Positions 1 to 64,000 of a stretch of DNA of 64,000 nt are shown here, piece by piece. Made by a program: the position numbers and the translations under genes. The DNA is from Effrenium voratum (taxonomy: Eukaryota; Sar; Dinophyceae; Suessiales; Symbiodiniaceae): the NCBI GenBank assembly GCA_963377175.1, contig CAUJNA010001757.1:390489-454488 (forward strand), written 5' to 3'. Position 1 is the first letter of the stretch, and each line of letters begins with the position of its first letter. The notes below the pieces were generated by a model. That model worked only from the letters and a program-made list of their open reading frames with translations. It searched no databases and was not told the origin of the DNA.

Positions 1-1430
1 GCTGGACCTATGCTACGTACTCGCGCCTGTACACAACATTACCACGCAAACCAGGAGCCGTGAAATGCAATTGCAGCCTGCCCAGGCAGGACAGCAAAGA
101 GCTGGACAGGGCTTGCGGGCTCCGGGAGGACTGAGGAGCTCACTTGTTTTTTTCCGAGTTCAGTGGCAAAGTCCCATTCCCCACAACCGAGCGTTTTGAA
201 CCGGATGCAAAACAGGGTTGGACATGGGACTCCACGCGAGACCCGAGGAAAAAATAATGCCAGCCTGTTTTTTTCGGTCGACGGTCTTCGTGCGAACCAG
301 GGACAGGTGGCTCCATGCCGCCAGACAATGGGCAGCAGCTGGCAAACCGATCCAGCTCGGACAAGGCGGCAGTCCAAAACTGTGCGACATGCATTTATCG
401 AGAAACCATGGCCAGCTGCCGGGAAAATGTGAATAGGTCAATTTAGCAACAACTCAAAGGCAGCTCTTGGTTGTGGTACAAGGCGCAGGCAGATCGTTCA
501 GCAATGAGTCCAGCCTGGCACAAACCCTCTGCCAACAAGAAAGATTTGATGACGCCTCGGCCTGAAGTCCCCGTAAATAGTTTGTTAGCGCTCAAAACGC
601 TACGTGCTGGTTTGTGCGGTCATGCAGCTGCTGAATCTCTGGAACGACTGGGTCCACAACTCTTGCGCTGAATTTTGAAACAAAACAGAGTTGCCTTGCC
701 CGCACGAATCAAACTAGCCTCATTGGCCTTGCCCAAGACAATTGAAGACGGACGCATAGGGCCTGGGGCGCGCGCCGCTGTGTGCGAGCCAGCAGGGTGC
801 CCTCCAGCCTTAGTGCGGCCAAACCTTTCCTCAGGGAGGGGGTAGGCTTGACGTCCCACTTCGCCACTTTTTGAGTGCATCAAACACAAGAAAACTGGGG
901 CCAACCCTTCTCACCACCACGGCTCTATCACCTAACGGAAACCACTAAGTTTAGACATGAAAAAAACAAAAAAAAACTCCATGTTGGAAACTCCATGTTG
1001 GATGGGTGCGAGCCTGATGTGGCGCACGGCCCTCAGGGCGTCTGGCTGCTCCACGCGCCGGGCTAAGCGGCCCTCCTGGATCCATACGCCCCCAGAAAAA
1101 TGATCCAACAACGAGCAACTGAAATTTATTGAAGCAGACCGCACGCAGCAACATGCATCTAGTGCAGGTACCATATTCTGCCCAAACAATTTGCTGAGGG
1201 CATTCCCAACAGCAACAGAAATGGATTTGTCCGCGTTGAGTGTTCTGTCCACACAGGGCATGCAAGTGCGTCTATCTAAGGGGTCCAAAGTCGCGATTCC
1301 ACGCGACGTGGTGCAATTGTCGATCTCCAGCTGTGGCGGTGCATCTTTCTGAAGCAATTCGCATTTGTGAAAGCTGCAGGTGCTACTTTGCAGCTAAATG
1401 CTTGCTATGTGAGTTGCAGCAATGAAAGTG
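1..1430. other. No recognisable gene
   Basis: Short open frames occur on both strands, but none shows a domain, a repeat family or a length that sets it apart from chance. A 14-bp direct duplication containing ACTCCATGTTGGA lies at about 976-1002, just after an A-rich run. I see no RNA gene or mobile-element end here. Confidence 0.5.
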
Positions 1431-1435
1431 TACGT

Positions 1436-1690
1436 CACTTCGCGAACTGCTTTCGTACTCAAAAGTTACACATTCCAAGCTCCAGCTGCAGGAGCTCGCT
1501 CCGAATAGTACTTTAGCACTCAAGCCTTGCAATTTTCCAGCTCCGGTATGGGAGGGCACTTCGCGAGCTACTTTCGTGCTTGAAACTTGCAGTTTTAGAG
1601 TGCCAGAACAGGAGTGGGCTTGGGGTACTACTTTCGTTGCAACTTCCCTTTGCCTACAATTTTCGTGCTTAAAACTTTTTGAACTCTGCA
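1436..1690. repeat. Minisatellite, about four 60-bp units
   Basis: Imperfect tandem units with a period of 60-61 bp. The recurring core CTACTTTCG (or a near variant) appears near 1448, 1509, 1569 and 1628. The phrase CACTTCGCGA opens two of the units (1436 and 1557). The units are diverged, so the array is old. No coding function is apparent. Confidence 0.65.
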
Positions 1691-2009
1691 AAGTGCTTCG
1701 CGTACATTTGCGTTGTGGGGCGTTGCCAGGCAACTTCTCGGACTTCCCGAAATTATTAGAGTGCAGAAAAACAGCAAGACATCAAAACTGAACCCGCCAA
1801 AAAAATGCGAATTCACCTTGGCAAGTCCTGAATGACGCCAATCAGAGACGGCGTGAGCAACACAATGAAAGGGCTCATGAAGTAACAACCCTATTTAGGG
1901 ACTGCCGCAAGGAGTCGCAATTCGCATAGTGCCCGATCAAGCCTTCCTGGACGCAACCGTTCAGGCGAACTTTGGCCAACTTGTTCAAGGCAAAAGGACG
2001 TAAGCATTC

Positions 2010-2640
2010 TCAGGCTTTTCCGCTATCCGACAACATCCGAACGTTGTTCTTCATCATACAGAGTGAATTGTCTGAAAACCAACGCGAACGCTTGGTATCA
2101 TGCAACTCCCGCAGTACACCTATGAGATCGTGAAGGCCCAGTACTACGAGCTCTTCATCACATCCCTGCAAGATCCTAACATCCGGCCCAGTGGCCGAAG
2201 TCCATCCAGGATCTTCTTGATTGTGAAGGAGGATCCTGGGTAGAAAAGGAAGGCGCTGAACGCTTGTGCCCGTAAGATGATGAAGAAGCATTATGGCAGC
2301 TGGAAGACCGTTATGCGTCCGTATTGAAGAGTTTCCGCGTCGGACTCTTAAGCACGGCGCGGGGCGACAAGGCGGACAAGCTAAGGGCAAACGCCGAAGA
2401 GGCCGCTGTAACCATTCAGAAAACAACAATCAGGCGTCAAGGCAGCATGGCCATGGTTCCACCACCGATCAATCCTATTGGAGAAAGAGAAGCAAATCAC
2501 AACCGTGGCGCCAACAAGGCGAAGGACAAAGGAAATGATTCCGCAAGAACGACAAACGGAAAAAGGCCACACCAAAACCTTCGCCGTGGATCACAGCGCC
2601 GATGTACAGGAAGCCACACAGAGCCTTACTCGGGCGATTG
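2010..2640. other. Unassigned relic sequence
   Basis: Open frames of 110-140 codons exist on both strands. The plus-strand frame at 2324-2671 is rich in Lys, Arg, Asn and Gln. I recognise none of them. The stretch sits directly downstream (in minus-strand sense) of the KptA-like relic and may be its decayed C-terminal part, but I could not align it to the intact copy at 8061-10856. Confidence 0.3.
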
Positions 2641-3320
2641 GAGCTCTAGCGCTTGGTGGTCCGCAGGATGAAAGAGCGGTTCTTCTCACACAGACCATAA
2701 CAATGGTAGCCCACAGCCAACGACACCCCCCTCAGGTTGTGAATTTGGGTGACGTGATGCGCACCACCAATCATGTCTCCGATCGTAGGTGTCAACCGCT
2801 CGCGTAGCACATGAAACATTGCGACGCCGAAGTCCGAGTGTCCTGCCGTTGCGCGAAGGCAGCAAGGTCGTCTCCAACCCTTGTGGTCGAAAATGCTCTT
2901 TGTCGACCTCATGGCTGCGCCATGTGTCTTTCAGCGCGGCCCTTTCCTCCATACTGATATCCGCGCTCATATTGACAGCTAGGATCTGCTACCGGTACTT
3001 TGATATGTCACCAACTCGGCGATTGCACTGTGCCGTTGTTGATCCGACAGGTATGCAGGAAATATTTCGGTGTCGCTCATAGTGTCATCAATGTTTACCC
3101 AGCCGCCAGCATCGCCCTTCTACCATTGGTCGCTTGCTCGCGTCTCAACCCGATTTAGTGACCTGCGATCGAAATGCTCATCTGCATGCGGTCGTCTCAG
3201 TCTTCCTGAAACCTTTGTCTCTGGCTCTGCGGCGTCGTCCGGGTCCAGACCAGGATCGACGTCATCGCTTGGTTCAGCATTCCGCTTGGAAGATGATCCC
3301 GCGCCGCTGGCAATCATTTA
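2640..3320 (-). pseudogene. Decayed KptA/Tpt1-like domain from an older copia-family element
   Basis: Read on the minus strand, pieces in shifting frames match the 931-residue KptA-type ORF at 8061-10856. GGWVNIDD near 3,090 matches GGWVDIDA. GW-RP-C-R-T-GHSDFG near 2,840-2,880 matches the same spacing in the intact copy. A GD-IGGAHHVT segment matches GDSLGGAFHVT. The acidic Ser-rich stretch at 3120-3317 resembles the region ahead of the domain. Several frameshifts and stops show it is dead. The order relative to the relic at 4260-6320 is the same as in the young element, so both are probably one old insertion later split by the foldback repeat. The match is by eye, but several independent blocks agree. 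Confidence 0.7.
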
Positions 3321-3344
3321 GGGCCTGCCTCTAACAATAACTCT

Positions 3345-4025
3345 TTAGGCCAAGTCAATACCCATTTCAGACCAATTTGATACCAAATTTTATACCAATT
3401 TTATACCAATTTGACACCAATGTTTCCACCAACTTGATACCAATCAATACCAATTTCATACTTGTATATACCACATTTATACCAAATGTATACTCAATTT
3501 ATACCACGTGTATACCAATTTTAAACACATTGTATGCTACATTTATACCAATGTTATACATTGTTGGTACCACATTATACACATGTCATACCACATGTTG
3601 GCTCAGATGTCATACCCAGTTGGCATACAGCTTGTATAAAACAGTTATAAAAAGAGTATGAAATTGGTATGAAATTTGTATATTTCCGGGGATGCAAAAT
3701 TGGTATGAAATCTGGCTCCGCTGTTGGGATTTAATGGATTTATACAAATTTTGCGGCCCAGATTTCATACAAAATTCATGGAAATGTTCACACAAACGTT
3801 GTATCAATTATTCAGATTTTATACAAACGGGGTATGACATCTGAGCCTAAATATGGTATTACATGTGTATAAATGTAGTAACACAAAATGTATAACATTG
3901 GTATGACTGCAGCATACAATGTGTTTGACATTGGTATAAACTTGGTATAACTTTGGTATACATGTGGTATCAAATTGGTCTCAAATTGATATAAACATTG
4001 GTATCACATTGGTATCAACTGGTAC
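3345..4025. repeat. AT-rich foldback (inverted-repeat) element
   Basis: The left half is crowded with ATACCAATTT-like words and the right half with their complement (AAATTGGTAT). Exact inverted arms of 18 bp, starting GGCTCAGATG, lie at 3600-3617 and 3830-3847. Inner arms built on ATGAAATCTGG and CCAGATTTCAT flank a centre near 3,730. The outer ends also pair imperfectly. This is the shape of a decayed foldback or MITE-like unit made of short internal repeats. No coding potential is seen. It separates two parts of a retroelement relic, so it probably inserted there. Confidence 0.7.
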
Positions 4026-4259
4026 GAACTAATAGTGGCCCTGCCAGTAATTTGTAGTAACTATATCCACAATCAGGAAGAACAACTGCCCGAAATACCC
4101 CCTAGCACTGATAAAGAAGGGGGTCATTTATTGATAGAGGCAAGGCCTAAGCAATCATGTATGTTGCGGAGGTTCGTCCAGAGTGGAGAACCCGCGACCC
4201 TGCTTGCGATTCACGACTCATCCCCACCATGTTCTCAGCGAGCTTCCTTGAGACAAAAC

Positions 4260-6320
4260 TTCATGAAAGACGCCTCGACCTTCGGGCGATGCATTGAGGC
4301 AGTTCTTCTTGAAAATGAGCCATTATCTCGAAGAACCCGATCAGCATTTCCAGACCATCAGCTAACTTTTCTGCATTGTCTGTGCTGAACATGCTATAGA
4401 GCGTTTCGGCCCCAATGAACCATCGCATCCCTGAAGCATATATGCAGTGTTGCGATAGCCGGCCTCGATCTTGAATCGCATGTATGTAATCATACTGTCC
4501 CTCTTGGTCTCCCCTTCTAGCTGCTGCATATAACTGCTTCCCGGCCCCTCTTTTCAATATCTTCACAAGCACCTCGTCGAATTCCACCCCGCACGCCAGC
4601 CCATCCCGTGATAGGTGCTGTGAGCACTCAGCGAAGTATCGACAGAACAGGTCGGGCTTGGCCCCGTGATTACCACGTGCCCTTCGGCGATCAAGCCTTT
4701 TGCGTTGCAACACACACCTTCCCCGATTGTCTGCAATGGAAGGCTTCTTGTCCGGGCTGCCCCACGCAGCCCTTGCACATCACCTCACGCAGCTCGTCCT
4801 TCGAACATCTGAGTTCGAACCCAGCGCTCTCGCCCTTCTTTCTTCTGATGTCCTCGTACATGTGGCTCTTCCTGAAGTCTGCAGTGAATGTAGGCTTGTA
4901 CGAATAGCGCGCCTCGGATCATGCATGTCCTTGTGGGATGTTGAATACCAACTCGGGCTCATTCTCACACGCTGCTTCAAAATCGTTCACATGTTTGCCC
5001 GCGGAGGTTTTATTTCGCGCGCAGAGCAGACGATTGTTTCAATCATTTGGGTCACCAAATCCATGAGCTTGTCCGCCTGGACGCTGAGGTTCCCCGTCGC
5101 GCCATGGAAACGGGCGTCGTTGATTGGGACCTTCCGATGTTGTAGGCGGGATCAACAGTCCATTTGCTGCCCCGTTGCCCTCCGCATTCATATAGCGAGG
5201 CCCAAATGTGAACGGTCACTTGCACTTTCAACTATTTTTGTTGCCCTCTTCGTTCTTCGATCCACGGCGCCTGCAGCGCTGTAATTACAGAACTCGTAGT
5301 TCTCTTGAAGGTGTGACTGAAAGTTCTTGACGACATTCTTTGCATTTCGCAGATTGGGCGGCCAACCGGCGATGAGCAAACTGGTCCTCATCCTCAGCCA
5401 ATCCACAACCCACTCCGCACCAACGCTTTTCCTGTCGCCTTGATTTGCAAGGCTCCACCCTCATGCGAAAATTGATAGAGGCACGCCCAGCTGCAGCCAT
5501 GCATTGTTGTCTTTGCGCAAATGGGCATTGATGATCCTGTCTCCCTTGCTACGTTCATCCCACATCACCGGCTGCCGTGATCTTACGCAGGTGCTTCCCG
5601 CAGAACGTGATGTTCTCCGTCATTTTCTTGTTGTTGTGCCCGGGGTCAATTTCTGGATCAAAACCGTCCGGGACAATCGGTAAGCACGAGGCATTGTTCA
5701 TGTAGATCTTCACCTGGGTACATGCCCCGTTCATTGCTTGACCCGTCTCCAGCACGGTGCGGGCGCTTTTGAGTCTGGAACCGTGCTGAATCTGTTTCCG
5801 GTCCTCGCCGCCTTCCACGTCCTTTGGCAATGTGATCTTGTCATCCTTGATGACACAGTTGCCTCCTCCCCTGGTCATCCGAACCGCTAGCGCCACTGGG
5901 CTGAGGAGCTTGGTCCATCAGCGCCAGTCTTCGTGCTGCTCTTTGCCATTGCCTTGGCCTTTGGCTTTCCCCAGGCAGAAGTACCACCGGTCATGATCCA
6001 CCACACCGGCGTCTCGTCCTCGGGAAGCTTGTCCTTGAACAAACCACCTTGACAAGATCGAAGTTGGCTACATTGAGCCAATCGGGTTGTTGCGACTCGT
6101 GCAATTGACCAAGTCATGTAGACATGTTTCTTTTCGATACTTCATTTGACCGATCTTCTCCCTCAGGTGCAGCGGCTCTTGCAGGCGCGGCGATGGCTGG
6201 CATAGCCGATTTCAAAATCTCGTCGAGGACCGGGATGACATCACCATACCTCTTGATCTCGGTGTTGATGTCAGCCTGGAGGTTGCCTCTCACGATGTGC
6301 TTTATCGAGTTTGCCATGCC
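4260..6320 (-). pseudogene. Relic of the copia-family post-RNase H region
   Basis: Minus-strand frames, broken by frameshifts, match the C-terminal 1,000 residues of the long ORF at 10968-17174 in the same order. LPEDETPVWWIM (about 6,010) matches the PEDFVIGEEPTWWVM block. CENEPELVFNIP (about 4,960) matches CINEPDLRFNIP. YKPTFTA (about 4,890) is identical in both. FHGATGNL (about 5,105) matches FHGGRGDL. Near 4,640, FAEC is shared close to the C-terminal end. The function of this region is unknown even in the intact copy. The relic shows that the region is a stable part of the family and not a one-off capture. Confidence 0.75.
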
Positions 6321-6323
6321 TTT

Positions 6324-6745
6324 TCACCGGGCCAGAGGCTCTTTTAAACAAAGGCGGCCACCATCCAACTCTTTTTTGGGGAGAGGCCACCGGGCCAGAG
6401 GTCGATATAGCCGCTCTGGTTCAAGCCGACGCGGGGCGCGGTCGTTTGAGGCCAACCCTCTTCCTGGCCCGGGAAGTTGGTTGTGCTCTCGCCAATTGGA
6501 CCCTGAAATGCCTTCCGGCTTGGTCCCTTCGGGTTTTGGGTTGGGTTCGCATGAAACTGATTTCATTTCGGCCAAATGGTTGACGACTCCTCTCGATGGT
6601 TTCTTGCCGATTTCGATGCATGCACTCGCTCGAAGATTGGGAGCATTTTGCAATCTGGCCATGTTGCTTTGGATGAGCCTCTGATGTCTGGTAGTGTCCG
6701 CAGCCTGCCTGTTCCTTGTGAACCACATACGGGACGAACTAACGT
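6324..6745. other. Unassigned spacer between two relics
   Basis: A minus-strand frame (6324-6728) is rich in Arg and Pro and lies just upstream, in minus sense, of the post-RNase H relic. It has no recognisable domain. ACCGGGCCAGAGG-like words occur twice (about 6,327 and 6,388). Confidence 0.35.
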
Positions 6746-6783
6746 GTGATCTCCAACCTTGTGCCGCAGGGGCTCAACAATGA

Positions 6784-7084
6784 TGTCTACTCTTACCAGT
6801 GCAGCCTATGTATTTCGGGTTGCGTTCCTGTTTTTATTTTGGTAACTCCGCGGTGCATCAGAGACCCTGGATCACATCAGAACATTGTGCTTTGGTATTC
6901 TCGCCCATCGATTTGGGTTCTTTGGACACGAAACATGCTCTATGCCTGTACCAGGTCGAAGTGCGTGGCCGGATTTTTCAGATGCATATCCATTTGGATC
7001 AACATTTGGCTTGGTTTCGATGGGCCCGGGAGTTCTTGCTCAATGCCCTTAGCCTCGCTGAGCTTTATGCAGGGGGATATGGGG
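6784..7084 (+). pseudogene. 5' fragment of a C5 cytosine methyltransferase gene (motif I)
   Basis: The frame runs open from just after a stop at 6781 to the copia insertion point. Its last codons read ELYAGGYG, the start of DNMT motif I (SAM-binding, usually ...FAGGFGGW...). Joining base 7084 to base 24701, which removes the copia element and one TGGGG copy, gives ELYAGGYGGWSRA in the same frame, a full motif I. The rest of the enzyme lies at 24701-25842. Residues before motif I look like a variable N-terminal region I do not recognise. In life the enzyme would transfer a methyl group from SAM to C5 of cytosine in DNA. Here it is broken by the insertion and by later frameshifts. Confidence 0.85.
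7080..7084. repeat. Left target-site duplication TGGGG
   Basis: TGGGG precedes the left LTR and recurs exactly after the right LTR at 24696-24700. Five bases is the usual target duplication of Ty1/copia integrases. Confidence 0.9.
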
Positions 7085-7435
7085 TGTCAAGAGACGGCAA
7101 GGTGACGTCCCGTGGGACGCTGTCCACCGAACCCTCCAGCTGTAAATACCAACCACGTAGAAAGGTGTATACGGTCAAACCGTTATAGCCGAACCCGTGC
7201 AAATGTTGTAAGGGAGAAGGAATAATAGTTACAACAGTGGTCCTGACAAATGCAGCGCAAGCGAAGTGTTTTCCGCTCTCAATTGCCGATCACGTATGAA
7301 CGCAGCTACACATAAGATCTTGAACCTCACTTGTGACTTGAGCCAAATGGCAATCAATGGAACCTTGTAAGCAACACAAACACGGACCTCAGAACTGCTT
7401 CCCAATTTAGGCACGGGGCCAGGAGGGTTTTAACA
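7085..7435 (-). repeat. 3' LTR (left on the plus strand)
   Basis: 351 bp, TGTCAAG...TTAACA on the plus strand. On the element's own strand this is TGTTAA...TTGACA, with canonical TG/CA ends. It matches 24345-24695 at 349 of 351 positions as I read it. Confidence 0.95.
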
Positions 7436-7447
7436 TCCCCCATTTGG
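7436..7447 (-). promoter_or_regulatory. Polypurine tract
   Basis: On the element strand the bases directly before the 3' LTR read CCAAATGGGGGA, then TG of the LTR. A purine-rich tract in this place primes plus-strand DNA synthesis in LTR elements. It contains one T, as is common. Confidence 0.65.
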
Positions 7448-8060
7448 GTCGCATTGTTCATCATGCGGTCCAAACACCACAAAACGTTCCACTGGCCACG
7501 GCTTCAGCTACGAAACTGTGTCGAACACTCTTTCACTCGCTATCGCTACACCGTTCATTCATTGTGAAACCTGCCGGGTTCGATTGAAGATGAAACATGC
7601 ATCCGCAAATCGTAGCACATTCCCATATGCAGGTGTAATGTATACACTATCGTCACGTCATTTTACAACCATTGAACATCCCAGCTGCCGCATTTGCGCA
7701 TCGCGCAGCCGTCATCCACAGAAATGGGTTGGCCATAGAAGTTCAACAGCAGCGCCTGCTCGTAAGCAATCTGCATATCACCGGCAAAGAAATATCGGTG
7801 AGCAATCAATGCAAAACATAGCCATTCCAGGTACCATGAATAATATATGTAATGAAAAGAGAATCATCCATGAGGTAATAGTTCCATCCATGAATATCCG
7901 GAATGTCATAGTCGTCGGAATATGTAAATGTATACACATCAATTCATCTTGGACGCATGAAATCATATCATGATGTAGAGTCGTTTTATCCCAATGACGT
8001 TGATGAGACGCAAGCAACAGATGGGGACTAGCCCACATCGCGCCGCAATCAACATCTGCA
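7448..8060. other. 3' untranslated stretch of the copia element
   Basis: About 600 bp between the stop of the KptA-type ORF and the polypurine tract. It is more AT-rich than the coding part. Open frames of about 150 codons on each strand show no domain, so I treat them as chance. Confidence 0.5.
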
Positions 8061-10856
8061 TCACGCATACCTGTCCCCAATGGACAGTCTGTGGGTACGT
8101 CGACGGAACTCTTCGTCCAAATTCTTTTGGGCTTCTCGCGCCCGGACACACTTCTTGTTATGATCTTCTGGTATCCAATGCCCCTTTCGGAGGCACCAAT
8201 CCAGCAGAGGTGTGTCGCATTTATTCGGGTCGGTGGCTGCAATAATGGCGCTCACATTGACCGAATAACCATATTTGCCAAGGTTCAAGCCATCCCTTAC
8301 GAACGATATATATTTACAGTTGAAAGCCAGGGAGAAGCATCTGTAAATAATATCACCCACCGGGCGCACGCGATCCTTGACCAGGAGCTTCATTTCGTCC
8401 TTGGTGACGTCGAGGATTCTCGCTGCAATCCACAGCTTGTAGAATATGTATAATCCCTCGCACTTGCACACCATCATACGAATGTATTCTTCACGCTCCT
8501 CAGCCGACCGGAAGATCCTTGTCCGAACATTCTCGGATTGAGAAATCTTCAGTACCGTTGATGGCAAAAGGATCCCTTCCTGATCGTGCTCAGTCATGTT
8601 GGGGTACTTCTTGAAGTCGTTGTGGTAAGGGCAGCTTGGCTTCCCTTCGAGCGCGGCATTGACCGTTCTCTCTTCACCACCTTCGAACATCCCCCACATC
8701 TTTGACATCTGCAGTGCGATGAATCCCGCCATGTATTGAGCTTCGCGCGGCTCATCAAGGCAAATCGCCATCCGCTGGGTATTTATGATATCCCGTGATG
8801 CCAAGTCATTGTCGCGGTATTGCCAACCGCCATCTTCCTCCTCAGACATGCAGCCGGACGTGTATCCTTGCGTGTCCATGTCGTCTTCTTCAGGAACGTC
8901 TTCTGCCTCATCATCCTCTTCCTGTGCTGCCGCATCAAGGTTGGCTTCGTCTTGTGCGCGCCTGGCATCACCCGAGACATTGGGCCTTTGGTGGTCCTCA
9001 TCGTCGTCGGAACTGATGTGGATGTAGAATCTCCCGGTAGAGATCAATTGCGCCCCACATTCCAGGCACACACAGAAGCATGTGGGAATCGCGGTCGCAC
9101 ATGACGGACATATCCGGCACCTCAGTCCTTCCCATGTCTCGTCATTCAGGATGACGACTTTGCTGATCTCGTCCCTGACCTCGTTGGTCTGCGCATCAAA
9201 CTCCTCCATCTTGTTTTCGCGAAATAGTTCGCATGCACGATCAACCATGTCTTTGATGTAGTGCAGATTGTCGGCACCTGCCTCGGTCTCAGGCATCCTC
9301 TCGTTGATCTTCGCGACGTTCTGGAGGAACATCGCAGCCGATTCCTGGGAGGAGTTGACGAAACCCGGACAGATCTCGTTTTCCACACATTTTGAGTACG
9401 CTCGCTTAATGTCCCCGTACTCCAGGCGTTTCCCTCCTTTGCTTTTGCCAATCCAAATGGACTTGACCTCATAGAACGGGATCACGTCAAAGACCATGAA
9501 TGTCCCATTTGCCGCGACTCCAGCTCCATACCGCGCGAGGGTTGCACTGGGAATGTAGATGATCGCAATCGGATCCCCCGACCTTACGTTTCGTAGCGTC
9601 ACCTTCGTTGCTACGTTCATCTCATCCCATGGAGCAAATGCTCCGAAGTGCAATGCTAGCCTGTTTCCGCCATCGATCCCGCCGGGGACTAGCCCACAGC
9701 GTACGATGCTTGGCAGGTTCTCCACATACGTCACATGGAATGCTCCTCCGAGAGAATCACCCATTCTTGCGGAATACCTATTTGCCAGTGCGGATGAGCT
9801 CATGAATCCAAAATCACTGTGACCAGTTGTGACTCGGATGCACCAAGGCCTGTACCATCCATCGCATCTGTTGAACATCCTGTCGATGTCATCCCGATCC
9901 AGGCCAGCATTGTTCATCTCCTCCCTGGCCGCCTTCATGTCATTCGGGTTCATGACGCTTGGAAACCTTGCTGCCAGGACCTGAAATCTTGATTTCTTGT
10001 GTCCGGACTCCTGCCACTTGATCACTTCCATGATGCCCATGTATCGTTTTGCTCTCGAAGTTGAAGGCGGGAATATGTCGTTGTTGCGGTCGTCAATGAC
10101 TGCGTCGATGTCGACCCATCCACCTTCATCGCATCTGAAAACACTTCCTCGGCAATTGCCGATTTTGTGCCGAAGGACTCTGCATAGGTTGTGAGATAGC
10201 TGGTTTGCTTGATCTTTCGTAGCAAATACCGAGCGATCGTTGCCAATCTTGCATAGTGGAGCACCGTCAAAAGGAGCAACGCAGAAATTGACGCTCTTGC
10301 CAAGCTGCAGCACATCCACCTGCTCAAGGTTGGCACCCTTGGGAAAGTACTTGGGGTCAACAATAGACGCGTACGCCCATGGCATATGCACATCACTCAC
10401 GTCGCCGTACTTCGGGATGTAGCATGGGATGGTGTCACACCCTCGCTCTAGCGTCGTCTTGAATGTTCTGTTGTCCCCGCACGGATTGAAGGTGAGGTCC
10501 ACGCCACCGCATTGTAGCTCTCCTCCCTCAGCCGTGTCAGCCATCTCCACCAGGTTGATGGTATAGCTATACATCTCTATTGTCTCTTTCCCTTCTTGTC
10601 CTCCTTTCTTGCGTTCCTTGGACGTCGATGAGGACGGCTCTTCCGTATCCCCCATTTCTTCATCCGAGGAAACATGATCGCTGCTGAGAAGTTCACGGAT
10701 CTTCTTCATCGCCTTCTCATTCCCAGCAGCCTCCTCATGGTTCTTGCAGTCGCCGTCGTGGGCCAGGTTCGCGCATCTCATGCAAATTCCCATCTCTCCC
10801 ATGCACTTTTCCATTGAGACTAGGATTCCGAGTGCCGCTCTCCGCCCATCAATCAC
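8061..10856 (-). CDS. Retroelement ORF with KptA/Tpt1 RNA 2'-phosphotransferase domain
   Basis: 931 residues. Residues about 220-470 carry the KptA/Tpt1 pattern in order: LSHNLCRVLRH, GGWVDIDAV, a KSRFQV block, IRVTTGHS, FHVT (family HGT), a GL motif (CGLVPGG), and NGTFMVFDVIPFYEV near the end. Known family members use NAD+ to remove an internal 2'-phosphate left in RNA by tRNA-type ligation. The segment between RFQV and GHS is longer than usual, and HGT is changed to HVT, so activity is not certain. A Cys-rich zinc-ribbon-like segment (CRICPSC...CLECG) follows at about 578-605, then an acidic linker (about 620-660) and a C-terminal part I do not recognise. The first listed codon is GTG. The frame is actually open back to a TGA at 10968-10970, so the ORF may be the tail of one polyprotein with its upstream neighbour. 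Confidence 0.8.
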   Translation of the reverse strand: MIDGRRAALGILVSMEKCMGEMGICMRCANLAHDGDCKNHEEAAGNEKAMKKIRELLSSDHVSSDEEMGDTEEPSSSTSKERKKGGQEGKETIEMYSYTINLVEMADTAEGGELQCGGVDLTFNPCGDNRTFKTTLERGCDTIPCYIPKYGDVSDVHMPWAYASIVDPKYFPKGANLEQVDVLQLGKSVNFCVAPFDGAPLCKIGNDRSVFATKDQANQLSHNLCRVLRHKIGNCRGSVFRCDEGGWVDIDAVIDDRNNDIFPPSTSRAKRYMGIMEVIKWQESGHKKSRFQVLAARFPSVMNPNDMKAAREEMNNAGLDRDDIDRMFNRCDGWYRPWCIRVTTGHSDFGFMSSSALANRYSARMGDSLGGAFHVTYVENLPSIVRCGLVPGGIDGGNRLALHFGAFAPWDEMNVATKVTLRNVRSGDPIAIIYIPSATLARYGAGVAANGTFMVFDVIPFYEVKSIWIGKSKGGKRLEYGDIKRAYSKCVENEICPGFVNSSQESAAMFLQNVAKINERMPETEAGADNLHYIKDMVDRACELFRENKMEEFDAQTNEVRDEISKVVILNDETWEGLRCRICPSCATAIPTCFCVCLECGAQLISTGRFYIHISSDDDEDHQRPNVSGDARRAQDEANLDAAAQEEDDEAEDVPEEDDMDTQGYTSGCMSEEEDGGWQYRDNDLASRDIINTQRMAICLDEPREAQYMAGFIALQMSKMWGMFEGGEERTVNAALEGKPSCPYHNDFKKYPNMTEHDQEGILLPSTVLKISQSENVRTRIFRSAEEREEYIRMMVCKCEGLYIFYKLWIAARILDVTKDEMKLLVKDRVRPVGDIIYRCFSLAFNCKYISFVRDGLNLGKYGYSVNVSAIIAATDPNKCDTPLLDWCLRKGHWIPEDHNKKCVRAREAQKNLDEEFRRRTHRLSIGDRYA

Positions 10857-10967
10857 TCGCTGCTTCTTCTCTTCTTTCTCAACGTTGGGCTGAGAGCTTC
10901 GCCTCGGGTCTGGTACTTGACCAAGACCGTCACCTTCACTCTCTGTTCTCGGAGTTCTTGCACGTGA

Positions 10968-13900
10968 TCACATCCCGGGATGCACACAATTGCTTCCCGT
11001 GACCGTTATTGTAGAACTGTGCTTGGAATATGCAAGTTCCCGTATGATCGTGGTCATGGCCTGAACATTGTTGACGTCCTCCATGAGATGTTGAAGATCC
11101 GGGATTGCAACCACGCATTCTGCGAAAAGACGTGTGTACAGCTTCCTCCCTTCGGTTGATCTCACAACACCGTTCGTGTCCGCATTCCAGTTCGCGCAAC
11201 AGTTCACGCAAGAAGTGGGATTGAATTTTGAGTTTGACCCGAGCACCTTCGACTTGTTCACCTGCATCTCTCTCACACAAAGTTCGCAGATCAACTCACT
11301 GAGCTCGGTGACCGAATACCATCGAAGACGTTGATCACTGACATCGATGTCCCCAAACGCATCTTGTCCGCCGTGTCCTTCATCCTGCCGTTCTTGCTTC
11401 CGCTTTGATTGAGCAGTGAAGGTCGGCTTGTACTCGAATTTCACCTTCGACTCCTCCATGTCCTTCGGGATATTGAATCGAAGGTCGGGCTCGTTTATGC
11501 ATGTCTTCTCCAGCTCACGCACGAACGCGTTGCTTGGCGCGACCACATCGATGGATTTCTCCACCAACAATCGCTTCAAGAGGAAATGTTGCAGATTCGA
11601 GCTCCCAGGGATCTTGTAGTTCTTACCTGTGAGCGCGTGGGCAACGCGCCACAGGCGATCATTCTCGGTCACCAACGCGCCTGCCGCCTTGCAGATCTCG
11701 CTCACCTTGTTGGCGATCGTCCCCAAGTCCCCTCTTCCTCCATGGAAAGCTACGTCGCGATTCACGCACACCACAACCAAGCCCCTGCACGTGTTGACGA
11801 GGTCGGATATCGTCTTCTGCAAGGAGTCAATGATGGGGTTGGCGGTCACCTGCCACCCACACCCTCTCATGCACACCCAGTCATAGAGCGACATCCAAAT
11901 GTGTACCGACACAGGTGAGTCATCCATGTCTCGCCTCCGTCGTTCGACGATGAGCTTTTCCAGTTTCTGCAATCGGGAGATGATGCTCATCGTACCTGCG
12001 GACGAGGAGACTTGCTCACTCGAACCGTAGTACGATTTCTCCTCGATGTTTGTCCATCCCTGTTCGTTGACCATCATCTGGAAGGTCTTCGTGCTCCCTT
12101 TCGCATTGACAGCCCTCAGGGGCCAATCCAGGACCAAGAAGCTCTTCTTCTGAATCATCATGTCGCGAATCGTCGCCCCACCAATGGGGCCCCTTTTCTG
12201 ATCCTTGATGATCCGGATCAACCGTCCAGGTGCGTTGTCTGGGTTCTTCTCTGCCTGGATCAACGCGTTGATGGCTTTGGCGCCCGGAAGGCGTCCAGTA
12301 ATCAAGCATCCTGTTTGGGCACACATGAAAGCATACAGCTGAAGCCATGCCGCATTCCCTTTTCCAACATAGGAAAGAATGATCTTCTCCGCGCTGGTCT
12401 TCTCCTCGAAATGTAACAGCGAAGAAGTCAGGCATCTCAGCATACACTCCCAATATGTCGCGTTCTTCCCGTCTGCGAGACACGGCCCAAATACAGTTTG
12501 TATGATTGGGTACCCTGTGTTGGCGTCTATGTTGAACTTCACGTTGACAGTCGCGCCACTCAGAGTAATACCCTCTTCGAATGAGGTGTATGTGTCGAGT
12601 CCAGCAGTTGGGTTGATGATTGTCCATCGGTCATCATCACCACCGGAGTTCATGCGGAATATGGAGTCGATGATCTCGTTGTCGATCTTGACGGCATCGC
12701 TTGCATACGACCCCCCACTTGAAGCTCCCTGCTGGGGGACTGGCCCACCAGAGGTTTGGCTCCTTTGCCCGGAGCTCGACGCTGACTTCTGCTGTCGCTC
12801 CGTCTTCTGCGGCGGTTCCGTCTTCGATGAACCCATTACCCACCACGTCGGCTCCTCTCCGATCACGAAGTCCTCGGGGTACCTCTCCAGTTCCCTGTCG
12901 GCTTCGTTAACGGTGCAATAGGCGTTCTGGTAGAAGTCGATCACGTTGTCCTTCTCCGCCTTCTTCTCGATCTCCTTCAACCAGCTTACCCACTTGCGCC
13001 GATCTTGGTTCTCAGCGGCCCTGTCAGCCGCGTGTGGCGCCAAGCTGATGGAGTTAATGTTCATCGCAGGCAGCGTTGATTTGTAGATCATGTCGATGCA
13101 CCACAGGAAGTTCCTGGCGACCCCGATCTCCCGATAGAGGTCCTTCAGCTCATTCTTGTCCTGACGGAAATAAACTGTGTACGACTGATCTGTAGCATGC
13201 CTTTCTCCGACCAATGGCTGCAATCTCCTCATGATAAAGGAAACGCACATAAGTGAGTTGATTGCCCCAATGCATGCGTCAGAGATGTCGCTGGGGGTTG
13301 ACCCACAGATCATCCAGCGCAAAAGGTTGTGCTGGTGAGCTCTTTCATCTCTTCTCATTGCATACGCGAGGTTCTTCATCGACGCACGCAGCTCATTCTG
13401 GTAGGCCAGCCCAAGGTCCCAATTCTTCTGGTAGTCGTCTTTTGCGCCACGGCCGTAGAAGTCAAGCCTGGGAGCCTTGATCACGCTCAACGTGAACACC
13501 TTCCCCCAGTTTCGATCTCTGAACTTCGAAATTCTTCGATCATGCCTTTCGAACTCTGCAGTTGTCAGAAACTCCTCGGAGCTCCTCCACCTTCTCGACG
13601 ACGAGGTTCTGGTTGGTTCATCGCTGATGAACTCCTTGTAGACTTCCCCGACCGGAGTGTCTTGGTGGAACGCAGCTTTGAAAGACCGTTCTTCATTGTC
13701 CTCGACCACACCTGATGCGAGATCCCAAATATCTGCGATGGATCTCAACATATCTGCCCCTTCGATGCAATACTTGGTGACGTTGAGCAGTTCAGGATTC
13801 TTTACTAGTAGTGATGCCTCACCGCAAAGCTGGTTCAGCGCCGCCACAATCTTCTTCCCTTTGCTGCAGAACTCCCTCCAACCCAGCATGCATTCGTCAG

Positions 13901-16900
13901 CAGAAAGTTGTCCGAAAACTTTACTGATAAACTCCAATGCAACCCTCATGGATTGCCCTTCTCCTTTCATCATTCCGCGGCACTTGGCAGAGTAGTACGC
14001 TGAGTAGGCGTAGATACCGGGGACGCCAATGTCCTCGATCCACTTTATGCCCATACCCAGGTCGCTGCCCATTTCCATTCTCTTGGGGATTCTCTTGCCT
14101 TCCTCGATGGCGTTTTTCACGAGGTTCCCCAAGAATATTGCCGCTTGCCTGGATTTCCCAACAGGCACGCAGAAGAATTCATTCGTATTGACGACGGTCG
14201 CATTGGCAGTCATCTTGATGATATTCTCCAGAACCGGGAAAACCCAAAATAGGCAGCTGCAAATAAAGCCACAGAATAGTCCCAATAAGCGCCCAGCTTC
14301 TAATTGAGGTGCGGGACTGGCCCAACTCCTCTTCGAAACTTGAGGTTCGGGACTAGCCCAGCTCCCCTTCGGAACCAGAGGTTCGGGACTAGCCCAGCTC
14401 CTCGGTGGTACAGTCGGGGTGGTGCGAATCTCACACGCAGCAGCTTGATGCTTCCGCGATCTCCCTCGCGTAATGCAAGCAAGAGCGAGTTTCAATGGTG
14501 CCGGCTGAAGGCACTTTGCTCGAGCACGAAAACGACGGAGGATCACACCCACAATTAACGACGTGTACAACTGGGTTTCTTTGGTTTCCCGACCGGCACA
14601 GGGTCCATGCTCATGGTTTCCATTACACTTCTTAGACAACGAGCTGCCAAGGTCAAAGTTCCACGAAACAACTCTCCATGGTTTCTTGACTGGCATGGGT
14701 TTCTTAGCATACCTTTGCTTCAAGCCATAGCGACACCCATCAAACTCATGACTAATGCCATCATGAACAACCTCATGCAGTCTCTCATCCTTCCAATAAT
14801 CGCAACTTCCAGGCAACTCATACAAAATCGCAGCGCGTTTCGTCATGGCATGCCGTTTGATTTCAACGAACCGTTCAAACAATTTCCAAAATTCCTTCTG
14901 TTTGGCCTCGATTTTCTCTGCGGTGTCAACTCCGCGAGTCTTGTTGAGGCGTGCCCATGATGATCCCCCCGTGCAAGGCCCGGCGAAGAACAACAAATCG
15001 GAAGGTTTAGTAAGCACATGTCTGGCGATTCTCCCCCCGTACTCGCTCAGTAAGTCATCGACCAAAGTAATGGTGACGACCTGCGGCCCGTTATGGCGGG
15101 CAAGGGCAGTGAACCAGTTACGCGGTTCGGAACATGCCATCAGCACAATAGGCCGAGCCAAGTCAACACTGTACAAAGTGACGACTGTGCGAGTTCTCAT
15201 ACCAGGAAGCGAGACATGCACCGGAGCGCGAAGCACACCACCGTCATGTTTAACCATCGCGAGCTCAATACCCGGCGCTAACTGTGGTTTGTGCTTCACC
15301 GCAATGCGATATGGAACAAAACAACGACCAGGAACGTGTTGCTCATGACTGGTATGCAGGCAACGCATAAGCAGCTTCAACCGGAGCAACGTTTCCAAAG
15401 CAAGGTCATTGACACACTTTAATTCAATGCGCTCGTTCGACAGTTCTTCAACGAATGCGGCCAGCACGGACTGCATGTCAACATCCCCGGACCCGACGTG
15501 AATTGGTCGTGGTCGTGGAGATTGCTCCCGCGCCGGTACAGCAACCGGTACGGGATGAAACTGCCAAACTGCGCGTTCAACCCACCCATCAATCCGCTCA
15601 CACTGCAACCCAGGGTCGACCCTGTCCTCAACTTTGAGCCATGACCCGTTCCTCAGAAACCAAGTGGAACGAAGCCACTTGCTCCCGAATGGTGTCACAA
15701 CCGCGAGTGGAGGTTTCACACGCATCAATCTGGGTCCTTTGGCAACGACAACCGGATCATGTCCTTCATGCTCATGCAATCCTTCTTTGGATGTCAATCC
15801 GGACCACCACAGGTCCGGGGGCATGATCGGAATGTGTGTGTACGGAAATGTGGGAACTCCGTCAACCGTTCCCGAAGCAGTCTGCATGGTCCCTTTTATG
15901 GGATCACACGTAGGTGTGAGCGCCTTGAGGGTATCCGGGTCAGACAGCAAGCTCGGGTCGAGTAGACCAATCTGCAAACATGCATGTTTCCATTTGCGTC
16001 CATCATTGAACGCCTTGGTGTAGATGTCAGCCGCCATTCTGTCGGTGACCTCATACGCCAAATACATGTAATCACGTGTGAACATCTCATGCATCCACGA
16101 AATGCAAACACCATGGCTTCTCTCAAGGTGGCGCATCGTGGGGTTTCTCCCCGATCGCACGACACCGATCATAGCCTTGTTATCGTCATAGAACACAAAG
16201 TTCGGTGACTTCTTGAGAATCCGCTGCAACAACTTTAGAGCAGGCATACCCATCGCTCTCATGGCAACATCGGCCGCAACAATTTCGGCCTCAGGAGTTG
16301 GGTGACTCACACAACCCTGTCTTTTTGAGCTGCCAGACAACGGAAACCGAGTATTAGGCCCTTGTATGTTCAAGTGTCCACCAGAGGTGGAACGTAGCGA
16401 GTCGACACATCCTGCAAAGTCAGCGTCCGCATACAAGGCCAAGTGCACATCATCCATGAAGTCTCCGACCCAACCGACCATGCGCCAATGTTTCGTATGA
16501 TGTACATAGCACATCAAATGATGCAAACCCCGATCATCGGAGTCAGTCCACCTGTGCACATTCCGTGCCAGGCGATTCACTTGCCGCAACAAATCGAAGC
16601 GGGCAATCCGCGCACCGTACAGCAACTTCATTAGTACGCTAGCGGCATGCGGAGCAAGGTGTCCACGCACGGGCTCCTTCATGGCCAACTCAGGAGTCCC
16701 TCCCCGCTGGTCCGGCACTGTGGCAGAACCGTCGGTGGGCACAAGATTGTTACACCAATTGCACACGACTGACGGCCCCTCTTTGGCAGGCTTCCGTGAG
16801 ACGTGATTCTTTGTTTCTTCATGCAACTCAGGAGTGACAACCTTATTCAACTTTACGTCGCCCGCCACCTCAAGATAGCGGTCGACACAGGAACGTAGGA

Positions 16901-17174
16901 ACTGTTCCATGTCATAGGTCACCGTTGTTACGCGGTGTCCGTTCCCGAGAGTGACGTTTCCCTTGCTTTGGTTACAACCAAGGTACATGTCAAGTCCAGT
17001 CTCGGGCTCTATCTTCAAGCGTGTACGTAACATGCTCCATCCCTGGGCAAGGTTCTTTTGCGGCCCTGCCATTTTGAAGTCGTCGACGTACACAACCAGA
17101 ACAAGCTGGAGCTTTTCATGAATGTACACTGACGGCCATTCCTCACCGATGGGTTCGAAACCAACGGCGCGCAC
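10968..17174 (-). CDS. Copia RT C-terminus, RNase H and long accessory polyprotein
   Basis: 2068 residues. It opens within RT: VVYVDDFKMAGP holds the catalytic YVDD at about residue 30. RNase H follows at about 255-390, with TPEAEIVAADVAMRAMG, VFYDDNKAMIGV and MAADIYTKAF. A first accessory domain (about 650-900) holds FFAGPCTGGSSW, ELPGSCDYW and KKPWRVVSW. Three WASP-type repeats follow, then a hydrophobic segment (about 960-980) that could span a membrane. About 1,080 more residues have no family I know. Near the C-terminus there are Cys pairs (CELC, CVNCC) that might bind zinc. The RT start lies in another frame in the ORF at 17015-20641, so RT is split. Older copies of the accessory part exist at 4260-6320, 37100-38000, 38456-38689 and 40850-41210, which shows it is an inherited part of this family. 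Confidence 0.85.
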   Translation of the reverse strand: MRAVGFEPIGEEWPSVYIHEKLQLVLVVYVDDFKMAGPQKNLAQGWSMLRTRLKIEPETGLDMYLGCNQSKGNVTLGNGHRVTTVTYDMEQFLRSCVDRYLEVAGDVKLNKVVTPELHEETKNHVSRKPAKEGPSVVCNWCNNLVPTDGSATVPDQRGGTPELAMKEPVRGHLAPHAASVLMKLLYGARIARFDLLRQVNRLARNVHRWTDSDDRGLHHLMCYVHHTKHWRMVGWVGDFMDDVHLALYADADFAGCVDSLRSTSGGHLNIQGPNTRFPLSGSSKRQGCVSHPTPEAEIVAADVAMRAMGMPALKLLQRILKKSPNFVFYDDNKAMIGVVRSGRNPTMRHLERSHGVCISWMHEMFTRDYMYLAYEVTDRMAADIYTKAFNDGRKWKHACLQIGLLDPSLLSDPDTLKALTPTCDPIKGTMQTASGTVDGVPTFPYTHIPIMPPDLWWSGLTSKEGLHEHEGHDPVVVAKGPRLMRVKPPLAVVTPFGSKWLRSTWFLRNGSWLKVEDRVDPGLQCERIDGWVERAVWQFHPVPVAVPAREQSPRPRPIHVGSGDVDMQSVLAAFVEELSNERIELKCVNDLALETLLRLKLLMRCLHTSHEQHVPGRCFVPYRIAVKHKPQLAPGIELAMVKHDGGVLRAPVHVSLPGMRTRTVVTLYSVDLARPIVLMACSEPRNWFTALARHNGPQVVTITLVDDLLSEYGGRIARHVLTKPSDLLFFAGPCTGGSSWARLNKTRGVDTAEKIEAKQKEFWKLFERFVEIKRHAMTKRAAILYELPGSCDYWKDERLHEVVHDGISHEFDGCRYGLKQRYAKKPMPVKKPWRVVSWNFDLGSSLSKKCNGNHEHGPCAGRETKETQLYTSLIVGVILRRFRARAKCLQPAPLKLALACITRGRSRKHQAAACEIRTTPTVPPRSWASPEPLVPKGSWASPEPQVSKRSWASPAPQLEAGRLLGLFCGFICSCLFWVFPVLENIIKMTANATVVNTNEFFCVPVGKSRQAAIFLGNLVKNAIEEGKRIPKRMEMGSDLGMGIKWIEDIGVPGIYAYSAYYSAKCRGMMKGEGQSMRVALEFISKVFGQLSADECMLGWREFCSKGKKIVAALNQLCGEASLLVKNPELLNVTKYCIEGADMLRSIADIWDLASGVVEDNEERSFKAAFHQDTPVGEVYKEFISDEPTRTSSSRRWRSSEEFLTTAEFERHDRRISKFRDRNWGKVFTLSVIKAPRLDFYGRGAKDDYQKNWDLGLAYQNELRASMKNLAYAMRRDERAHQHNLLRWMICGSTPSDISDACIGAINSLMCVSFIMRRLQPLVGERHATDQSYTVYFRQDKNELKDLYREIGVARNFLWCIDMIYKSTLPAMNINSISLAPHAADRAAENQDRRKWVSWLKEIEKKAEKDNVIDFYQNAYCTVNEADRELERYPEDFVIGEEPTWWVMGSSKTEPPQKTERQQKSASSSGQRSQTSGGPVPQQGASSGGSYASDAVKIDNEIIDSIFRMNSGGDDDRWTIINPTAGLDTYTSFEEGITLSGATVNVKFNIDANTGYPIIQTVFGPCLADGKNATYWECMLRCLTSSLLHFEEKTSAEKIILSYVGKGNAAWLQLYAFMCAQTGCLITGRLPGAKAINALIQAEKNPDNAPGRLIRIIKDQKRGPIGGATIRDMMIQKKSFLVLDWPLRAVNAKGSTKTFQMMVNEQGWTNIEEKSYYGSSEQVSSSAGTMSIISRLQKLEKLIVERRRRDMDDSPVSVHIWMSLYDWVCMRGCGWQVTANPIIDSLQKTISDLVNTCRGLVVVCVNRDVAFHGGRGDLGTIANKVSEICKAAGALVTENDRLWRVAHALTGKNYKIPGSSNLQHFLLKRLLVEKSIDVVAPSNAFVRELEKTCINEPDLRFNIPKDMEESKVKFEYKPTFTAQSKRKQERQDEGHGGQDAFGDIDVSDQRLRWYSVTELSELICELCVREMQVNKSKVLGSNSKFNPTSCVNCCANWNADTNGVVRSTEGRKLYTRLFAECVVAIPDLQHLMEDVNNVQAMTTIIRELAYSKHSSTITVTGSNCVHPGM
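14313..14396 (-). repeat. Three 36-bp repeats carrying GGGACTRGCCCA
   Basis: Near-identical units start at 14313, 14349 and 14385, each with GGGACTGGCCCA or GGGACTAGCCCA. In the ORF they encode a WASP phrase. Single copies of the same 12-mer occur elsewhere in the element, at 8024, 9685, 12736 and 19923, with a variant at 22664. Confidence 0.8.
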
Positions 17175-20100
17175 CGATTCATCAGACAGTGCTGCTCCCA
17201 GAATGTTCCCGCATCTGGGTGTCCGTACAGCGCCTTCCTCAATGGAACGACTGGTCTCCTGTACTTACCCCATTTGCATTCACTCGGCACAGCCTCTGGT
17301 GGCAATTCAATCCAACATGGCGTGCCTCTCAGTGTGGCCTGGATGTACGCTTGAACAGCGTCGGCCATCTGCACATCCCAACCATCATGACAACCCAAAA
17401 AATCCGCCCAACGCGAGGCCTCAAACGAAGCAGGAGAGTTCCCCAAATCTTGAAACATCGCAGCTTCAAAGCTTTGATTCTTCACTTGGTTCCCCAGCAA
17501 CACGCCTCTACCCTTGAACTTCCTCTTAGGATCACCAACAGGCAACTGTGAGTGCTTTTCAACACAAATACCATGTGCGCGAGCCATGTGTATCTCTTCC
17601 CCTTTCGCTTTTGCCTCCTTGGCCACAGCGTCATATTCCTGCACTGCGCCAAGGTCGAAGACGGCCTGGTCGATTAATCCCGACCATTCTTTCTTCATTG
17701 ATGCCAACGCATCAGGGTTGGTCAGCATTTCCTTCCGGCCAACCGGTCTGGACACTAAAGCGTCGAAGAATCGTACAACTTTTACGGCTTTCTCTCTGTG
17801 CTGTATTCGCTCAGAAGTCACGCACGGCATCGATGGGTATTTCTTGGCTTCACCGTTTTCTCCTATTGCGGGCAACGCGAGTGGCACTTTTCCAGAAACC
17901 ACCTCAGCAGACTCCTCCCATTCATACCAGGTAAAATCCGTCGATGCATCGACCGTTGGATCTGTCCCCGATGTCGTCTCAGCTTCGTCTTTCTGACGCT
18001 CTATGACTGATGCAACTGCCTTCGTCCAATTTGGAGTCGATTTCGACCGCTCCTCAGATTTGAACTTCCAGGCGTAAATTACTACCAGACACGAAAATTC
18101 TTTTTCAAGCTGAACGTTTCGTCTCAAGACGTCTTGGGATTGCTTGGAATCCATGAGAACAACCACTCCGTCAACAGGATTTACAACTATCCTGACCCAA
18201 TCAAGCTCAGCCAAGTGTTTCCCATCCATTGGGTTCTTGATCTTTGATATGTTCTTCCGCAATCCCCAATTGTACTGCCATTCAACTCCACCCCAGCGGT
18301 TTCGAAGCATTGCTCGAATTCTCTTACCACCGGGCATCTGCAATGTCTGTGCCTCTGCCGGCGCAGAAATCTCAGATTCCTTACTTTTGGGGTCTTCTTT
18401 CTTCTTCTTGCCACCGCCCTTCACCTCGGCCTTTTCTTCCTCGGTGTAGTATTTCCTCATCATTGCCCATTCATCGGGAGTGTATTCTGGAGGTCTCGTC
18501 GTCTTCATTAACCTGAAGCCATCTTTCCCGACAGGATATGGTCTTCCGGCCTTGTCGATCTTAACCTCCTTGCCATCGTCGTTGATGTACGTTATGCCGT
18601 CCCCAGGTAGTCCAGCTGACACATGTGGAAGGTCGGGCTTCGTAATCTCTTCGTCGTCCTTGGCATGTCCATCCCCTTTCCCTTTTGATGAGCTCGGTCT
18701 AGCATCCTCTTCTTCTACATGGCCCCCCCGACCTCCGACAAGTACTTCCGGACCATCGTCAAGCAGCAGACCAGCGATCTGATCGACCTCATTGTCGAGC
18801 AGTCGCTTCTCGTCACTCTGCAATAACTCGGGCTCGTAGTCCTCATCTTCGATCAGGCGATCACGTGCATCCAGACCGATTGCATCGACAGACATCTCAA
18901 TCCCCTCCAAAGTCTCGTTGGCAGCCTTGTACTTCCGTTGTATTGGGAATGTTAGAGGTGACTTGAGAATCATCCTCTCCGTCTGATGTGGCATTCTCAA
19001 TCGAGGTGGAACCTTTGCTTTCTTGATGTTCAATTCTGCACCTGCAAACGCAGTGAGGGCCCAAGCCCGATACTTGTTCGCCCAATGCATCCCGGTGCTC
19101 AACACGTATCCAGCAAATATACCGGTTTCCCCTCTTGGTTCGAATTTCTCCCTCTTCTCTCCTCGTGCTTCACTCGGCTTGAAGTCTACTAGCGCACCAA
19201 AAGGTATCTTCTCGCCTTTGAACTCCTCGCCATGCAGCCTCATCCAAGCGCTCGATCCATTTACTTCTTCAATGTTCATAAGATGGCACAGCGTGGTGAT
19301 GGCCTGCACCCAGTAGCACGTGGGTAGACCGGCATGTACAAGACAAGCCGAAGTCTGGTCAATGATGAATTGGTTTGTTCTCTCAGCAAGGGAATTATTC
19401 TGCGGTCGTCCAGGCAGCGACAGGTCGTGGTTCAGTTTCAGCTCCACGCATGCATTGATCAGTTCCGGGCCATCATCCGAGTATACCTGCTTGATCTTCC
19501 TCCTCCCGCAGAAGTGTTTGATGGCCCTGACGACGGAGTCAGTGTCTCTTCTCGCAGTTGGATAAGCCATGATAATTCCGGTATATATGTCCCGAATAAT
19601 AAGCGCATACCTGCCTTCCACTTCATGATCTCCTGATGCCGTCACAAAGTCGAACGTCACCAGGTCCCCGAACGTCTTTACCTCCCTCTTGAAGGCCCCC
19701 GTTCGTGATCTGAAGTGTCTCATCTTTGCCTTGACGCATGATTCGCAGAAAGGGTTTCGATACCTGTGTGTAAGCAAATGAGCAATGGAGTTGGCGTCCC
19801 TCTTGAGGACTCCCACTTTCCTCTTTATTGATGATCCTTCGTACACATCAACTTCAATTCCGGCATCTGGATCATCCTCATCAACCTCTTCCTCGTTAGC
19901 TTCGGCATCATCATGTCGACGCGGGACTGGCCCAACGTCTACAGGTATTTCCTCAGCTACGGGAGGCGGACGTACCGGACCGGCTCCTCCGGGTGGTCCG
20001 AAGTCAAACGCACCATCATGGCGCTCGCCCTCGACCTCTGCGGATTCACCGACAGCGGCGGGTGTGACCTCGTTGTCATCGTCGCCATCCTGATCTGCCG

Positions 20101-20641
20101 CATCGTTCGTTACCATTGCCAATACTTCCGAAAAGTGCTCCTTGAGGTCGTCTACCGTAGGGCGATGCCTGTTACTCCGAAGTTTACCATCACTCACGAG
20201 GTATGGGATGTCGTCCTTGACTTGTAAGTGCACGAATCCCTGCTTTGGTGTAACCATGAAAGGTAGTTTACCAGGCATCCAGTGAAATGCATAACCCATT
20301 TTCATGCATCTCCTCCCTACCGACAACACCGTGGGTGTCTCGTCCAACACGTGCGGCTCGACAGTCTCGTCCAACTCGTCCACGACTATCTTGGCCACAT
20401 CGGACGTGGAAGTGGAACCATTTGCGGTCTGAAACACGATCTCATCATCATCCTTCACAATATCGACACCCAGACTCTTTGCCTTGGCTCTTCCAATGAG
20501 ATCATGACCACATCCGGTGTCCATCAACAACTTCACCCGTTTGCTGATGCACGTTGACATTGCGAACACATTCTTCGGCAAACCATGCTGTTTCTTCCAA
20601 GTCGACTGCCGATTCCTTGATCTCGTCCTTGTTCCGATCAT
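17015..20641 (-). CDS. Copia protease, integrase and N-terminal RT
   Basis: 1208 residues. The aspartic protease active site LLMDTGCGHDLIG is at residues 38-50. The integrase has an H/H...CESC zinc-binding motif near 290-305. Its acidic triad is formed by FDFV, YSDDGPEL and NSLAERTNQ (about 325-430). An acidic linker follows, then the RT N-terminal half, with ADAVQAYIQATLRG and KALYGHPDAGTFWEQ near the end. Integrase before RT is the copia order. The frame overlaps the upstream gag ORF by about 140 bp and is +1 relative to it. It overlaps the downstream ORF by 160 bp with a -1 (or +2) shift that falls inside the RT domain. The methionine listed is simply the first in the frame. The protein is more likely made by frameshifting from gag. 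Confidence 0.9.
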   Translation of the reverse strand: MIGTRTRSRNRQSTWKKQHGLPKNVFAMSTCISKRVKLLMDTGCGHDLIGRAKAKSLGVDIVKDDDEIVFQTANGSTSTSDVAKIVVDELDETVEPHVLDETPTVLSVGRRCMKMGYAFHWMPGKLPFMVTPKQGFVHLQVKDDIPYLVSDGKLRSNRHRPTVDDLKEHFSEVLAMVTNDAADQDGDDDNEVTPAAVGESAEVEGERHDGAFDFGPPGGAGPVRPPPVAEEIPVDVGPVPRRHDDAEANEEEVDEDDPDAGIEVDVYEGSSIKRKVGVLKRDANSIAHLLTHRYRNPFCESCVKAKMRHFRSRTGAFKREVKTFGDLVTFDFVTASGDHEVEGRYALIIRDIYTGIIMAYPTARRDTDSVVRAIKHFCGRRKIKQVYSDDGPELINACVELKLNHDLSLPGRPQNNSLAERTNQFIIDQTSACLVHAGLPTCYWVQAITTLCHLMNIEEVNGSSAWMRLHGEEFKGEKIPFGALVDFKPSEARGEKREKFEPRGETGIFAGYVLSTGMHWANKYRAWALTAFAGAELNIKKAKVPPRLRMPHQTERMILKSPLTFPIQRKYKAANETLEGIEMSVDAIGLDARDRLIEDEDYEPELLQSDEKRLLDNEVDQIAGLLLDDGPEVLVGGRGGHVEEEDARPSSSKGKGDGHAKDDEEITKPDLPHVSAGLPGDGITYINDDGKEVKIDKAGRPYPVGKDGFRLMKTTRPPEYTPDEWAMMRKYYTEEEKAEVKGGGKKKKEDPKSKESEISAPAEAQTLQMPGGKRIRAMLRNRWGGVEWQYNWGLRKNISKIKNPMDGKHLAELDWVRIVVNPVDGVVVLMDSKQSQDVLRRNVQLEKEFSCLVVIYAWKFKSEERSKSTPNWTKAVASVIERQKDEAETTSGTDPTVDASTDFTWYEWEESAEVVSGKVPLALPAIGENGEAKKYPSMPCVTSERIQHREKAVKVVRFFDALVSRPVGRKEMLTNPDALASMKKEWSGLIDQAVFDLGAVQEYDAVAKEAKAKGEEIHMARAHGICVEKHSQLPVGDPKRKFKGRGVLLGNQVKNQSFEAAMFQDLGNSPASFEASRWADFLGCHDGWDVQMADAVQAYIQATLRGTPCWIELPPEAVPSECKWGKYRRPVVPLRKALYGHPDAGTFWEQHCLMNRCAPLVSNPSVRNGRQCTFMKSSSLFWLCTSTTSKWQGRKRTLPRDGACYVHA

Positions 20642-22082
20642 ATTCGAACATTATGCTGCTCTCCTTGGTTACTGGGAAGTAGTGCTTCTTGTACACGTCG
20701 TCCACCACCTCTCTCAGTATCCTCGCTCTTATCAATGATCGTTGGACTTGATAGGCTGATAATTCTCGATGATCACTGCTCTTGAACTTCTTCTCGTCGA
20801 CGTGCACGTACTTATAAGGCTCATTCTCATTGTCCTCATAGCCGTACCACTCCCCTTTTCGTTCCCATTGCCTTCTCTCGTCTTCGAGATAGGTGATCTC
20901 CCCATTCTCGTCGACTTCGAGTACTTCCTTGAACCATACCATTTTCTCGGGGATCTCGGACTCGCCAGACCATCTTGATGATTCGCTCATTGCGTCGTCA
21001 TCATGCTCGTGGTAGACAGTCTCGGCTTCATCCGGTTCGACCTGGTCAACGTCCTTCTTGAAGCTGACCTTTCCCGCAGGAGCCGATTGCTTCAAGACTA
21101 TCGCAGGCATCGCGATGGCCCTTCTTGCAATAGCTGGCGCTGCGGCCTTGGCGGCAGCCTTCGACTTGGCTTGTGCCTTGTCGCTTGATGTCGCCGGAGC
21201 TGAATTGTTCTTGATGAGCTCGTGCCTATACTTGCAAGCACTCCCCTTGTCGCATTTTCCCTTCTGGAACGCGAAACATGCCCCATCATCCCTCTTTGGT
21301 GACGATGATCTGGATTTGGACTTACCTTTTCCTTTCCCTTTGGACATGTTCTCCAGCTTGTGCTCCGTCTTCTTGCTGTGGGAAAAGTTGCACTCATTCC
21401 CTTTTACGCACCCCTTCGCTGACTTGAAGTGGTACCAACATGGGTTATCTTTACCTCCACCCGGACTCTTGCCTCTGTCGCTGGCACCGTCGGACTTGCC
21501 GTTCTTGCCAGCGTGACCCTTTGCTTTGGCCTTTGGGAGTACAGGAGCAGCATCAGGTCCACTGGATTTCCCCTTCCTGCCTTTGCCACCCTGGTTCTCC
21601 TGTTTGCCAGTGGCCGGGGCTGCATCTCTGCCGCCCGACTTCATCATCGACTTGACCGATTTCTCCTTCATGTCAAGCATCAGGTCCTCCCGATCCGCCT
21701 TGATCTGATGGTCGATCAATGCCAACAAGAATTCGTACGTCTTTTGAGGATGCTTGTCCGGCAATCTATGGTAGGCGTTGAGGCCGAACTCCATCTTCTT
21801 GCTCCCTTTGATCTTCCTGTAGAGAATATCTCTGAGAGCCAACTTGCTGGGTCTGTCTTCGCTCCTCATCTTTAGCAACAAATCATACCACTTGTTCCTG
21901 AATATAACCAAATTCTTGTCTCCAGGAAAGTCAAGGTTGAATAGGTGCTCGATGTGGTAGACAAGATCCGTTCGATCAGAAGTTCTGAATGATTGCATAA
22001 CCAATGCCACCAACTCTCGTCCCTTCACGATCACCCCTTGTTGATGTCGTAGTTCCGAATGTCGCGTAGCGTCGAGGTACAC
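20502..22082 (-). CDS. Copia gag, second part, with two CCCH zinc fingers
   Basis: 526 residues. The N-terminal 150 residues are helical and capsid-like. About residues 210-290 hold two fingers, C-X9-C-X5-C-X3-H (starting CWYHF) and C-X7-C-X5-C-X3-H (starting CFAFQKGKC). Most copia gags instead use a CCHC knuckle, so the RNA-binding module differs. The finger region is embedded in Lys/Gly/Ser-rich sequence. The listed start is a GTG. The frame is +1 relative to the coiled-coil gag and continues smoothly from it near 22,090, so it is probably expressed as a gag extension. Related relics lie at 36720-37080 (finger) and 41223-41520 (capsid-like part). Confidence 0.85.
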   Translation of the reverse strand: MYLDATRHSELRHQQGVIVKGRELVALVMQSFRTSDRTDLVYHIEHLFNLDFPGDKNLVIFRNKWYDLLLKMRSEDRPSKLALRDILYRKIKGSKKMEFGLNAYHRLPDKHPQKTYEFLLALIDHQIKADREDLMLDMKEKSVKSMMKSGGRDAAPATGKQENQGGKGRKGKSSGPDAAPVLPKAKAKGHAGKNGKSDGASDRGKSPGGGKDNPCWYHFKSAKGCVKGNECNFSHSKKTEHKLENMSKGKGKGKSKSRSSSPKRDDGACFAFQKGKCDKGSACKYRHELIKNNSAPATSSDKAQAKSKAAAKAAAPAIARRAIAMPAIVLKQSAPAGKVSFKKDVDQVEPDEAETVYHEHDDDAMSESSRWSGESEIPEKMVWFKEVLEVDENGEITYLEDERRQWERKGEWYGYEDNENEPYKYVHVDEKKFKSSDHRELSAYQVQRSLIRARILREVVDDVYKKHYFPVTKESSIMFEYDRNKDEIKESAVDLEETAWFAEECVRNVNVHQQTGEVVDGHRMWS

Positions 22083-22095
22083 GTCTTTGGCTTCG

Positions 22096-24246
22096 TCAGG
22101 TGCTTGTTTTCAACATGTTCTGCATGCCCATGGCCATTTTGATATCTATCGTAGCGAATCTGTCGCCGCCGGAGTCGCTCAGCATATTTAGGTCTGGGTT
22201 TAACCCAAGAGCCTGTTCCAACCATTTCGTCCATGCGTCAGTATCTGGATCTGCGCATGCGCTCAGAACATTCATCAGCAGTTGCATCTTCCAGTTATCG
22301 AGTTGATGGATCTTTGGCCAAGCAGGAATAGACACCCTCTCGGCTTCTTTCCTCGAAATCCTCGGTCTTTCGTTCTTGATTTCTCGATCATCCCTCGATC
22401 TTCTGCGCCTCCTCCGTGTCCGATTGTCATCTTCTTCCTCTTCTTCTTCCTCGTCCTCTTCGTCCTCTTCATCGTCGTCATCCTCGTCCTCATCATCGGG
22501 TGGATCATCCGGAGGTCCTCCTCCGCCACCTGTGAGGCTCAACTGACGTCGACCTGTCCCTTGTCTATTTCCATTGGGCGAGAATCCACCGTAATCCAAT
22601 GGGGGTGTAGTGCCGTTGTTTCCCCCTCCATTACCACTACCACCAGCTGTAGTAGCGAGTTGTGGGACATGCCCAACAACCCCCTGCATCTGGGATAGGT
22701 GTACATCGATCATTGGATCACCAAAAGACGGAAAAAGAATCGAACCTGGCATTAGTGACGAATTAGGGATCAGATTCGATGATGATGACGGGAATAACCC
22801 AGTCACCCTCTTGTCTACCCTAGCCGAATTAGCTTGGGGTCCTCCCTCAGCGCGTTTAACTACTGCTCGTTCACGATGTCCATCTTTACTGCTAGAGGCT
22901 TCCTGTGTCTCCAGCTTCTTGAGTGCTCGTAGTTCCTCATTGTCAGCATCGAGTTGACGAACAAAACTCTCTTCTTGCTTGAGCGTCGCCTCCCGATCCT
23001 TCAGTTGTCCCTGAAGCTCATGCATCTCCTCGAGGTACTCATCATACACTCCTTTAGCTGTCAATCTCCAGTACTCGGCCTCCTTCGACTTCTCGTCCAT
23101 CGTGCCCCGCTCTTCTTGTTTTGCTTCTCTGACCTGGGCTAACTCCAAGATCGCATCTTGACGATGACCACCCTCGATAGCAATCATCTGGTCCTTCTTC
23201 AACACGTCGGATTCGTACTGTTTGACGACCTCTTCCTTCTCGCGAAGTAAGCACTCTGCTCTCTTCGATTCTTGCTCCGCGAATGTTGTAACGTCGTTCA
23301 GTCTCGCCATCAGCTGTTCCCTGGAGTCCTCCATAGAGTACGTCTCGGGGCGTTTGACGAGTGCGTGCTCCAACTGTGATTTTAGACTTTGGACCATCTC
23401 CTCCTCGTTGAACTTCTCGATAGATGTAGACGATTCAATACCTCTGATCTGTTGCTGATAAACTGATATTTGTTGTGAAGCCTCACGGTGTATCTGATTT
23501 GCATGTATAGCTGATTCCTGCGCGGCCGACTTCTCGCTTGCCATGTAGGATTTCATCACTGCAATCTCCCGCTTCTGCTCCATAATAGTTCCTTCAGCTT
23601 GTCTCATCTGTTGTATTATAACATTCGACTCCATGTCTTTCTTTTCCCCGTACTGATATGCGTTCATTTCCACCTTGCGCATCTGTTGGGCTTCCTCCTC
23701 AAACTTGCGCCATGCCTCAGCCATGTGGTGTTGGTGGTGACTCACAAGATGTCCCGACTGCTTGCTGGCAATCTCGCATCGTCTCTCCAGCTCCTGGATC
23801 CGGATGGTGCTCCCATAGTCTTCTTGATGAAGATTCGCCATCGCTGCCGACATTTCATCAAGTGTCTTTTGATATTCCCCGATCTCCATCTCCATCTTGT
23901 TCTTTTCTTTAATCGCGGCGCGAAACTCTGCACTGGTGGGTGATTTAGACCTCCCACCTTTTGATGTTGACCTCACGCCCTTCTGCGACGTCCGTGGTGT
24001 CGCAGGCGAAGATGATGATCTTCTCGGCGGGGATTCTCTTTGCTTCGACTCCTGACGAACATCGATCTGCTTCCATGATCTTGTGGGAGTGGATATGTCG
24101 CTGAATAGCGCGGATCCTCCGCTCCCAGGTTCATCCTGTGAATCTGCGATCAAATCCGTCACCGCAGGAATAGCCATCAATCCATTGGATCCCTCTGAGC
24201 TGCTGTTCCCAAAAGTTGCAGTACTTGGGCTCGCTGAAGATGCCAT
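22096..24246 (-). CDS. Copia gag, first part, coiled coil and acidic stretch
   Basis: 716 residues, starting at the first ATG about 100 bp inside the 5' LTR. Residues about 1-110 are Ser/Thr-rich and basic. About 110-470 are a long Glu/Gln/Lys/Arg-rich coiled coil (with HQEDYGSTIRIQELE). A Gly/Asn/Pro-rich linker follows, then an almost pure Asp/Glu run near residue 580-600 and a basic RRRRRRSRDD patch. The last 70 residues are folded-looking and run into the next ORF after a +1 shift at about ACC TGA C. The product would form the particle shell. Relics with the same EDYGST-RI-ELE phrase (43840-44100) and the same acidic stretch (41720-42000) occur in this window. Confidence 0.85.
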   Translation of the reverse strand: MASSASPSTATFGNSSSEGSNGLMAIPAVTDLIADSQDEPGSGGSALFSDISTPTRSWKQIDVRQESKQRESPPRRSSSSPATPRTSQKGVRSTSKGGRSKSPTSAEFRAAIKEKNKMEMEIGEYQKTLDEMSAAMANLHQEDYGSTIRIQELERRCEIASKQSGHLVSHHQHHMAEAWRKFEEEAQQMRKVEMNAYQYGEKKDMESNVIIQQMRQAEGTIMEQKREIAVMKSYMASEKSAAQESAIHANQIHREASQQISVYQQQIRGIESSTSIEKFNEEEMVQSLKSQLEHALVKRPETYSMEDSREQLMARLNDVTTFAEQESKRAECLLREKEEVVKQYESDVLKKDQMIAIEGGHRQDAILELAQVREAKQEERGTMDEKSKEAEYWRLTAKGVYDEYLEEMHELQGQLKDREATLKQEESFVRQLDADNEELRALKKLETQEASSSKDGHRERAVVKRAEGGPQANSARVDKRVTGLFPSSSSNLIPNSSLMPGSILFPSFGDPMIDVHLSQMQGVVGHVPQLATTAGGSGNGGGNNGTTPPLDYGGFSPNGNRQGTGRRQLSLTGGGGGPPDDPPDDEDEDDDDEEDEEDEEEEEEEDDNRTRRRRRRSRDDREIKNERPRISRKEAERVSIPAWPKIHQLDNWKMQLLMNVLSACADPDTDAWTKWLEQALGLNPDLNMLSDSGGDRFATIDIKMAMGMQNMLKTST

Positions 24247-24332
24247 TGTACCGTGTAGGCTATTGTCCCTTTATTGTCCTTGTACCCGCAATAAACCAGC
24301 TGTCTCTCTGTCCATTGTAGAGCTTGTCGATA

Positions 24333-24344
24333 CGGCTGATAACC
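24333..24344 (-). promoter_or_regulatory. Possible primer-binding site
   Basis: On the element strand the bases right after the 5' LTR read GGTTATCAGCCG. This partly resembles the TGGTATCAGAGC of many LTR elements primed by initiator Met-tRNA. The likeness is partial and I cannot check it against the organism's tRNAs. Confidence 0.35.
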
Positions 24345-24695
24345 TGTCAAGAGACGGCAAGGTGACGTCCCGTGGGACGCTGTCCACCGAACCCTCCAGC
24401 TGTAAATACCAACCACGTAGAAAGGTGTATACGGTCAAACCGTTATAGCCGAACCCGTGCAAATGTTGCAAGGGAGAAGGAATAATAGTTACAACAGTGG
24501 TCCTGACAAATGCAGCGCAAGCGAAGTGTTTTCCGCTCTCAATTGCCGATCACGTATGAACGCAGCTACACATAAGATCTTGAACCTCACTTGTGACTTG
24601 AGCCAAATGGCAATCAATGGAACCTTGTAAGCAACACAAACACGGACCTCAGAACTGCTTCCCAATTTAGGCACGGGGCCAGGAGGGTTTTAAGA
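24345..24695 (-). repeat. 5' LTR (right on the plus strand)
   Basis: 351 bp, matching 7085-7435 except at 24469 (c for t) and at the terminal 24694 (g for c). The second change breaks the TG end on the element strand. It would contain the element's promoter, but no TATA-like site stands out. Confidence 0.95.
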
Positions 24696-24700
24696 TGGGG
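24696..24700. repeat. Right target-site duplication TGGGG
   Basis: Exact copy of 7080-7084, immediately outside the right LTR. Confidence 0.9.
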
Positions 24701-25842
24701 GTTGGTCTCGCGCTGTTCATGCATTGTCGGGAATCAGGACCAATTTGGAAGACCGTCTTGGCTATTGAACACCAAAGATTGTTCGCTGCCAATCATGACT
24801 TTGTGTTGCTTGATGGGCCTTGCCATAGTAGTCACCTTGAACCTGGAGCCAGTGGCTGCCTGATCGGCAACGTGACGGTCAGCATGTGTCCAAGCAGGCC
24901 GCTAGCTTTTCAGGATTTGAGGCATCACCGCCATGTCAGCCTTGGTCAGGTGCGGCCCGTCAGAATGGACTGGCAGACATCCGAGGTATTGAGTCTCTCA
25001 ACCTGTTGCTCATCATGCGGGTGCCCAGGGTTCCATGGACTATGCTTGAGAATTTCAGAACCATTGTTGAGCACTCCCACATGCCCTTTCTTCGCATGGC
25101 TTTTCGTTGGTCGGGCTTCTTTGTCAAGTGGGAACAGGTGAGCCAGCTCTCGAAGTTCAGGCCATTGTCGCGGACCAGATGGCTTTGTCTACTGCTAAAC
25201 TGCCAAGCGGCTTCGTGTATTGATGCATCTATGATTGCAATGCCTACCCAATTTCCACGCAGTCCAGAATCAGCTCATGTGCTCGATATTGGATGCAGTA
25301 TGTACATGCACCCGTCCATGTATCCGCCCGATGAAGTCTTGGACAAGTATGACAATGGCGATTGGTTGCCTTCCGCAATGGGCAAATCGCTTACAGGAGC
25401 CATTCAGAAGCGTGTGCATTTGGCACAGAAGCCCTTTGCGCCGGTCATGGCTTCTTATACCACATCTCACTTGTTTTCGGATGACCTGCCCCGCAACAAG
25501 GGATTGTACGGGCTCATTTTTGACCCTATGCACACTGAGGGCCGGGATCGCAGACACCGTTTCCTCTCGCTGGTGGAGATTGGTCTCGCGCTCGGGGTTG
25601 ATACCAAGCTCATCTTGCCTGTGACACTTGAGAGTTCACCACTGAAATGGGCGTATCTCATTCTTGGAAACTCCTTGTCCATGTGCCGGGCGCTGGAAGT
25701 TTCGCGCGTGTTCAGGCGATTTTTGACAGTACACAGCAGAGAACCGGACCGGATCCGTATGAGATCTTTTCCAGATGCACGCAACAATGCCTTGACCTCA
25801 GATCCATTTGCATCAGTCAGGATTCGACCAATCTTGTTGTGA
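24701..25842 (+). pseudogene. Main part of a C5 cytosine methyltransferase (LINE-borne)
   Basis: Continues the motif I half at 6784-7084. The sequence completes GGWSRA, then shifts frame. An AIEH segment near 24,760 could be motif II. From 24,886 a 318-residue open frame carries ASPPCQPWS (motif IV, with the catalytic Cys), LENF (motif VI), PLSRTRWL (motif VIII), RRHRFLSLVEIGLALGV (motif IX) and ILGNSLSMCRA (motif X), in canonical order. Between VIII and IX lies a target-recognition-sized stretch with VMASYTTSH. At least two frameshifts plus the copia insertion inactivate it. Downstream LINE parts on the same strand suggest it belonged to a non-LTR retroelement. I recall published DNMT-carrying retrotransposons from dinoflagellates, which fits, but I cannot place this copy within them. 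Confidence 0.88.
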
Positions 25843-28350
25843 GCCCTCGTGTTTCGTCGGTTATTCTTGTGCACGATGAGGGTGAATCTGACCAGCAAGG
25901 GGCGATTGCTGTCAGTGTGAAGCCACAAGGGATGGACCGTCGGGCCCCAGGACTTACTTTTGCTCAATCCCCAGACCTGTCACCTACCCAGCAGTTTGAG
26001 CCGGACATTTCATGGCAGATTCACACCGGTGTTTCCACCCATTTGATTCAGGCCGCGGCATCTATCCCGTTTGCAAAGGTGATTCAAAGTATCTCCCTGG
26101 TGGAGAGTCTCAACACAGAGGCCTGGACTTTGTCCGCACCTAGCCATCACATGCCTGATGGATTCCTTTCCTGTCAGGGTGATTCCCAGGTCGTGCTGGA
26201 GCCTTTGTCGGTAAAACTGTCAGGCTATGATGCGCGATACAACAAGCTGACCACTGCAATTCAGGATCAGGTTCGGATTTGGGTGCGGTCACACCCCTCT
26301 TCGGCCTTTATCCACTGGATTCTCAGCGACCGTCAGGTTCCCTTTCTTGCGTTCAGGGCCCCCCTCCGGCAATCTGCGATGAGGTGGCGCCATACATTCG
26401 CTCGGCCATCTTGAGTGTTGTCCCTTCGATGAACGCCAGGTTGCACATTCGCACTTGTGCAGCACCGCAACAGAGTTGCTTGGAGTTGTCCGCTGTGTCA
26501 CGCATTCCTTTGCAATGCATTGTCGCCAAGGTTGTTGTCTGCAGCATGCAGACCCATCATGAGGTAGACAGTGAGGGCATGTGCACTTGTGTGGCTCCTG
26601 ACCCTCAGGGATCCGCCAGGCAAACCAGCAGTGCTGCACCAGACGCAGTGAGTGAGCCGCCATTTGTCTTCACCTGCTTGCATCATGGAACCAAACGTCA
26701 AAGTTGGCATCTCACCACTTTCGATGAGGACAAGGTACGGCACTGGCCAGCTCTTTTTCCGGTATCCCGATGAGCCGCATGTGTCTGTGTAACAGCAAAG
26801 GTGAGCTGTGGATTCCCGGCCAGACAGGTAGTCGATTGACATTGCACGCCGGAACCGGGGCACCCGCTGTAAGCAACAAACCAGTTGCTGATGCATCCAA
26901 GCGAGATTGGTGGGGCCATCTTGTGCGCGAGGATACCACTCCTTTCCAGCGAGATTTCCATCCTGATTTCCTTTCCAAGGTGAGACGCTTACTTGTCAAG
27001 ACTGACCAGGCCCTCGCTCGGTGCCAGGCCCAAAGCAAACCTGCCTTTCGGGTGTCGGTTGTTATGGCTACATCGCATGTCACTCCGTTTGATGTCGGCC
27101 CGTGCACCAGCGCTGATGAGCTTTCCAGCCTTTGGCCTTGCAAACGCCGATGGCTTTCTGGTAGATGGTCGAGACTTTGCTGCTTTGTACCAGGTTCGAC
27201 CCCTTTATGGTGTCACTCCGGATCGCCGTGCGGTTGCCCTAGGAATCAACTTGCGCACATACTCCGGCTCATGTGTTGACACCAATCATCATCACCCGCG
27301 CAATCGTGATTCCGCAACGACCTCAAGATTCCCCACCAACATGCCTGAGTGCACACCTTGGCAGCCCTTTGCGCCCTACAGGACATCGTGCTCTTGCCCT
27401 GCCGGAACGCAGTGTTGTTGCGGCATGCCCAAACGGTTGAGTCCTTACCTTCTGCCAAGCCGTGGATCCAGGCCCTTCGCGAAGGGCCCTGATTGCAGCG
27501 GGCATTCTGGTGCCTAATTTGCACAGCCAGCCCCACGATGCTGCCTCCATCCCGGAGACCAGAATTGCTTAGGCCCCAGGATCTGGGAATGGACAACGCT
27601 TGGATGAGGTCTGGTGTGGCATGCATTGCAATCTGTTGGGTGCCCTTTCCCAGCGGTACCCGTGTATTGCAAGGAGTGCGTGGTGGGTTGATGGCCACCA
27701 GATTCGTGAACCCCTGCGTTGGCCGCCGATTCGGTAGTAATCAGGGCGAAACCAAGTGGCATCAAGGGGGGCGCCCCAAAGGCAGCTGCGAATGATCGAG
27801 CGTGTTCGTTTGCGGCCTCCCTCCTTCTTGAACATGGGCCCAGGCCAATGTCGTCAGCGCGGCGGCGACTAAGATTGTCTCTCGGATTGGTGCCGCTACC
27901 ATCAGCAAGGTAGGCGAACTGTCAGCTCATGAGCAATGGGCCGCATTCAGCGATGTAATCCGGACTAATAAGGTACATACATGATGTGCTTCCTGTTGGT
28001 CCTAAGAATAAAGCCGCTGATAAACCCAGCACCAGTAGCGCCAGACCCAATAAAGCTTTCCCGCCTGCTGCATTCTCCGCGGCTGCACTGCTGCACATCG
28101 CCTCGCTCCTCAAGGGTTGCTTTGTTCATAGCGATGGCAGTCCTGCCGAGTGTTTGGACCCACCCTTCAGCCTCCGCAAAAAGGGATGAAGCTGTCAAGT
28201 GGAGCACCCAACGTACAGCCGGGATTGAATGCGCTATGGTCGTGCCAGGGGATGTTTCCTTGGATAGAGTTTCCTGTGAATCGATCCAGATCAGATTGCT
28301 TACCACGGATGGGACAAACCCGTTGATCCGCGCCACGATCATCAATTTGG
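25843..28350 (+). pseudogene. Unrecognised LINE coding region after the DNMT
   Basis: Plus-strand frames of 160-255 codons overlap and take over from each other (25647-26414, 26279-26773, 26770-27279, 26993-27517), as in a long coding region broken by indels. I see no known motif. Endonuclease or an N-terminal LINE domain could be hidden here, but I cannot show it. Confidence 0.4.
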
Positions 28351-29640
28351 GTGGAGGCGATATTCAGTTTTCGCCCAAGGCTAGTCAAGATTAACCTTGC
28401 CGATCGGGTCATTCTTGTTGCCACACTGTTCAAGGAGGATTATGAGTGGCAGGGTCTGAAGGCCGGCCCCTTGAAGTTTTTCTTTCAGAAGGTCCTGGAC
28501 GCGGAGCACAAGCCACACGTGTTGGATGCATTTGGTCGTGTCTGGTTGAGGCAGGGCCGTCCCGCCTCCATTGACGAAGCCGACTCATGTCGTTCCAATA
28601 TTCTTGTGCCTGCGGACAAGGAAAATGACATCCTTCGACTGAGTGGATTCCGAGTTTTCTATTACAGTCCGGAAACTCATGGCAGCCAACCGGACAATCG
28701 CTTTGCAATTGTATGGGCGAAATCTTAACACTCTGATTTCATTGGCATGTGTCAGACAAGCCTGACCTTGCGTGTCACGTTGGCCTGGTTCGGGGGCGCA
28801 GAGGCTTGGCGATTCGGATCCCGACGGACAAGTACCAGCAGGTTCGAAACGTGGTGACGCCGGGCCTCGCTCCTAGGGCCAAATGGCGCTTTCGTGTTCA
28901 TCGCCGTCTCAGGGCGGGAGATTGGCTCCTGAGTTCCCAAGAGAAGCCGGATTCCAGGGTCTTGACCATTAATGCCACTTACTCCCTACCAGGAAAATCG
29001 CCCTGTCTTCTCAGGTGGAGACAGGCCTGCAAAATCTGTGCGGGCTGGAACAGTGGCACAAGGTGCTACCCCCTGCAGGTACATGACCCGTGGCTAGCAT
29101 CGAGCCGCTCCTCGGGCCAGGTCACATCGGCTGCTAGCAGGGACCAACGTGCGGCCGCTCAGGATGCCAAGATTGAACAGATATCTAAAAGGTTGCAGCA
29201 AGCGCAAAGTGCCCAGACGTCCCAACTTCGGAGCCAGGCCTCGCGCAACTCCGTACTGAGCTCCGACATGAGATTACCGATGCCATGCAACAGGCTGCAA
29301 GCCAGGCCGGTGAATCCGTCAAGGCAAAGAAGAAGTCTCGTGGCTCCCGCGAGCATTAGTGGAGGCCCGCCCGGGGGTAAGGGAAGCCCAAGCAAGCGGT
29401 TGGCAACCTTACCTAATGTCTTGGGCTTTGGAAGCCGCATCCAACTTCAACGGTTCAGTGTTGTCGCTGGTGTTCTTAACTTTGCGCCGACCCGCCATGC
29501 TCTTTGGGATGCCTTTCGTGCCAGGGGCTTCCATTGCCTTTAACGATTTCCCGCACAAAGTTGCTTCTTTGAACAATTTGAAGTCCCTGCGGGAACGGTA
29601 TCACTTTGAGATGGTCGCTACCTAAATCGTGGAACTCGCT
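28351..29640 (+). pseudogene. LINE polyprotein fragments, function unclear
   Basis: Two plus-strand frames (28351-28728 and 28749-29543) read like folded protein, for example DRVILVATLFKEDYEW and RIPTDKYQQVRNVVTPGLAP. The second turns Gln/Ser/Arg-rich. I associate this style of sequence with the part of dinoflagellate LINEs ahead of RT, but that is memory and not a search. Frameshifts break it. Confidence 0.4.
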
Positions 29641-30354
29641 TGCCATTGGCGCCGAAGCAACTTCCCTTCTCTACGATGACCTTTGGAAGGAAATTGATTT
29701 TTCTTCACAACCGGACACCACTTGAGCCAGTGGGCAATCGCTGTTGAGATGGGTGTTCGCGTTGTTGGTGACACCTGTCATCCTCTACAGCCTTCATTCA
29801 GGGGAAGATGCCAGGGCACGCCCATAGGCAGAGTTCACGCACCTAGCCCGACTGTGCCTATAACCCACCTTCAGCGTGACTAGGCAGGTCCGCCGCCTTT
29901 TTTACCTGCAGAAATTGCTTCAGAAACTTGAGTGAGGGCCCCAGATCCTCACAAAATGCGTCAGGCATCAGTTCAATGGAGGGCAATCTGAAGGGTGCTG
30001 GCTTTTCGCCCAACTTTGCCTCTTGGTGTTGCCATAACTCTGGTGACGGCTTTGTGCCCGCGAAACACCTGGGTCCAAATATGTTCAGGCCATGCTGTGA
30101 TGGTCAAACAGCACTGTGACAAATGCCACTAGACGCGACAAAGGCGCGCCGGTCTGAGTTCCGTGAATTCATCCACCAGGATTGAAAGATTTGGGTGGTA
30201 AACGCACTTATGCGTCATCCGTGAGCCGGAGCATCCTCCTATCAATCAACTCTGACTCGAGTTCGGTTCCACACTGGAACTTAAAGAGTGCAACCAAAGG
30301 ATGCACCCGATTTAGGCATACAGACTTCATATAGAAGTAGGGCAACCCATTACT

Positions 30355-31760
30355 GTGGCGGGCGAGGACGCGGTCATTTGTGAGGTGACCCAGACCTCCT
30401 TCGCACGCAAATTAAAAAAACCCTTGACCACTTGCCACGTTGAGTGCGGGACCGTAGTCCTAGAGTCTGAGGCGAGCCGATTCCATGGTGAAGCTATGGC
30501 GACTTGGAACCATATCTGGAACCGAGATTCGCCAAGTGACCTTTTCTCAGACAACGCCTCGGGAAGATGTGTAAGACTCATCGACCAAGACGTTCCGAGC
30601 GTTGAGCCTGCCATCTCGGAGCAACCATTCCTCGAGCTGTGGTTGCAATGCATCGCCAAAACCCGAGCTGATACATCTCGGGGTGCTTGCGGCTTTTCCC
30701 GCAAGGAGCTTCAGAGCCTTCCCATGAAAGCCCACCAGGACTGATAGACCTTTTGGACAACTGTCGCCACACCGAATGGCCTGAGGTTTAACTTAGCTAA
30801 GATCATTCTTGTCGCTAAAACGCAGGGGTGATAGACATGCGCTCGGCCTATCCAAATTTTCCCCTGATTTACAGGATTTGGGCCAAGTCCCATGCTCAGG
30901 TACTCTAAGGCATTGGGCCTCGGTCTTCCCACGCACTTGAGCGGCGGGCTGCCTGGCAGATCCACCAGTGATGTGTACTACTGGGTGCCACCATCGGACG
31001 CTGGAACCGTAACTCTCCTCTTCATGGCTTCGTTCTAGATTAGAAAAAGCTTTTAACTCTTTACCCAGACGGCCCATTCTCCAGCTCATGCTCTAACTAG
31101 GAGCCGCAGCCCACACCTTGGGAAAGCTGGTCGTAGCAATAAACCAAAGCCAGAAAAGATTCTGATCCTGCATGAGTAGGCGATGTTGCTGGGAGTATAA
31201 CTGGGTTCGCCGAAGGGGATCCATTATCGGTTTAGCGATGTAGCATTTGCCAGGGTTTGGCAACGGCACCTAGAATCAAAGGCTCCCTGTCCTCTTACGA
31301 CATTCGGATATGCTGACAACTAGAAGGGATAAGCGACTCCCACACCCATAATGAGGAGTTGCTCGCTTGAACGACCAGTTTGTCTTCTCCTGGCGAGTTA
31401 AGATATCCTATTCCAAGTGTTGGACAGGGCGCGACTCGTTGTCAAAATGAATAGCCGACGGCAAATTCATCAAAAATTCAAGTGTGCCTTCTCTGCCATT
31501 GACTAGGCGCCATGGTGCGATACGGCCCAAAACGTGCCTCGTGGGACTGATCTCCGAATTGGCCAAGTGTAAGGAAAGGTGCCGAAAAAAGTCCTCTGTT
31601 CCTACATCAATTGACCAAAAAGCAAATTGATCCAGGGCGGGGCGCTGCCCACCTTTCTGTATGGATGTGAGATCAGGTATGTGCCCAGCACACCGATCGA
31701 CAAACTTAGAACAGCCATTGCCACGTCATGACGGGCAAGCACAGTCAGGCCAACGCGTTT
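30355..31760 (+). pseudogene. LINE reverse transcriptase fragments
   Basis: The 30355-30744 frame ends in RGACGFSRKELQSLP, like the segment just before LINE RT. Further pieces in shifting frames include SGGLPGRSTSDVYYWV near 30,940-30,990, then FGYADN at 31303-31320 in the place of the catalytic (F/Y)xDD box, with D changed to N. ALPTFLYGCEI at about 31,642-31,674 is typical of the region after the catalytic box. Many stops show it is dead. Confidence 0.6.
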
Positions 31761-32034
31761 GTTGCTTGCTCCGTCTGACCACGGCACGTGTTGATCCTGG
31801 TGAACGCTTGGCTATGCAGGCATAAGAGCCATGTGTCGCCAAAAAAGATTTACCCAGAATGATCTCAGGGGTTGTGGAGACTGACCCAGTGTTAGCCCGC
31901 CAATACCAAGCGGATCCGCGGCCCAGGCGCGGCTTAGCTGTTCATGCAGACACTTGAAATGGCAACTTCTTGCAGACTACAACATTCGGGATCATGACGG
32001 TTGATTTGGAACCTGGCCTTGTCCGCTTGGGAAT

Positions 32035-32271
32035 TTGAATCGGATACGTTCTGCTTGGGATTGTCTGATCCTACGTACACTATGCACGCGTCAAGACGCT
32101 CAGGGTCTCCAGCGATTTGATTCAAGTGAAACTCTAAAATGCTTGGAAAAACTCTCCCCGGATCATCGAACCCCAGCTCAAACCTGGTTGCTGGGAGGTG
32201 TCAACACGAACGCCGCGCAACACAGGTGGAATGACGAGATTAGCCCAATTTGCCCCGTGTGCGGTGCATAG
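32035..32271 (+). pseudogene. LINE post-RT region with Cys motif
   Basis: A 78-codon frame ends in RWNDEISPICPVCGA, like the CPxC motif that follows RT in many LINEs. It lies between the RT and RNase H pieces, as expected. Confidence 0.55.
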
Positions 32272-32299
32272 CATAGGCTCACTGCTTGCAGTGTCGTGG

Positions 32300-32700
32300 T
32301 TGAGAGAAGCAGTGACCTTTCCATTAGTGCCTCGCAATCCGTGGAAATTGTTAGATGCCGAGGCAAAGTCCCTGGACTACAGACTGTCAACCGTGCTGAG
32401 TGATCGCCACGGCAACATGTCCGCCTACTCAGATAGTGCGTACGCTATATCAACCGCCAACCTTGTGTTGCAACGGAGTGATTAACCGCCTTTTGGCCCA
32501 CGCCAAACTTCGACATTATCGCCTTCTATCACCCGTAATTCACAGGCAGTCATACCAAAGACATATCCACAAGATCAAACCTCATCGTGAATATGGTCAG
32601 GCGCTTGACAGCGTTGACCTATATAATCTCATTGGAAACCAAATTGCGAACGCATCGGCCAAAATTGAAAAAATGACAAACCCCAGGACTTGAACTCCAT
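32300..32700 (+). pseudogene. LINE RNase H domain fragments
   Basis: Two overlapping frames supply the domain. YSDSAYAIST near 32,430 matches the second-Asp block of RNase H. HKIKPHRE followed by DLYNLIGNQIANASA (about 32,565-32,660) matches the C-terminal block, where the family has GN-x-x-AD; here AD is AN. One frameshift separates the blocks. RNase H at the 3' end of a LINE is common in several clades. Confidence 0.6.
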
Positions 32701-32760
32701 CATCGCCAGGGCGCGTGCCTTTTCCGATGGTGATCAAGCCTGGGCCAAAACCGTGCCTAC

Positions 32761-33445
32761 TAGATGGGCGTGCCGCATAGCAACCACCCAGGATTAGCCA
32801 TTGACCCCGGTCACACGACTATCCCACAGTCCTCCTATGTTGCCAGGCCGTGGTGGCATGCGCTTTAGTGCAAGATCCTTCTTGAATCAGCCAAACGCTA
32901 TTCCCCCTTAAATTCGGATTTTCCGGATTAACTCCATACGCGTTCCACGGAGCCACATACTGGTATAGAAAATTCAGCGGTCGTCTCTCCTGAGGTGGAC
33001 CGACATCAGGGGTGGATAGTGGATCACGCTGGCATTGCACTTGACATTTCATGGATAGAACGGTGGACAAACTTTAGGGTTGTCACTCAGACCAATACCC
33101 CTGTTAACTTGACTTGAATGGAGCTGCCTCCAAAGCACGAAGGACTTAGGCGACCTCTCGGATGAGGCCTACGTCGCCACACCCTCCATGCGGGCGCAGT
33201 TGCAGATATTCCGTGACTCAGTTGAAGCCTGAGTAAACTACTAGGTAAGCCTTGATTCTCGGCAATGCGACCACCCAGGTGCGCAGTTTGCGACTTTTTT
33301 GGTACCGATTCCATTACCAGGGGTTTAAGAGCCGACCTAACATGCCCCGAGCAGAGGAGACATTGCGTGCTATCGCATCTGTCTCTACACTCAACAAAGA
33401 TCACAAAAGCATGGGTACGGTGCCCGAAATACCCGTGCTCGAATC
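32761..33445. other. No recognisable gene
   Basis: Short frames only. The 3' end of the LINE may lie here, but I see no poly-A tract or simple terminal repeat. Confidence 0.4.
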
Positions 33446-33800
33446 GTGATTAACTTGAAACCGCACCCGGGCGAGAACAGTACACTGCCCTCGGTTCGAC
33501 ACCGGCAATTAGAAAAAAGCGTCGTGCGTGCCAAAGAGGTGGTTCCTGCCTCCGCCTCCGTTTTAGGTACGTGCTTGATGGGGATTGCATTGCGCCGCAA
33601 TGTAAAAAATCCAAAATCACTGAATTCGCACTTGGATGCTAAGGTGGTGGGGCCCATGAAGGAAGACCAGGGTGTGCTTGATTTATCTGTGATATGCGAA
33701 AAAGAGGCTTTTTTGGCAACTCACCTGAGGGCGGATGCAGTACAGGCATATCTCCAGGCCCGTTCCGCTCGCAGCTCCCAGGACACTGCCGAGTACGCGC
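33446..33800 (+). pseudogene. Possible copia RT fragment
   Basis: A 159-codon plus-strand frame contains RADAVQAYLQA (about 33,735), close to ADAVQAYIQA of the copia RT at 17.3 kb. Before it, MKEDQGVLDLSVICEK resembles the segment upstream of that motif with an intervening deletion. Past about 33,800 the similarity ends. Confidence 0.45.
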
Positions 33801-34480
33801 TTGAACGTGATGCCCTGCCCGGGCCCGCAGCCGCAGCCGCCTCCGCAGATCATAGATCGACCCGGCGACGTCGAGCGCCTTCTGCACGAGGCAGCTCGCC
33901 CAGGAGGTGGCCTTTCCCCCCTTAGAAAGGAGCGACCGCCCCCCCCGAGGAGCGCGCGGTGCCCCCAGTGTCAGATCCACAGGTCGCAGAAACATGCACC
34001 CCCCCCGTATTGGGAGAGAGCAAAAGGTCTGTCTCGGGCACGAATGAGACAAAGAAGGGGGAAACGAAAGAACCAACAGAGCCCCAAAAGACAAACGTGC
34101 CCGCCACAGACCGTGAGGACACTGCATCAAGATGGCCCTTAAGGCAAAAAGCGCAGTTGCGGTGCCCCTCCTTCAGTGGCAAAGGAAACACGATGTCAAG
34201 GTTTTGCAGGCACTCACAAAGTGCATGGGTCCCGGATCGGATCCGAGATAAGCACCCAGGTGCACGACTAAGAGTGTGGTCCCAAGGCTGACATCTGGAA
34301 AACAATCTCATTAACGTGCTTGTTCAAAGCAGGATAGCAGGCGAAGGTGTACGGCGACACAACCCGGCACACGCCCTGAAGTGAACGCAATGAGGCACAT
34401 GCAACCTGTTGGAGTCAAGAGGCATTTGGGGCAGGCCTGGACGCCAAGCTTTCCATTTGCTCCTGTGAGAGGTTTCACAC
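33801..34480. other. Unassigned, proline/arginine-rich frames
   Basis: Plus-strand frames are Pro/Arg/Gln-rich with C-run segments (33,930-34,010). Nothing recognisable. Confidence 0.35.
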
Positions 34481-34499
34481 ACACGCAACGCATGCTTGC

Positions 34500-34990
34500 G
34501 GCATGGTACTGTAGCAGCGAAAGGATTTTTACCAACTTCGCCAGCGGCCGAATCTCCCCATTCGTGGAACCTGAATAAGTTGCCTAAAGCTTCGGAGTCG
34601 CCAGCATCGTCATCTTCGATCCTGACGCCCGGCGCCGCATCGCAGTGTATCTTTGGGGCTACGAGTAAACCTCCACGCATAGATGACGATCGCCTTCTCA
34701 TCTCCCTTCTCCAAGTCGATGGCCTTCCCTACTACCCCCCGGACTCTGTACTTAATTGAAACCCATCCGCTATACAACGCCTGTCGTGGGTTCGCTGATT
34801 GTGCGTACCCAGTCAAGGCTGGCCAAGACTTTGCCTTCGACAGGATTCTTGAACCGCGTTGCGTTTCTTTCGCAAGCTCCAGTTGTACTGCCACTGGCCA
34901 CTCCCCCACCGTTCTTTCAGCGTCGCAAAGCTCATCTAGCGCAGGTGAGTGACCAAGCTGTTTGTGTTCTGGACCAGTTGAACCCCGCAT
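34500..34990 (-). pseudogene. Relic of the copia linker and RT N-terminal region
   Basis: Minus-strand pieces match the protein at 17015-20641: KNPVEGKVLASLDWVRT against KNPMDGKHLAELDWVRI, and EKGDEKAIVIYAWRF against EKEFSCLVVIYAWKF, in the same order and spacing. An acidic stretch then GNLFRFHEWGDSA recalls TDFTWYEWEESA. Frameshifts separate the blocks. Confidence 0.7.
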
Positions 34991-35099
34991 TGATGGTGTA
35001 GCCCACGAAACACGCCTGCTTCACCCCTGGACTCCTCCCTCTCCTTGTTTCTGGCCGTTCTGCCAGGGGGCTCCGATTCGCGAGTTGCTTGGGCCGTAG

Positions 35100-35260
35100 G
35101 AGCTAAGAATATTTTTGGTGTTGTGGGGACAAGATAACTCAGAGCGTGAAATTTCACGAGTTTTCACGGCTTTTCACGGAGTAGTAACGGCCTTTCAGTT
35201 TCCCGCGCGGGTTATCACGGCCGTTTGGCCGAGTTTTCACGGCTTTACGGCGGCCAACGA
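35100..35260. repeat. Short TTTTCACGG repeats
   Basis: TTTTCACGG or a near variant recurs at least four times between 35,150 and 35,250, with one GCCGTTTGGCCG interruption. No coding role is seen. Confidence 0.45.
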
Positions 35261-35399
35261 GCGCAAGTGGTCAAAAAACCTGGGACCGAAAGGTATCATC
35301 ACCATGTGATCGGAACCATGCGCTGGATCCATTGACCTGTTCCACCTTCATGAGGTGGCATACAGCTGTAATCGCACGCAACAGTCTGAGTCTTGTTGA

Positions 35400-36000
35400 T
35401 GTTGTCGATGTGGTACTTCATTGTGTCAGAAGTGGGCGTAATCCCACTTGCCGTCTGGAATACCATCTCGTCCGCGCCTTGCCCATTGTGTCCACATCCA
35501 GCGTATCAAGCACGCCGCCCCGCGGTTCTGGCTGGCTGAAAGTGCGAATCGCTTGACTGCGTGCCGTGAAGTTTCTCCCATGTGACAATGCGTTCATCGA
35601 CCTCGGCTGGAATGTGAGTGTGTTGTCACGCCCATGTAGGGAATGTAGTGCGTACATGTCATCTGCAGCGTCTTTGACAACTTTGGCTTGAAGGATGGCG
35701 CGTTGTCTTTGACACGCGGCTATTTCCCGAATGATCTGGGGTTGATCACTTTCTTCATCTTCCGGGAATCCTCGCTCCCCGCGATTCTTTCTTCTTGCGC
35801 CACTGCCCATCCTTGCCCGCCAGGTATGCGAATGAATCATCATCTGGACTCCTGGAACCACACCGACTTCGCAAGCGACGATTCGCTCATCGAATCCGCG
35901 TCAGCTATCAACTCATCACGGTGAGCCGTCTCCGCTTCAGCGTCGCACCCCGTTAGAGGCTCCAAACAAGGTTGAACCCCCCATTTTATCAGATAAAATA
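35400..36000 (-). pseudogene. Relic of copia gag C-terminus and protease
   Basis: Minus-strand pieces match ORFs at 20.5-21.0 kb. DSMSESS followed by SVWFQE matches DAMSESS...MVWFKE. QRQRAILQAKVVKDAADDMY matches QVQRSLIRARILREVVDDVY. DEMVFQTASGITPTSD (about 35,430-35,480) matches DEIVFQTANGSTSTSD just after the protease active site. Integrase does not follow. The next recognisable part is the RT linker at 34,990, so integrase was deleted or lost. Confidence 0.7.
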
Positions 36001-36715
36001 GGGTTACTCCATTCTTTTTGGAAAATAAAAGAATCAGTGCAACTTTGACAGAAAATAAAACTGACAAATCACGATTTATTTCGACCTCATTTTGAAGGTT
36101 TGGTTTGAACAGTCCAAGTTGGACAAAATGTAATTCTGGGTGAAAATAAAGTTGGGGGGGTCCAACTCATGTTTACTTTGCACACGCGCTTTTTCACAAG
36201 TTCAAGTCGGGCGGGTTCAACTCGGGTGGCTATTTTGGGCTCACCATGGTTTCCTTGAAACCACCATTGTTTCCGTAAGGTTTTGAACTAGATTTTGGTC
36301 TTGTGTTTCTCGAAACTGGATTCGGACCGAATCCTCCAGGCAGGCTTCGGTTTTCTCTTGGCTTCCAACAGCAAATACGAACCAAAAGGAATTCGAAATC
36401 CTTTGTGCGATCAAGGTAATGATTCTTTGACCGCCCTCCCGCCCCCCCTAAAGTTAACATGGTCCAACTCCACACTGAATATAGTTAGACTTCAACAACA
36501 TGCCATGTCCAAAATGTAGTTGCCGCAGTCCAACATGACCCAGGCCTTGGATGGACTTGAAAAAGAGGTACTTTCTGGGGAAGACGCGGGCTGCCTCGTG
36601 TTAATTTGGAACGAGTTCAGTCCAACTTTGAAGGGCTTTTCACAGCGGCAAAATTTATGTTTTAACGGAAACAGGGGGTTGGACTAAAATAAAACACATG
36701 ACATATTTTAGGATC
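36001..36715. repeat. AT-rich stretch with GTTGGAC/GTCCAAC words
   Basis: TCCAACT or its complement AGTTGGA and AAAATAAA words recur in both orientations. A small imperfect hairpin (CCCATTTTATC and its complement) lies at about 35,980-36,003. A spliced-leader-like string lies at 36226-36243. No coding frame is convincing. Confidence 0.4.
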
Positions 36716-36719
36716 CGAC

Positions 36720-37080
36720 CCGCCCCAACTCTATTTTGAGCCTGCGACCAGGGTGCGTCGCTATCACCTTCACTTTTTTCGTCCTCCTTCTTGCCGCGTG
36801 ATGCGCGCGATTTGACTCTTCACAATATCGCCGGAGCCGCACTCTTGGCCGCAGCCTTCCCTTTCGAGGTCGCTTCTGTCCTTGTAGGCGCCGCCTTCGG
36901 ATTCGCAGCTGGTGCTCATGTTCTACACGGACAGCTTTCACCCTTTGTGAATGTACCCTTCTTGAACTGGAAGCAGCGCCCTTCATCTCCTCCCACTGCC
37001 GTCCTGCTCTTCCATCGCCGCTGCCCTTCTTCAGGCATTGTAACCTTGTCATTCTGCAACACGCTCCTGACTGATTTCTC
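36720..37080 (-). pseudogene. Relic of copia gag CCCH finger region
   Basis: Minus-strand GRCFQFKKGTFTKGESCPCRT matches the second finger of the intact gag (CFAFQKGKCDKGSACKYRH), with one Cys and the His lost. Ala/Lys/Arg-rich sequence follows in both copies. Frame breaks are present. Confidence 0.55.
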
Positions 37081-37099
37081 ATTTTTGTCAGCCGTGATC

Positions 37100-38030
37100 G
37101 GTTCTCAGTTGAAGGTCAATGAGGCTGAGAGAAAACTTCCCCCAGTCTCCGTAGGAGAAAGCATATGCATCCCATGTATACTGAACCAGCGGTCAGCGCA
37201 TTGGAGTGATCATGTACCCCATCAAAGTACCCGCTTACGCAAGCAGAGTGCATAAAGTTCTGAAGCGTCAGATTCAGCTACTCGAAATGTTTGGCGAGCA
37301 GCTCCTTGTTCTTCTTCACGTCGGTAACATCGATCAACCTTTCATCTGATTTCCAACTTTATTCTTGGGGTGACGAATATTCAGCCAAATTGTAATCACG
37401 TGAACCGCCTGTTCCTGCTTTATCGTTGGTGAATTGATAGGTCTGGTTCTCCATCTCATCCTTGACTCGCCAGTCGCAAAGCAGGTCTTGCAGACTTCAC
37501 CCACCAGCGCTTTGCCATCGAAGTCCTCGGTGTGGCCATCGAGTGTCTCTCCTCATAAATTCCCAGACGCTGCTCATATTTTTGACACTGTCGTGGTTGA
37601 TGCATAGTCTTGGTATTGACTTCCCGTCGCATTGTGAGCTGCCGATGGATGCGTTCGCATCGCCAACCAGAGTGTTCATCACCTTGACAATCCGAAAGGC
37701 CCGCCTGCAAAACTCATCCCGTCCTGCGTCAAATTTTCAGACGCGCTTGGCGAAGGTCTGTCCATCTCCACATTTCAGGCCCACGCAACCTGCCGAGCAT
37801 TGGGCTGTCCTAGCCTCACAGGTTTCTTGCCCCAACCTCGATTCGAGGCGGAATCTTTCTACCGGAGTCCCAGACCTCTCCGCGTCGCTCCCCAACGCTG
37901 CGCAGAAAGTCACACCCTGTTTAGCCTTCGCCGTGTTGCAGTTGATCCCCCGCAGATTCCATCTTTACGATGCGCTCTTCGTAGTCCACAGGATCAGGCT
38001 GTTGCAGTTGATAGATACCAGCCAGTGTAC
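37100..38030 (-). pseudogene. Relic of the post-RNase H accessory region
   Basis: Minus-strand DEFCRRAFRIVKVMNTLVGD (about 37,690) matches WREFCSKGKKIVAALNQLCGEA in the long ORF of the young element. CINHDSVKNMSSVWEF matches CIEGADMLRSIADIWDL. GDWGKFSLSLID (about 37,140) matches RNWGKVFTLSVI. The order agrees with the intact copy (about 13.9 to 13.5 kb). On the minus strand it lies ahead of the gag relic, so it belongs to another, or a rearranged, element. Confidence 0.6.
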
Positions 38031-38430
38031 ATAAGGAAGCAGGTAACAATACGCACGGACACATGTAGTGCACCGCGCGCAAGTTGCGCAAAGGCCGCCA
38101 CGTGTCAGGCGCCCTTGCGCACCTGTAAAAATTAGCGCCTGGTTTAGCGGCTGATTTGGTCTTGAGTCTTGAGTCAGGCGCTACTTACTAAATACGTGAT
38201 ACGTGCGCAGGCCGCAAGTGCCGGGGGCATGAGTGCAGGGTACAGGCGCGCACCTCCACATTGCACCCATTCCCCGTACCCGCGCCGCACCGCAGACACG
38301 CACCCCATCATCGCACCCGCGCCCCCTACCCGCACTCATGACGTGCGCCAGCCCTTTGCACCTACTGGCCGTAACTGACGAACAAGCACAATAGAAAAGA
38401 ATGCTTTCATATCCATTGAGCATAGATATT
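38031..38430. other. GC-rich, CACCC-rich spacer
   Basis: CACCC/CCCGC-rich between 38,250 and 38,350. No gene is recognised. Confidence 0.35.
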
Positions 38431-38455
38431 TTTAGTGGTGGGTCCCCTACTTGTG

Positions 38456-38689
38456 TTAAGCCTCGTGCTCCGCGCAGGATTCAGCAAAGAAAAGCACGTC
38501 GCTCGTCTTGTTGATTGCGCGCTTGGCGACCCTCCACCCGTAGTTGGATGTAAAACCTCCCTCCAGCGTGATGGCGACGACCTGAATGCTGCGCTTGCGT
38601 GTCAACACCTTGAACCAATTGCGAGGCTCAGAACATGCAAGCACGATGGTCGGCATGGTGGGATCCAGAACTGCGAGGTGAATTTCCAT
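38456..38689 (-). pseudogene. Relic of the copia accessory domain around PCTGGSSW
   Basis: A single open 77-codon minus-strand frame. IVLACSEPRNWFKVLT matches IVLMACSEPRNWFTALA, QVVAITL matches QVVTITL, and KTSDVLFFAESC matches KPSDLLFFAGPC of the 2068-residue ORF. The likeness ends after the Cys. Confidence 0.8.
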
Positions 38690-38904
38690 TCAATTATCAA
38701 GTCCCGTCACCGAGATGTTCACCCCTCGGTGATCTTAGAAATTGATGCACACGTTCGTCTTGTTGGCGGTTGATTCGTGGAGATCCTTGAAGGGCAACAC
38801 CAGCCACCAGCAGCAGCTTCAAAACCATGTGAACAGTGTATATATGTAAAACCTGAACTTCCACCTGAATGCGTACTGGACGAGCTGAAGGAGGAATTCT
38901 TAGA

Positions 38905-39095
38905 CTGAAGAAAGCGCTGCACTGCCATCCAGACACCGGAGCTTTCTGGGAACAACAGATGAGCCAGTGAGGGCAGTTGGTTTCGACCCAGTTGGTGAAG
39001 AATGGCCTTTCGTCTACTTTCATGACAAGCTGCGGTTGGTGTTGGTGCTGGTCGCGCGCGTTGACGATTTCAAGATAGCTGGTCCTACAGTAAGG
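38905..39095 (+). pseudogene. Copia RT fragment with VDD box
   Basis: Plus-strand LKKALHCHPDTGAFWEQQ matches LRKALYGHPDAGTFWEQH. After a shift, VRAVGFDPVGEEWPFVYFHD matches VRAVGFEPIGEEWPSVYIHE, and RVDDFKIAGP matches YVDDFKMAGP. Its orientation is opposite to its left neighbour. Confidence 0.8.
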
Positions 39096-39639
39096 TTGCC
39101 TGCCGGATGGAATCTTCTACGTAAGAAGGCCTAAGGCCCTTGCCATGCACGTGAGGGTGCTGCGCCGCAGCACTGCTGCGGCAAGCCTGCGGCTTTTCCT
39201 GGGCCAGTGTCACCAGAAAGAGCAGCTCTTGAGCACGGTCGTCCCACGCAGGCTGCAGTTATGCTAGGGACGGCAGCGCGTGCGAGGCAGAGCGGAAAGA
39301 CTGGGAGTGGTGGCCTGAGCAGTGGGTTTTTTCCTCACCACTCACCATTCCTTGACAAAGCGCCCTTGGTTGCTGCTCTTGGCCCACTGGCACCGGCTTC
39401 TTTCGAACGCATTCTACTGCAAAAGCGGGGGCCACCTTGCGGAAGCACCTGCCGGGCTGGAGGCTGTGGGCCGAGTTTGCAAAGCCTCACAAGTTGCGCG
39501 GTTGTAGCAAACGGCAATGCGCTGTCGGGAAGCAAAGGCGCAGTGAGCGCCTTGAAGTTTGCGGCAAGCCTCATGGGCTGGAAGGAATGGCTGGGGTCGC
39601 TCAGTGTTGACAGCTTGTTCCACATCAGCTGGGAAACAT

Positions 39640-40360
39640 GCAAGAAGAGAAGCGGTGCCTTTGCCCCAGTCGGTAGTTGCAGCGTTCGAGAAACAAGTGC
39701 TGTCTGACCTAGCTGCGGAAGTAACGCAAGACACATTGATTCTGATTGTGTGCCTGATTATGGTTTGGGGAGCCCTGCGATTCAGCGATGCGCAGAGGGT
39801 TGAAGTTGGTGACTTGCAAGCCCAGGACGGCGTTGAGGAGTTTGCTGGAGGACCAAAGCCAAGAGCGCCAGTATGGGGCGGAGCTATTTGATCATTTGAA
39901 AGCTGCCGTGAAAGGTTGCGATTTTTGTTGCGGGCCCGCTGGGGCGCGGGCGAATTTCGCATATGCGTTGAGACACCTGCGTCGCTTGCTGACGCAAGTA
40001 GGTGGAAGCCCGCCGGGCAATCCAGCACTTCGCCTTGCGCAGCTTGAAGACGACAGGCTTTTAACACGGGCGCTACTAGATGTCGAAGCAAGTCAGCGGC
40101 GCCTGCGGCGGCACCATCGCGTCAGTCCCAAGGTCGAGGAGCGCAACTGCCTGTCACCGAGACAGCGCCCGTTGCGCTACTGCAAAAGTTGAGCAAGCTG
40201 CCGGCGCCTTTTCGCAAAACTGACGCGGCGTCAGACGAAGCAAGTAGCAGTTCATCCAGCTCGTCATCCGACACTGAGCAAGAGGCCTGCGAGGCTGATG
40301 CGTCTAGTCCTGCACGTTTACATTGTCAGCACGTTGGCTTCTTTCTTGCACGAGGACATT
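39640..40360 (+). pseudogene. Possible tyrosine-recombinase-type relic
   Basis: A plus-strand frame ends in LILIVCLIMVWGALRFSDAQRVEVGDLQ. The ALRFSDAQR phrase resembles the region around the first catalytic Arg of tyrosine recombinases found in Crypton/DIRS-like elements. Later frames (40,130-40,360) are Ser-rich and acidic. No second catalytic block (HxxR) was located, so this is tentative. Confidence 0.3.
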
Positions 40361-40849
40361 GAGTTGGGGCGCGCTTGCGCCCCAAGCCGTGAATTGCTGC
40401 AGGCACATTGGCGTTTGGAGATCTCACCCTTGTGAAAGCGAGCAGGTTTTTATGCCTTGCCCGCATGTAGCGTGTGCGGCACACCTATAAGGGACACACA
40501 TGGCGCTGCCGGGTGTCAGCAGTCCACCTGCGGGATTGTGGGAGGCATGGGCGGCTGGACAACAGCGTGGTTATTGGGGTGCTGGGGCTGTTGTCCCCCT
40601 TGCCTGAACTGCATATTTACGTTCCATCGAAAAGTAGGAGTGCGCCAGCTGCTGCTCGTCTTGGTCAAGTTGATAGTTTGCCAAAGCATTCAGTGATGGA
40701 AAAAGTGGAAGCATGCATGTATACATTTCGGTCTGCCCGGGGTGCTGATGAATGCAGAAACGCTTAAGGTGATAGTGATAACTTCTACGTTTGATCATGG
40801 AAAGGGAACGTGGACGGAGCGCCGACCTTCCTGCGCACGCAGATTTCTG

Positions 40850-41210
40850 TGGCGCCGCCGGATTCGTGACGGCCTGGACTTACATCCCAAGAAGGCCTGC
40901 ACGAACATGAGGATATGAGCCTGTGGCGGTAGCCAAAGCTCCGAAGCTTATTCGATATCAGCCTCCGCCTTCGGCAAGTATACCTCCTGGCAGCCGGTGG
41001 CTTCGCTCTACCTGGTTCCTGGTCAATGGTGTGTGGGAGAAGGTTGAGGATCGTGTTGAGCCCTTACTACAGCGGGCACGCATTGGCAGGTGCCGTCTGG
41101 CAACAGCGCTGCGGCGCCCGTCAATGTTGTGCGCGCGCGAGATGTGTTCGGAGTGCCCCGGGTTAATGTTGTGTTGACCTTCGCGCTGCCGTGCAGGATA
41201 AGCCCTATGT
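40850..41210 (+). pseudogene. Relic of the copia region after RNase H
   Basis: Plus-strand PGLTSQEGLHEHED matches SGLTSKEGLHEHEG. After a shift, VAKAPKLIRYQPP and SRWLRSTWFLVNGVWEKVED match VAKGPRLMRVKPP and SKWLRSTWFLRNGSWLKVED of the ORF at 10968-17174. It is clearly homologous and clearly broken. Confidence 0.85.
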
Positions 41211-41222
41211 GTCCGCGTTGGT

Positions 41223-42160
41223 TTACAGTCTACCCCCAAACGTTCGTCGCAGGAATCTGTGGTTCTTCTGCGGGCGCAACTCAGGCAATCTCGCACATCT
41301 GAATAGCATACTCCACCTGCTCCACTGAATCTTCTTGTGCAGAGTGTCACGCAAAGTAACTTCTTGTGGTCTGTCATCAACACGCATTTGATGGAGGATG
41401 TCGTAATATTTGTTTCCGAGCGCTGCAAAGTTCTTATGACCAGAAAACTGCATTCCAGTGAGATGCTCCATGATGAATACCAAATCAGACCTGTCGCTAG
41501 GCCGGGACGATTGTAAATGGCAATGTTCTCGCGCCTGAATGAGCTTCCCTTGTCTTTGTCAAAGTTCCACACGACGAGTAACATCCAGTGATATGATGTG
41601 TCCTTCGCATCACCGGGGGCTATTCCTCAGAGAATACCGAATGCGACGCTCACCCACGCGTGTCATGTTTCTACGGCAGGATCGACTGATGCACTGCAAC
41701 TTATGGCCAAAATCATCTTCCCGTCCTCGAGCTGCGCGACCTTCGGACAGGGCGGTACGGTGGCCTTCTCCGCCTCACTGTCGTCCTTTCCGTCCTCGAA
41801 CGATCATCTGGACTTCGGCCCCTTGCTGCCCTTCTGTGACATTGTCGATCATCTTCCTCATCTTCTTCCCTTTCTTCTTCCGCGTCTTCTGCATCGCCGT
41901 CATCATCATCGCGAGGAGGAGCATCTGGAGGACCTCCGCCTCCGAATGTAAGACGTACATGTAGGTCTCTTCCATCTCTACCGCCGGCATTGTAGTTGAA
42001 GCCCGCGTCATTGCACGGAGGCGTAGAGTCCCGCCAGGGTTTCCGCCGCCAGGCGGCCCGCCCGCATTCGTAGGGACGGATCCGATCGCGCCGCGCAGCA
42101 CATCCAGCGCCTCTGTCACTGGATCTTTGAGATGAGAAAACACTATTCGTCCTGGACAAA
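41223..42160 (-). pseudogene. Relic copia gag (acidic stretch and capsid-like part)
   Basis: Minus-strand LTFGGGGPPDAPPRDDDD with a Glu/Asp run (about 41,860-41,960) matches LTGGGGGPPDDPPDDED in the young gag. The capsid-like GHKNFAALGNKYYDILHQM and RVDDRPQEVTLRDTLHKKI (41,300-41,440) match GDKNLVIFRNKWYDLLLKM and RSEDRPSKLALRDILYRKI. The collinear order shows one gag copy. Frameshifts and a deletion lie between the blocks. Confidence 0.8.
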
Positions 42161-43092
42161 ACCTACTACCCTCAACCGAGACGAGGTGGGGAGGTTAAAG
42201 CTAGCTCCCTAGAACTCGACGTTTTGTTACCAACCTCGTCTACTCTAGCTTCTTCGCCCCTCGGTAGATCATCACCATCCTTCGGGGCTCTTGATTGGTG
42301 AAGTGATCCCAGTCGAAGCTACAGCACCCCTGATCAGCTCTTCGTTTTCCGTGTCAAGTTGATGCACGTACCCTTACTTGCACGTAATTCCCGTTCTCTG
42401 TTGTTGACTTGATACAATGTTTGCACCCACCAGCGTTTTGTTCTCGTTCTCGATCCTGTCTCGAGAAGAAACTGCTTCATCTATTGCTTCTCCCCGCAGA
42501 TTTTTTCAACATAGTCTCCATTGATCTTGAGTTCGCTCTTAAAGCGCTCGTAGCTTTTGCTCTCAAATGCAGCGGCCCTTCTGCCAAGGCACGCTCACAA
42601 TCACTATTGCTTCGCCTCACGGTGCTCGCGAAGAACCTGAAGTATCGCGTCGGGGTACAACGCCAAGGCCAAAATCCAAGTCGGCGCCCCATCCTTGTCA
42701 GGATGGGCGAAAAAGGTTTCACACACAAGGAAGCCGTGGAAGGAAAACCGAACAGCAAGGCCATGCCGAAGCCTACATCCACAACAAAAACGCCAGCCGT
42801 GTCGTCCGGAGTCCAGTTCAAAGCCAAAGACGTCACGGCCAGCATGCTGTCTCATGCAACAGATGCGAGCGGCATGAATGCGATTCTTGACAGTGGATTT
42901 GTGATTCCTGCGCAACCACTTCCGACTACATCATGACCGGCAACACGAAGATTTTCCACCCCGCAAGTTCAACCCAAATCTCCCACGTATTCTGCTTTCA
43001 CATTCAGCCACGATGACAATGAACGACGATTCGACGAGTCCAGCGGCAGGATCCTGATAACCAAGACCGACGTCCCCATCCCAACAAAGACA
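42161..43092 (+). other. Unassigned, possible ADP-ribosyltransferase-like scrap
   Basis: A plus-strand frame (42409-42936) ends in MLSHATDASGMNAILDSGF, a phrase in the style of ART/KptA-like folds (HxT...I...G), followed after a frame change by GRILITKTDVPIP. This could be another remnant of a retroelement KptA-type ORF, but the match is short and I give it little weight. Confidence 0.25.
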
Positions 43093-44600
43093 ATGATCAC
43101 CTACCTGGACGTCGCAGAGAACCCTGTGGGAGAATGCGTTCCGGTCATGCTGTGGCAGATTCAACTACTCTCAGACTCAATGTCAAAGAGTTCTCACACA
43201 GAACCAATATCATCCTTCTCCTGTGTCACGCACTCTATGACCAACAAGAACGAAAAAAGGCACCTGCAGCATCATCAAAGACACCCAGTCGAAGGAGCCG
43301 CCTCAACAAGGTTCTCAGATGAAAGCTTCTCAGATGAAAGGTTCAATCCTTGGACCAGTTGGAAAGAGGGGCTGGCAAGGTTCAGGCAAGAGAGGCCAAG
43401 AAGACGTACCTCAGATGTTCCCAAGAGTGCGAGCTCAACATCGAAGACGAACTCAGCAAATACACTACCTATAGCAAACGCGGATTGGGACGCGATGGCC
43501 ACTGTACTTCACGAAGAAGCGTCAAATTTCATGATGAACCATCGAGCCGAGCATACAAGAAAGCAGCGCAATGCATTTGGTCACGAACTGTCAGGAAGTT
43601 TGAACAAGCGCACCGTTTTTCCGGCTATTGCAAATACTCCTGATGGAATGCGAGCGCGGGCTCTTTACATAGTATGGATCGACCGGTTGCATCATGGAAC
43701 CACAAAGTTCATGAGTATTGGGAAAGCAACCAAGGAAAAGGAATCATCGAGATCACCATCCTTCACGAGCGCAAGAAAGAAGAGTGTGCGGGGAATGACA
43801 TTGAAAGATAGGTCAACAGCACCGCCTGCCACGTCCAAGCCGAACGCGACCGAAGGTGACGGCGCTTATGCGAGGCGAGAGTTAGAGACGGCTTCAAAGA
43901 CTATCGACATGCTCAACGAGAAGCTCGGGAAGATGCAAGATGAAGATTATGGGAGCACGCTACGCATAGAAGAGCTTGAAAGCGCACGAGAGCTTGCCAA
44001 TCAACAAGTGAGACATATTCTACAGAAGCGGAGCCGTCTCGATCTCTTCTCGTCGATGACTGGACAACCTTCACTACCATCGAAGCATCCAAGAGAGGAC
44101 CTCTCCTGAAAAGCAGGCTCATTGGAGATGCGTACATGCACAAGGAAGTTCTCGACAACACATTGCTTCAAGATCCAGTAGAAGGTGTCAACTACTGCAA
44201 GAACACGATGAAGCAGTGACCATCATGAAAAATGGATATGGCGAAGGTCTTCGTCGGAGAGCAGGAAGGGAAGAAGGCGCTTTCAGAAAACTCAAGCTGC
44301 ACAGCTTTGGAGACAGCATTTTGTGAATGATGAACTTGCAAGACAGACGGTTGGGAAATTCGAGAGAGAGAGAGAGATCGAAGATCTGTCGCGTTCCAAA
44401 AGGGATCTTCAAGCAGTGCTGCGTCATGAAGAATATGTTACGAGGTCATCACTGATGTTTGCCAAGGAGGTTGGTCAACAATCTCCTGCACAAGTGCCCC
44501 AGCTGGAAGACACACTGCGAAGCACCGAGCGCGTGAGGAAGAGGCTGCAGACATTTGGACTAACTCCACACCCAATGTCCTCCTGAGCAACTTGATCCTA
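43093..44600 (+). pseudogene. Relic copia gag coiled-coil region
   Basis: The 338-codon frame at 43093-44109 ends in a coiled coil with MQDEDYGSTLRIEELESARE, matching LHQEDYGSTIRIQELERRCE of the young gag. A second frame (44323-44586) has DLQAVLRHEEYVTRSS, like a later segment of the same coil. The first 200 codons are Lys/Ser/Arg-rich and match nothing I know. Its orientation is opposite to the gag relic at 41.2-42.2 kb. Confidence 0.65.
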
Positions 44601-46600
44601 GTGAGTCCTCCGACGTGCTTGCGATAAAGGCGAACGAGGCGTTTGCTTATCTAACATTGCCAGACCGGCCGTTGGCGAGTACAACGCGCTTACCGGAATC
44701 TTCGAAGGTGGCCCGTCTGGTTCGCCTCTGTAGGTGGGTGCAATGGGTGTTCAGATTTAGGACGCATCGAACAGCGCCGCCACGAGCATGAGTCCTCGAG
44801 TACCAACATAAGAACGAAGCTTGCTGTTGCTGAGAACATGGGGTAGACTTCCGTCTTGTTCTCGTGGAAGTGGCCGGTGGCGAGAATACTCTCCCGGTTG
44901 TGCGGCAAGACTTAGATGAATATTCTTGAGAGCTTCTCCTGCAAGAAAAGAACCAACTGAGCTGATACCCGCAAGGGGTTTCTCGGATCTGCCATAGACT
45001 CTTGCGAGTTCCGTCGCATTATGATGTATGTAAGGTAGACCTACATCTCCTTGGTGATTGAATACTGTGGGACGATCTGCATGTGCCATGTGGATGGTGA
45101 ATCTCGACGCTGCTTGAATGTTTCGTGTTGCTGGGTTTGTTTGGTGGATATCGCTATCGTCTCCGTGCTGTGGACCATTCTTCCATTGGATTCGCTGACC
45201 GAGCCTACCTGGAAGTTCTTGCGGATTTTGGCCATGATCTTCTTCTCAAAGGCGCTGTCACCTGCCAGGAGAGGTTGTCACGTGGGGGCATAACACCATG
45301 AACTTGCCTGCTTCTGAGACGGGATCCATGAGATAAACGATTGTTGCGGCACCGCGACAAGCGTAGGAACAGCGATCCGCACGAGCTGGCACCAGGTTGT
45401 AGGACCTTAGTGCTGAAGCAAGCGTGTTCCACCAGCGTCTTGGAGCGTCGCTCAGTCTGTGTGCGGCTTTTTCGTGCGGGCTTCCACAACATGGTCGGCA
45501 GCCCATTTCCGCAGGAGTCTGACAGATTATGTCGCGGGTCTCATCGTAAGCTACTCCTTGGAGAAAGGCGGTTTAAGTCCACGTGGAATAGGTTTAATCC
45601 GTTGTTTGCTGCTGATTGAACAGCCAGTCTGAATCCGCTCCTTGAAGCTGATGGGCTGTCTGTTTGTTGTTCATTCCTTTGACGGCCTTGAAAACCTCTT
45701 AGCACCTAACGTGCTGTGGTCTGAAGGAAGTTGCCTTCAATATCTCTATTGATGGTCAGGGCCCCTCTTCCCGCCACCCAGTTTTTCACGTGGAGTTTGC
45801 TGGCGTTGACTACGTCAAATACTTCGCTGTCTAGCCAGGATTTGCACGTCAGGAGTTTTGCTTCAAAGAACTGTTTACTGCGAGCTCAGGTTTCTCTTTG
45901 CGCGGCTTCCTTGCGCTTCTCGCCAATTAGTTGTTGTGTGGTGAAAACCGTGAGGGACTCTTGTCTTTCGGAACACAGTGTGAGCATTGCTCCGTGTGGG
46001 AGATGTGTTGAAGTCAACTTACAGTAGGCAGGTATAGTCTGAAGCTGTCCTTGAAAAAGACCCCTTCGCAATGCTCCAGTGGCTTGAAGTCCTCGCTTGC
46101 AACCAAAAGACCTCACAAATCAAATTCGATCTTCTCAACCCTTGACTGGAAAGCCAAACCTGGATTTGACAAGGGTCTCTCTGCCACATTTGCTTGCAGG
46201 TGAAAGCCTGCCGGCCCAGCTGGTTTTACTTCACGCAGCTTGCGGCAGAACTAGGCAACTTGCCCTGCATCTCACGCATACTGACTGGACCATCCCAGGA
46301 AGAGCTCACGTTGGCTTGCCAAGCAAAAGGCAAAAAAGACTTGGTCGGTGCCGTAGCTTCCTCAAATCCTGCGGGAGCACCCCGAAACCTACGAACCCAA
46401 ACCGCAATCTTTGGACAATGTTGCGCGTGGGGCCTTATTTTCCTACGCTTTGAGCAGCTCCTCGCGCTGACGTTCTCGGATCTCAGCGCGCAGCCGCTGG
46501 CACTCCTGACTTCACAGGCTATGCGCGGTCTGAAGCCTTGGCATTGGCATAGCTGCGGGAAGCCCGTGCCAACCTCTGGCATGAACCTCTTTATCCGCTT
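44601..46600. other. No recognisable gene
   Basis: Frames of 80-140 codons on both strands lack known motifs. A 110-codon minus frame (44757-45089) and a 139-codon plus frame (46194-46613) are the longest. They may be remnants of unknown repeats. Confidence 0.35.
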
Positions 46601-46609
46601 GACATGTCA

Positions 46610-47150
46610 ATGATTTTTTTGAGGGTCTGTAACGCGCGACGCGCCACGAATCTTGTTACCGGAGGTCTGTGACGGAGGTCCTTGTTACACGGGTCTGTAA
46701 CGGGAAAACGCTTTTTGACAAGTAATATCAGTAGCACAATGTAGCGCAGAACAACGAAGAACAGCAGCTCCTGCTCGAAAGTCGCACAGTACAAGTGGAG
46801 TACGGCAAGCACGCCTCCTAGCTTGAAATTTGCAAATGCCGACACAAAGACAAGCTGCGGCAAAAAGGGGGGTCACTGGCCCGGGCTGGGGTTGGGTCTG
46901 TCACAAGGTATGCAACGGGTATGTAACGAGGTTTGTAACGAGGCAAAGCAAAGCGAAGTACGCAAGGCGCCTCCGCAGCTCCAGGCTTTTCAACGCAACA
47001 CACGCTTCGGCAAAGAGGGCAGTCGCTGGCCCAGTTTGTTCAACTGAGGTGTGTAACGAGGGTGCGTAACGAGGGGTGTGTAACGAGCCAGCGGGTCTTG
47101 TTACAGAGGTCTGTAACGAATGTCCGCCGCGGCTGTTACAGACCCCTCAA
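46610..47150. repeat. TGTAACG-rich interspersed repeat
   Basis: TGTAACG and the complementary CGTTACA/TTGTTAC words occur more than ten times, often as GGTCTGTAACGAGG. A diverged duplicate of about 100 bp (46,800-46,900 and 46,950-47,040) shares GCCTCC and CGGCAAA, with TGGCCC near its end. No coding role is seen. Confidence 0.55.
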
Positions 47151-48925
47151 AAGAATCACTGCCATGTAAAAACACAACCAGAGAGAGGGTCAAAGGAACC
47201 CTTCAGCGCAGAGCCCCAAATCGGCCGCAAAGCGATTTTGTCTGGTCACGATGACATTTGCCTTGTGCATGCATTGATTGTGCCTGGGCAAATTCCCGAA
47301 GACTGTGTGGAATAGGAATAGCGGCCTGTCGGAACCACGAAACAAAAACGATGGTCACTACCATTTCCATGACTTTTGCCCACCCTTCGTGTCGCATTTG
47401 ACCACCGCTGAGTTTCGAGATTGAAGACGCCAGGCATTCGAAGACAAGCACGAATGGATGCGAGCGCGGTGCTGCGGCACAAAACTGTTTCTTGCAGTGT
47501 TGTCAGCGCTGTCTGCTGGCGAGGTCACCAGGGATTATAACTTCTACGCAAAGTGGTTGAGTCCAACATGTTGCGCGGCTTTCCCAGTGAGGGTGCTCAG
47601 AATCCTTTGGCTCAACCTGCTTTGCGTGCTTTTGCATGGGCAAATGCGTCACCCCCGTCTCAGAACGCTTTCTCACACCATGGCCCGCCCCACTTGGCAG
47701 CACAGCTTTCTACCCGAAGGCGCCATCTGGGTGTGGCTGCAGGCTGCGGGGCACGCTGGTCGGGGAGGACACGAATCTAAATTTCCTGGCTTAAGAAAAC
47801 AAACCAGGCAGAGCTATTTTTTAAAAGTGTTAGGGGATCATCCCGGGTTCCTGAACGCTCTCTCCAATTCAGCGATGCCAACGAGCGTCCTCCCATAGCG
47901 CCTGTCACGTGCCTGACATGTCCGCGGTTAGAAGCTTGGCCGGGCCCTCGCGAGCTGGCAGTGCCGGCATATCTGCACAGCACCCTCTGGCGTTCCCCAC
48001 TGAAGTGCTTGCGTTTAGAAACCTTCGGGCATTCCCAGGGCCCTTCAAACAAACGTGGGGTCCGCCTTCCATTGTGGTTCCAGCGGACCAGTGATCTAGA
48101 AGCTCACGCCCGCGAGGAATCTTTGCCTGGCGCCGTCCACACACACGGCCTACCCTACCGCAAACACACGTGGCACCCTGGAGAAAAAGGATGCATATCC
48201 ATCACACAGGATCAGTGTTTGCCCTGAGCAACCACCTGACGGGGCGCTTTTGCGGCCTCAGCCGCTGAAGCTCACGAGCCACTCTGCCAATTGATCCGCA
48301 CTGGGCACATTGTACGTCACGTATGGGTGTGCCTGAGCCACAGTTCAAGTCTAGGGATGGCCTTAGGGAAACCTTTGCCAAACATGAACTTCGGGTGGCG
48401 ATCACTGAGCTCACTGATCCACATCGCATGCAACTTTTGAGGGGCTTCCAGATCAAGTTTCACAGGTTTTTGGAGCTTGTTGGAGTTGAATCACGCCTTA
48501 ACAGCTGAGGCTGAGACCAGAAGGTATTCAGTATCCTCGGCATGGAACTTCATCCGGGCTGGCCAACACAAACGGGCATGAACGCAGTGACACCCTGAAT
48601 GGAAACTAAGAGGTTGCTCGCCTGACAGTACACACTGCGCGCTGGAGATGAACTCCAGGCGTGCGTTCTCTCGTGCTCAATGAGCCAGTGCAGGCAAGGA
48701 TCGGCTCGCCTTGACACATCTCGGGTCAAGCACAGGGCATCAAATTCCACCAGCTCTTCGGGAAAGTACTCCGGGTCTAGCCTGCCACCATGCCACCCAA
48801 CCTTTGCGCCCCGGGCTTGGGATCACCTTTCCACTGCGCTGGAAGGAATTCCTGCGCAATACTCCGCCGACCCTTTCTCTAAAAAGGGGAGGCGCACGGG
48901 AAGGGTGGTTGGCACATAAACATGA
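47151..48925. other. No recognisable gene
   Basis: The longest frame is a 146-codon plus frame at 47458-47898. It has a Leu/Trp-rich composition and no motif I know. Other frames are shorter and on both strands. Confidence 0.35.
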
Positions 48926-48929
48926 CAAA

Positions 48930-51900
48930 AGATTCATCCTCATCAGCATCATCATCAGCATCAGTATCACGGTTGTCATCATTATCTCTTTCTTCAAGAC
49001 ATTTCAAATGCATTGGTAACGAAGAGGATGCTACGATGCTAGTTATCATGACAGTCATCGGCAGCTTTGGTAGTGCAGAGGATGCTGTGATGATACTTAT
49101 CATGACAGTCGTCAGCCTTATCATCATTATCCGTATGATCATCATGATCTCTGGTTCTGCAGCACTAGCATTGCAGACGATGCTACAATGATAGTTATCA
49201 AGACAGTCATCGCCAGCTTTGCTCATGCAGAGGATGCTACGATGATAGTTTATCATGAGAGTCATCATCCTTATCATCTTCGTGATGATTGTCATCACAG
49301 TCATCACCTTCATCATCGTCATCGTGATGGTCATCATCATCTATACAACTCAAATGTGGCGTTAGGCACCATTGGTAATGCAGAAGATGCTGTGACGATG
49401 CTTATCATGACAGTCGTGATCCTTATCATCAACGTCCGTATGATCATCATGATCTCTGGTTCTCCAGCATTGGTATTGCAGAGGATGCTACGGTGACAGT
49501 TATCATGACAGCCATCGCCAGCTTTGCTCATGCAGAGGATGCTACGCTGATAGTTATCATGAGAGTCATCATCCTTATCATCTTCATGGTGATTGTCATC
49601 ACAGTCATCACTTTCATCATCGTCATCGTGATTGTCATCATCATCTCTTTCTTCTACACATTTCAAACGCATAGTTAGGCATCATTGGTAATGCAGAGGT
49701 TGCTGTGATGATGCTTATCACGACAGTCGTCAGCCTTATCATCATTGTCCGTGTGATCATCATGACCTCTGATTCTGCAGCATTAGCATTGCAGACGATG
49801 CTACGATGATAGTAAACATGACAGTCATCGCCAGCTTTGCTCATGCAGAGGATGCTACGATGATAGTTATCATGAGAGTCATCATCCTTGTCATCTGCAT
49901 GATGATTGTCATCACAGTCATCACTTTCATCATCGTCATCATGATGGTCATCGTCAACCCTTTCTTCTATACATTTCAAACGTGGCGTTAGGCACCATTG
50001 GTAATGCAGAGGATGCTGTGATGACACTTATCATGACAGTCGTCATCCTTATCATCATTGTCCGTATGATCATCACGATCTCTGGTTCTGCAGCATTGGT
50101 AATGCAGAGGATGCTACGATGATAGTTATCATGACAGTCAACGGCAGCTTTGGTAATGCAAAGGACGCTGTGGTGATACTTATCATGACAGTCGTCAGCC
50201 TTATCATCATTAACCGCTTGATCTTCATGATCTCTGGTTCTGCAGCATTGGTAATGCAGAGGATGCTACGATGATAGTTATCATGACAGTCAACGGCAGC
50301 TTTGGTAATGCAAAGGACGCTGTGGTGATACTTATCATGACAGTCGTCAGCCTTATCATCATTAACCGCTTGATCTTCATGATCTCTGATTCTGCAGCAT
50401 TAGCATTGCAGACGATGCTACAATGATAGTTATCAAGACAGTCATCGCCAGCTTTGCTCATGCAGAGGATGCTACGATGATAGTTATCATGAGAGTCATC
50501 ATCCTTATCATCTTCATGGTGATTGTCAGAACAGTCATCACTTTCATCATCGTCATCGTGATTGTCATCATCATCTCTTTCTTCTATACATTTCAAACGT
50601 ATAGTTAGGCACCATTGGTAATGCAGAGGTTGCTGTGATGATAGTTATCACGAAAGTCGTCAGCCTTATCATCATTGTCCGTGTGATCATCATGATCTCT
50701 GATTCTGCAGCATTAGCATTGCAGACGATGCTACAATGATAGTTATCATGACAGTCATCGCCAGCTTTGGTAATGCAGAGGATGCTACGCTGATAGTTAT
50801 CATGAGAGTCATCATCCTTATCATCTTCATGATGATTGTCATCACAGCCATCGCCTTCATCATCGTCATCGTGATTGACATCATCAGCTCTTTCTGCTAT
50901 ACATTTCAAATGTGGCGTTAGGCACCATTGGTAATGCAGAGGATGCTGTGATGACACTTATCATGACAGTCGTCATCCTTATCATAACTGTCCGTATGAT
51001 CATCATGATCTCTGATTCTGCAGCATTGGTAATGCAGAGGATGCTACGATGATAGTTATCATGACAGTCAACGGCAGCTTTGGTAATGCAAAGGACGCTG
51101 TGATGACACTTTTCATGACAGTCGTCAGCCTTATCATCATTGTCCGTATGATCATCATGAGCTCTGATTCTGCAGCATTAGCAATGCAGACGATGCTACA
51201 ATGATAGTTATCATGACAGTCATCGCCAGCTTTGGTAATGCAGAGGATGCTACGATGATAGTTATCATGAGAGTCATCATCCTTATCATCTGCATGATGA
51301 TTGTCATCACAGCCATCGCCTTCATCATCGTCATCGTGATTGTCATCATCAGCGCTTTCTGCTATACATTTCAAATGTGGCGTTAGGCACCATTGGTAAT
51401 GCAGAGGATGCTGTGATGACACTTGTCATGACAGTCGTCATCCTTATCATAAATGTCCGTATGATCATCATGATCTCTGATTCTGCAGCATTAGCAATGC
51501 AGACGATGCTACAATGATAGTTATCATGACAGTCATCGCCAGCTTTGGTAATGCAGAGGATGCTACGATGATAGTTATCATGAGAGTCATCATCCTTATC
51601 ATCTGCATGATGATTGTCATCACAGCCATCGCCTTCATCATCGTCATCGTGATTGTCATCGTCAGCGCTTTCTGCTATACAATTCAAACGTGGCGTTAGG
51701 CACCATTGGTAATGCAGATGACGCTGTGATGATGCTTACCATGACAGTCGTCATCCTTATCATCATTGTCCGTATGATCATCATGATCTCTGATTCTGCA
51801 GCATTGGTAATGCAGAGGATGCTACGATGATAGTTACCATGACAGTCAACGGCAGCTTTGGTAATGCAAAGGACGCTGTGATGACACTTATCATGACAGT

Positions 51901-52360
51901 CGTCAGACTTTTCATCATTGTCCGTATGATCATCATGATCTCTGATTCTGCAGCATTAGCAATGCAGACGATGCTACAATGATAGTTATCATGACAGTCA
52001 TCGCCAGCTTTGGAAATGCGAGGATGCTACGAGGATAGTTAGCATGAGAGTCATCATCCTTATCATCTTCATGATGGTTGTCATCACAGCCATCGCCTTC
52101 ATCATCGTCATCGTGATTGTCATCATCCGCTCTTTCTGCTATACATTTCAAATGTGGCGTTAGGCACCATTGGTAATGCAGAGGATGCTGTGATGACACT
52201 TGTCATGACAGTCGTCATCCTTATCATAATTGTCCGTATGATCATCATGATCTCTGATTCTGCAGCATTAGCAATGCAGACGATGCTACAATGATAGTTA
52301 TCATGACAGTCATCGCCAGCTTTGGTAATGCAGAGGATGCTACGAGGATAGTTACACTAC
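48930..52360. repeat. Satellite array, 313- and 465-bp periods, (ATC)n-like
   Basis: Tandem copies of a unit rich in ATCATCATT/TCATGAC words. The marker TACATTTCAAA...GTTAGGCACC recurs near 49,650, 49,964, 50,580, 50,893, 51,356, 51,669 and 52,134. Spacings are about 313, 616, 313, 463, 313 and 465 bp, so a 313-bp unit alternates with a longer one extended by a 152-bp block. That block is directly duplicated at 50,081-50,385. Both strands stay open for 60-140 codons (Asp/His-rich on minus, Ile/Val/Met-rich on plus). I attribute this to composition and not to genes. Confidence 0.85.
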
Positions 52361-52364
52361 CCGG

Positions 52365-52540
52365 AGAATAGATGGCACATTTACGACGCATATTTTTAAG
52401 TAGATGGCACGGTGTGATTTGAAAATGCCAATTCACAGTTGGCACATATCTTCAATCATCTGGCGAATTGTGCCATCTACTGGCTCAAAGAAACAGGGAA
52501 TATCCAGGGGGTCGAAAACATTGCGCCATCTACTTTGCAA
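52365..52540. repeat. AGATGGCAC words in both orientations
   Basis: AGATGGCAC occurs at about 52,370 and 52,404. Its complement appears as GTGCCATCTACT near 52,490 and in a GCGCCATCTACT variant near 52,525. The same phrase occurs in each unit of the satellite at 53.0-53.9 kb. Confidence 0.55.
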
Positions 52541-52584
52541 ACATGTCCGCCGACCCCTTTGGCTCTTCTGTGAGTGGATCGGAG

Positions 52585-52650
52585 TGAAGTGGGAGTGGAG
52601 TGGAGTGGAGTGGCGTGGAGTGGGGTGGAGGGGGTGGGAGGGGAGGGGTC
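52585..52650. repeat. GGAGT-type microsatellite
   Basis: A run of GTGGA/GGAGT units grading into a G-rich tract with GGGG groups. It could adopt G-quadruplex structure on the plus strand. Confidence 0.7.
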
Positions 52651-53039
52651 CTCTACATGGGTCTCCCGTTTCCGGGCCAGCCGGAGCAAGAGCTTTTTTT
52701 AAACTGCAAACATCACGCGTATGTGCTCGCACTTTTTTGAAGGCTCGTTTCATTTCAAACTTTTTGATTATGACTCACTCCATTTCCATTGTGACCATTC
52801 AGACCTACTGATGCATATTAGACTTCAGCCGACCAAACACTAAGAAACGTTTGGAAAGGACAGTGGTGCTAAAAAAGGAAGCTGCGGCTTTGAAGCATTA
52901 CAGCCAACAGCTTATCCTCCCCCAGGCTTCCTGGGACCCTGCAAGCTGCAACTGTGGCGAGGCTCTTACCGATTGGCACCGAGCTGTAACAAGTTCACGG
53001 AGCACAAACGAAGCTCAAACGAAGCTGTGACAAGTTGGC

Positions 53040-53900
53040 CTCTGCTTGCCTGGTTTGGCTGGCTTCTGGCTATCAAAAAAAGAGGTTTGGTTGGCTTCTG
53101 GCTGGCTCGTACTTACCTGGCTGAAACTGGCTGGACCTCCCCGCTGCCTGGGGGCGGCCTTGTGGAGGCACTGCCCCCCTCCCACAAACGAAGCAAAGTA
53201 GATGGCACAATTCCACGCGTGGGCTTGCGAAGCAGCCCACGATCTCGCCTTGGACGTCCCGAAAAAGGCTGCACTTCCTTAACTCCCTGCAAGGCCCAGG
53301 CTGCCTTGCCAAATCAGCCGCTCTTGCCTGGTTTGGCTGGAGGCCTCTGCTTGCCTGGTTTGTGCTGCTTCTGGCTATCAAAAAAAGAGGTTTGGTTGGC
53401 TTCTGGCTGGCTTTCTGGTTGGACATCCCCCTGCCTGGAAAAATCTCGTACTTACCTGGCTGAAACTGGCTGGACCTCCCCGTGTTTGGGGGCGGCCTTG
53501 TGGAGGCACTGCCCCTCCCACAAACGAAGCAAAGTAGATGGCACAATTCCATGCGAAGCAGCCCAGGCGTCGATCGCCTTGGACGTCCCGAAAAAGGCTG
53601 CACTTCCTTAACTCCCTGCAAGGCCCAGGCTGCCTTGCCAAATCAGCCCTCTCTTGCCTGGTTTGGCTGGAGGCTCTGCTTGCCTGGTTTGGCTGGCTCT
53701 GGCTATCAAAAAAAGAGGTTTGGTTGGCTTCTGGCTGGTCGTACCATTACCTGGCCTGAAACTGGCTGACCCTCCCCGCTTGGCTGGGGGCGGCCTTGGT
53801 GAGAGGCACTCTGCCCCCTCCCACAAACGAAGCAAAGTAGATGGCAACAATTCCACGCTTGGGCTTGCGCGAAGCCGCCCACGATCTCGCCTTGGACGTC
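53040..53900. repeat. Tandem repeat, about 300-336 bp, three units
   Basis: The phrase ACAAACGAAGCAAAGTAGAT occurs near 53,183, 53,520 and 53,823, giving periods of about 336 and 303 bp. Each unit also has TTGCCTGGTTTGGCTGG, CTATCAAAAAAAGAGG, a GGGGGCGGCCTT segment and CTTGGACGTC. The array runs into the assembly gap and its true length is unknown. Confidence 0.85.
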
Positions 53901-54000
53901 NNNNNNNNNNNNNNNNNNNNNNNNNNNNNNNNNNNNNNNNNNNNNNNNNNNNNNNNNNNNNNNNNNNNNNNNNNNNNNNNNNNNNNNNNNNNNNNNNNNN
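53901..54000. other. Assembly gap (100 N)
   Basis: Exactly 100 undetermined bases, a conventional scaffold spacer. It lies at the edge of the tandem repeat, which probably caused the break. Confidence 0.99.
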
Positions 54001-54085
54001 AAAAAACCAAGAATTACTAGGGCTTTGGGATTCCCAGCAAAAAACAAGAATTCCTAAGTAAAACCAAGAAAGCCAAGACTTGAGA

Positions 54086-54132
54086 AAACCAAGAATCCAA
54101 GATTTCTCCTGAAAATCTTGGATTCTTGGTTT
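54086..54132. repeat. Perfect 20-bp hairpin
   Basis: Arms at 54086-54105 and 54113-54132 are exact complements, built on CCAAGAATCCAAGAT, with a 7-base loop. CCAAGAA words occur several more times upstream (54,005-54,090), so this may be the end of a small repeat family. Confidence 0.8.
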
Positions 54133-54349
54133 CTGCAAGGTTTAATTTCGATTTTGAATAAGAACATAAAGAAGAACTCTTTCAAATATGGTAATATACA
54201 CAAAATTCAAAGAAGGAATAACTCAATTGGGTATTTTTATCCGCAGTTTTGATGCAAATAAGAAACTGTGCCCGTAAACGAGTTGTAATAAGGCCAAAAT
54301 TGAATTGCAACGTCCATGTTAAATAGAATGTACTTGCACATGGGTTTCT

Positions 54350-54660
54350 ATTGCAAAGCCTGTGATAAGGCTCATTAAAGCTGCTTATAAGGCTCCTGAG
54401 AAAGCTACTGCTGCCATTCCTTAGAAAGCTCCTTACCAAGCTCCTTCTGCAATCCCTTGTAAGGCACACTGCGTAGCTCCTTCCAAGGCTTCATATAAGG
54501 TGCCTTATGAAGCTCCATAATGAAGCTCCTTATAAAGCTTGTAAAGCTCCTTGCCTGGCCCTTTAAAATCTCCAAAATTCAGCTACTTCAGAAGTTCCTT
54601 ACAAGGCGCTTATTGCTCCCTTCCGGGCTCTGCCGGAAAAGGCGCTCCCTGGACAAGTAA
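54350..54660. repeat. Degenerate AAGCTCCTTA repeat
   Basis: AAGCTCCTT or AAGGCTCCT-like words recur at short, uneven spacing across about 250 bp. No frame is maintained. Confidence 0.55.
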
Positions 54661-54800
54661 TATGCCAGTTTCATGCCACCGCCCAATTTCTTCTTGATCT
54701 TCCCAAACTCTTCACGCAAGTTCACCTTCTTTGCCTTTGAAGCTTCAGCACAGGCAGCAGCAAGTTCAGCTTTAGCTTTTCCATCATCATGATCCATCAT
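54588..54800 (-). CDS. Small Lys/Ala-rich ORF, possible 3' exon
   Basis: 70 residues starting MMDHDDGKAKAELAAACAEA, helical and rich in Lys, Ala and Glu. Its ATG overlaps the stop of the ORF at 54797-55909, so it may be a separate short ORF or the last exon of that gene in another frame. No family is recognised. Confidence 0.3.
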   Translation of the reverse strand: MMDHDDGKAKAELAAACAEASKAKKVNLREEFGKIKKKLGGGMKLAYYLSRERLFRQSPEGSNKRLVRNF

Positions 54801-56763
54801 CGCAACTCAAAGGCCAGCACCAGTTTCATGACGTGGTGCAAAGGCAGCTGCTCCTCTGCTGACTGGCTCCATGGCTTCCAGCGGCTGAACTTTGGCAAGG
54901 TCTGCTTGATCTGGAAACCTGCCAAATCAAACAAACAAAGCCCACACATCTTCAGCTGTGCATGACCCGTCCATCCCCAGATCCTGCCTGACGCACCCCC
55001 ACAAGTTATGGAAAGGAACACAGCTTTCGGCATAGTGTTGAAAATCGAGATCTTCTGTTCCAAAGGGGCGATACGACAGTCCCACAGATATGTGTTATGC
55101 ATCTGGGCTTGTAACAGAACTGAACCAGCAGTGTGCTGAAGTGCCAGGCGAACGTCTCGCACAGAACGGTGGAATACATCCCAGCGACACTGAATGAGGC
55201 GTTGGAGATGGTGAATTGCGTATCCACAGCCAGCTGCCCCGACGGATCCCTGGTCCAGCTGCACAACCAGAAGCGGAAGATTGTCATGCCACCCGGCATC
55301 GCTTGGCAAAAGCAATGCGCGGCTGCCATCTGACTTCTGAATACTTGCAACTTGCTTTCTGCTGCCAGGCACTGGCTCCAGGGACCGTGTTTCACCTGGG
55401 CCGACAGGAGAAAGCACGATATTGTCAGGGACACGGAAATAGTCCAGATCACGAACACGCCCGCAAGTCACCAAGTGAAGTTGATGTGAAATGGCCTGCA
55501 GCTGTCTGTGTGAAGAAAGCCGCTTCACCTTGTTGTCCTGGGCCAACAAAGCGATGGGGTCAGCCAGCTCCATCTCGTCTGGCTTGATCTTGTTGCTCCC
55601 GGTTGGCAAAATCAGCTGGATCTGGCAGTGGCTAGCAGTGTCATTTTCATGGCTGTAAATAACACCAACAAGCACGTCTTTGCACGAATGGGTGCTCCCA
55701 TCAGTTGCCAGATTGAAGCGCCGCACGCCTTGCAGGCTGAAGTTGAGCCTCGCGTCATAGATCAGCTGCATGCTGCGGGCCCAGGAGTCAACAGTGTTGC
55801 CATGGCAACCAGCTGCAACTGACAACGCCGGGTTGTCGAAAGACAAGCACTGCCTGTCGCATGCTTGTTCCAGCCCTGGCAGCTGACTGCGCGACTTCCC
55901 AAATTGCATCTGGTTGCACCCTGGTCACCTGAAGCTCAGCTCGCTCACGGCCCCGAGCTGGAAAGGCTTTATCCACCGAGTGTCGGGTAAAATGCACAGA
56001 CACGATGAACAACTGCAACTCTGAAGCCAAAAACTTCACCACTGACTGCTGAACGTTCTTCAACAGCAACACAGCCCTGTCTCACCAATTTGCGGGAACG
56101 CTCTGCGCCTGTCAAAAAAAAGAGTTCCGCCCCAGCGTGATAACGTTCTGTCAAACGCCCTGCATCAGCCATTGTGTCCCAGCGTCCAGACCACGCCTGA
56201 AATATAGCCATGTGCCACATCTGCAACCCACGCCACAGACCGTGCACGACCGCCCGGGGCCACCGCCACGCCACCGTCAGCGGCATCATGCTCCCAACCT
56301 CCAAATTCACCGGCTGTGACAATGTCTGGGCAAGCCTGGCAACAATGGACTTGAGCATGGTCTGCATGTGTGTCACAACGGTCGCTGTCCGGCTGAGAGT
56401 TGGTGAAAGTAAAATATTAAGACTGCAAGGGTGCTGGCAACATTCTCATCCAGAGCTCCTGCTGGTACGAAAATGGAAGCAAAATGCGTTCCGGGGCTGG
56501 AGCAGTTCTGACTGTTGCACAGAGTTTATGAACAGTTTGCTCCACTTGAAAAAGGGACGCGTCTCGCCCGCTGATTTCATCTCATCATACATGTAGCTGA
56601 GGGTCCACCAAATCTGCACATCCTCAATGTCAGCCCGCCTTACCTGAAAGCCTGCTTTCGAGGGAAAGCCCGGATCTTCATCAAGAACCAATTGTTTGCG
56701 CTCGGAGGTCAGCAACACTTCACGTCCAAGTGGCACACGAGCCATGGCAGTGAACCAAAGCAA
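54797..56763 (-). CDS. Probable multi-exon gene, unknown protein
   Basis: The best piece is a 370-residue frame (54797-55909) with FNLATDGSTHSCKDVLVGV, LLVVQLDQGSVGAAG and WDVFHRSVRDVRLA. Upstream, frames at 55969-56376 and 56446-56763 also read like folded protein (DIEDVQIWWTLSYMYDEMK) but lie in other frames, as expected for exons. I could not fix the splice sites. Dinoflagellate introns often lack GT-AG. From memory, proteins with the ATDGS...DQG...GAAG layout are a large hypothetical family in dinoflagellates, and the two Asp-containing blocks could belong to a transposase-like fold, but this is a guess. No catalytic function can be assigned. Confidence 0.5.
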
Positions 56764-57306
56764 CTGTCAGAGTGTCATGGTTTCCCATTTATGACATTAA
56801 TTGATGAGCCTAGAACACATGTGAAGAGACGCAATCACTGTTGTGAATCTCCAACACATCCTCAAGATTGACACTGTCGCAATCACAATGCGAGGCGATT
56901 GATCATTGATGTGTAAATCTGACTCCCCAGCCCGAGATTGCAGCATGAATCAATGATGAAGTTCATGTGCAGCAAACGCGCCCGCAATAATCAATGAATC
57001 AACATGCAAAATACGTTCAACTAATTGCGAGGTTTCAAGGTTCAAAGTAACGAGGTCAAGTCAAGAATCAGTGCATGGTGAACTCGATTGCAATCACGGA
57101 AGTCCCGCACACTTGACAATAATAGCCATAACAACCGCACTGTCTTTGTCACTGTTCCTGCACATCTCGTGCACGAGATGAATAACCCCACTAGCCCAGC
57201 CCAGGCAGGACACATTGCAATGCACTGACTGGTGATTCTCTGCAGTTCCCGCACTTACTGTCAATGTAACAAATAATTGATAAGGCAACAGCATTTTGTG
57301 GACATG

Positions 57307-58035
57307 TCACGACTGCCAGGAATCCAGGAGTGCATCTATAACAGCTTCCCCGAATTGAGCCGAATACTCTTGCGATTGGCGCAAGAGCTCCGGCACACCT
57401 GTGAAACTTCCGTCAAGATCTCTTGTCACAAGGCTGGTGCCATCAGAATGACAACCAGGGCGCTGACGAGCCAGCCGGCTCACGAAAGGGCGGCTACTCC
57501 ACAGCTGCAAAGGCTTCAAAGATGCTCCGCCGAAGCAAGCGTGGTAAGTTGTTGTTTTCTTGGATTGGAGGAATGCAAGAGTCCCCCTCATAGGAGCTGA
57601 CACTGGCATGCAGCTGTTGAGGGGCTGCTCAAGGACTTCTTGGGTGTCCTGCAGAGCACCAAGAAGTAGCGTCATTGCGCCCACGTCAGCCAAAGCGTTT
57701 CCCACTTGCACAAACCGACGGGACTCATCGCCTAGAAAAAAGCTATTGAAGTCTCTCAAGGACACGGACCTGCGAAGAACGACAAACGAACTGGTGACAG
57801 GCAGTCGTGAGCAAAGCTGAGTCCATGAAGGCGACAATGGATGGCTGCCTTGGACAGATTCCCCGTGCCACAGGCAAACTCGATGTACTGAGCAAACGCC
57901 CGGCCCAACCTCCTGTTCTGGCGGCTCTTCAAAATCAGTGCCATCAGCATCTTCACCAGTGGCCACCCTGTCATGAACGGAAAAGCCATCGAACAGGCCA
58001 AACAATCTGAGAGCGACCTTCACTGAGCATGTCAT
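57307..58035 (-). CDS. Unknown protein, 242-residue open frame
   Basis: An open frame starting MTCSVKVALRLFGLFDGF and ending in LDSWQS. The C-terminal two thirds look protein-like (RRFVQVGNALADVGAMTLLL, ARQRPGCHSDG). A preceding frame (57971-58219) with DISWNDKQEQAAIL could be an upstream exon. No known domain. It lies upstream, on the same strand, of the gene at 54797-56763 and could be part of the same locus. Confidence 0.45.
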   Translation of the reverse strand: MTCSVKVALRLFGLFDGFSVHDRVATGEDADGTDFEEPPEQEVGPGVCSVHRVCLWHGESVQGSHPLSPSWTQLCSRLPVTSSFVVLRRSVSLRDFNSFFLGDESRRFVQVGNALADVGAMTLLLGALQDTQEVLEQPLNSCMPVSAPMRGTLAFLQSKKTTTYHACFGGASLKPLQLWSSRPFVSRLARQRPGCHSDGTSLVTRDLDGSFTGVPELLRQSQEYSAQFGEAVIDALLDSWQS

Positions 58036-58499
58036 CGTACGCCCGCCACTGCTCCAGCTGGGCTAGAATTGCTGCTTGCTCCTGCTTATCATTCCAGCTG
58101 ATATCACCACCGGACAAGGGGAACATGTCCATGCCAGTGAACATACCCAGGCCCACCTGATGGCAGCTTGTCATAAATTTACGCTCGACTTCCAAGTTCG
58201 CAGCCGGCTGCAAGCGCAAGAGCTGTTGCAGGTGCTGCGTGCAGCCGTTGCTGAGCCCTTGCCAGCATCATCAGTGTGGTATGAGGCAGCATGTGTCACA
58301 GGTCCATTGCCCACAAGCTCCCAATGAGCATCAGCATGGCTCGTCCGCCGCAGATTGCTTTCTCGCATATGGCGACACTTCGGCTGGGTGTCGTGCCATC
58401 ATCTGCAGTCAATGACATTGGCGAACATGGCATGAGGGCAGGCCACAGCATTGGCCAAATGAGTCACCTACAGTCTGCAATGATGCACAACACTATCAA

Positions 58500-58590
58500 A
58501 CTAGCCTAAATAGTCTTAAATGTGACATTTTTAGCCATTTTGAAACATTTTTACACCATTTTAACCTGAAATAAGAAATTTTAGGCAAAA
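58500..58590. other. AT-rich spacer
   Basis: CATTTTTA-type words around a short non-coding stretch. Nothing recognised. Confidence 0.3.
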
Positions 58591-58594
58591 ACTT

Positions 58595-58820
58595 ATTAGG
58601 GTTTAGGGTCTTGGATGTAATTCAATTTAATAGTATTGGCTGGTGAGGCGTCACAGTTCTCACGCAGATGTGTTGGATTATGATGTGTAGGCCCTATAGT
58701 GCGACAACGTTTAGGGTTTAGGGTTGTGTGGTCCAACGGCGTTTAGGGTTTAGGGTTTGCGTTTACATTTGGGGTTGACAGTGGTGAGGCGCTGCAACAC
58801 CGTTTGAGATTTAGGGCTAT
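58595..58820 (+). repeat. Interstitial telomere-like TTTAGGG repeats
   Basis: TTTAGGG dimers at about 58,709-58,724 and 58,741-58,757, with single or near copies at about 58,600 and 58,808. Two of the dimers follow an ACG or GGCG phrase, so the telomere-type words are part of a larger imperfect repeat that also contains GTGCGACAACGTTTAGG-like sequence. TTTAGGG is the telomere repeat I associate with dinoflagellates and plants. Confidence 0.7.
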
Positions 58821-58829
58821 ATTGCAACA

Positions 58830-59700
58830 ACATTTCGGAATAAGCCTGCAAAATTACAAACTGCTGCATGTAACAATCACAACAGGTTCAGGCCAGGTTG
58901 CAACTGCTAACCACAGGGTGGTTCTAAGAGGAAGGTGCTGCACATTGGTAATACACTGAAGTTAAAATAAGCGTGATTCAGAATGGTTGGACCTTCATTG
59001 ATGATAATGATGCTGCAAACAGCGACGGACCTGTACTGTGGCATACATTTGATCATGAACACAGCAAACAACACGCAAACCAATTCGCACAAGCCTTGTC
59101 AGAAGGCGCCAGAGATTGACAATGATCCCAGTCCACCTGAGCATGTGAAACAATGAAACACTGACAAGTTAATCCTGGGACTCAGAGCAGGGCGAGTTGG
59201 TGGGGGCATCGTTGTGTTGACCTCGCAGCTCAACCATCAACCAGTGCATGCTGGCACACTCTTGCACAAAACAGCTGGCTGTGACAACAGCTGAGCAACC
59301 TGATTTTCGTCCTCACCCGGGTACAGCGACATCTTCAGATGTGGGATGGATCAGTGATCTGCCACATGAAAAGAGACATTCAATGAGACAGGCGGCATCA
59401 GACAGCCATGTGATGGGTGGTTTAGCATACAACATCCTTCTGCTACTGGTTCGTGGACTGTCACTGTCTGACTCACTGTCACTGTCTGACTGCTTTCACT
59501 GATGCAGATGCACCATCTCATGTGTTCCACACATGAATGAATATCCGTGCAGACAGCTCAGCACCAGCCATGCAGGTTAGCAAGCACAATTTATTGAAAA
59601 AAACATGATTACCTGGCAACAACATTAATTCGCTTCTGACGTGACAGTCAGATATCAATATTCAAAGCTGGCACTGTCTTTGATTCAAACTGGCTCACCA
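58830..59700. other. No recognisable gene
   Basis: Only short frames. A 15-bp direct repeat (CTGTCTGACTCACTG-like) occurs at 59,458-59,495. Confidence 0.35.
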
Positions 59701-59718
59701 AGACTAAGTCTCAAAAAG

Positions 59719-60552
59719 TCAGACGACAACTTCAGGGCTGTCAGCGCCAGTTGCAGCGATGTCGTCGGGCACACCCTGCCACCCATCCTGCTCCCCGTCG
59801 AGAGCATCAGGCACCGCCATGCACCGGAAAGGGCACCACCCCTCAGGGCGTCCACCTATCCCACGTTTGGTGGACACAAGCGGTGTGGAACACATGCCCG
59901 CAGGGTGTCTTGCGAAACATCGCCTGTTGGCACACAACACAGGTGCCGACCTCAACCTCCTCCTCCTCACCAACCTCAGCCGCATCCAACACCGCATCTG
60001 GTTGGGGCTCGTCGCCAGCCGGCAGGGACTCAGACTGGGTCTGCTCCTCCACGTTCAGCTCACTTCTGGCCATCGTCACTTCCCACATCCTGCGGCAACA
60101 GCGTTGCAAACACCCCCTGCAAGCCCTATTCACTCAACAACCATGACTGACCCTCACATCTTCTTAAGATTCTTAAGGTTGACAAGCGCCCAAACCCCTT
60201 TCAGAAATTTGGATCAAAAAGGGACATTTGCGAGGGCAAGCGGCATGAGCGGCATCGCCGCCCTCTTGGCTGCAGGAATCACCGGCTGCGGTGGCTGCAC
60301 TGGCTGCGCTGGTGGGAAGGTCCTTTGCCTGGGGGCGGCTTTGGCAAACACGGCTGCTTTGGGCACATTCAAGAAAGCTCCCGGGACTGCTGGCGCTGGG
60401 GCCGGTGGCGCTGGGACTGCTTGCACTGGGGCTGACAGCCTCGCAGTCTGTGCAGGCTGATGTCCCGCCGGCGCACCAGGAGCGGCACTGTGAACGCCCC
60501 CAAGCTTGGCGGCTGGTGCCTGCACAGTCTTCGGGGTGTCAGTCAGGGTCAA
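59719..60552 (-). CDS. RING-type zinc-finger gene, at least two exons
   Basis: The minus frame at 59843-60133 holds an acidic stretch (GEEEEVEVGTC), then CVVCQQAMF, CGHVFHTAC and WDRW. This is the first three quarters of a RING-H2 finger. The closing Cys pair appears as WCPFRCMAVPD in the next frame (59719-59997), so an indel or a tiny intron lies near 59,865. The upstream frame 60214-60552 is Ala/Pro/Gln-rich and is probably the exon before it. RING-H2 proteins usually act as E3 ubiquitin ligases; no substrate can be inferred. The last Cys pair is C-X3-C instead of C-X2-C. Confidence 0.55.
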
Positions 60553-60669
60553 TCGCAGGTACCATGCAAAATTGAATCATTAAAAAACCTCAAATATAAG
60601 ATTGTTGCATGTACCGCCCCAGTGGGTGAACGCGATCTGCTCACCTTGTTTCCTGATCATCAATGACAC

Positions 60670-60950
60670 TTGGCACGAACAAACCTCGTCAGATCACCGT
60701 CGCCCAGAGCATTGCCGCCAAACCTCCGCGTCTGGACACGGAGGCCGGAGCCAGCAGGCTCGTGTCTGAGCGCTCAAATGAGCACCCCACTGCGCTGTGA
60801 TGAACTTGTCCGGGCTGATAGTGATGAGCTAGAACGCATACTGAGAGAAGGCCGCAACGAAAATGCGTTTGGTCCTGCTTTTCCTGTTGCAAGTTCGCTG
60901 TTGTCAAATCGCGCAACCTGGGGGCGCTGCAATCTGTAAGCCACAGTGTG
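60670..60950 (-). CDS. Possible exon, diverged copy of 62,520-62,660
   Basis: The plus-strand phrases GTCGCCCAGAGC and GACACGGAGGCC recur with few changes at 62,572-62,630 (GTCGCCCAGGGC, ACATGGAGGCC). Open frames exist on minus, but no domain is recognised. It may be a duplicated exon of the neighbouring RING-type gene or of a gene family. Confidence 0.3.
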
Positions 60951-61229
60951 ACAGATTCTCAGATGTTTGCTGCAGCCGGTGAGATGATGTGTATGGCCTG
61001 AAACACTGTGCAACACCAGTGTAGTATATACACCCTCATCACTCTCAGCAGGCTGGCCAAAAACACTGCACATTGACCATGCCCTCTGCCTGTGCTTGTG
61101 ACCATCTGCACAGTCCGTCCAATGTGACTCGTGGAAAAAATCCATGACATGACCTCCTTCCTGCTGGTGGCCAATGCCAGGCAGTTTATTGATGTCACAT
61201 GCCATGGGTTCCCCATGACGCCGTGGCAA

Positions 61230-62410
61230 ATGACCCCAGCACCGTGCGTGGTAATGCTCGACTTGTCATGCTCTCCCTGGAGTCAAGTCAATATGGATCA
61301 GCTCAGGTCTGAAGCCTGGCAACGATTGAACTTCAAAATTCAGCTGACTCAGATTCAGCGATGTAGTCTGGCTTGGCAAAAGACACAACTAGTAACAGTG
61401 TAAATTAGCAAGTATACTAAGCCAAGAAACTGAACTGATGCTTCACTCCACGCATCTCACGATATGTATGAGTACATGAGTGCGGTTCGATCTGAAAAGC
61501 GTGAGCACACGGACAGATAGGACGCACTCGTTTGGCTTTAATGCTCGCAAAGCCAAAACTTGTCACCCCGCCTTGTAAAGCATGCGGCTCAGGAAGGGAT
61601 ATGGGCATGGCGACCAACTCCTGGCCACGAACAAATATGAAGTATGAATGTGTCTCCACCAAACCTCTAAATCAGCAAATTGAGCGGGCCTTGAGCTCGG
61701 GCTTCAAACTCCACGCAGCGACCCAGTGGACATCACAATCAGAACTTGATCCAACAGCAAGCTTGCAAGCTGCAAACTAGTACATGTGGGCAACGCAAGA
61801 CACTGAAGGCCGGGCAAGCTGCAGCAGCACCACCTTTGCAGGTGTGAAATTCAACGCGCGTGAATCAAAGGATGATCATGAGCAGAATGAGCACAAGACT
61901 GTCATGGTTGCCACGCTTGGCAACTTGATTCATTAGATGACGGACACTGCAGCAATTTTCTCACATCAATGCGGCACCAAGCCAGCGATTCAACCTGTCT
62001 GACACATCGCGGCCTCCAATGGCCTCTAGTCTAAAGCTGCGGCCCCAATGGCCCAAATGACGAAGCCATTGCCAAAATGAATCGAAGCCAGTCAGCATGT
62101 GTCTGCCTGAAATCGCCTGCCACCTCATCACCGGCCAAGTTGCCAAGCTCGTCGAACCTGTTACATTCAACATCTCAGTGTCAGACTGGACAGATGCTGC
62201 CGGGCCGGCAACATGACATCATGATGTCATGATGATCTGATGTCACGCGGGGCTACGCCTCTGACTCACTCAAGTCAAGGGCCGTCAAGGCCAAACCAAT
62301 TAAATGACAAGCCAGTCAGCATGTGTCTGCCTGAGTCTGGGAAATTGCCTGCCACCTCATCACTGGCCAAGTTGCCAAGCTCATTGACTGCTAAATTATC
62401 TGGTTGTTGT
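61230..62410. other. No recognisable gene; one local duplication
   Basis: The phrase GCCAGTCAGCATGTGTCTGCC, followed by a CTGCCACCTCATCA segment, occurs near 62,090-62,135 and again near 62,310-62,365, a direct duplication about 220 bp apart. CATGATGTCATGATG lies between. No frame is convincing. Confidence 0.4.
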
Positions 62411-62417
62411 TTTCAAA

Positions 62418-62702
62418 CTACACAGATGCTGCCGGCATCACACCAGGTACAATCCCCAGTGCGAGAAGGCAACCTCGGAGTTGAAGCACTTCCAGGGATA
62501 GTCGTCGGCAAAAGACGCCTGGCACGACCAAACCTGCCCTGCATAGGGAACGCGCAGGCAAAGGACGCCTCCGTCGCCCAGGGCGTTCATCCGCCGGCAG
62601 AGCCACTCCGCGTCTGCACATGGAGGCCAGGTCTGCCGAATGAACTCTCGCAGCTGCTCGCCATGCTTCCCGATGAGCTTCCGCTGCGCAATCCTGGGTC
62701 AC
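62418..62702 (-). CDS. Possible exon, unknown protein
   Basis: Minus frames carry NALGDGGVLCLRVPYAGQVW (about 62,530-62,590) and DDYPWKCFNSEVAFSHW in one reading, which looks like real protein but spans a frame other than the longest one. No domain is recognised. It shares sequence with 60,690-60,790. Confidence 0.3.
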   Translation of the reverse strand: MTQDCAAEAHREAWRAAARVHSADLASMCRRGVALPADERPGRRRRPLPARSLCRAGLVVPGVFCRRLSLEVLQLRGCLLALGIVPGVMPAASV

Positions 62703-63252
62703 ATCGCAGCTGTTTCAAATGTTGAAAATTTGGAACAACAAATGCAAATTGAGAAATTTAAAGTTGACAGGTTGAATCAATTGAAAGGCTAACTGATGTT
62801 GAGTATCTTCAGCACCGGATAGCTGTCAGCTGCTGCAGAACGAAAAGCGCAGCACCCCGTAGTGCCTTGATTGATTTATCGAGCTGGGCCAGAAGTTCAA
62901 TTGACCGCTTCAGTGTTACATGGAGCCCTGCAAAACAGGCCCAAGTAGGCCCGGGGTATGATTTCAGATTTCAATTCAATGCTCATGTCAAGCTAAATCG
63001 AGAAAAGGAAAAAAGCATTGATTGGTCAAGACGTGACACGGCTTTCTCACCTCAGCCACGCCACCAAAGTCGCGGGACTTCTCTGCAGCCAGGCGCAGCA
63101 TCCTGAATCAGGTGAATCCGAGCGAGCCCATTCAAATGACTCAATGAGCTAATCATCAGAACTCAAAAGTACACACATGTCATCGGAACCGTTGACCATT
63201 TTTGTTTATCACGGCTCCAAACCAAATGGTTCAAAACAAACACCAATAAAGA

Positions 63253-63612
63253 CTAAAAATGAAACATCTGATTAATCCGTCTGAGACACTTCTGACAGAG
63301 GCCTTCAGGGTCTCCCGCGCCGTGCTCAGCCACGTGCATCGCCGCCACCGCAGCCGCCTCAGCGTCTTCCACATTGAGGGCCTCCAAATAGCCCATGATC
63401 AAGTCGATGTCCGACGTGGCCTGATGCGCCGCCATTGCGGCGGGCCAAAAAGGCCAGGAGGTGCCGGGCAGGGCCGCTGCTCGTCGAGCCCAAGTCGGGC
63501 GTGATAAATGCACGGCTGCAATCAAGAACTGTCTGTCTGACTGCCACAACTCATGATGACACGTCACATGACCGCCAAGATAGATACTAGAATCAGAATC
63601 AGAACACTGCAA
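63253..63612 (-). CDS. Possible 3' exon, unknown protein
   Basis: A 119-codon frame. The C-terminal 55 codons look protein-like: SDIDLIMGYLEALNVEDAEA, then an Ala/Val/His stretch and CQKCLRRINQMFHF at the end. A CxxC pair is present. No family is recognised. Confidence 0.3.
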   Translation of the reverse strand: MQCSDSDSSIYLGGHVTCHHELWQSDRQFLIAAVHLSRPTWARRAAALPGTSWPFWPAAMAAHQATSDIDLIMGYLEALNVEDAEAAAVAAMHVAEHGAGDPEGLCQKCLRRINQMFHF

Positions 63613-63619
63613 ATTTCAG

Positions 63620-64000
63620 GCGCCCACCGAGATTCAGCTGGATGGAGAGCGCTAATGAGCGGAGCTGCGCTAGCCTGAAAATTTCCGGAAGCAGCAAGAG
63701 TGAGCTCAACGACTGGGCAAGAGCCTCAGCTGAGCTAGTGACCCAAAATAGCAATCGTGGGCTGAGCCTGATGCAACACACAATATCCCTAATAAGTGAG
63801 ATTCCTACATCGTTTGCTGCAGCGGCCTTATCGATGAGCAGTCTCCGAGTCGGGGTCGCGGGTGGCCGGCCAAACAAACATCCTGGTGACAATCTACTAC
63901 TGAGTTGTTGGTCACAATTGGCAATCATTATCAATTGACAGTTGCTTACTGTCTATCTAAAAATCACGGTCACCGTCACAGACAGTCTCAGAGCCAAAAG
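63620..64000. other. No recognisable gene
   Basis: Frames of about 100 codons overlap on both strands without motifs. The window ends in non-coding-looking sequence. Confidence 0.35.

Follow-up and report, generated by a model that had tools for sequence, protein, structure and literature searches.

Introduction

Recurrent capture of enzymes in retrotransposon open reading frames (ORFs) has been described in Symbiodinium, where SymbioLINE-Dnmt and SymbioDIRS-Dnmt3 carry methyltransferase domains with conserved key residues (PMC5890265). In those cases, the captured enzyme modifies DNA and the carriers are LINE and DIRS elements; the Symbiodinium copia elements reported there are without any DNMT domain, and the word "phosphotransferase" is absent from the main text (PMC5890265). 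In orchids, Ty3/gypsy elements carry a domain for m6A RNA demethylation, a case of an RNA-acting enzyme captured by an LTR element that differs from the one presented here in enzyme, superfamily, and host (PMC9289625). KptA itself has been found inside the polyproteins of RNA parasites, namely Beihai picorna-like virus and Botrylloides leachii nidovirus, and in phages (PMC9503650). These RNA viruses, however, do not reverse transcribe, and the main text of that study does not contain the words "retrotransposon", "transposon", or "retroelement" (PMC9503650). Enzymes of the Tpt1/KptA family are kept in organisms where their job is unclear, and a knockout in E. coli or mouse is without phenotype (PMC6333775).

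Here, we show that a 64,000-nucleotide stretch of the Effrenium voratum genome (contig CAUJNA010001757.1; hereafter the window) holds an LTR retrotransposon of copia order with a Tpt1/KptA domain in its polyprotein, as an earlier note on this DNA, made from the letters alone, had claimed. That note knew of no described retrotransposon with such a module, and our literature searches likewise found no description of Tpt1 in a retrotransposon.

Results

The element lies on the minus strand and measures 17,611 bp (7085..24695). It is bounded by two LTRs of 351 nt, the 5′ LTR at 24345..24695 and the 3′ LTR at 7085..7435, which differ from each other at two positions and have the TG..CA ends of copia elements, save that the 5′ LTR in the window starts with TC. 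The 5-bp target-site duplication CCCCA flanks it in element sense on the left (24696..24700) and on the right (7080..7084). The 1208-aa pol ORF (17015..20641, minus) shows the copia order of protease, integrase (rve), and an RVT_2-type reverse transcriptase (RT) in Pfam matches that are all below cut-off: aspartic protease-like at 20396–20542, integrase core-like at 19403–19615, and the start of RVT_2 at 17189–17521. RVT_2 scores 11.5 bits in the window and 18.7 bits in a second copia family, family III, against a cut-off of 31.6, and the two pol proteins are 30–42% identical. In the window copy, pol is frame-shifted near 17.0–17.2 kb, and the 2068-aa ORF (10968..17174, minus) contains the remaining RT and RNase H region, a stretch common to family III (~14502–15185), and then an unassigned accessory region of ~1000 aa. 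A DNA methyltransferase after RNase H was considered, the region being methyltransferase-like by eye, and was rejected as Pfam gave no methyltransferase match there. A 716-aa ORF in the gag position (22096..24246, minus) has no Pfam family above cut-off; a 526-aa ORF (20502..22082, minus) includes a CCCH zinc-finger-like stretch (~21186–21347) for which all Pfam matches are sub-cut-off, the top score being 28.3 against 29.

The 931-aa ORF (8061..10856, minus) forms the 3′ part of the element. The earlier note had read it as a 931-residue protein, and the ORF is indeed real. Its GTG start is not a natural one: in copies P0009, P0018, P0021, and P0023 the frame continues upstream, joining the ORF in frame to the preceding one. 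The window copy is short of ~160 codons in this upstream part, with 57 codons between two shared motifs versus 219 in P0009 and P0023.

The Tpt1/KptA domain covers residues 205–485 of this ORF (9402..10244, minus), as supported by Pfam, profile–profile, and structural comparison. The Pfam family PF01885 (PTS_2-RNA), the profile that the earlier note proposed as a check, matches residues 217–426 (9579–10208) with an E-value of 1.2e-7 and 32.4 bits, above the Pfam cut-off of 26. The motifs named beforehand are in place: LRH (R229–H230; 10167..10172), GWVDID (246–251), RF (R290–F291; Arg290 at 9987..9989), TTGHSDFG, which includes H346, HVT (H374-V-T376; His374 at 9735..9737), and NGTFMVFDVIPF (450–461). 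Together with Arg425 (9582..9584, minus as are the other residues), the fourth tetrad residue by alignment, they provide the Arg-His-Arg-Arg catalytic tetrad and an HGT-type (HxT) NAD+ motif. The domain shares Pfam family, motif order, tetrad, and HxT with yeast Tpt1, mammalian TRPT1, and bacterial and archaeal KptA. It differs from these enzymes in its location within a retrotransposon polyprotein, in an extra insert of ~40 residues, and in reading HVT for HGT.

A profile–profile comparison that set the window family against bacterial KptA, the host enzyme, and a single LINE domain gave an E-value of 2.8e-7 and a probability of 93. An earlier structure model of the domain was poor (pLDDT 42.7); in a Foldseek search with a predicted model of modest confidence, the top 21 chains are all Tpt1/KptA (best E-value 3.1e-5), and DarT and PARP domains follow at lower scores. 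The NCBIfam equivalog model matches the ORF weakly (14.3 bits, not reaching the cut-off of 239) and a phmmer search of PDB sequences failed to recover Tpt1, so the window domain is a divergent family member. In alignments, it is 22–24% identical to the host and Proteus Tpt1/KptA enzymes, and window-type domains are 21–25% identical to the other aligned domains. The window domain is predicted to be active.

The tetrad and HxT are retained in 11 of 11 window-type copies. Among copies picked from the best-scoring, stop-free ones, dN/dS of the domain is 0.139 over the 55 pairs of 11 window-family sequences and 0.049 over the 45 pairs of 10 sequences from LINE family I; by this measure, the window-family domain is under purifying selection.

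The Tpt1 domain is not a one-off, because the second copia family and LINEs carry it too. A genome search with PF01885 returned 558 candidates, and all 150 that were scored exceed the cut-off. The ten loci that we inspected include family III, LINEs, and LINE-like elements, and show four different architectures, with the domain near the RT in both LTR and LINE contexts. In the LINEs, Tpt1 precedes the endonuclease and RT, and in the LINE-like elements a helicase-like domain precedes Tpt1. The LINE assignment (families I, S, and II/IV) is based on an Exo_endo_phos endonuclease together with RVT_1, both above cut-off at loci C1668 and C1241; at C1386, RVT_1 is above and the endonuclease slightly below cut-off, and family IV showed no more than RNase H and helicase-like domains. 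Upstream of the C1241 LINE lies an integrase-like ORF, sub-cut-off at 21.7 of 32.6 bits. An OTU protease in LINE family I was rejected and is at most OTU-like (14.6 of 23.3 bits in copy P0134, none for L002). In 23 aligned rows across the families, R229, R290, H374, and T376 are present in 23, R425 in 22, and H230 in 21, family III having a glycine at that place; P0073, a relative of the window type, has a lysine at the fourth tetrad place. Between families II and IV, silent change is saturated and replacement change is ~28%. One shared origin for the element domains is not rejected (p-AU 0.455), nor is it demonstrated.

The sequence after the 5′ LTR lacks an initial TGG, and a standard primer from a tRNA 3′ end was rejected. 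The predicted primer-binding site, GGTTATCAGCCGTA (24331..24344, minus), is complementary to an internal tRNA stretch instead: nt 27–40 of host tRNA-Ile(AAU), with the wobble position 34, read as G, as sole mismatch. This 14-nt site is identical in the three copies compared (window, L019, and L021), which represent both copia families, and the tRNA-Ile(AAU) genes were located in L048 and L049. With G at position 34, the internal match has no genome occurrence (0 hits), and a nuclear tRNA with anticodon GAU is therefore rejected as the match; with A at that position, it is present five times. The exact complement of this A34 form is found at 14 places genome-wide (control 2), five of them at the hairpins of the A34 form. 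The mismatch at position 34 would be expected if inosine was copied there. Because both copia families share a site that matches nt 27–40 save the inosine position, we predict that the primer is cut from mature tRNA-Ile. The earlier note's idea that the enzyme may clean a tRNA primer now has a concrete basis in this site, which indicates an internal fragment of tRNA-Ile. Drosophila copia reportedly uses a half-tRNA primer, a fragment of tRNA-iMet, and its primer-binding site is likewise complementary to the anticodon arm and not to the tRNA 3′ end; here, in contrast, the tRNA is tRNA-Ile(AAU) with an inosine-type wobble signature.

In the host genome, the CPD domain of fungal-type tRNA ligase is matched at 37.6 bits (cut-off 23). 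The ligase domain PF09511 had no match in the host-genome search, in which the controls were also silent. RtcB, whose pathway leaves no 2′-phosphate, was matched as well. The host probably has a Tpt1 gene of its own (L001), so the element has no obvious need of a private one.

Discussion

What does a retrotransposon do with a Tpt1 domain? We favor, with a probability of roughly one half, the reading that the window domain removes 2′-phosphates, using NAD+, from RNA that the element's RT copies or extends. Host or element RNases would cut element RNA and tRNA-Ile, and the resulting cyclic phosphates would be opened to 2′-phosphates, either at the broken end or upon resealing by a fungal/plant-type ligase. 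The Tpt1 domain, as part of the polymerase polyprotein or beside it, would clear these inside the particle or RNP, after which cDNA synthesis could begin from the tRNA half and proceed along templates that had been repaired. Because LINEs use no tRNA primers, template cleaning would be the role common to all families, and primer cleaning would come on top of it in the copia families. The match to the ligase CPD domain speaks for this mechanism. Counting against it are the family III copia elements without the tetrad histidine, the lysine at the fourth place in P0073, the lack of a PF09511 match, the RtcB match, and the probable host Tpt1 gene.

In one published RNA method, Tpt1 and NAD go in ahead of reverse transcription on the ground that a 2′-phosphate "can interfere with reverse transcription" (PMC10287922). 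The block would be partial, as primer extension on yeast RNA with a commercial RT yields products past the 2′-phosphorylated junction (PMC6456296).

Tpt1 belongs within the ADP-ribosyltransferase fold, and the likeness of our model to DarT and PARP domains fits an active ADP-ribosyltransferase with another job, for instance the marking of RNA or cDNA at 5′-phosphate ends or the countering of NAD+/ADP-ribose-based host defence. By their titles, solved structures of KptA complexes with 5′-phospho-ADP-ribosylated DNA exist, and NAD+–ADP-ribose systems recur in virus–host conflict, KptA being present in a few RNA-virus polyproteins (PMC9503650). We nonetheless regard such a job as not very likely, as the residues retained along with the NAD+ motif are those of 2′-phosphate recognition (R229, R290, and R425, and H230 save in family III). 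Alternatively, the domain might be divergent enough (32 bits, 21–25% identity, tetrad histidine lost in family III) to persist as a non-catalytic part of the polyprotein that binds RNA or has a structural role. To this we give a slim chance, since the tetrad arginines and HxT are nearly invariant while much else changes.

The internal tRNA-Ile site shared by two diverged copia families presupposes a cut tRNA whose end can be extended, and the copia-family domain could serve the primer only, by clearing the tRNA-Ile half at its 3′ end, with a separate reason for its presence in LINEs. We find this distinctly unlikely: the LINEs, which use no tRNA primer, have a strongly constrained Tpt1, and Drosophila copia, with its half-tRNA primer, is not known to have Tpt1. 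Moreover, known Tpt1 contacts the 3′-phosphate beside the 2′-phosphate (PMC6333775); a junction inside an RNA fits this better than does the free end of a primer. That host Tpt1 transcripts were merely swept into retroelements and carried without benefit is scarcely credible, even though retrotransposons do pick up host sequences and a single common origin is not rejected, in view of the dN/dS values in both families, the silent saturation with limited replacement between families II and IV, and the four architectures.

Returning to removal of 2′-phosphates, we tentatively extend it, with the odds slightly against the broader statement, to the view that LTR copia and LINE retrotransposons may have recurrently taken in Tpt1 as a companion of their RT that cleans RNA ends and scars of their own, including those of a primer from inosine-bearing tRNA-Ile. 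The wobble base of the primer-binding site would then be a sequence-level signature of a predicted primer from mature, modified tRNA. Strong constraint on Tpt1 in selfish families suggests that 2′-phosphates, or the action of Tpt1 on RNA, make a difference to reverse transcription in vivo, and raises a testable question: is retroelement RNA damaged and resealed in cells, and are the resulting scars mended by the elements themselves? If true, the scars of RNA cleavage and ligation would be an arena of conflict between hosts and their retroelements.

Results

The window element (minus strand, 7085-24695) is bounded by two LTRs of 351 nt at 7085-7435 and 24345-24695, with two mutual differences, one of which turns the opening TG of the 5' LTR into TC, and CCCCA borders it at either end. 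Read in element order, its internal region has a gag-position ORF followed by one with CCCH-type fingers, and then come protease, integrase, an RVT_2-type reverse transcriptase (RT) and an RNase H region. After these lie a stretch common with a second Tpt1-bearing copia family (family III), ~1000 aa of accessory sequence and, last, the 931-aa ORF (8061-10856) with the Tpt1/KptA domain (PF01885). The matches to protease, integrase and RVT_2 each fall below the Pfam cut-off; it is the order of these domains, together with 30-42% pol identity to family III, that leads us to assign the element to copia, which backs the copia element with a Tpt1 module claimed in the earlier note. The RT of the window copy is frame-shifted and ~160 codons are absent between its two last ORFs; in other copies the Tpt1 ORF runs on from the upstream ORF.

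The stretch common with family III (~14502-15185, minus strand, past RNase H; 27% identity over 237 aa) has no Pfam family, and its PCTGGSSW and ELPGSCDYW motifs look methyltransferase-like by eye. Just outside the 5' LTR, a fragment at 24886-25842 (plus strand) matches C-5 cytosine DNA methylase (PF00145, 23.2 bits, cut-off 22) and is possibly a piece of another element. Nested inverted repeats with arms of 93 and 65 nt (complementarity 85% and 82%) occupy 3470-3979.

Copies of the window-type protein are numerous: 46 of the 49 scored, out of 2788 first-look candidates, have no stop inside the match, and in two of the 49 the frame stays open for 5244 and 5562 aa, nearly all of the internal region. 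The 40 LTR copies scored (1758 candidates) have listed identities of 99-100%, and LTR pairs are spaced 16.6-17.9 kb apart on five contigs and 23.6 and 35.8 kb on two more.

A PF01885 profile search of the same genome (1.156 Gb, 3699 contigs) gave 558 first-look candidates; all 150 scored matches exceeded the cut-off, a few being pieces of one copy (e.g. on contig C491), and the window type (32 bits) is absent from these 150. Matches were grouped by eye from score, profile span and length, and ten loci of ~20 kb each were read. Family I is a LINE in which an ORF of ~2000 aa with a partial Tpt1 domain (147 bits) precedes one of 1505 aa that encodes endonuclease and RVT_1 (Pfam domains from C1668); C1591 repeats this ORF layout, as does C3367, where the second ORF is split. 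A diverged relative, S (C1386), likewise has Tpt1 ahead of endonuclease-RVT_1. In families II and IV (C1241, C1796, C3272, C1984), Tpt1 lies behind an AAA_30 helicase-like stretch, below the Pfam cut-off in all four loci; RNase H lies farther upstream in C1241 and C1984, and endonuclease and RVT_1 upstream of that in C1241, the one II/IV locus where the RT region was read. Family III (C3246, C3199) is a copia-order LTR element whose 145-bp repeats lie at a distance of 11.4 kb; in C3246 a 2589-aa ORF with CCCH fingers and a sub-cut-off RVT_2 match is followed by a separate 1114-aa ORF with Tpt1, and C3199 contains 5000 Ns. Long accessory regions stand beside Tpt1 (L010, L021, L015/L016), mostly without assigned domains, with the helicase-like domain in II/IV. 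Near the family II element of C1796 lies another, diverged window-type Tpt1 sequence (L018, 6902-7657; 48% identity over 152 aa).

The domain is under constraint in both element classes. For the window and ten genome copies picked from the stop-free ones among the 49 scored (11 sequences, 55 pairs), the Tpt1 domain has a mean dN/dS of 0.139, with values of 0.128 on its N-terminal side and 0.123 on its C-terminal side; in family I the domain gives 0.049 (10 mostly best-scoring sequences, 45 pairs). Between families II and IV silent change is saturated and replacement change is ~28%. The catalytic Arg/His residues, whose loss from all copies would have spoken against the module, are retained: R229, H230, R290 and R425 and the NAD+ motif H374-x-T376 are invariant in the 11 window-type sequences. 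Across families, R229, K288, R290, H374 and T376 are kept in 23 of 23 aligned rows; family III has G in place of H230 in both of its rows, and R425 is K in one row (P0073).

A 266-aa single-domain protein on C276, closest to mammalian Tpt1, is probably the host Tpt1 gene product. Among named relatives, the Effrenium voratum protein P0027 matches the end of the window Tpt1 domain, and P0142 is a Symbiodinium microadriaticum protein named tRNA 2'-phosphotransferase 1, whose near relative P0141 represents 46 sequences. These relatives make a dinoflagellate of this group the likely host. P0141 and P0142 represent a Symbiodinium-type protein of ~600 aa that is present in multiple copies; besides Tpt1 it has another stretch weakly resembling an ADP-ribosyltransferase (PARP 15.5 bits, cut-off 26.7).

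Discussion

What would prime the two copia families? Directly behind the 5' LTR, GGTTATCAGCCGTA is common to the window element and family III (L019, L021), and the three copies seen diverge beyond it. Its complement, UACGGCUGAUAACC, would equal nt 27-40 of a tRNA with the loop CUGAUAA. The genome contains no hairpin of this kind with G34; we predicted instead a gene with A34, turned to inosine and copied as G. This A34 form, TACGGCTAATAACCGTA, occurs five times against none for the control; at two of these loci ARAGORN predicts tRNA-Ile(AAT), and the other three appear by eye to be truncated or altered copies. Since the match covers nt 27-40, stops exactly at nt 27, and A34-form genes are present, the predicted primer is an internal piece of mature tRNA-Ile with C40 as its last nucleotide, which would prime reverse transcription and whose wobble base was presumably inosine. 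Drosophila copia is primed by a half-tRNA, and the predicted internal fragment resembles it in this respect.

PMC6333775 and PMC9503650 describe how metal-independent RNases leave cyclic phosphates that are opened to 2'-phosphates, and how a junction sealed by fungal-type ligases retains a 2'-phosphate, which Tpt1 takes off with NAD+. The host genome has one stretch matching the fungal-type ligase CPD domain (37.6 bits) and also RtcB matches; PF09511 gave no match in it, in a search whose controls were likewise silent. An RNA-sequencing protocol adds Tpt1 and NAD because the 2'-phosphate "can interfere with reverse transcription" (PMC10287922). A strict block of RT is disfavoured, since another report has primer extension products in tpt1-mutant yeast reaching beyond the 2'-phosphate junction (PMC6456296). 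Cleaning of template RNA by Tpt1 would be the role common to the LTR and LINE elements. In copia, Tpt1 might also clean the tRNA half, an idea weakened because the enzyme contacts the neighbouring 3'-phosphate.

LTR elements and LINEs are different retrotransposon classes, and Tpt1 precedes RT in one architecture and follows it in others; the domain must therefore, we infer, have come into the two classes separately or moved between them. The tree leaves the branching of the families unsettled, and the AU test does not reject one common origin for all 15 element rows (p-AU 0.455); we therefore make no count of captures. Searches of open-licence papers, which also covered Symbiodinium and dinoflagellates, listed none that by title or abstract deals with Tpt1/KptA in a retrotransposon. 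Retrotransposons with captured enzymes are already known (PMC5890265, PMC9289625), and the Tpt1 elements would add a further case.
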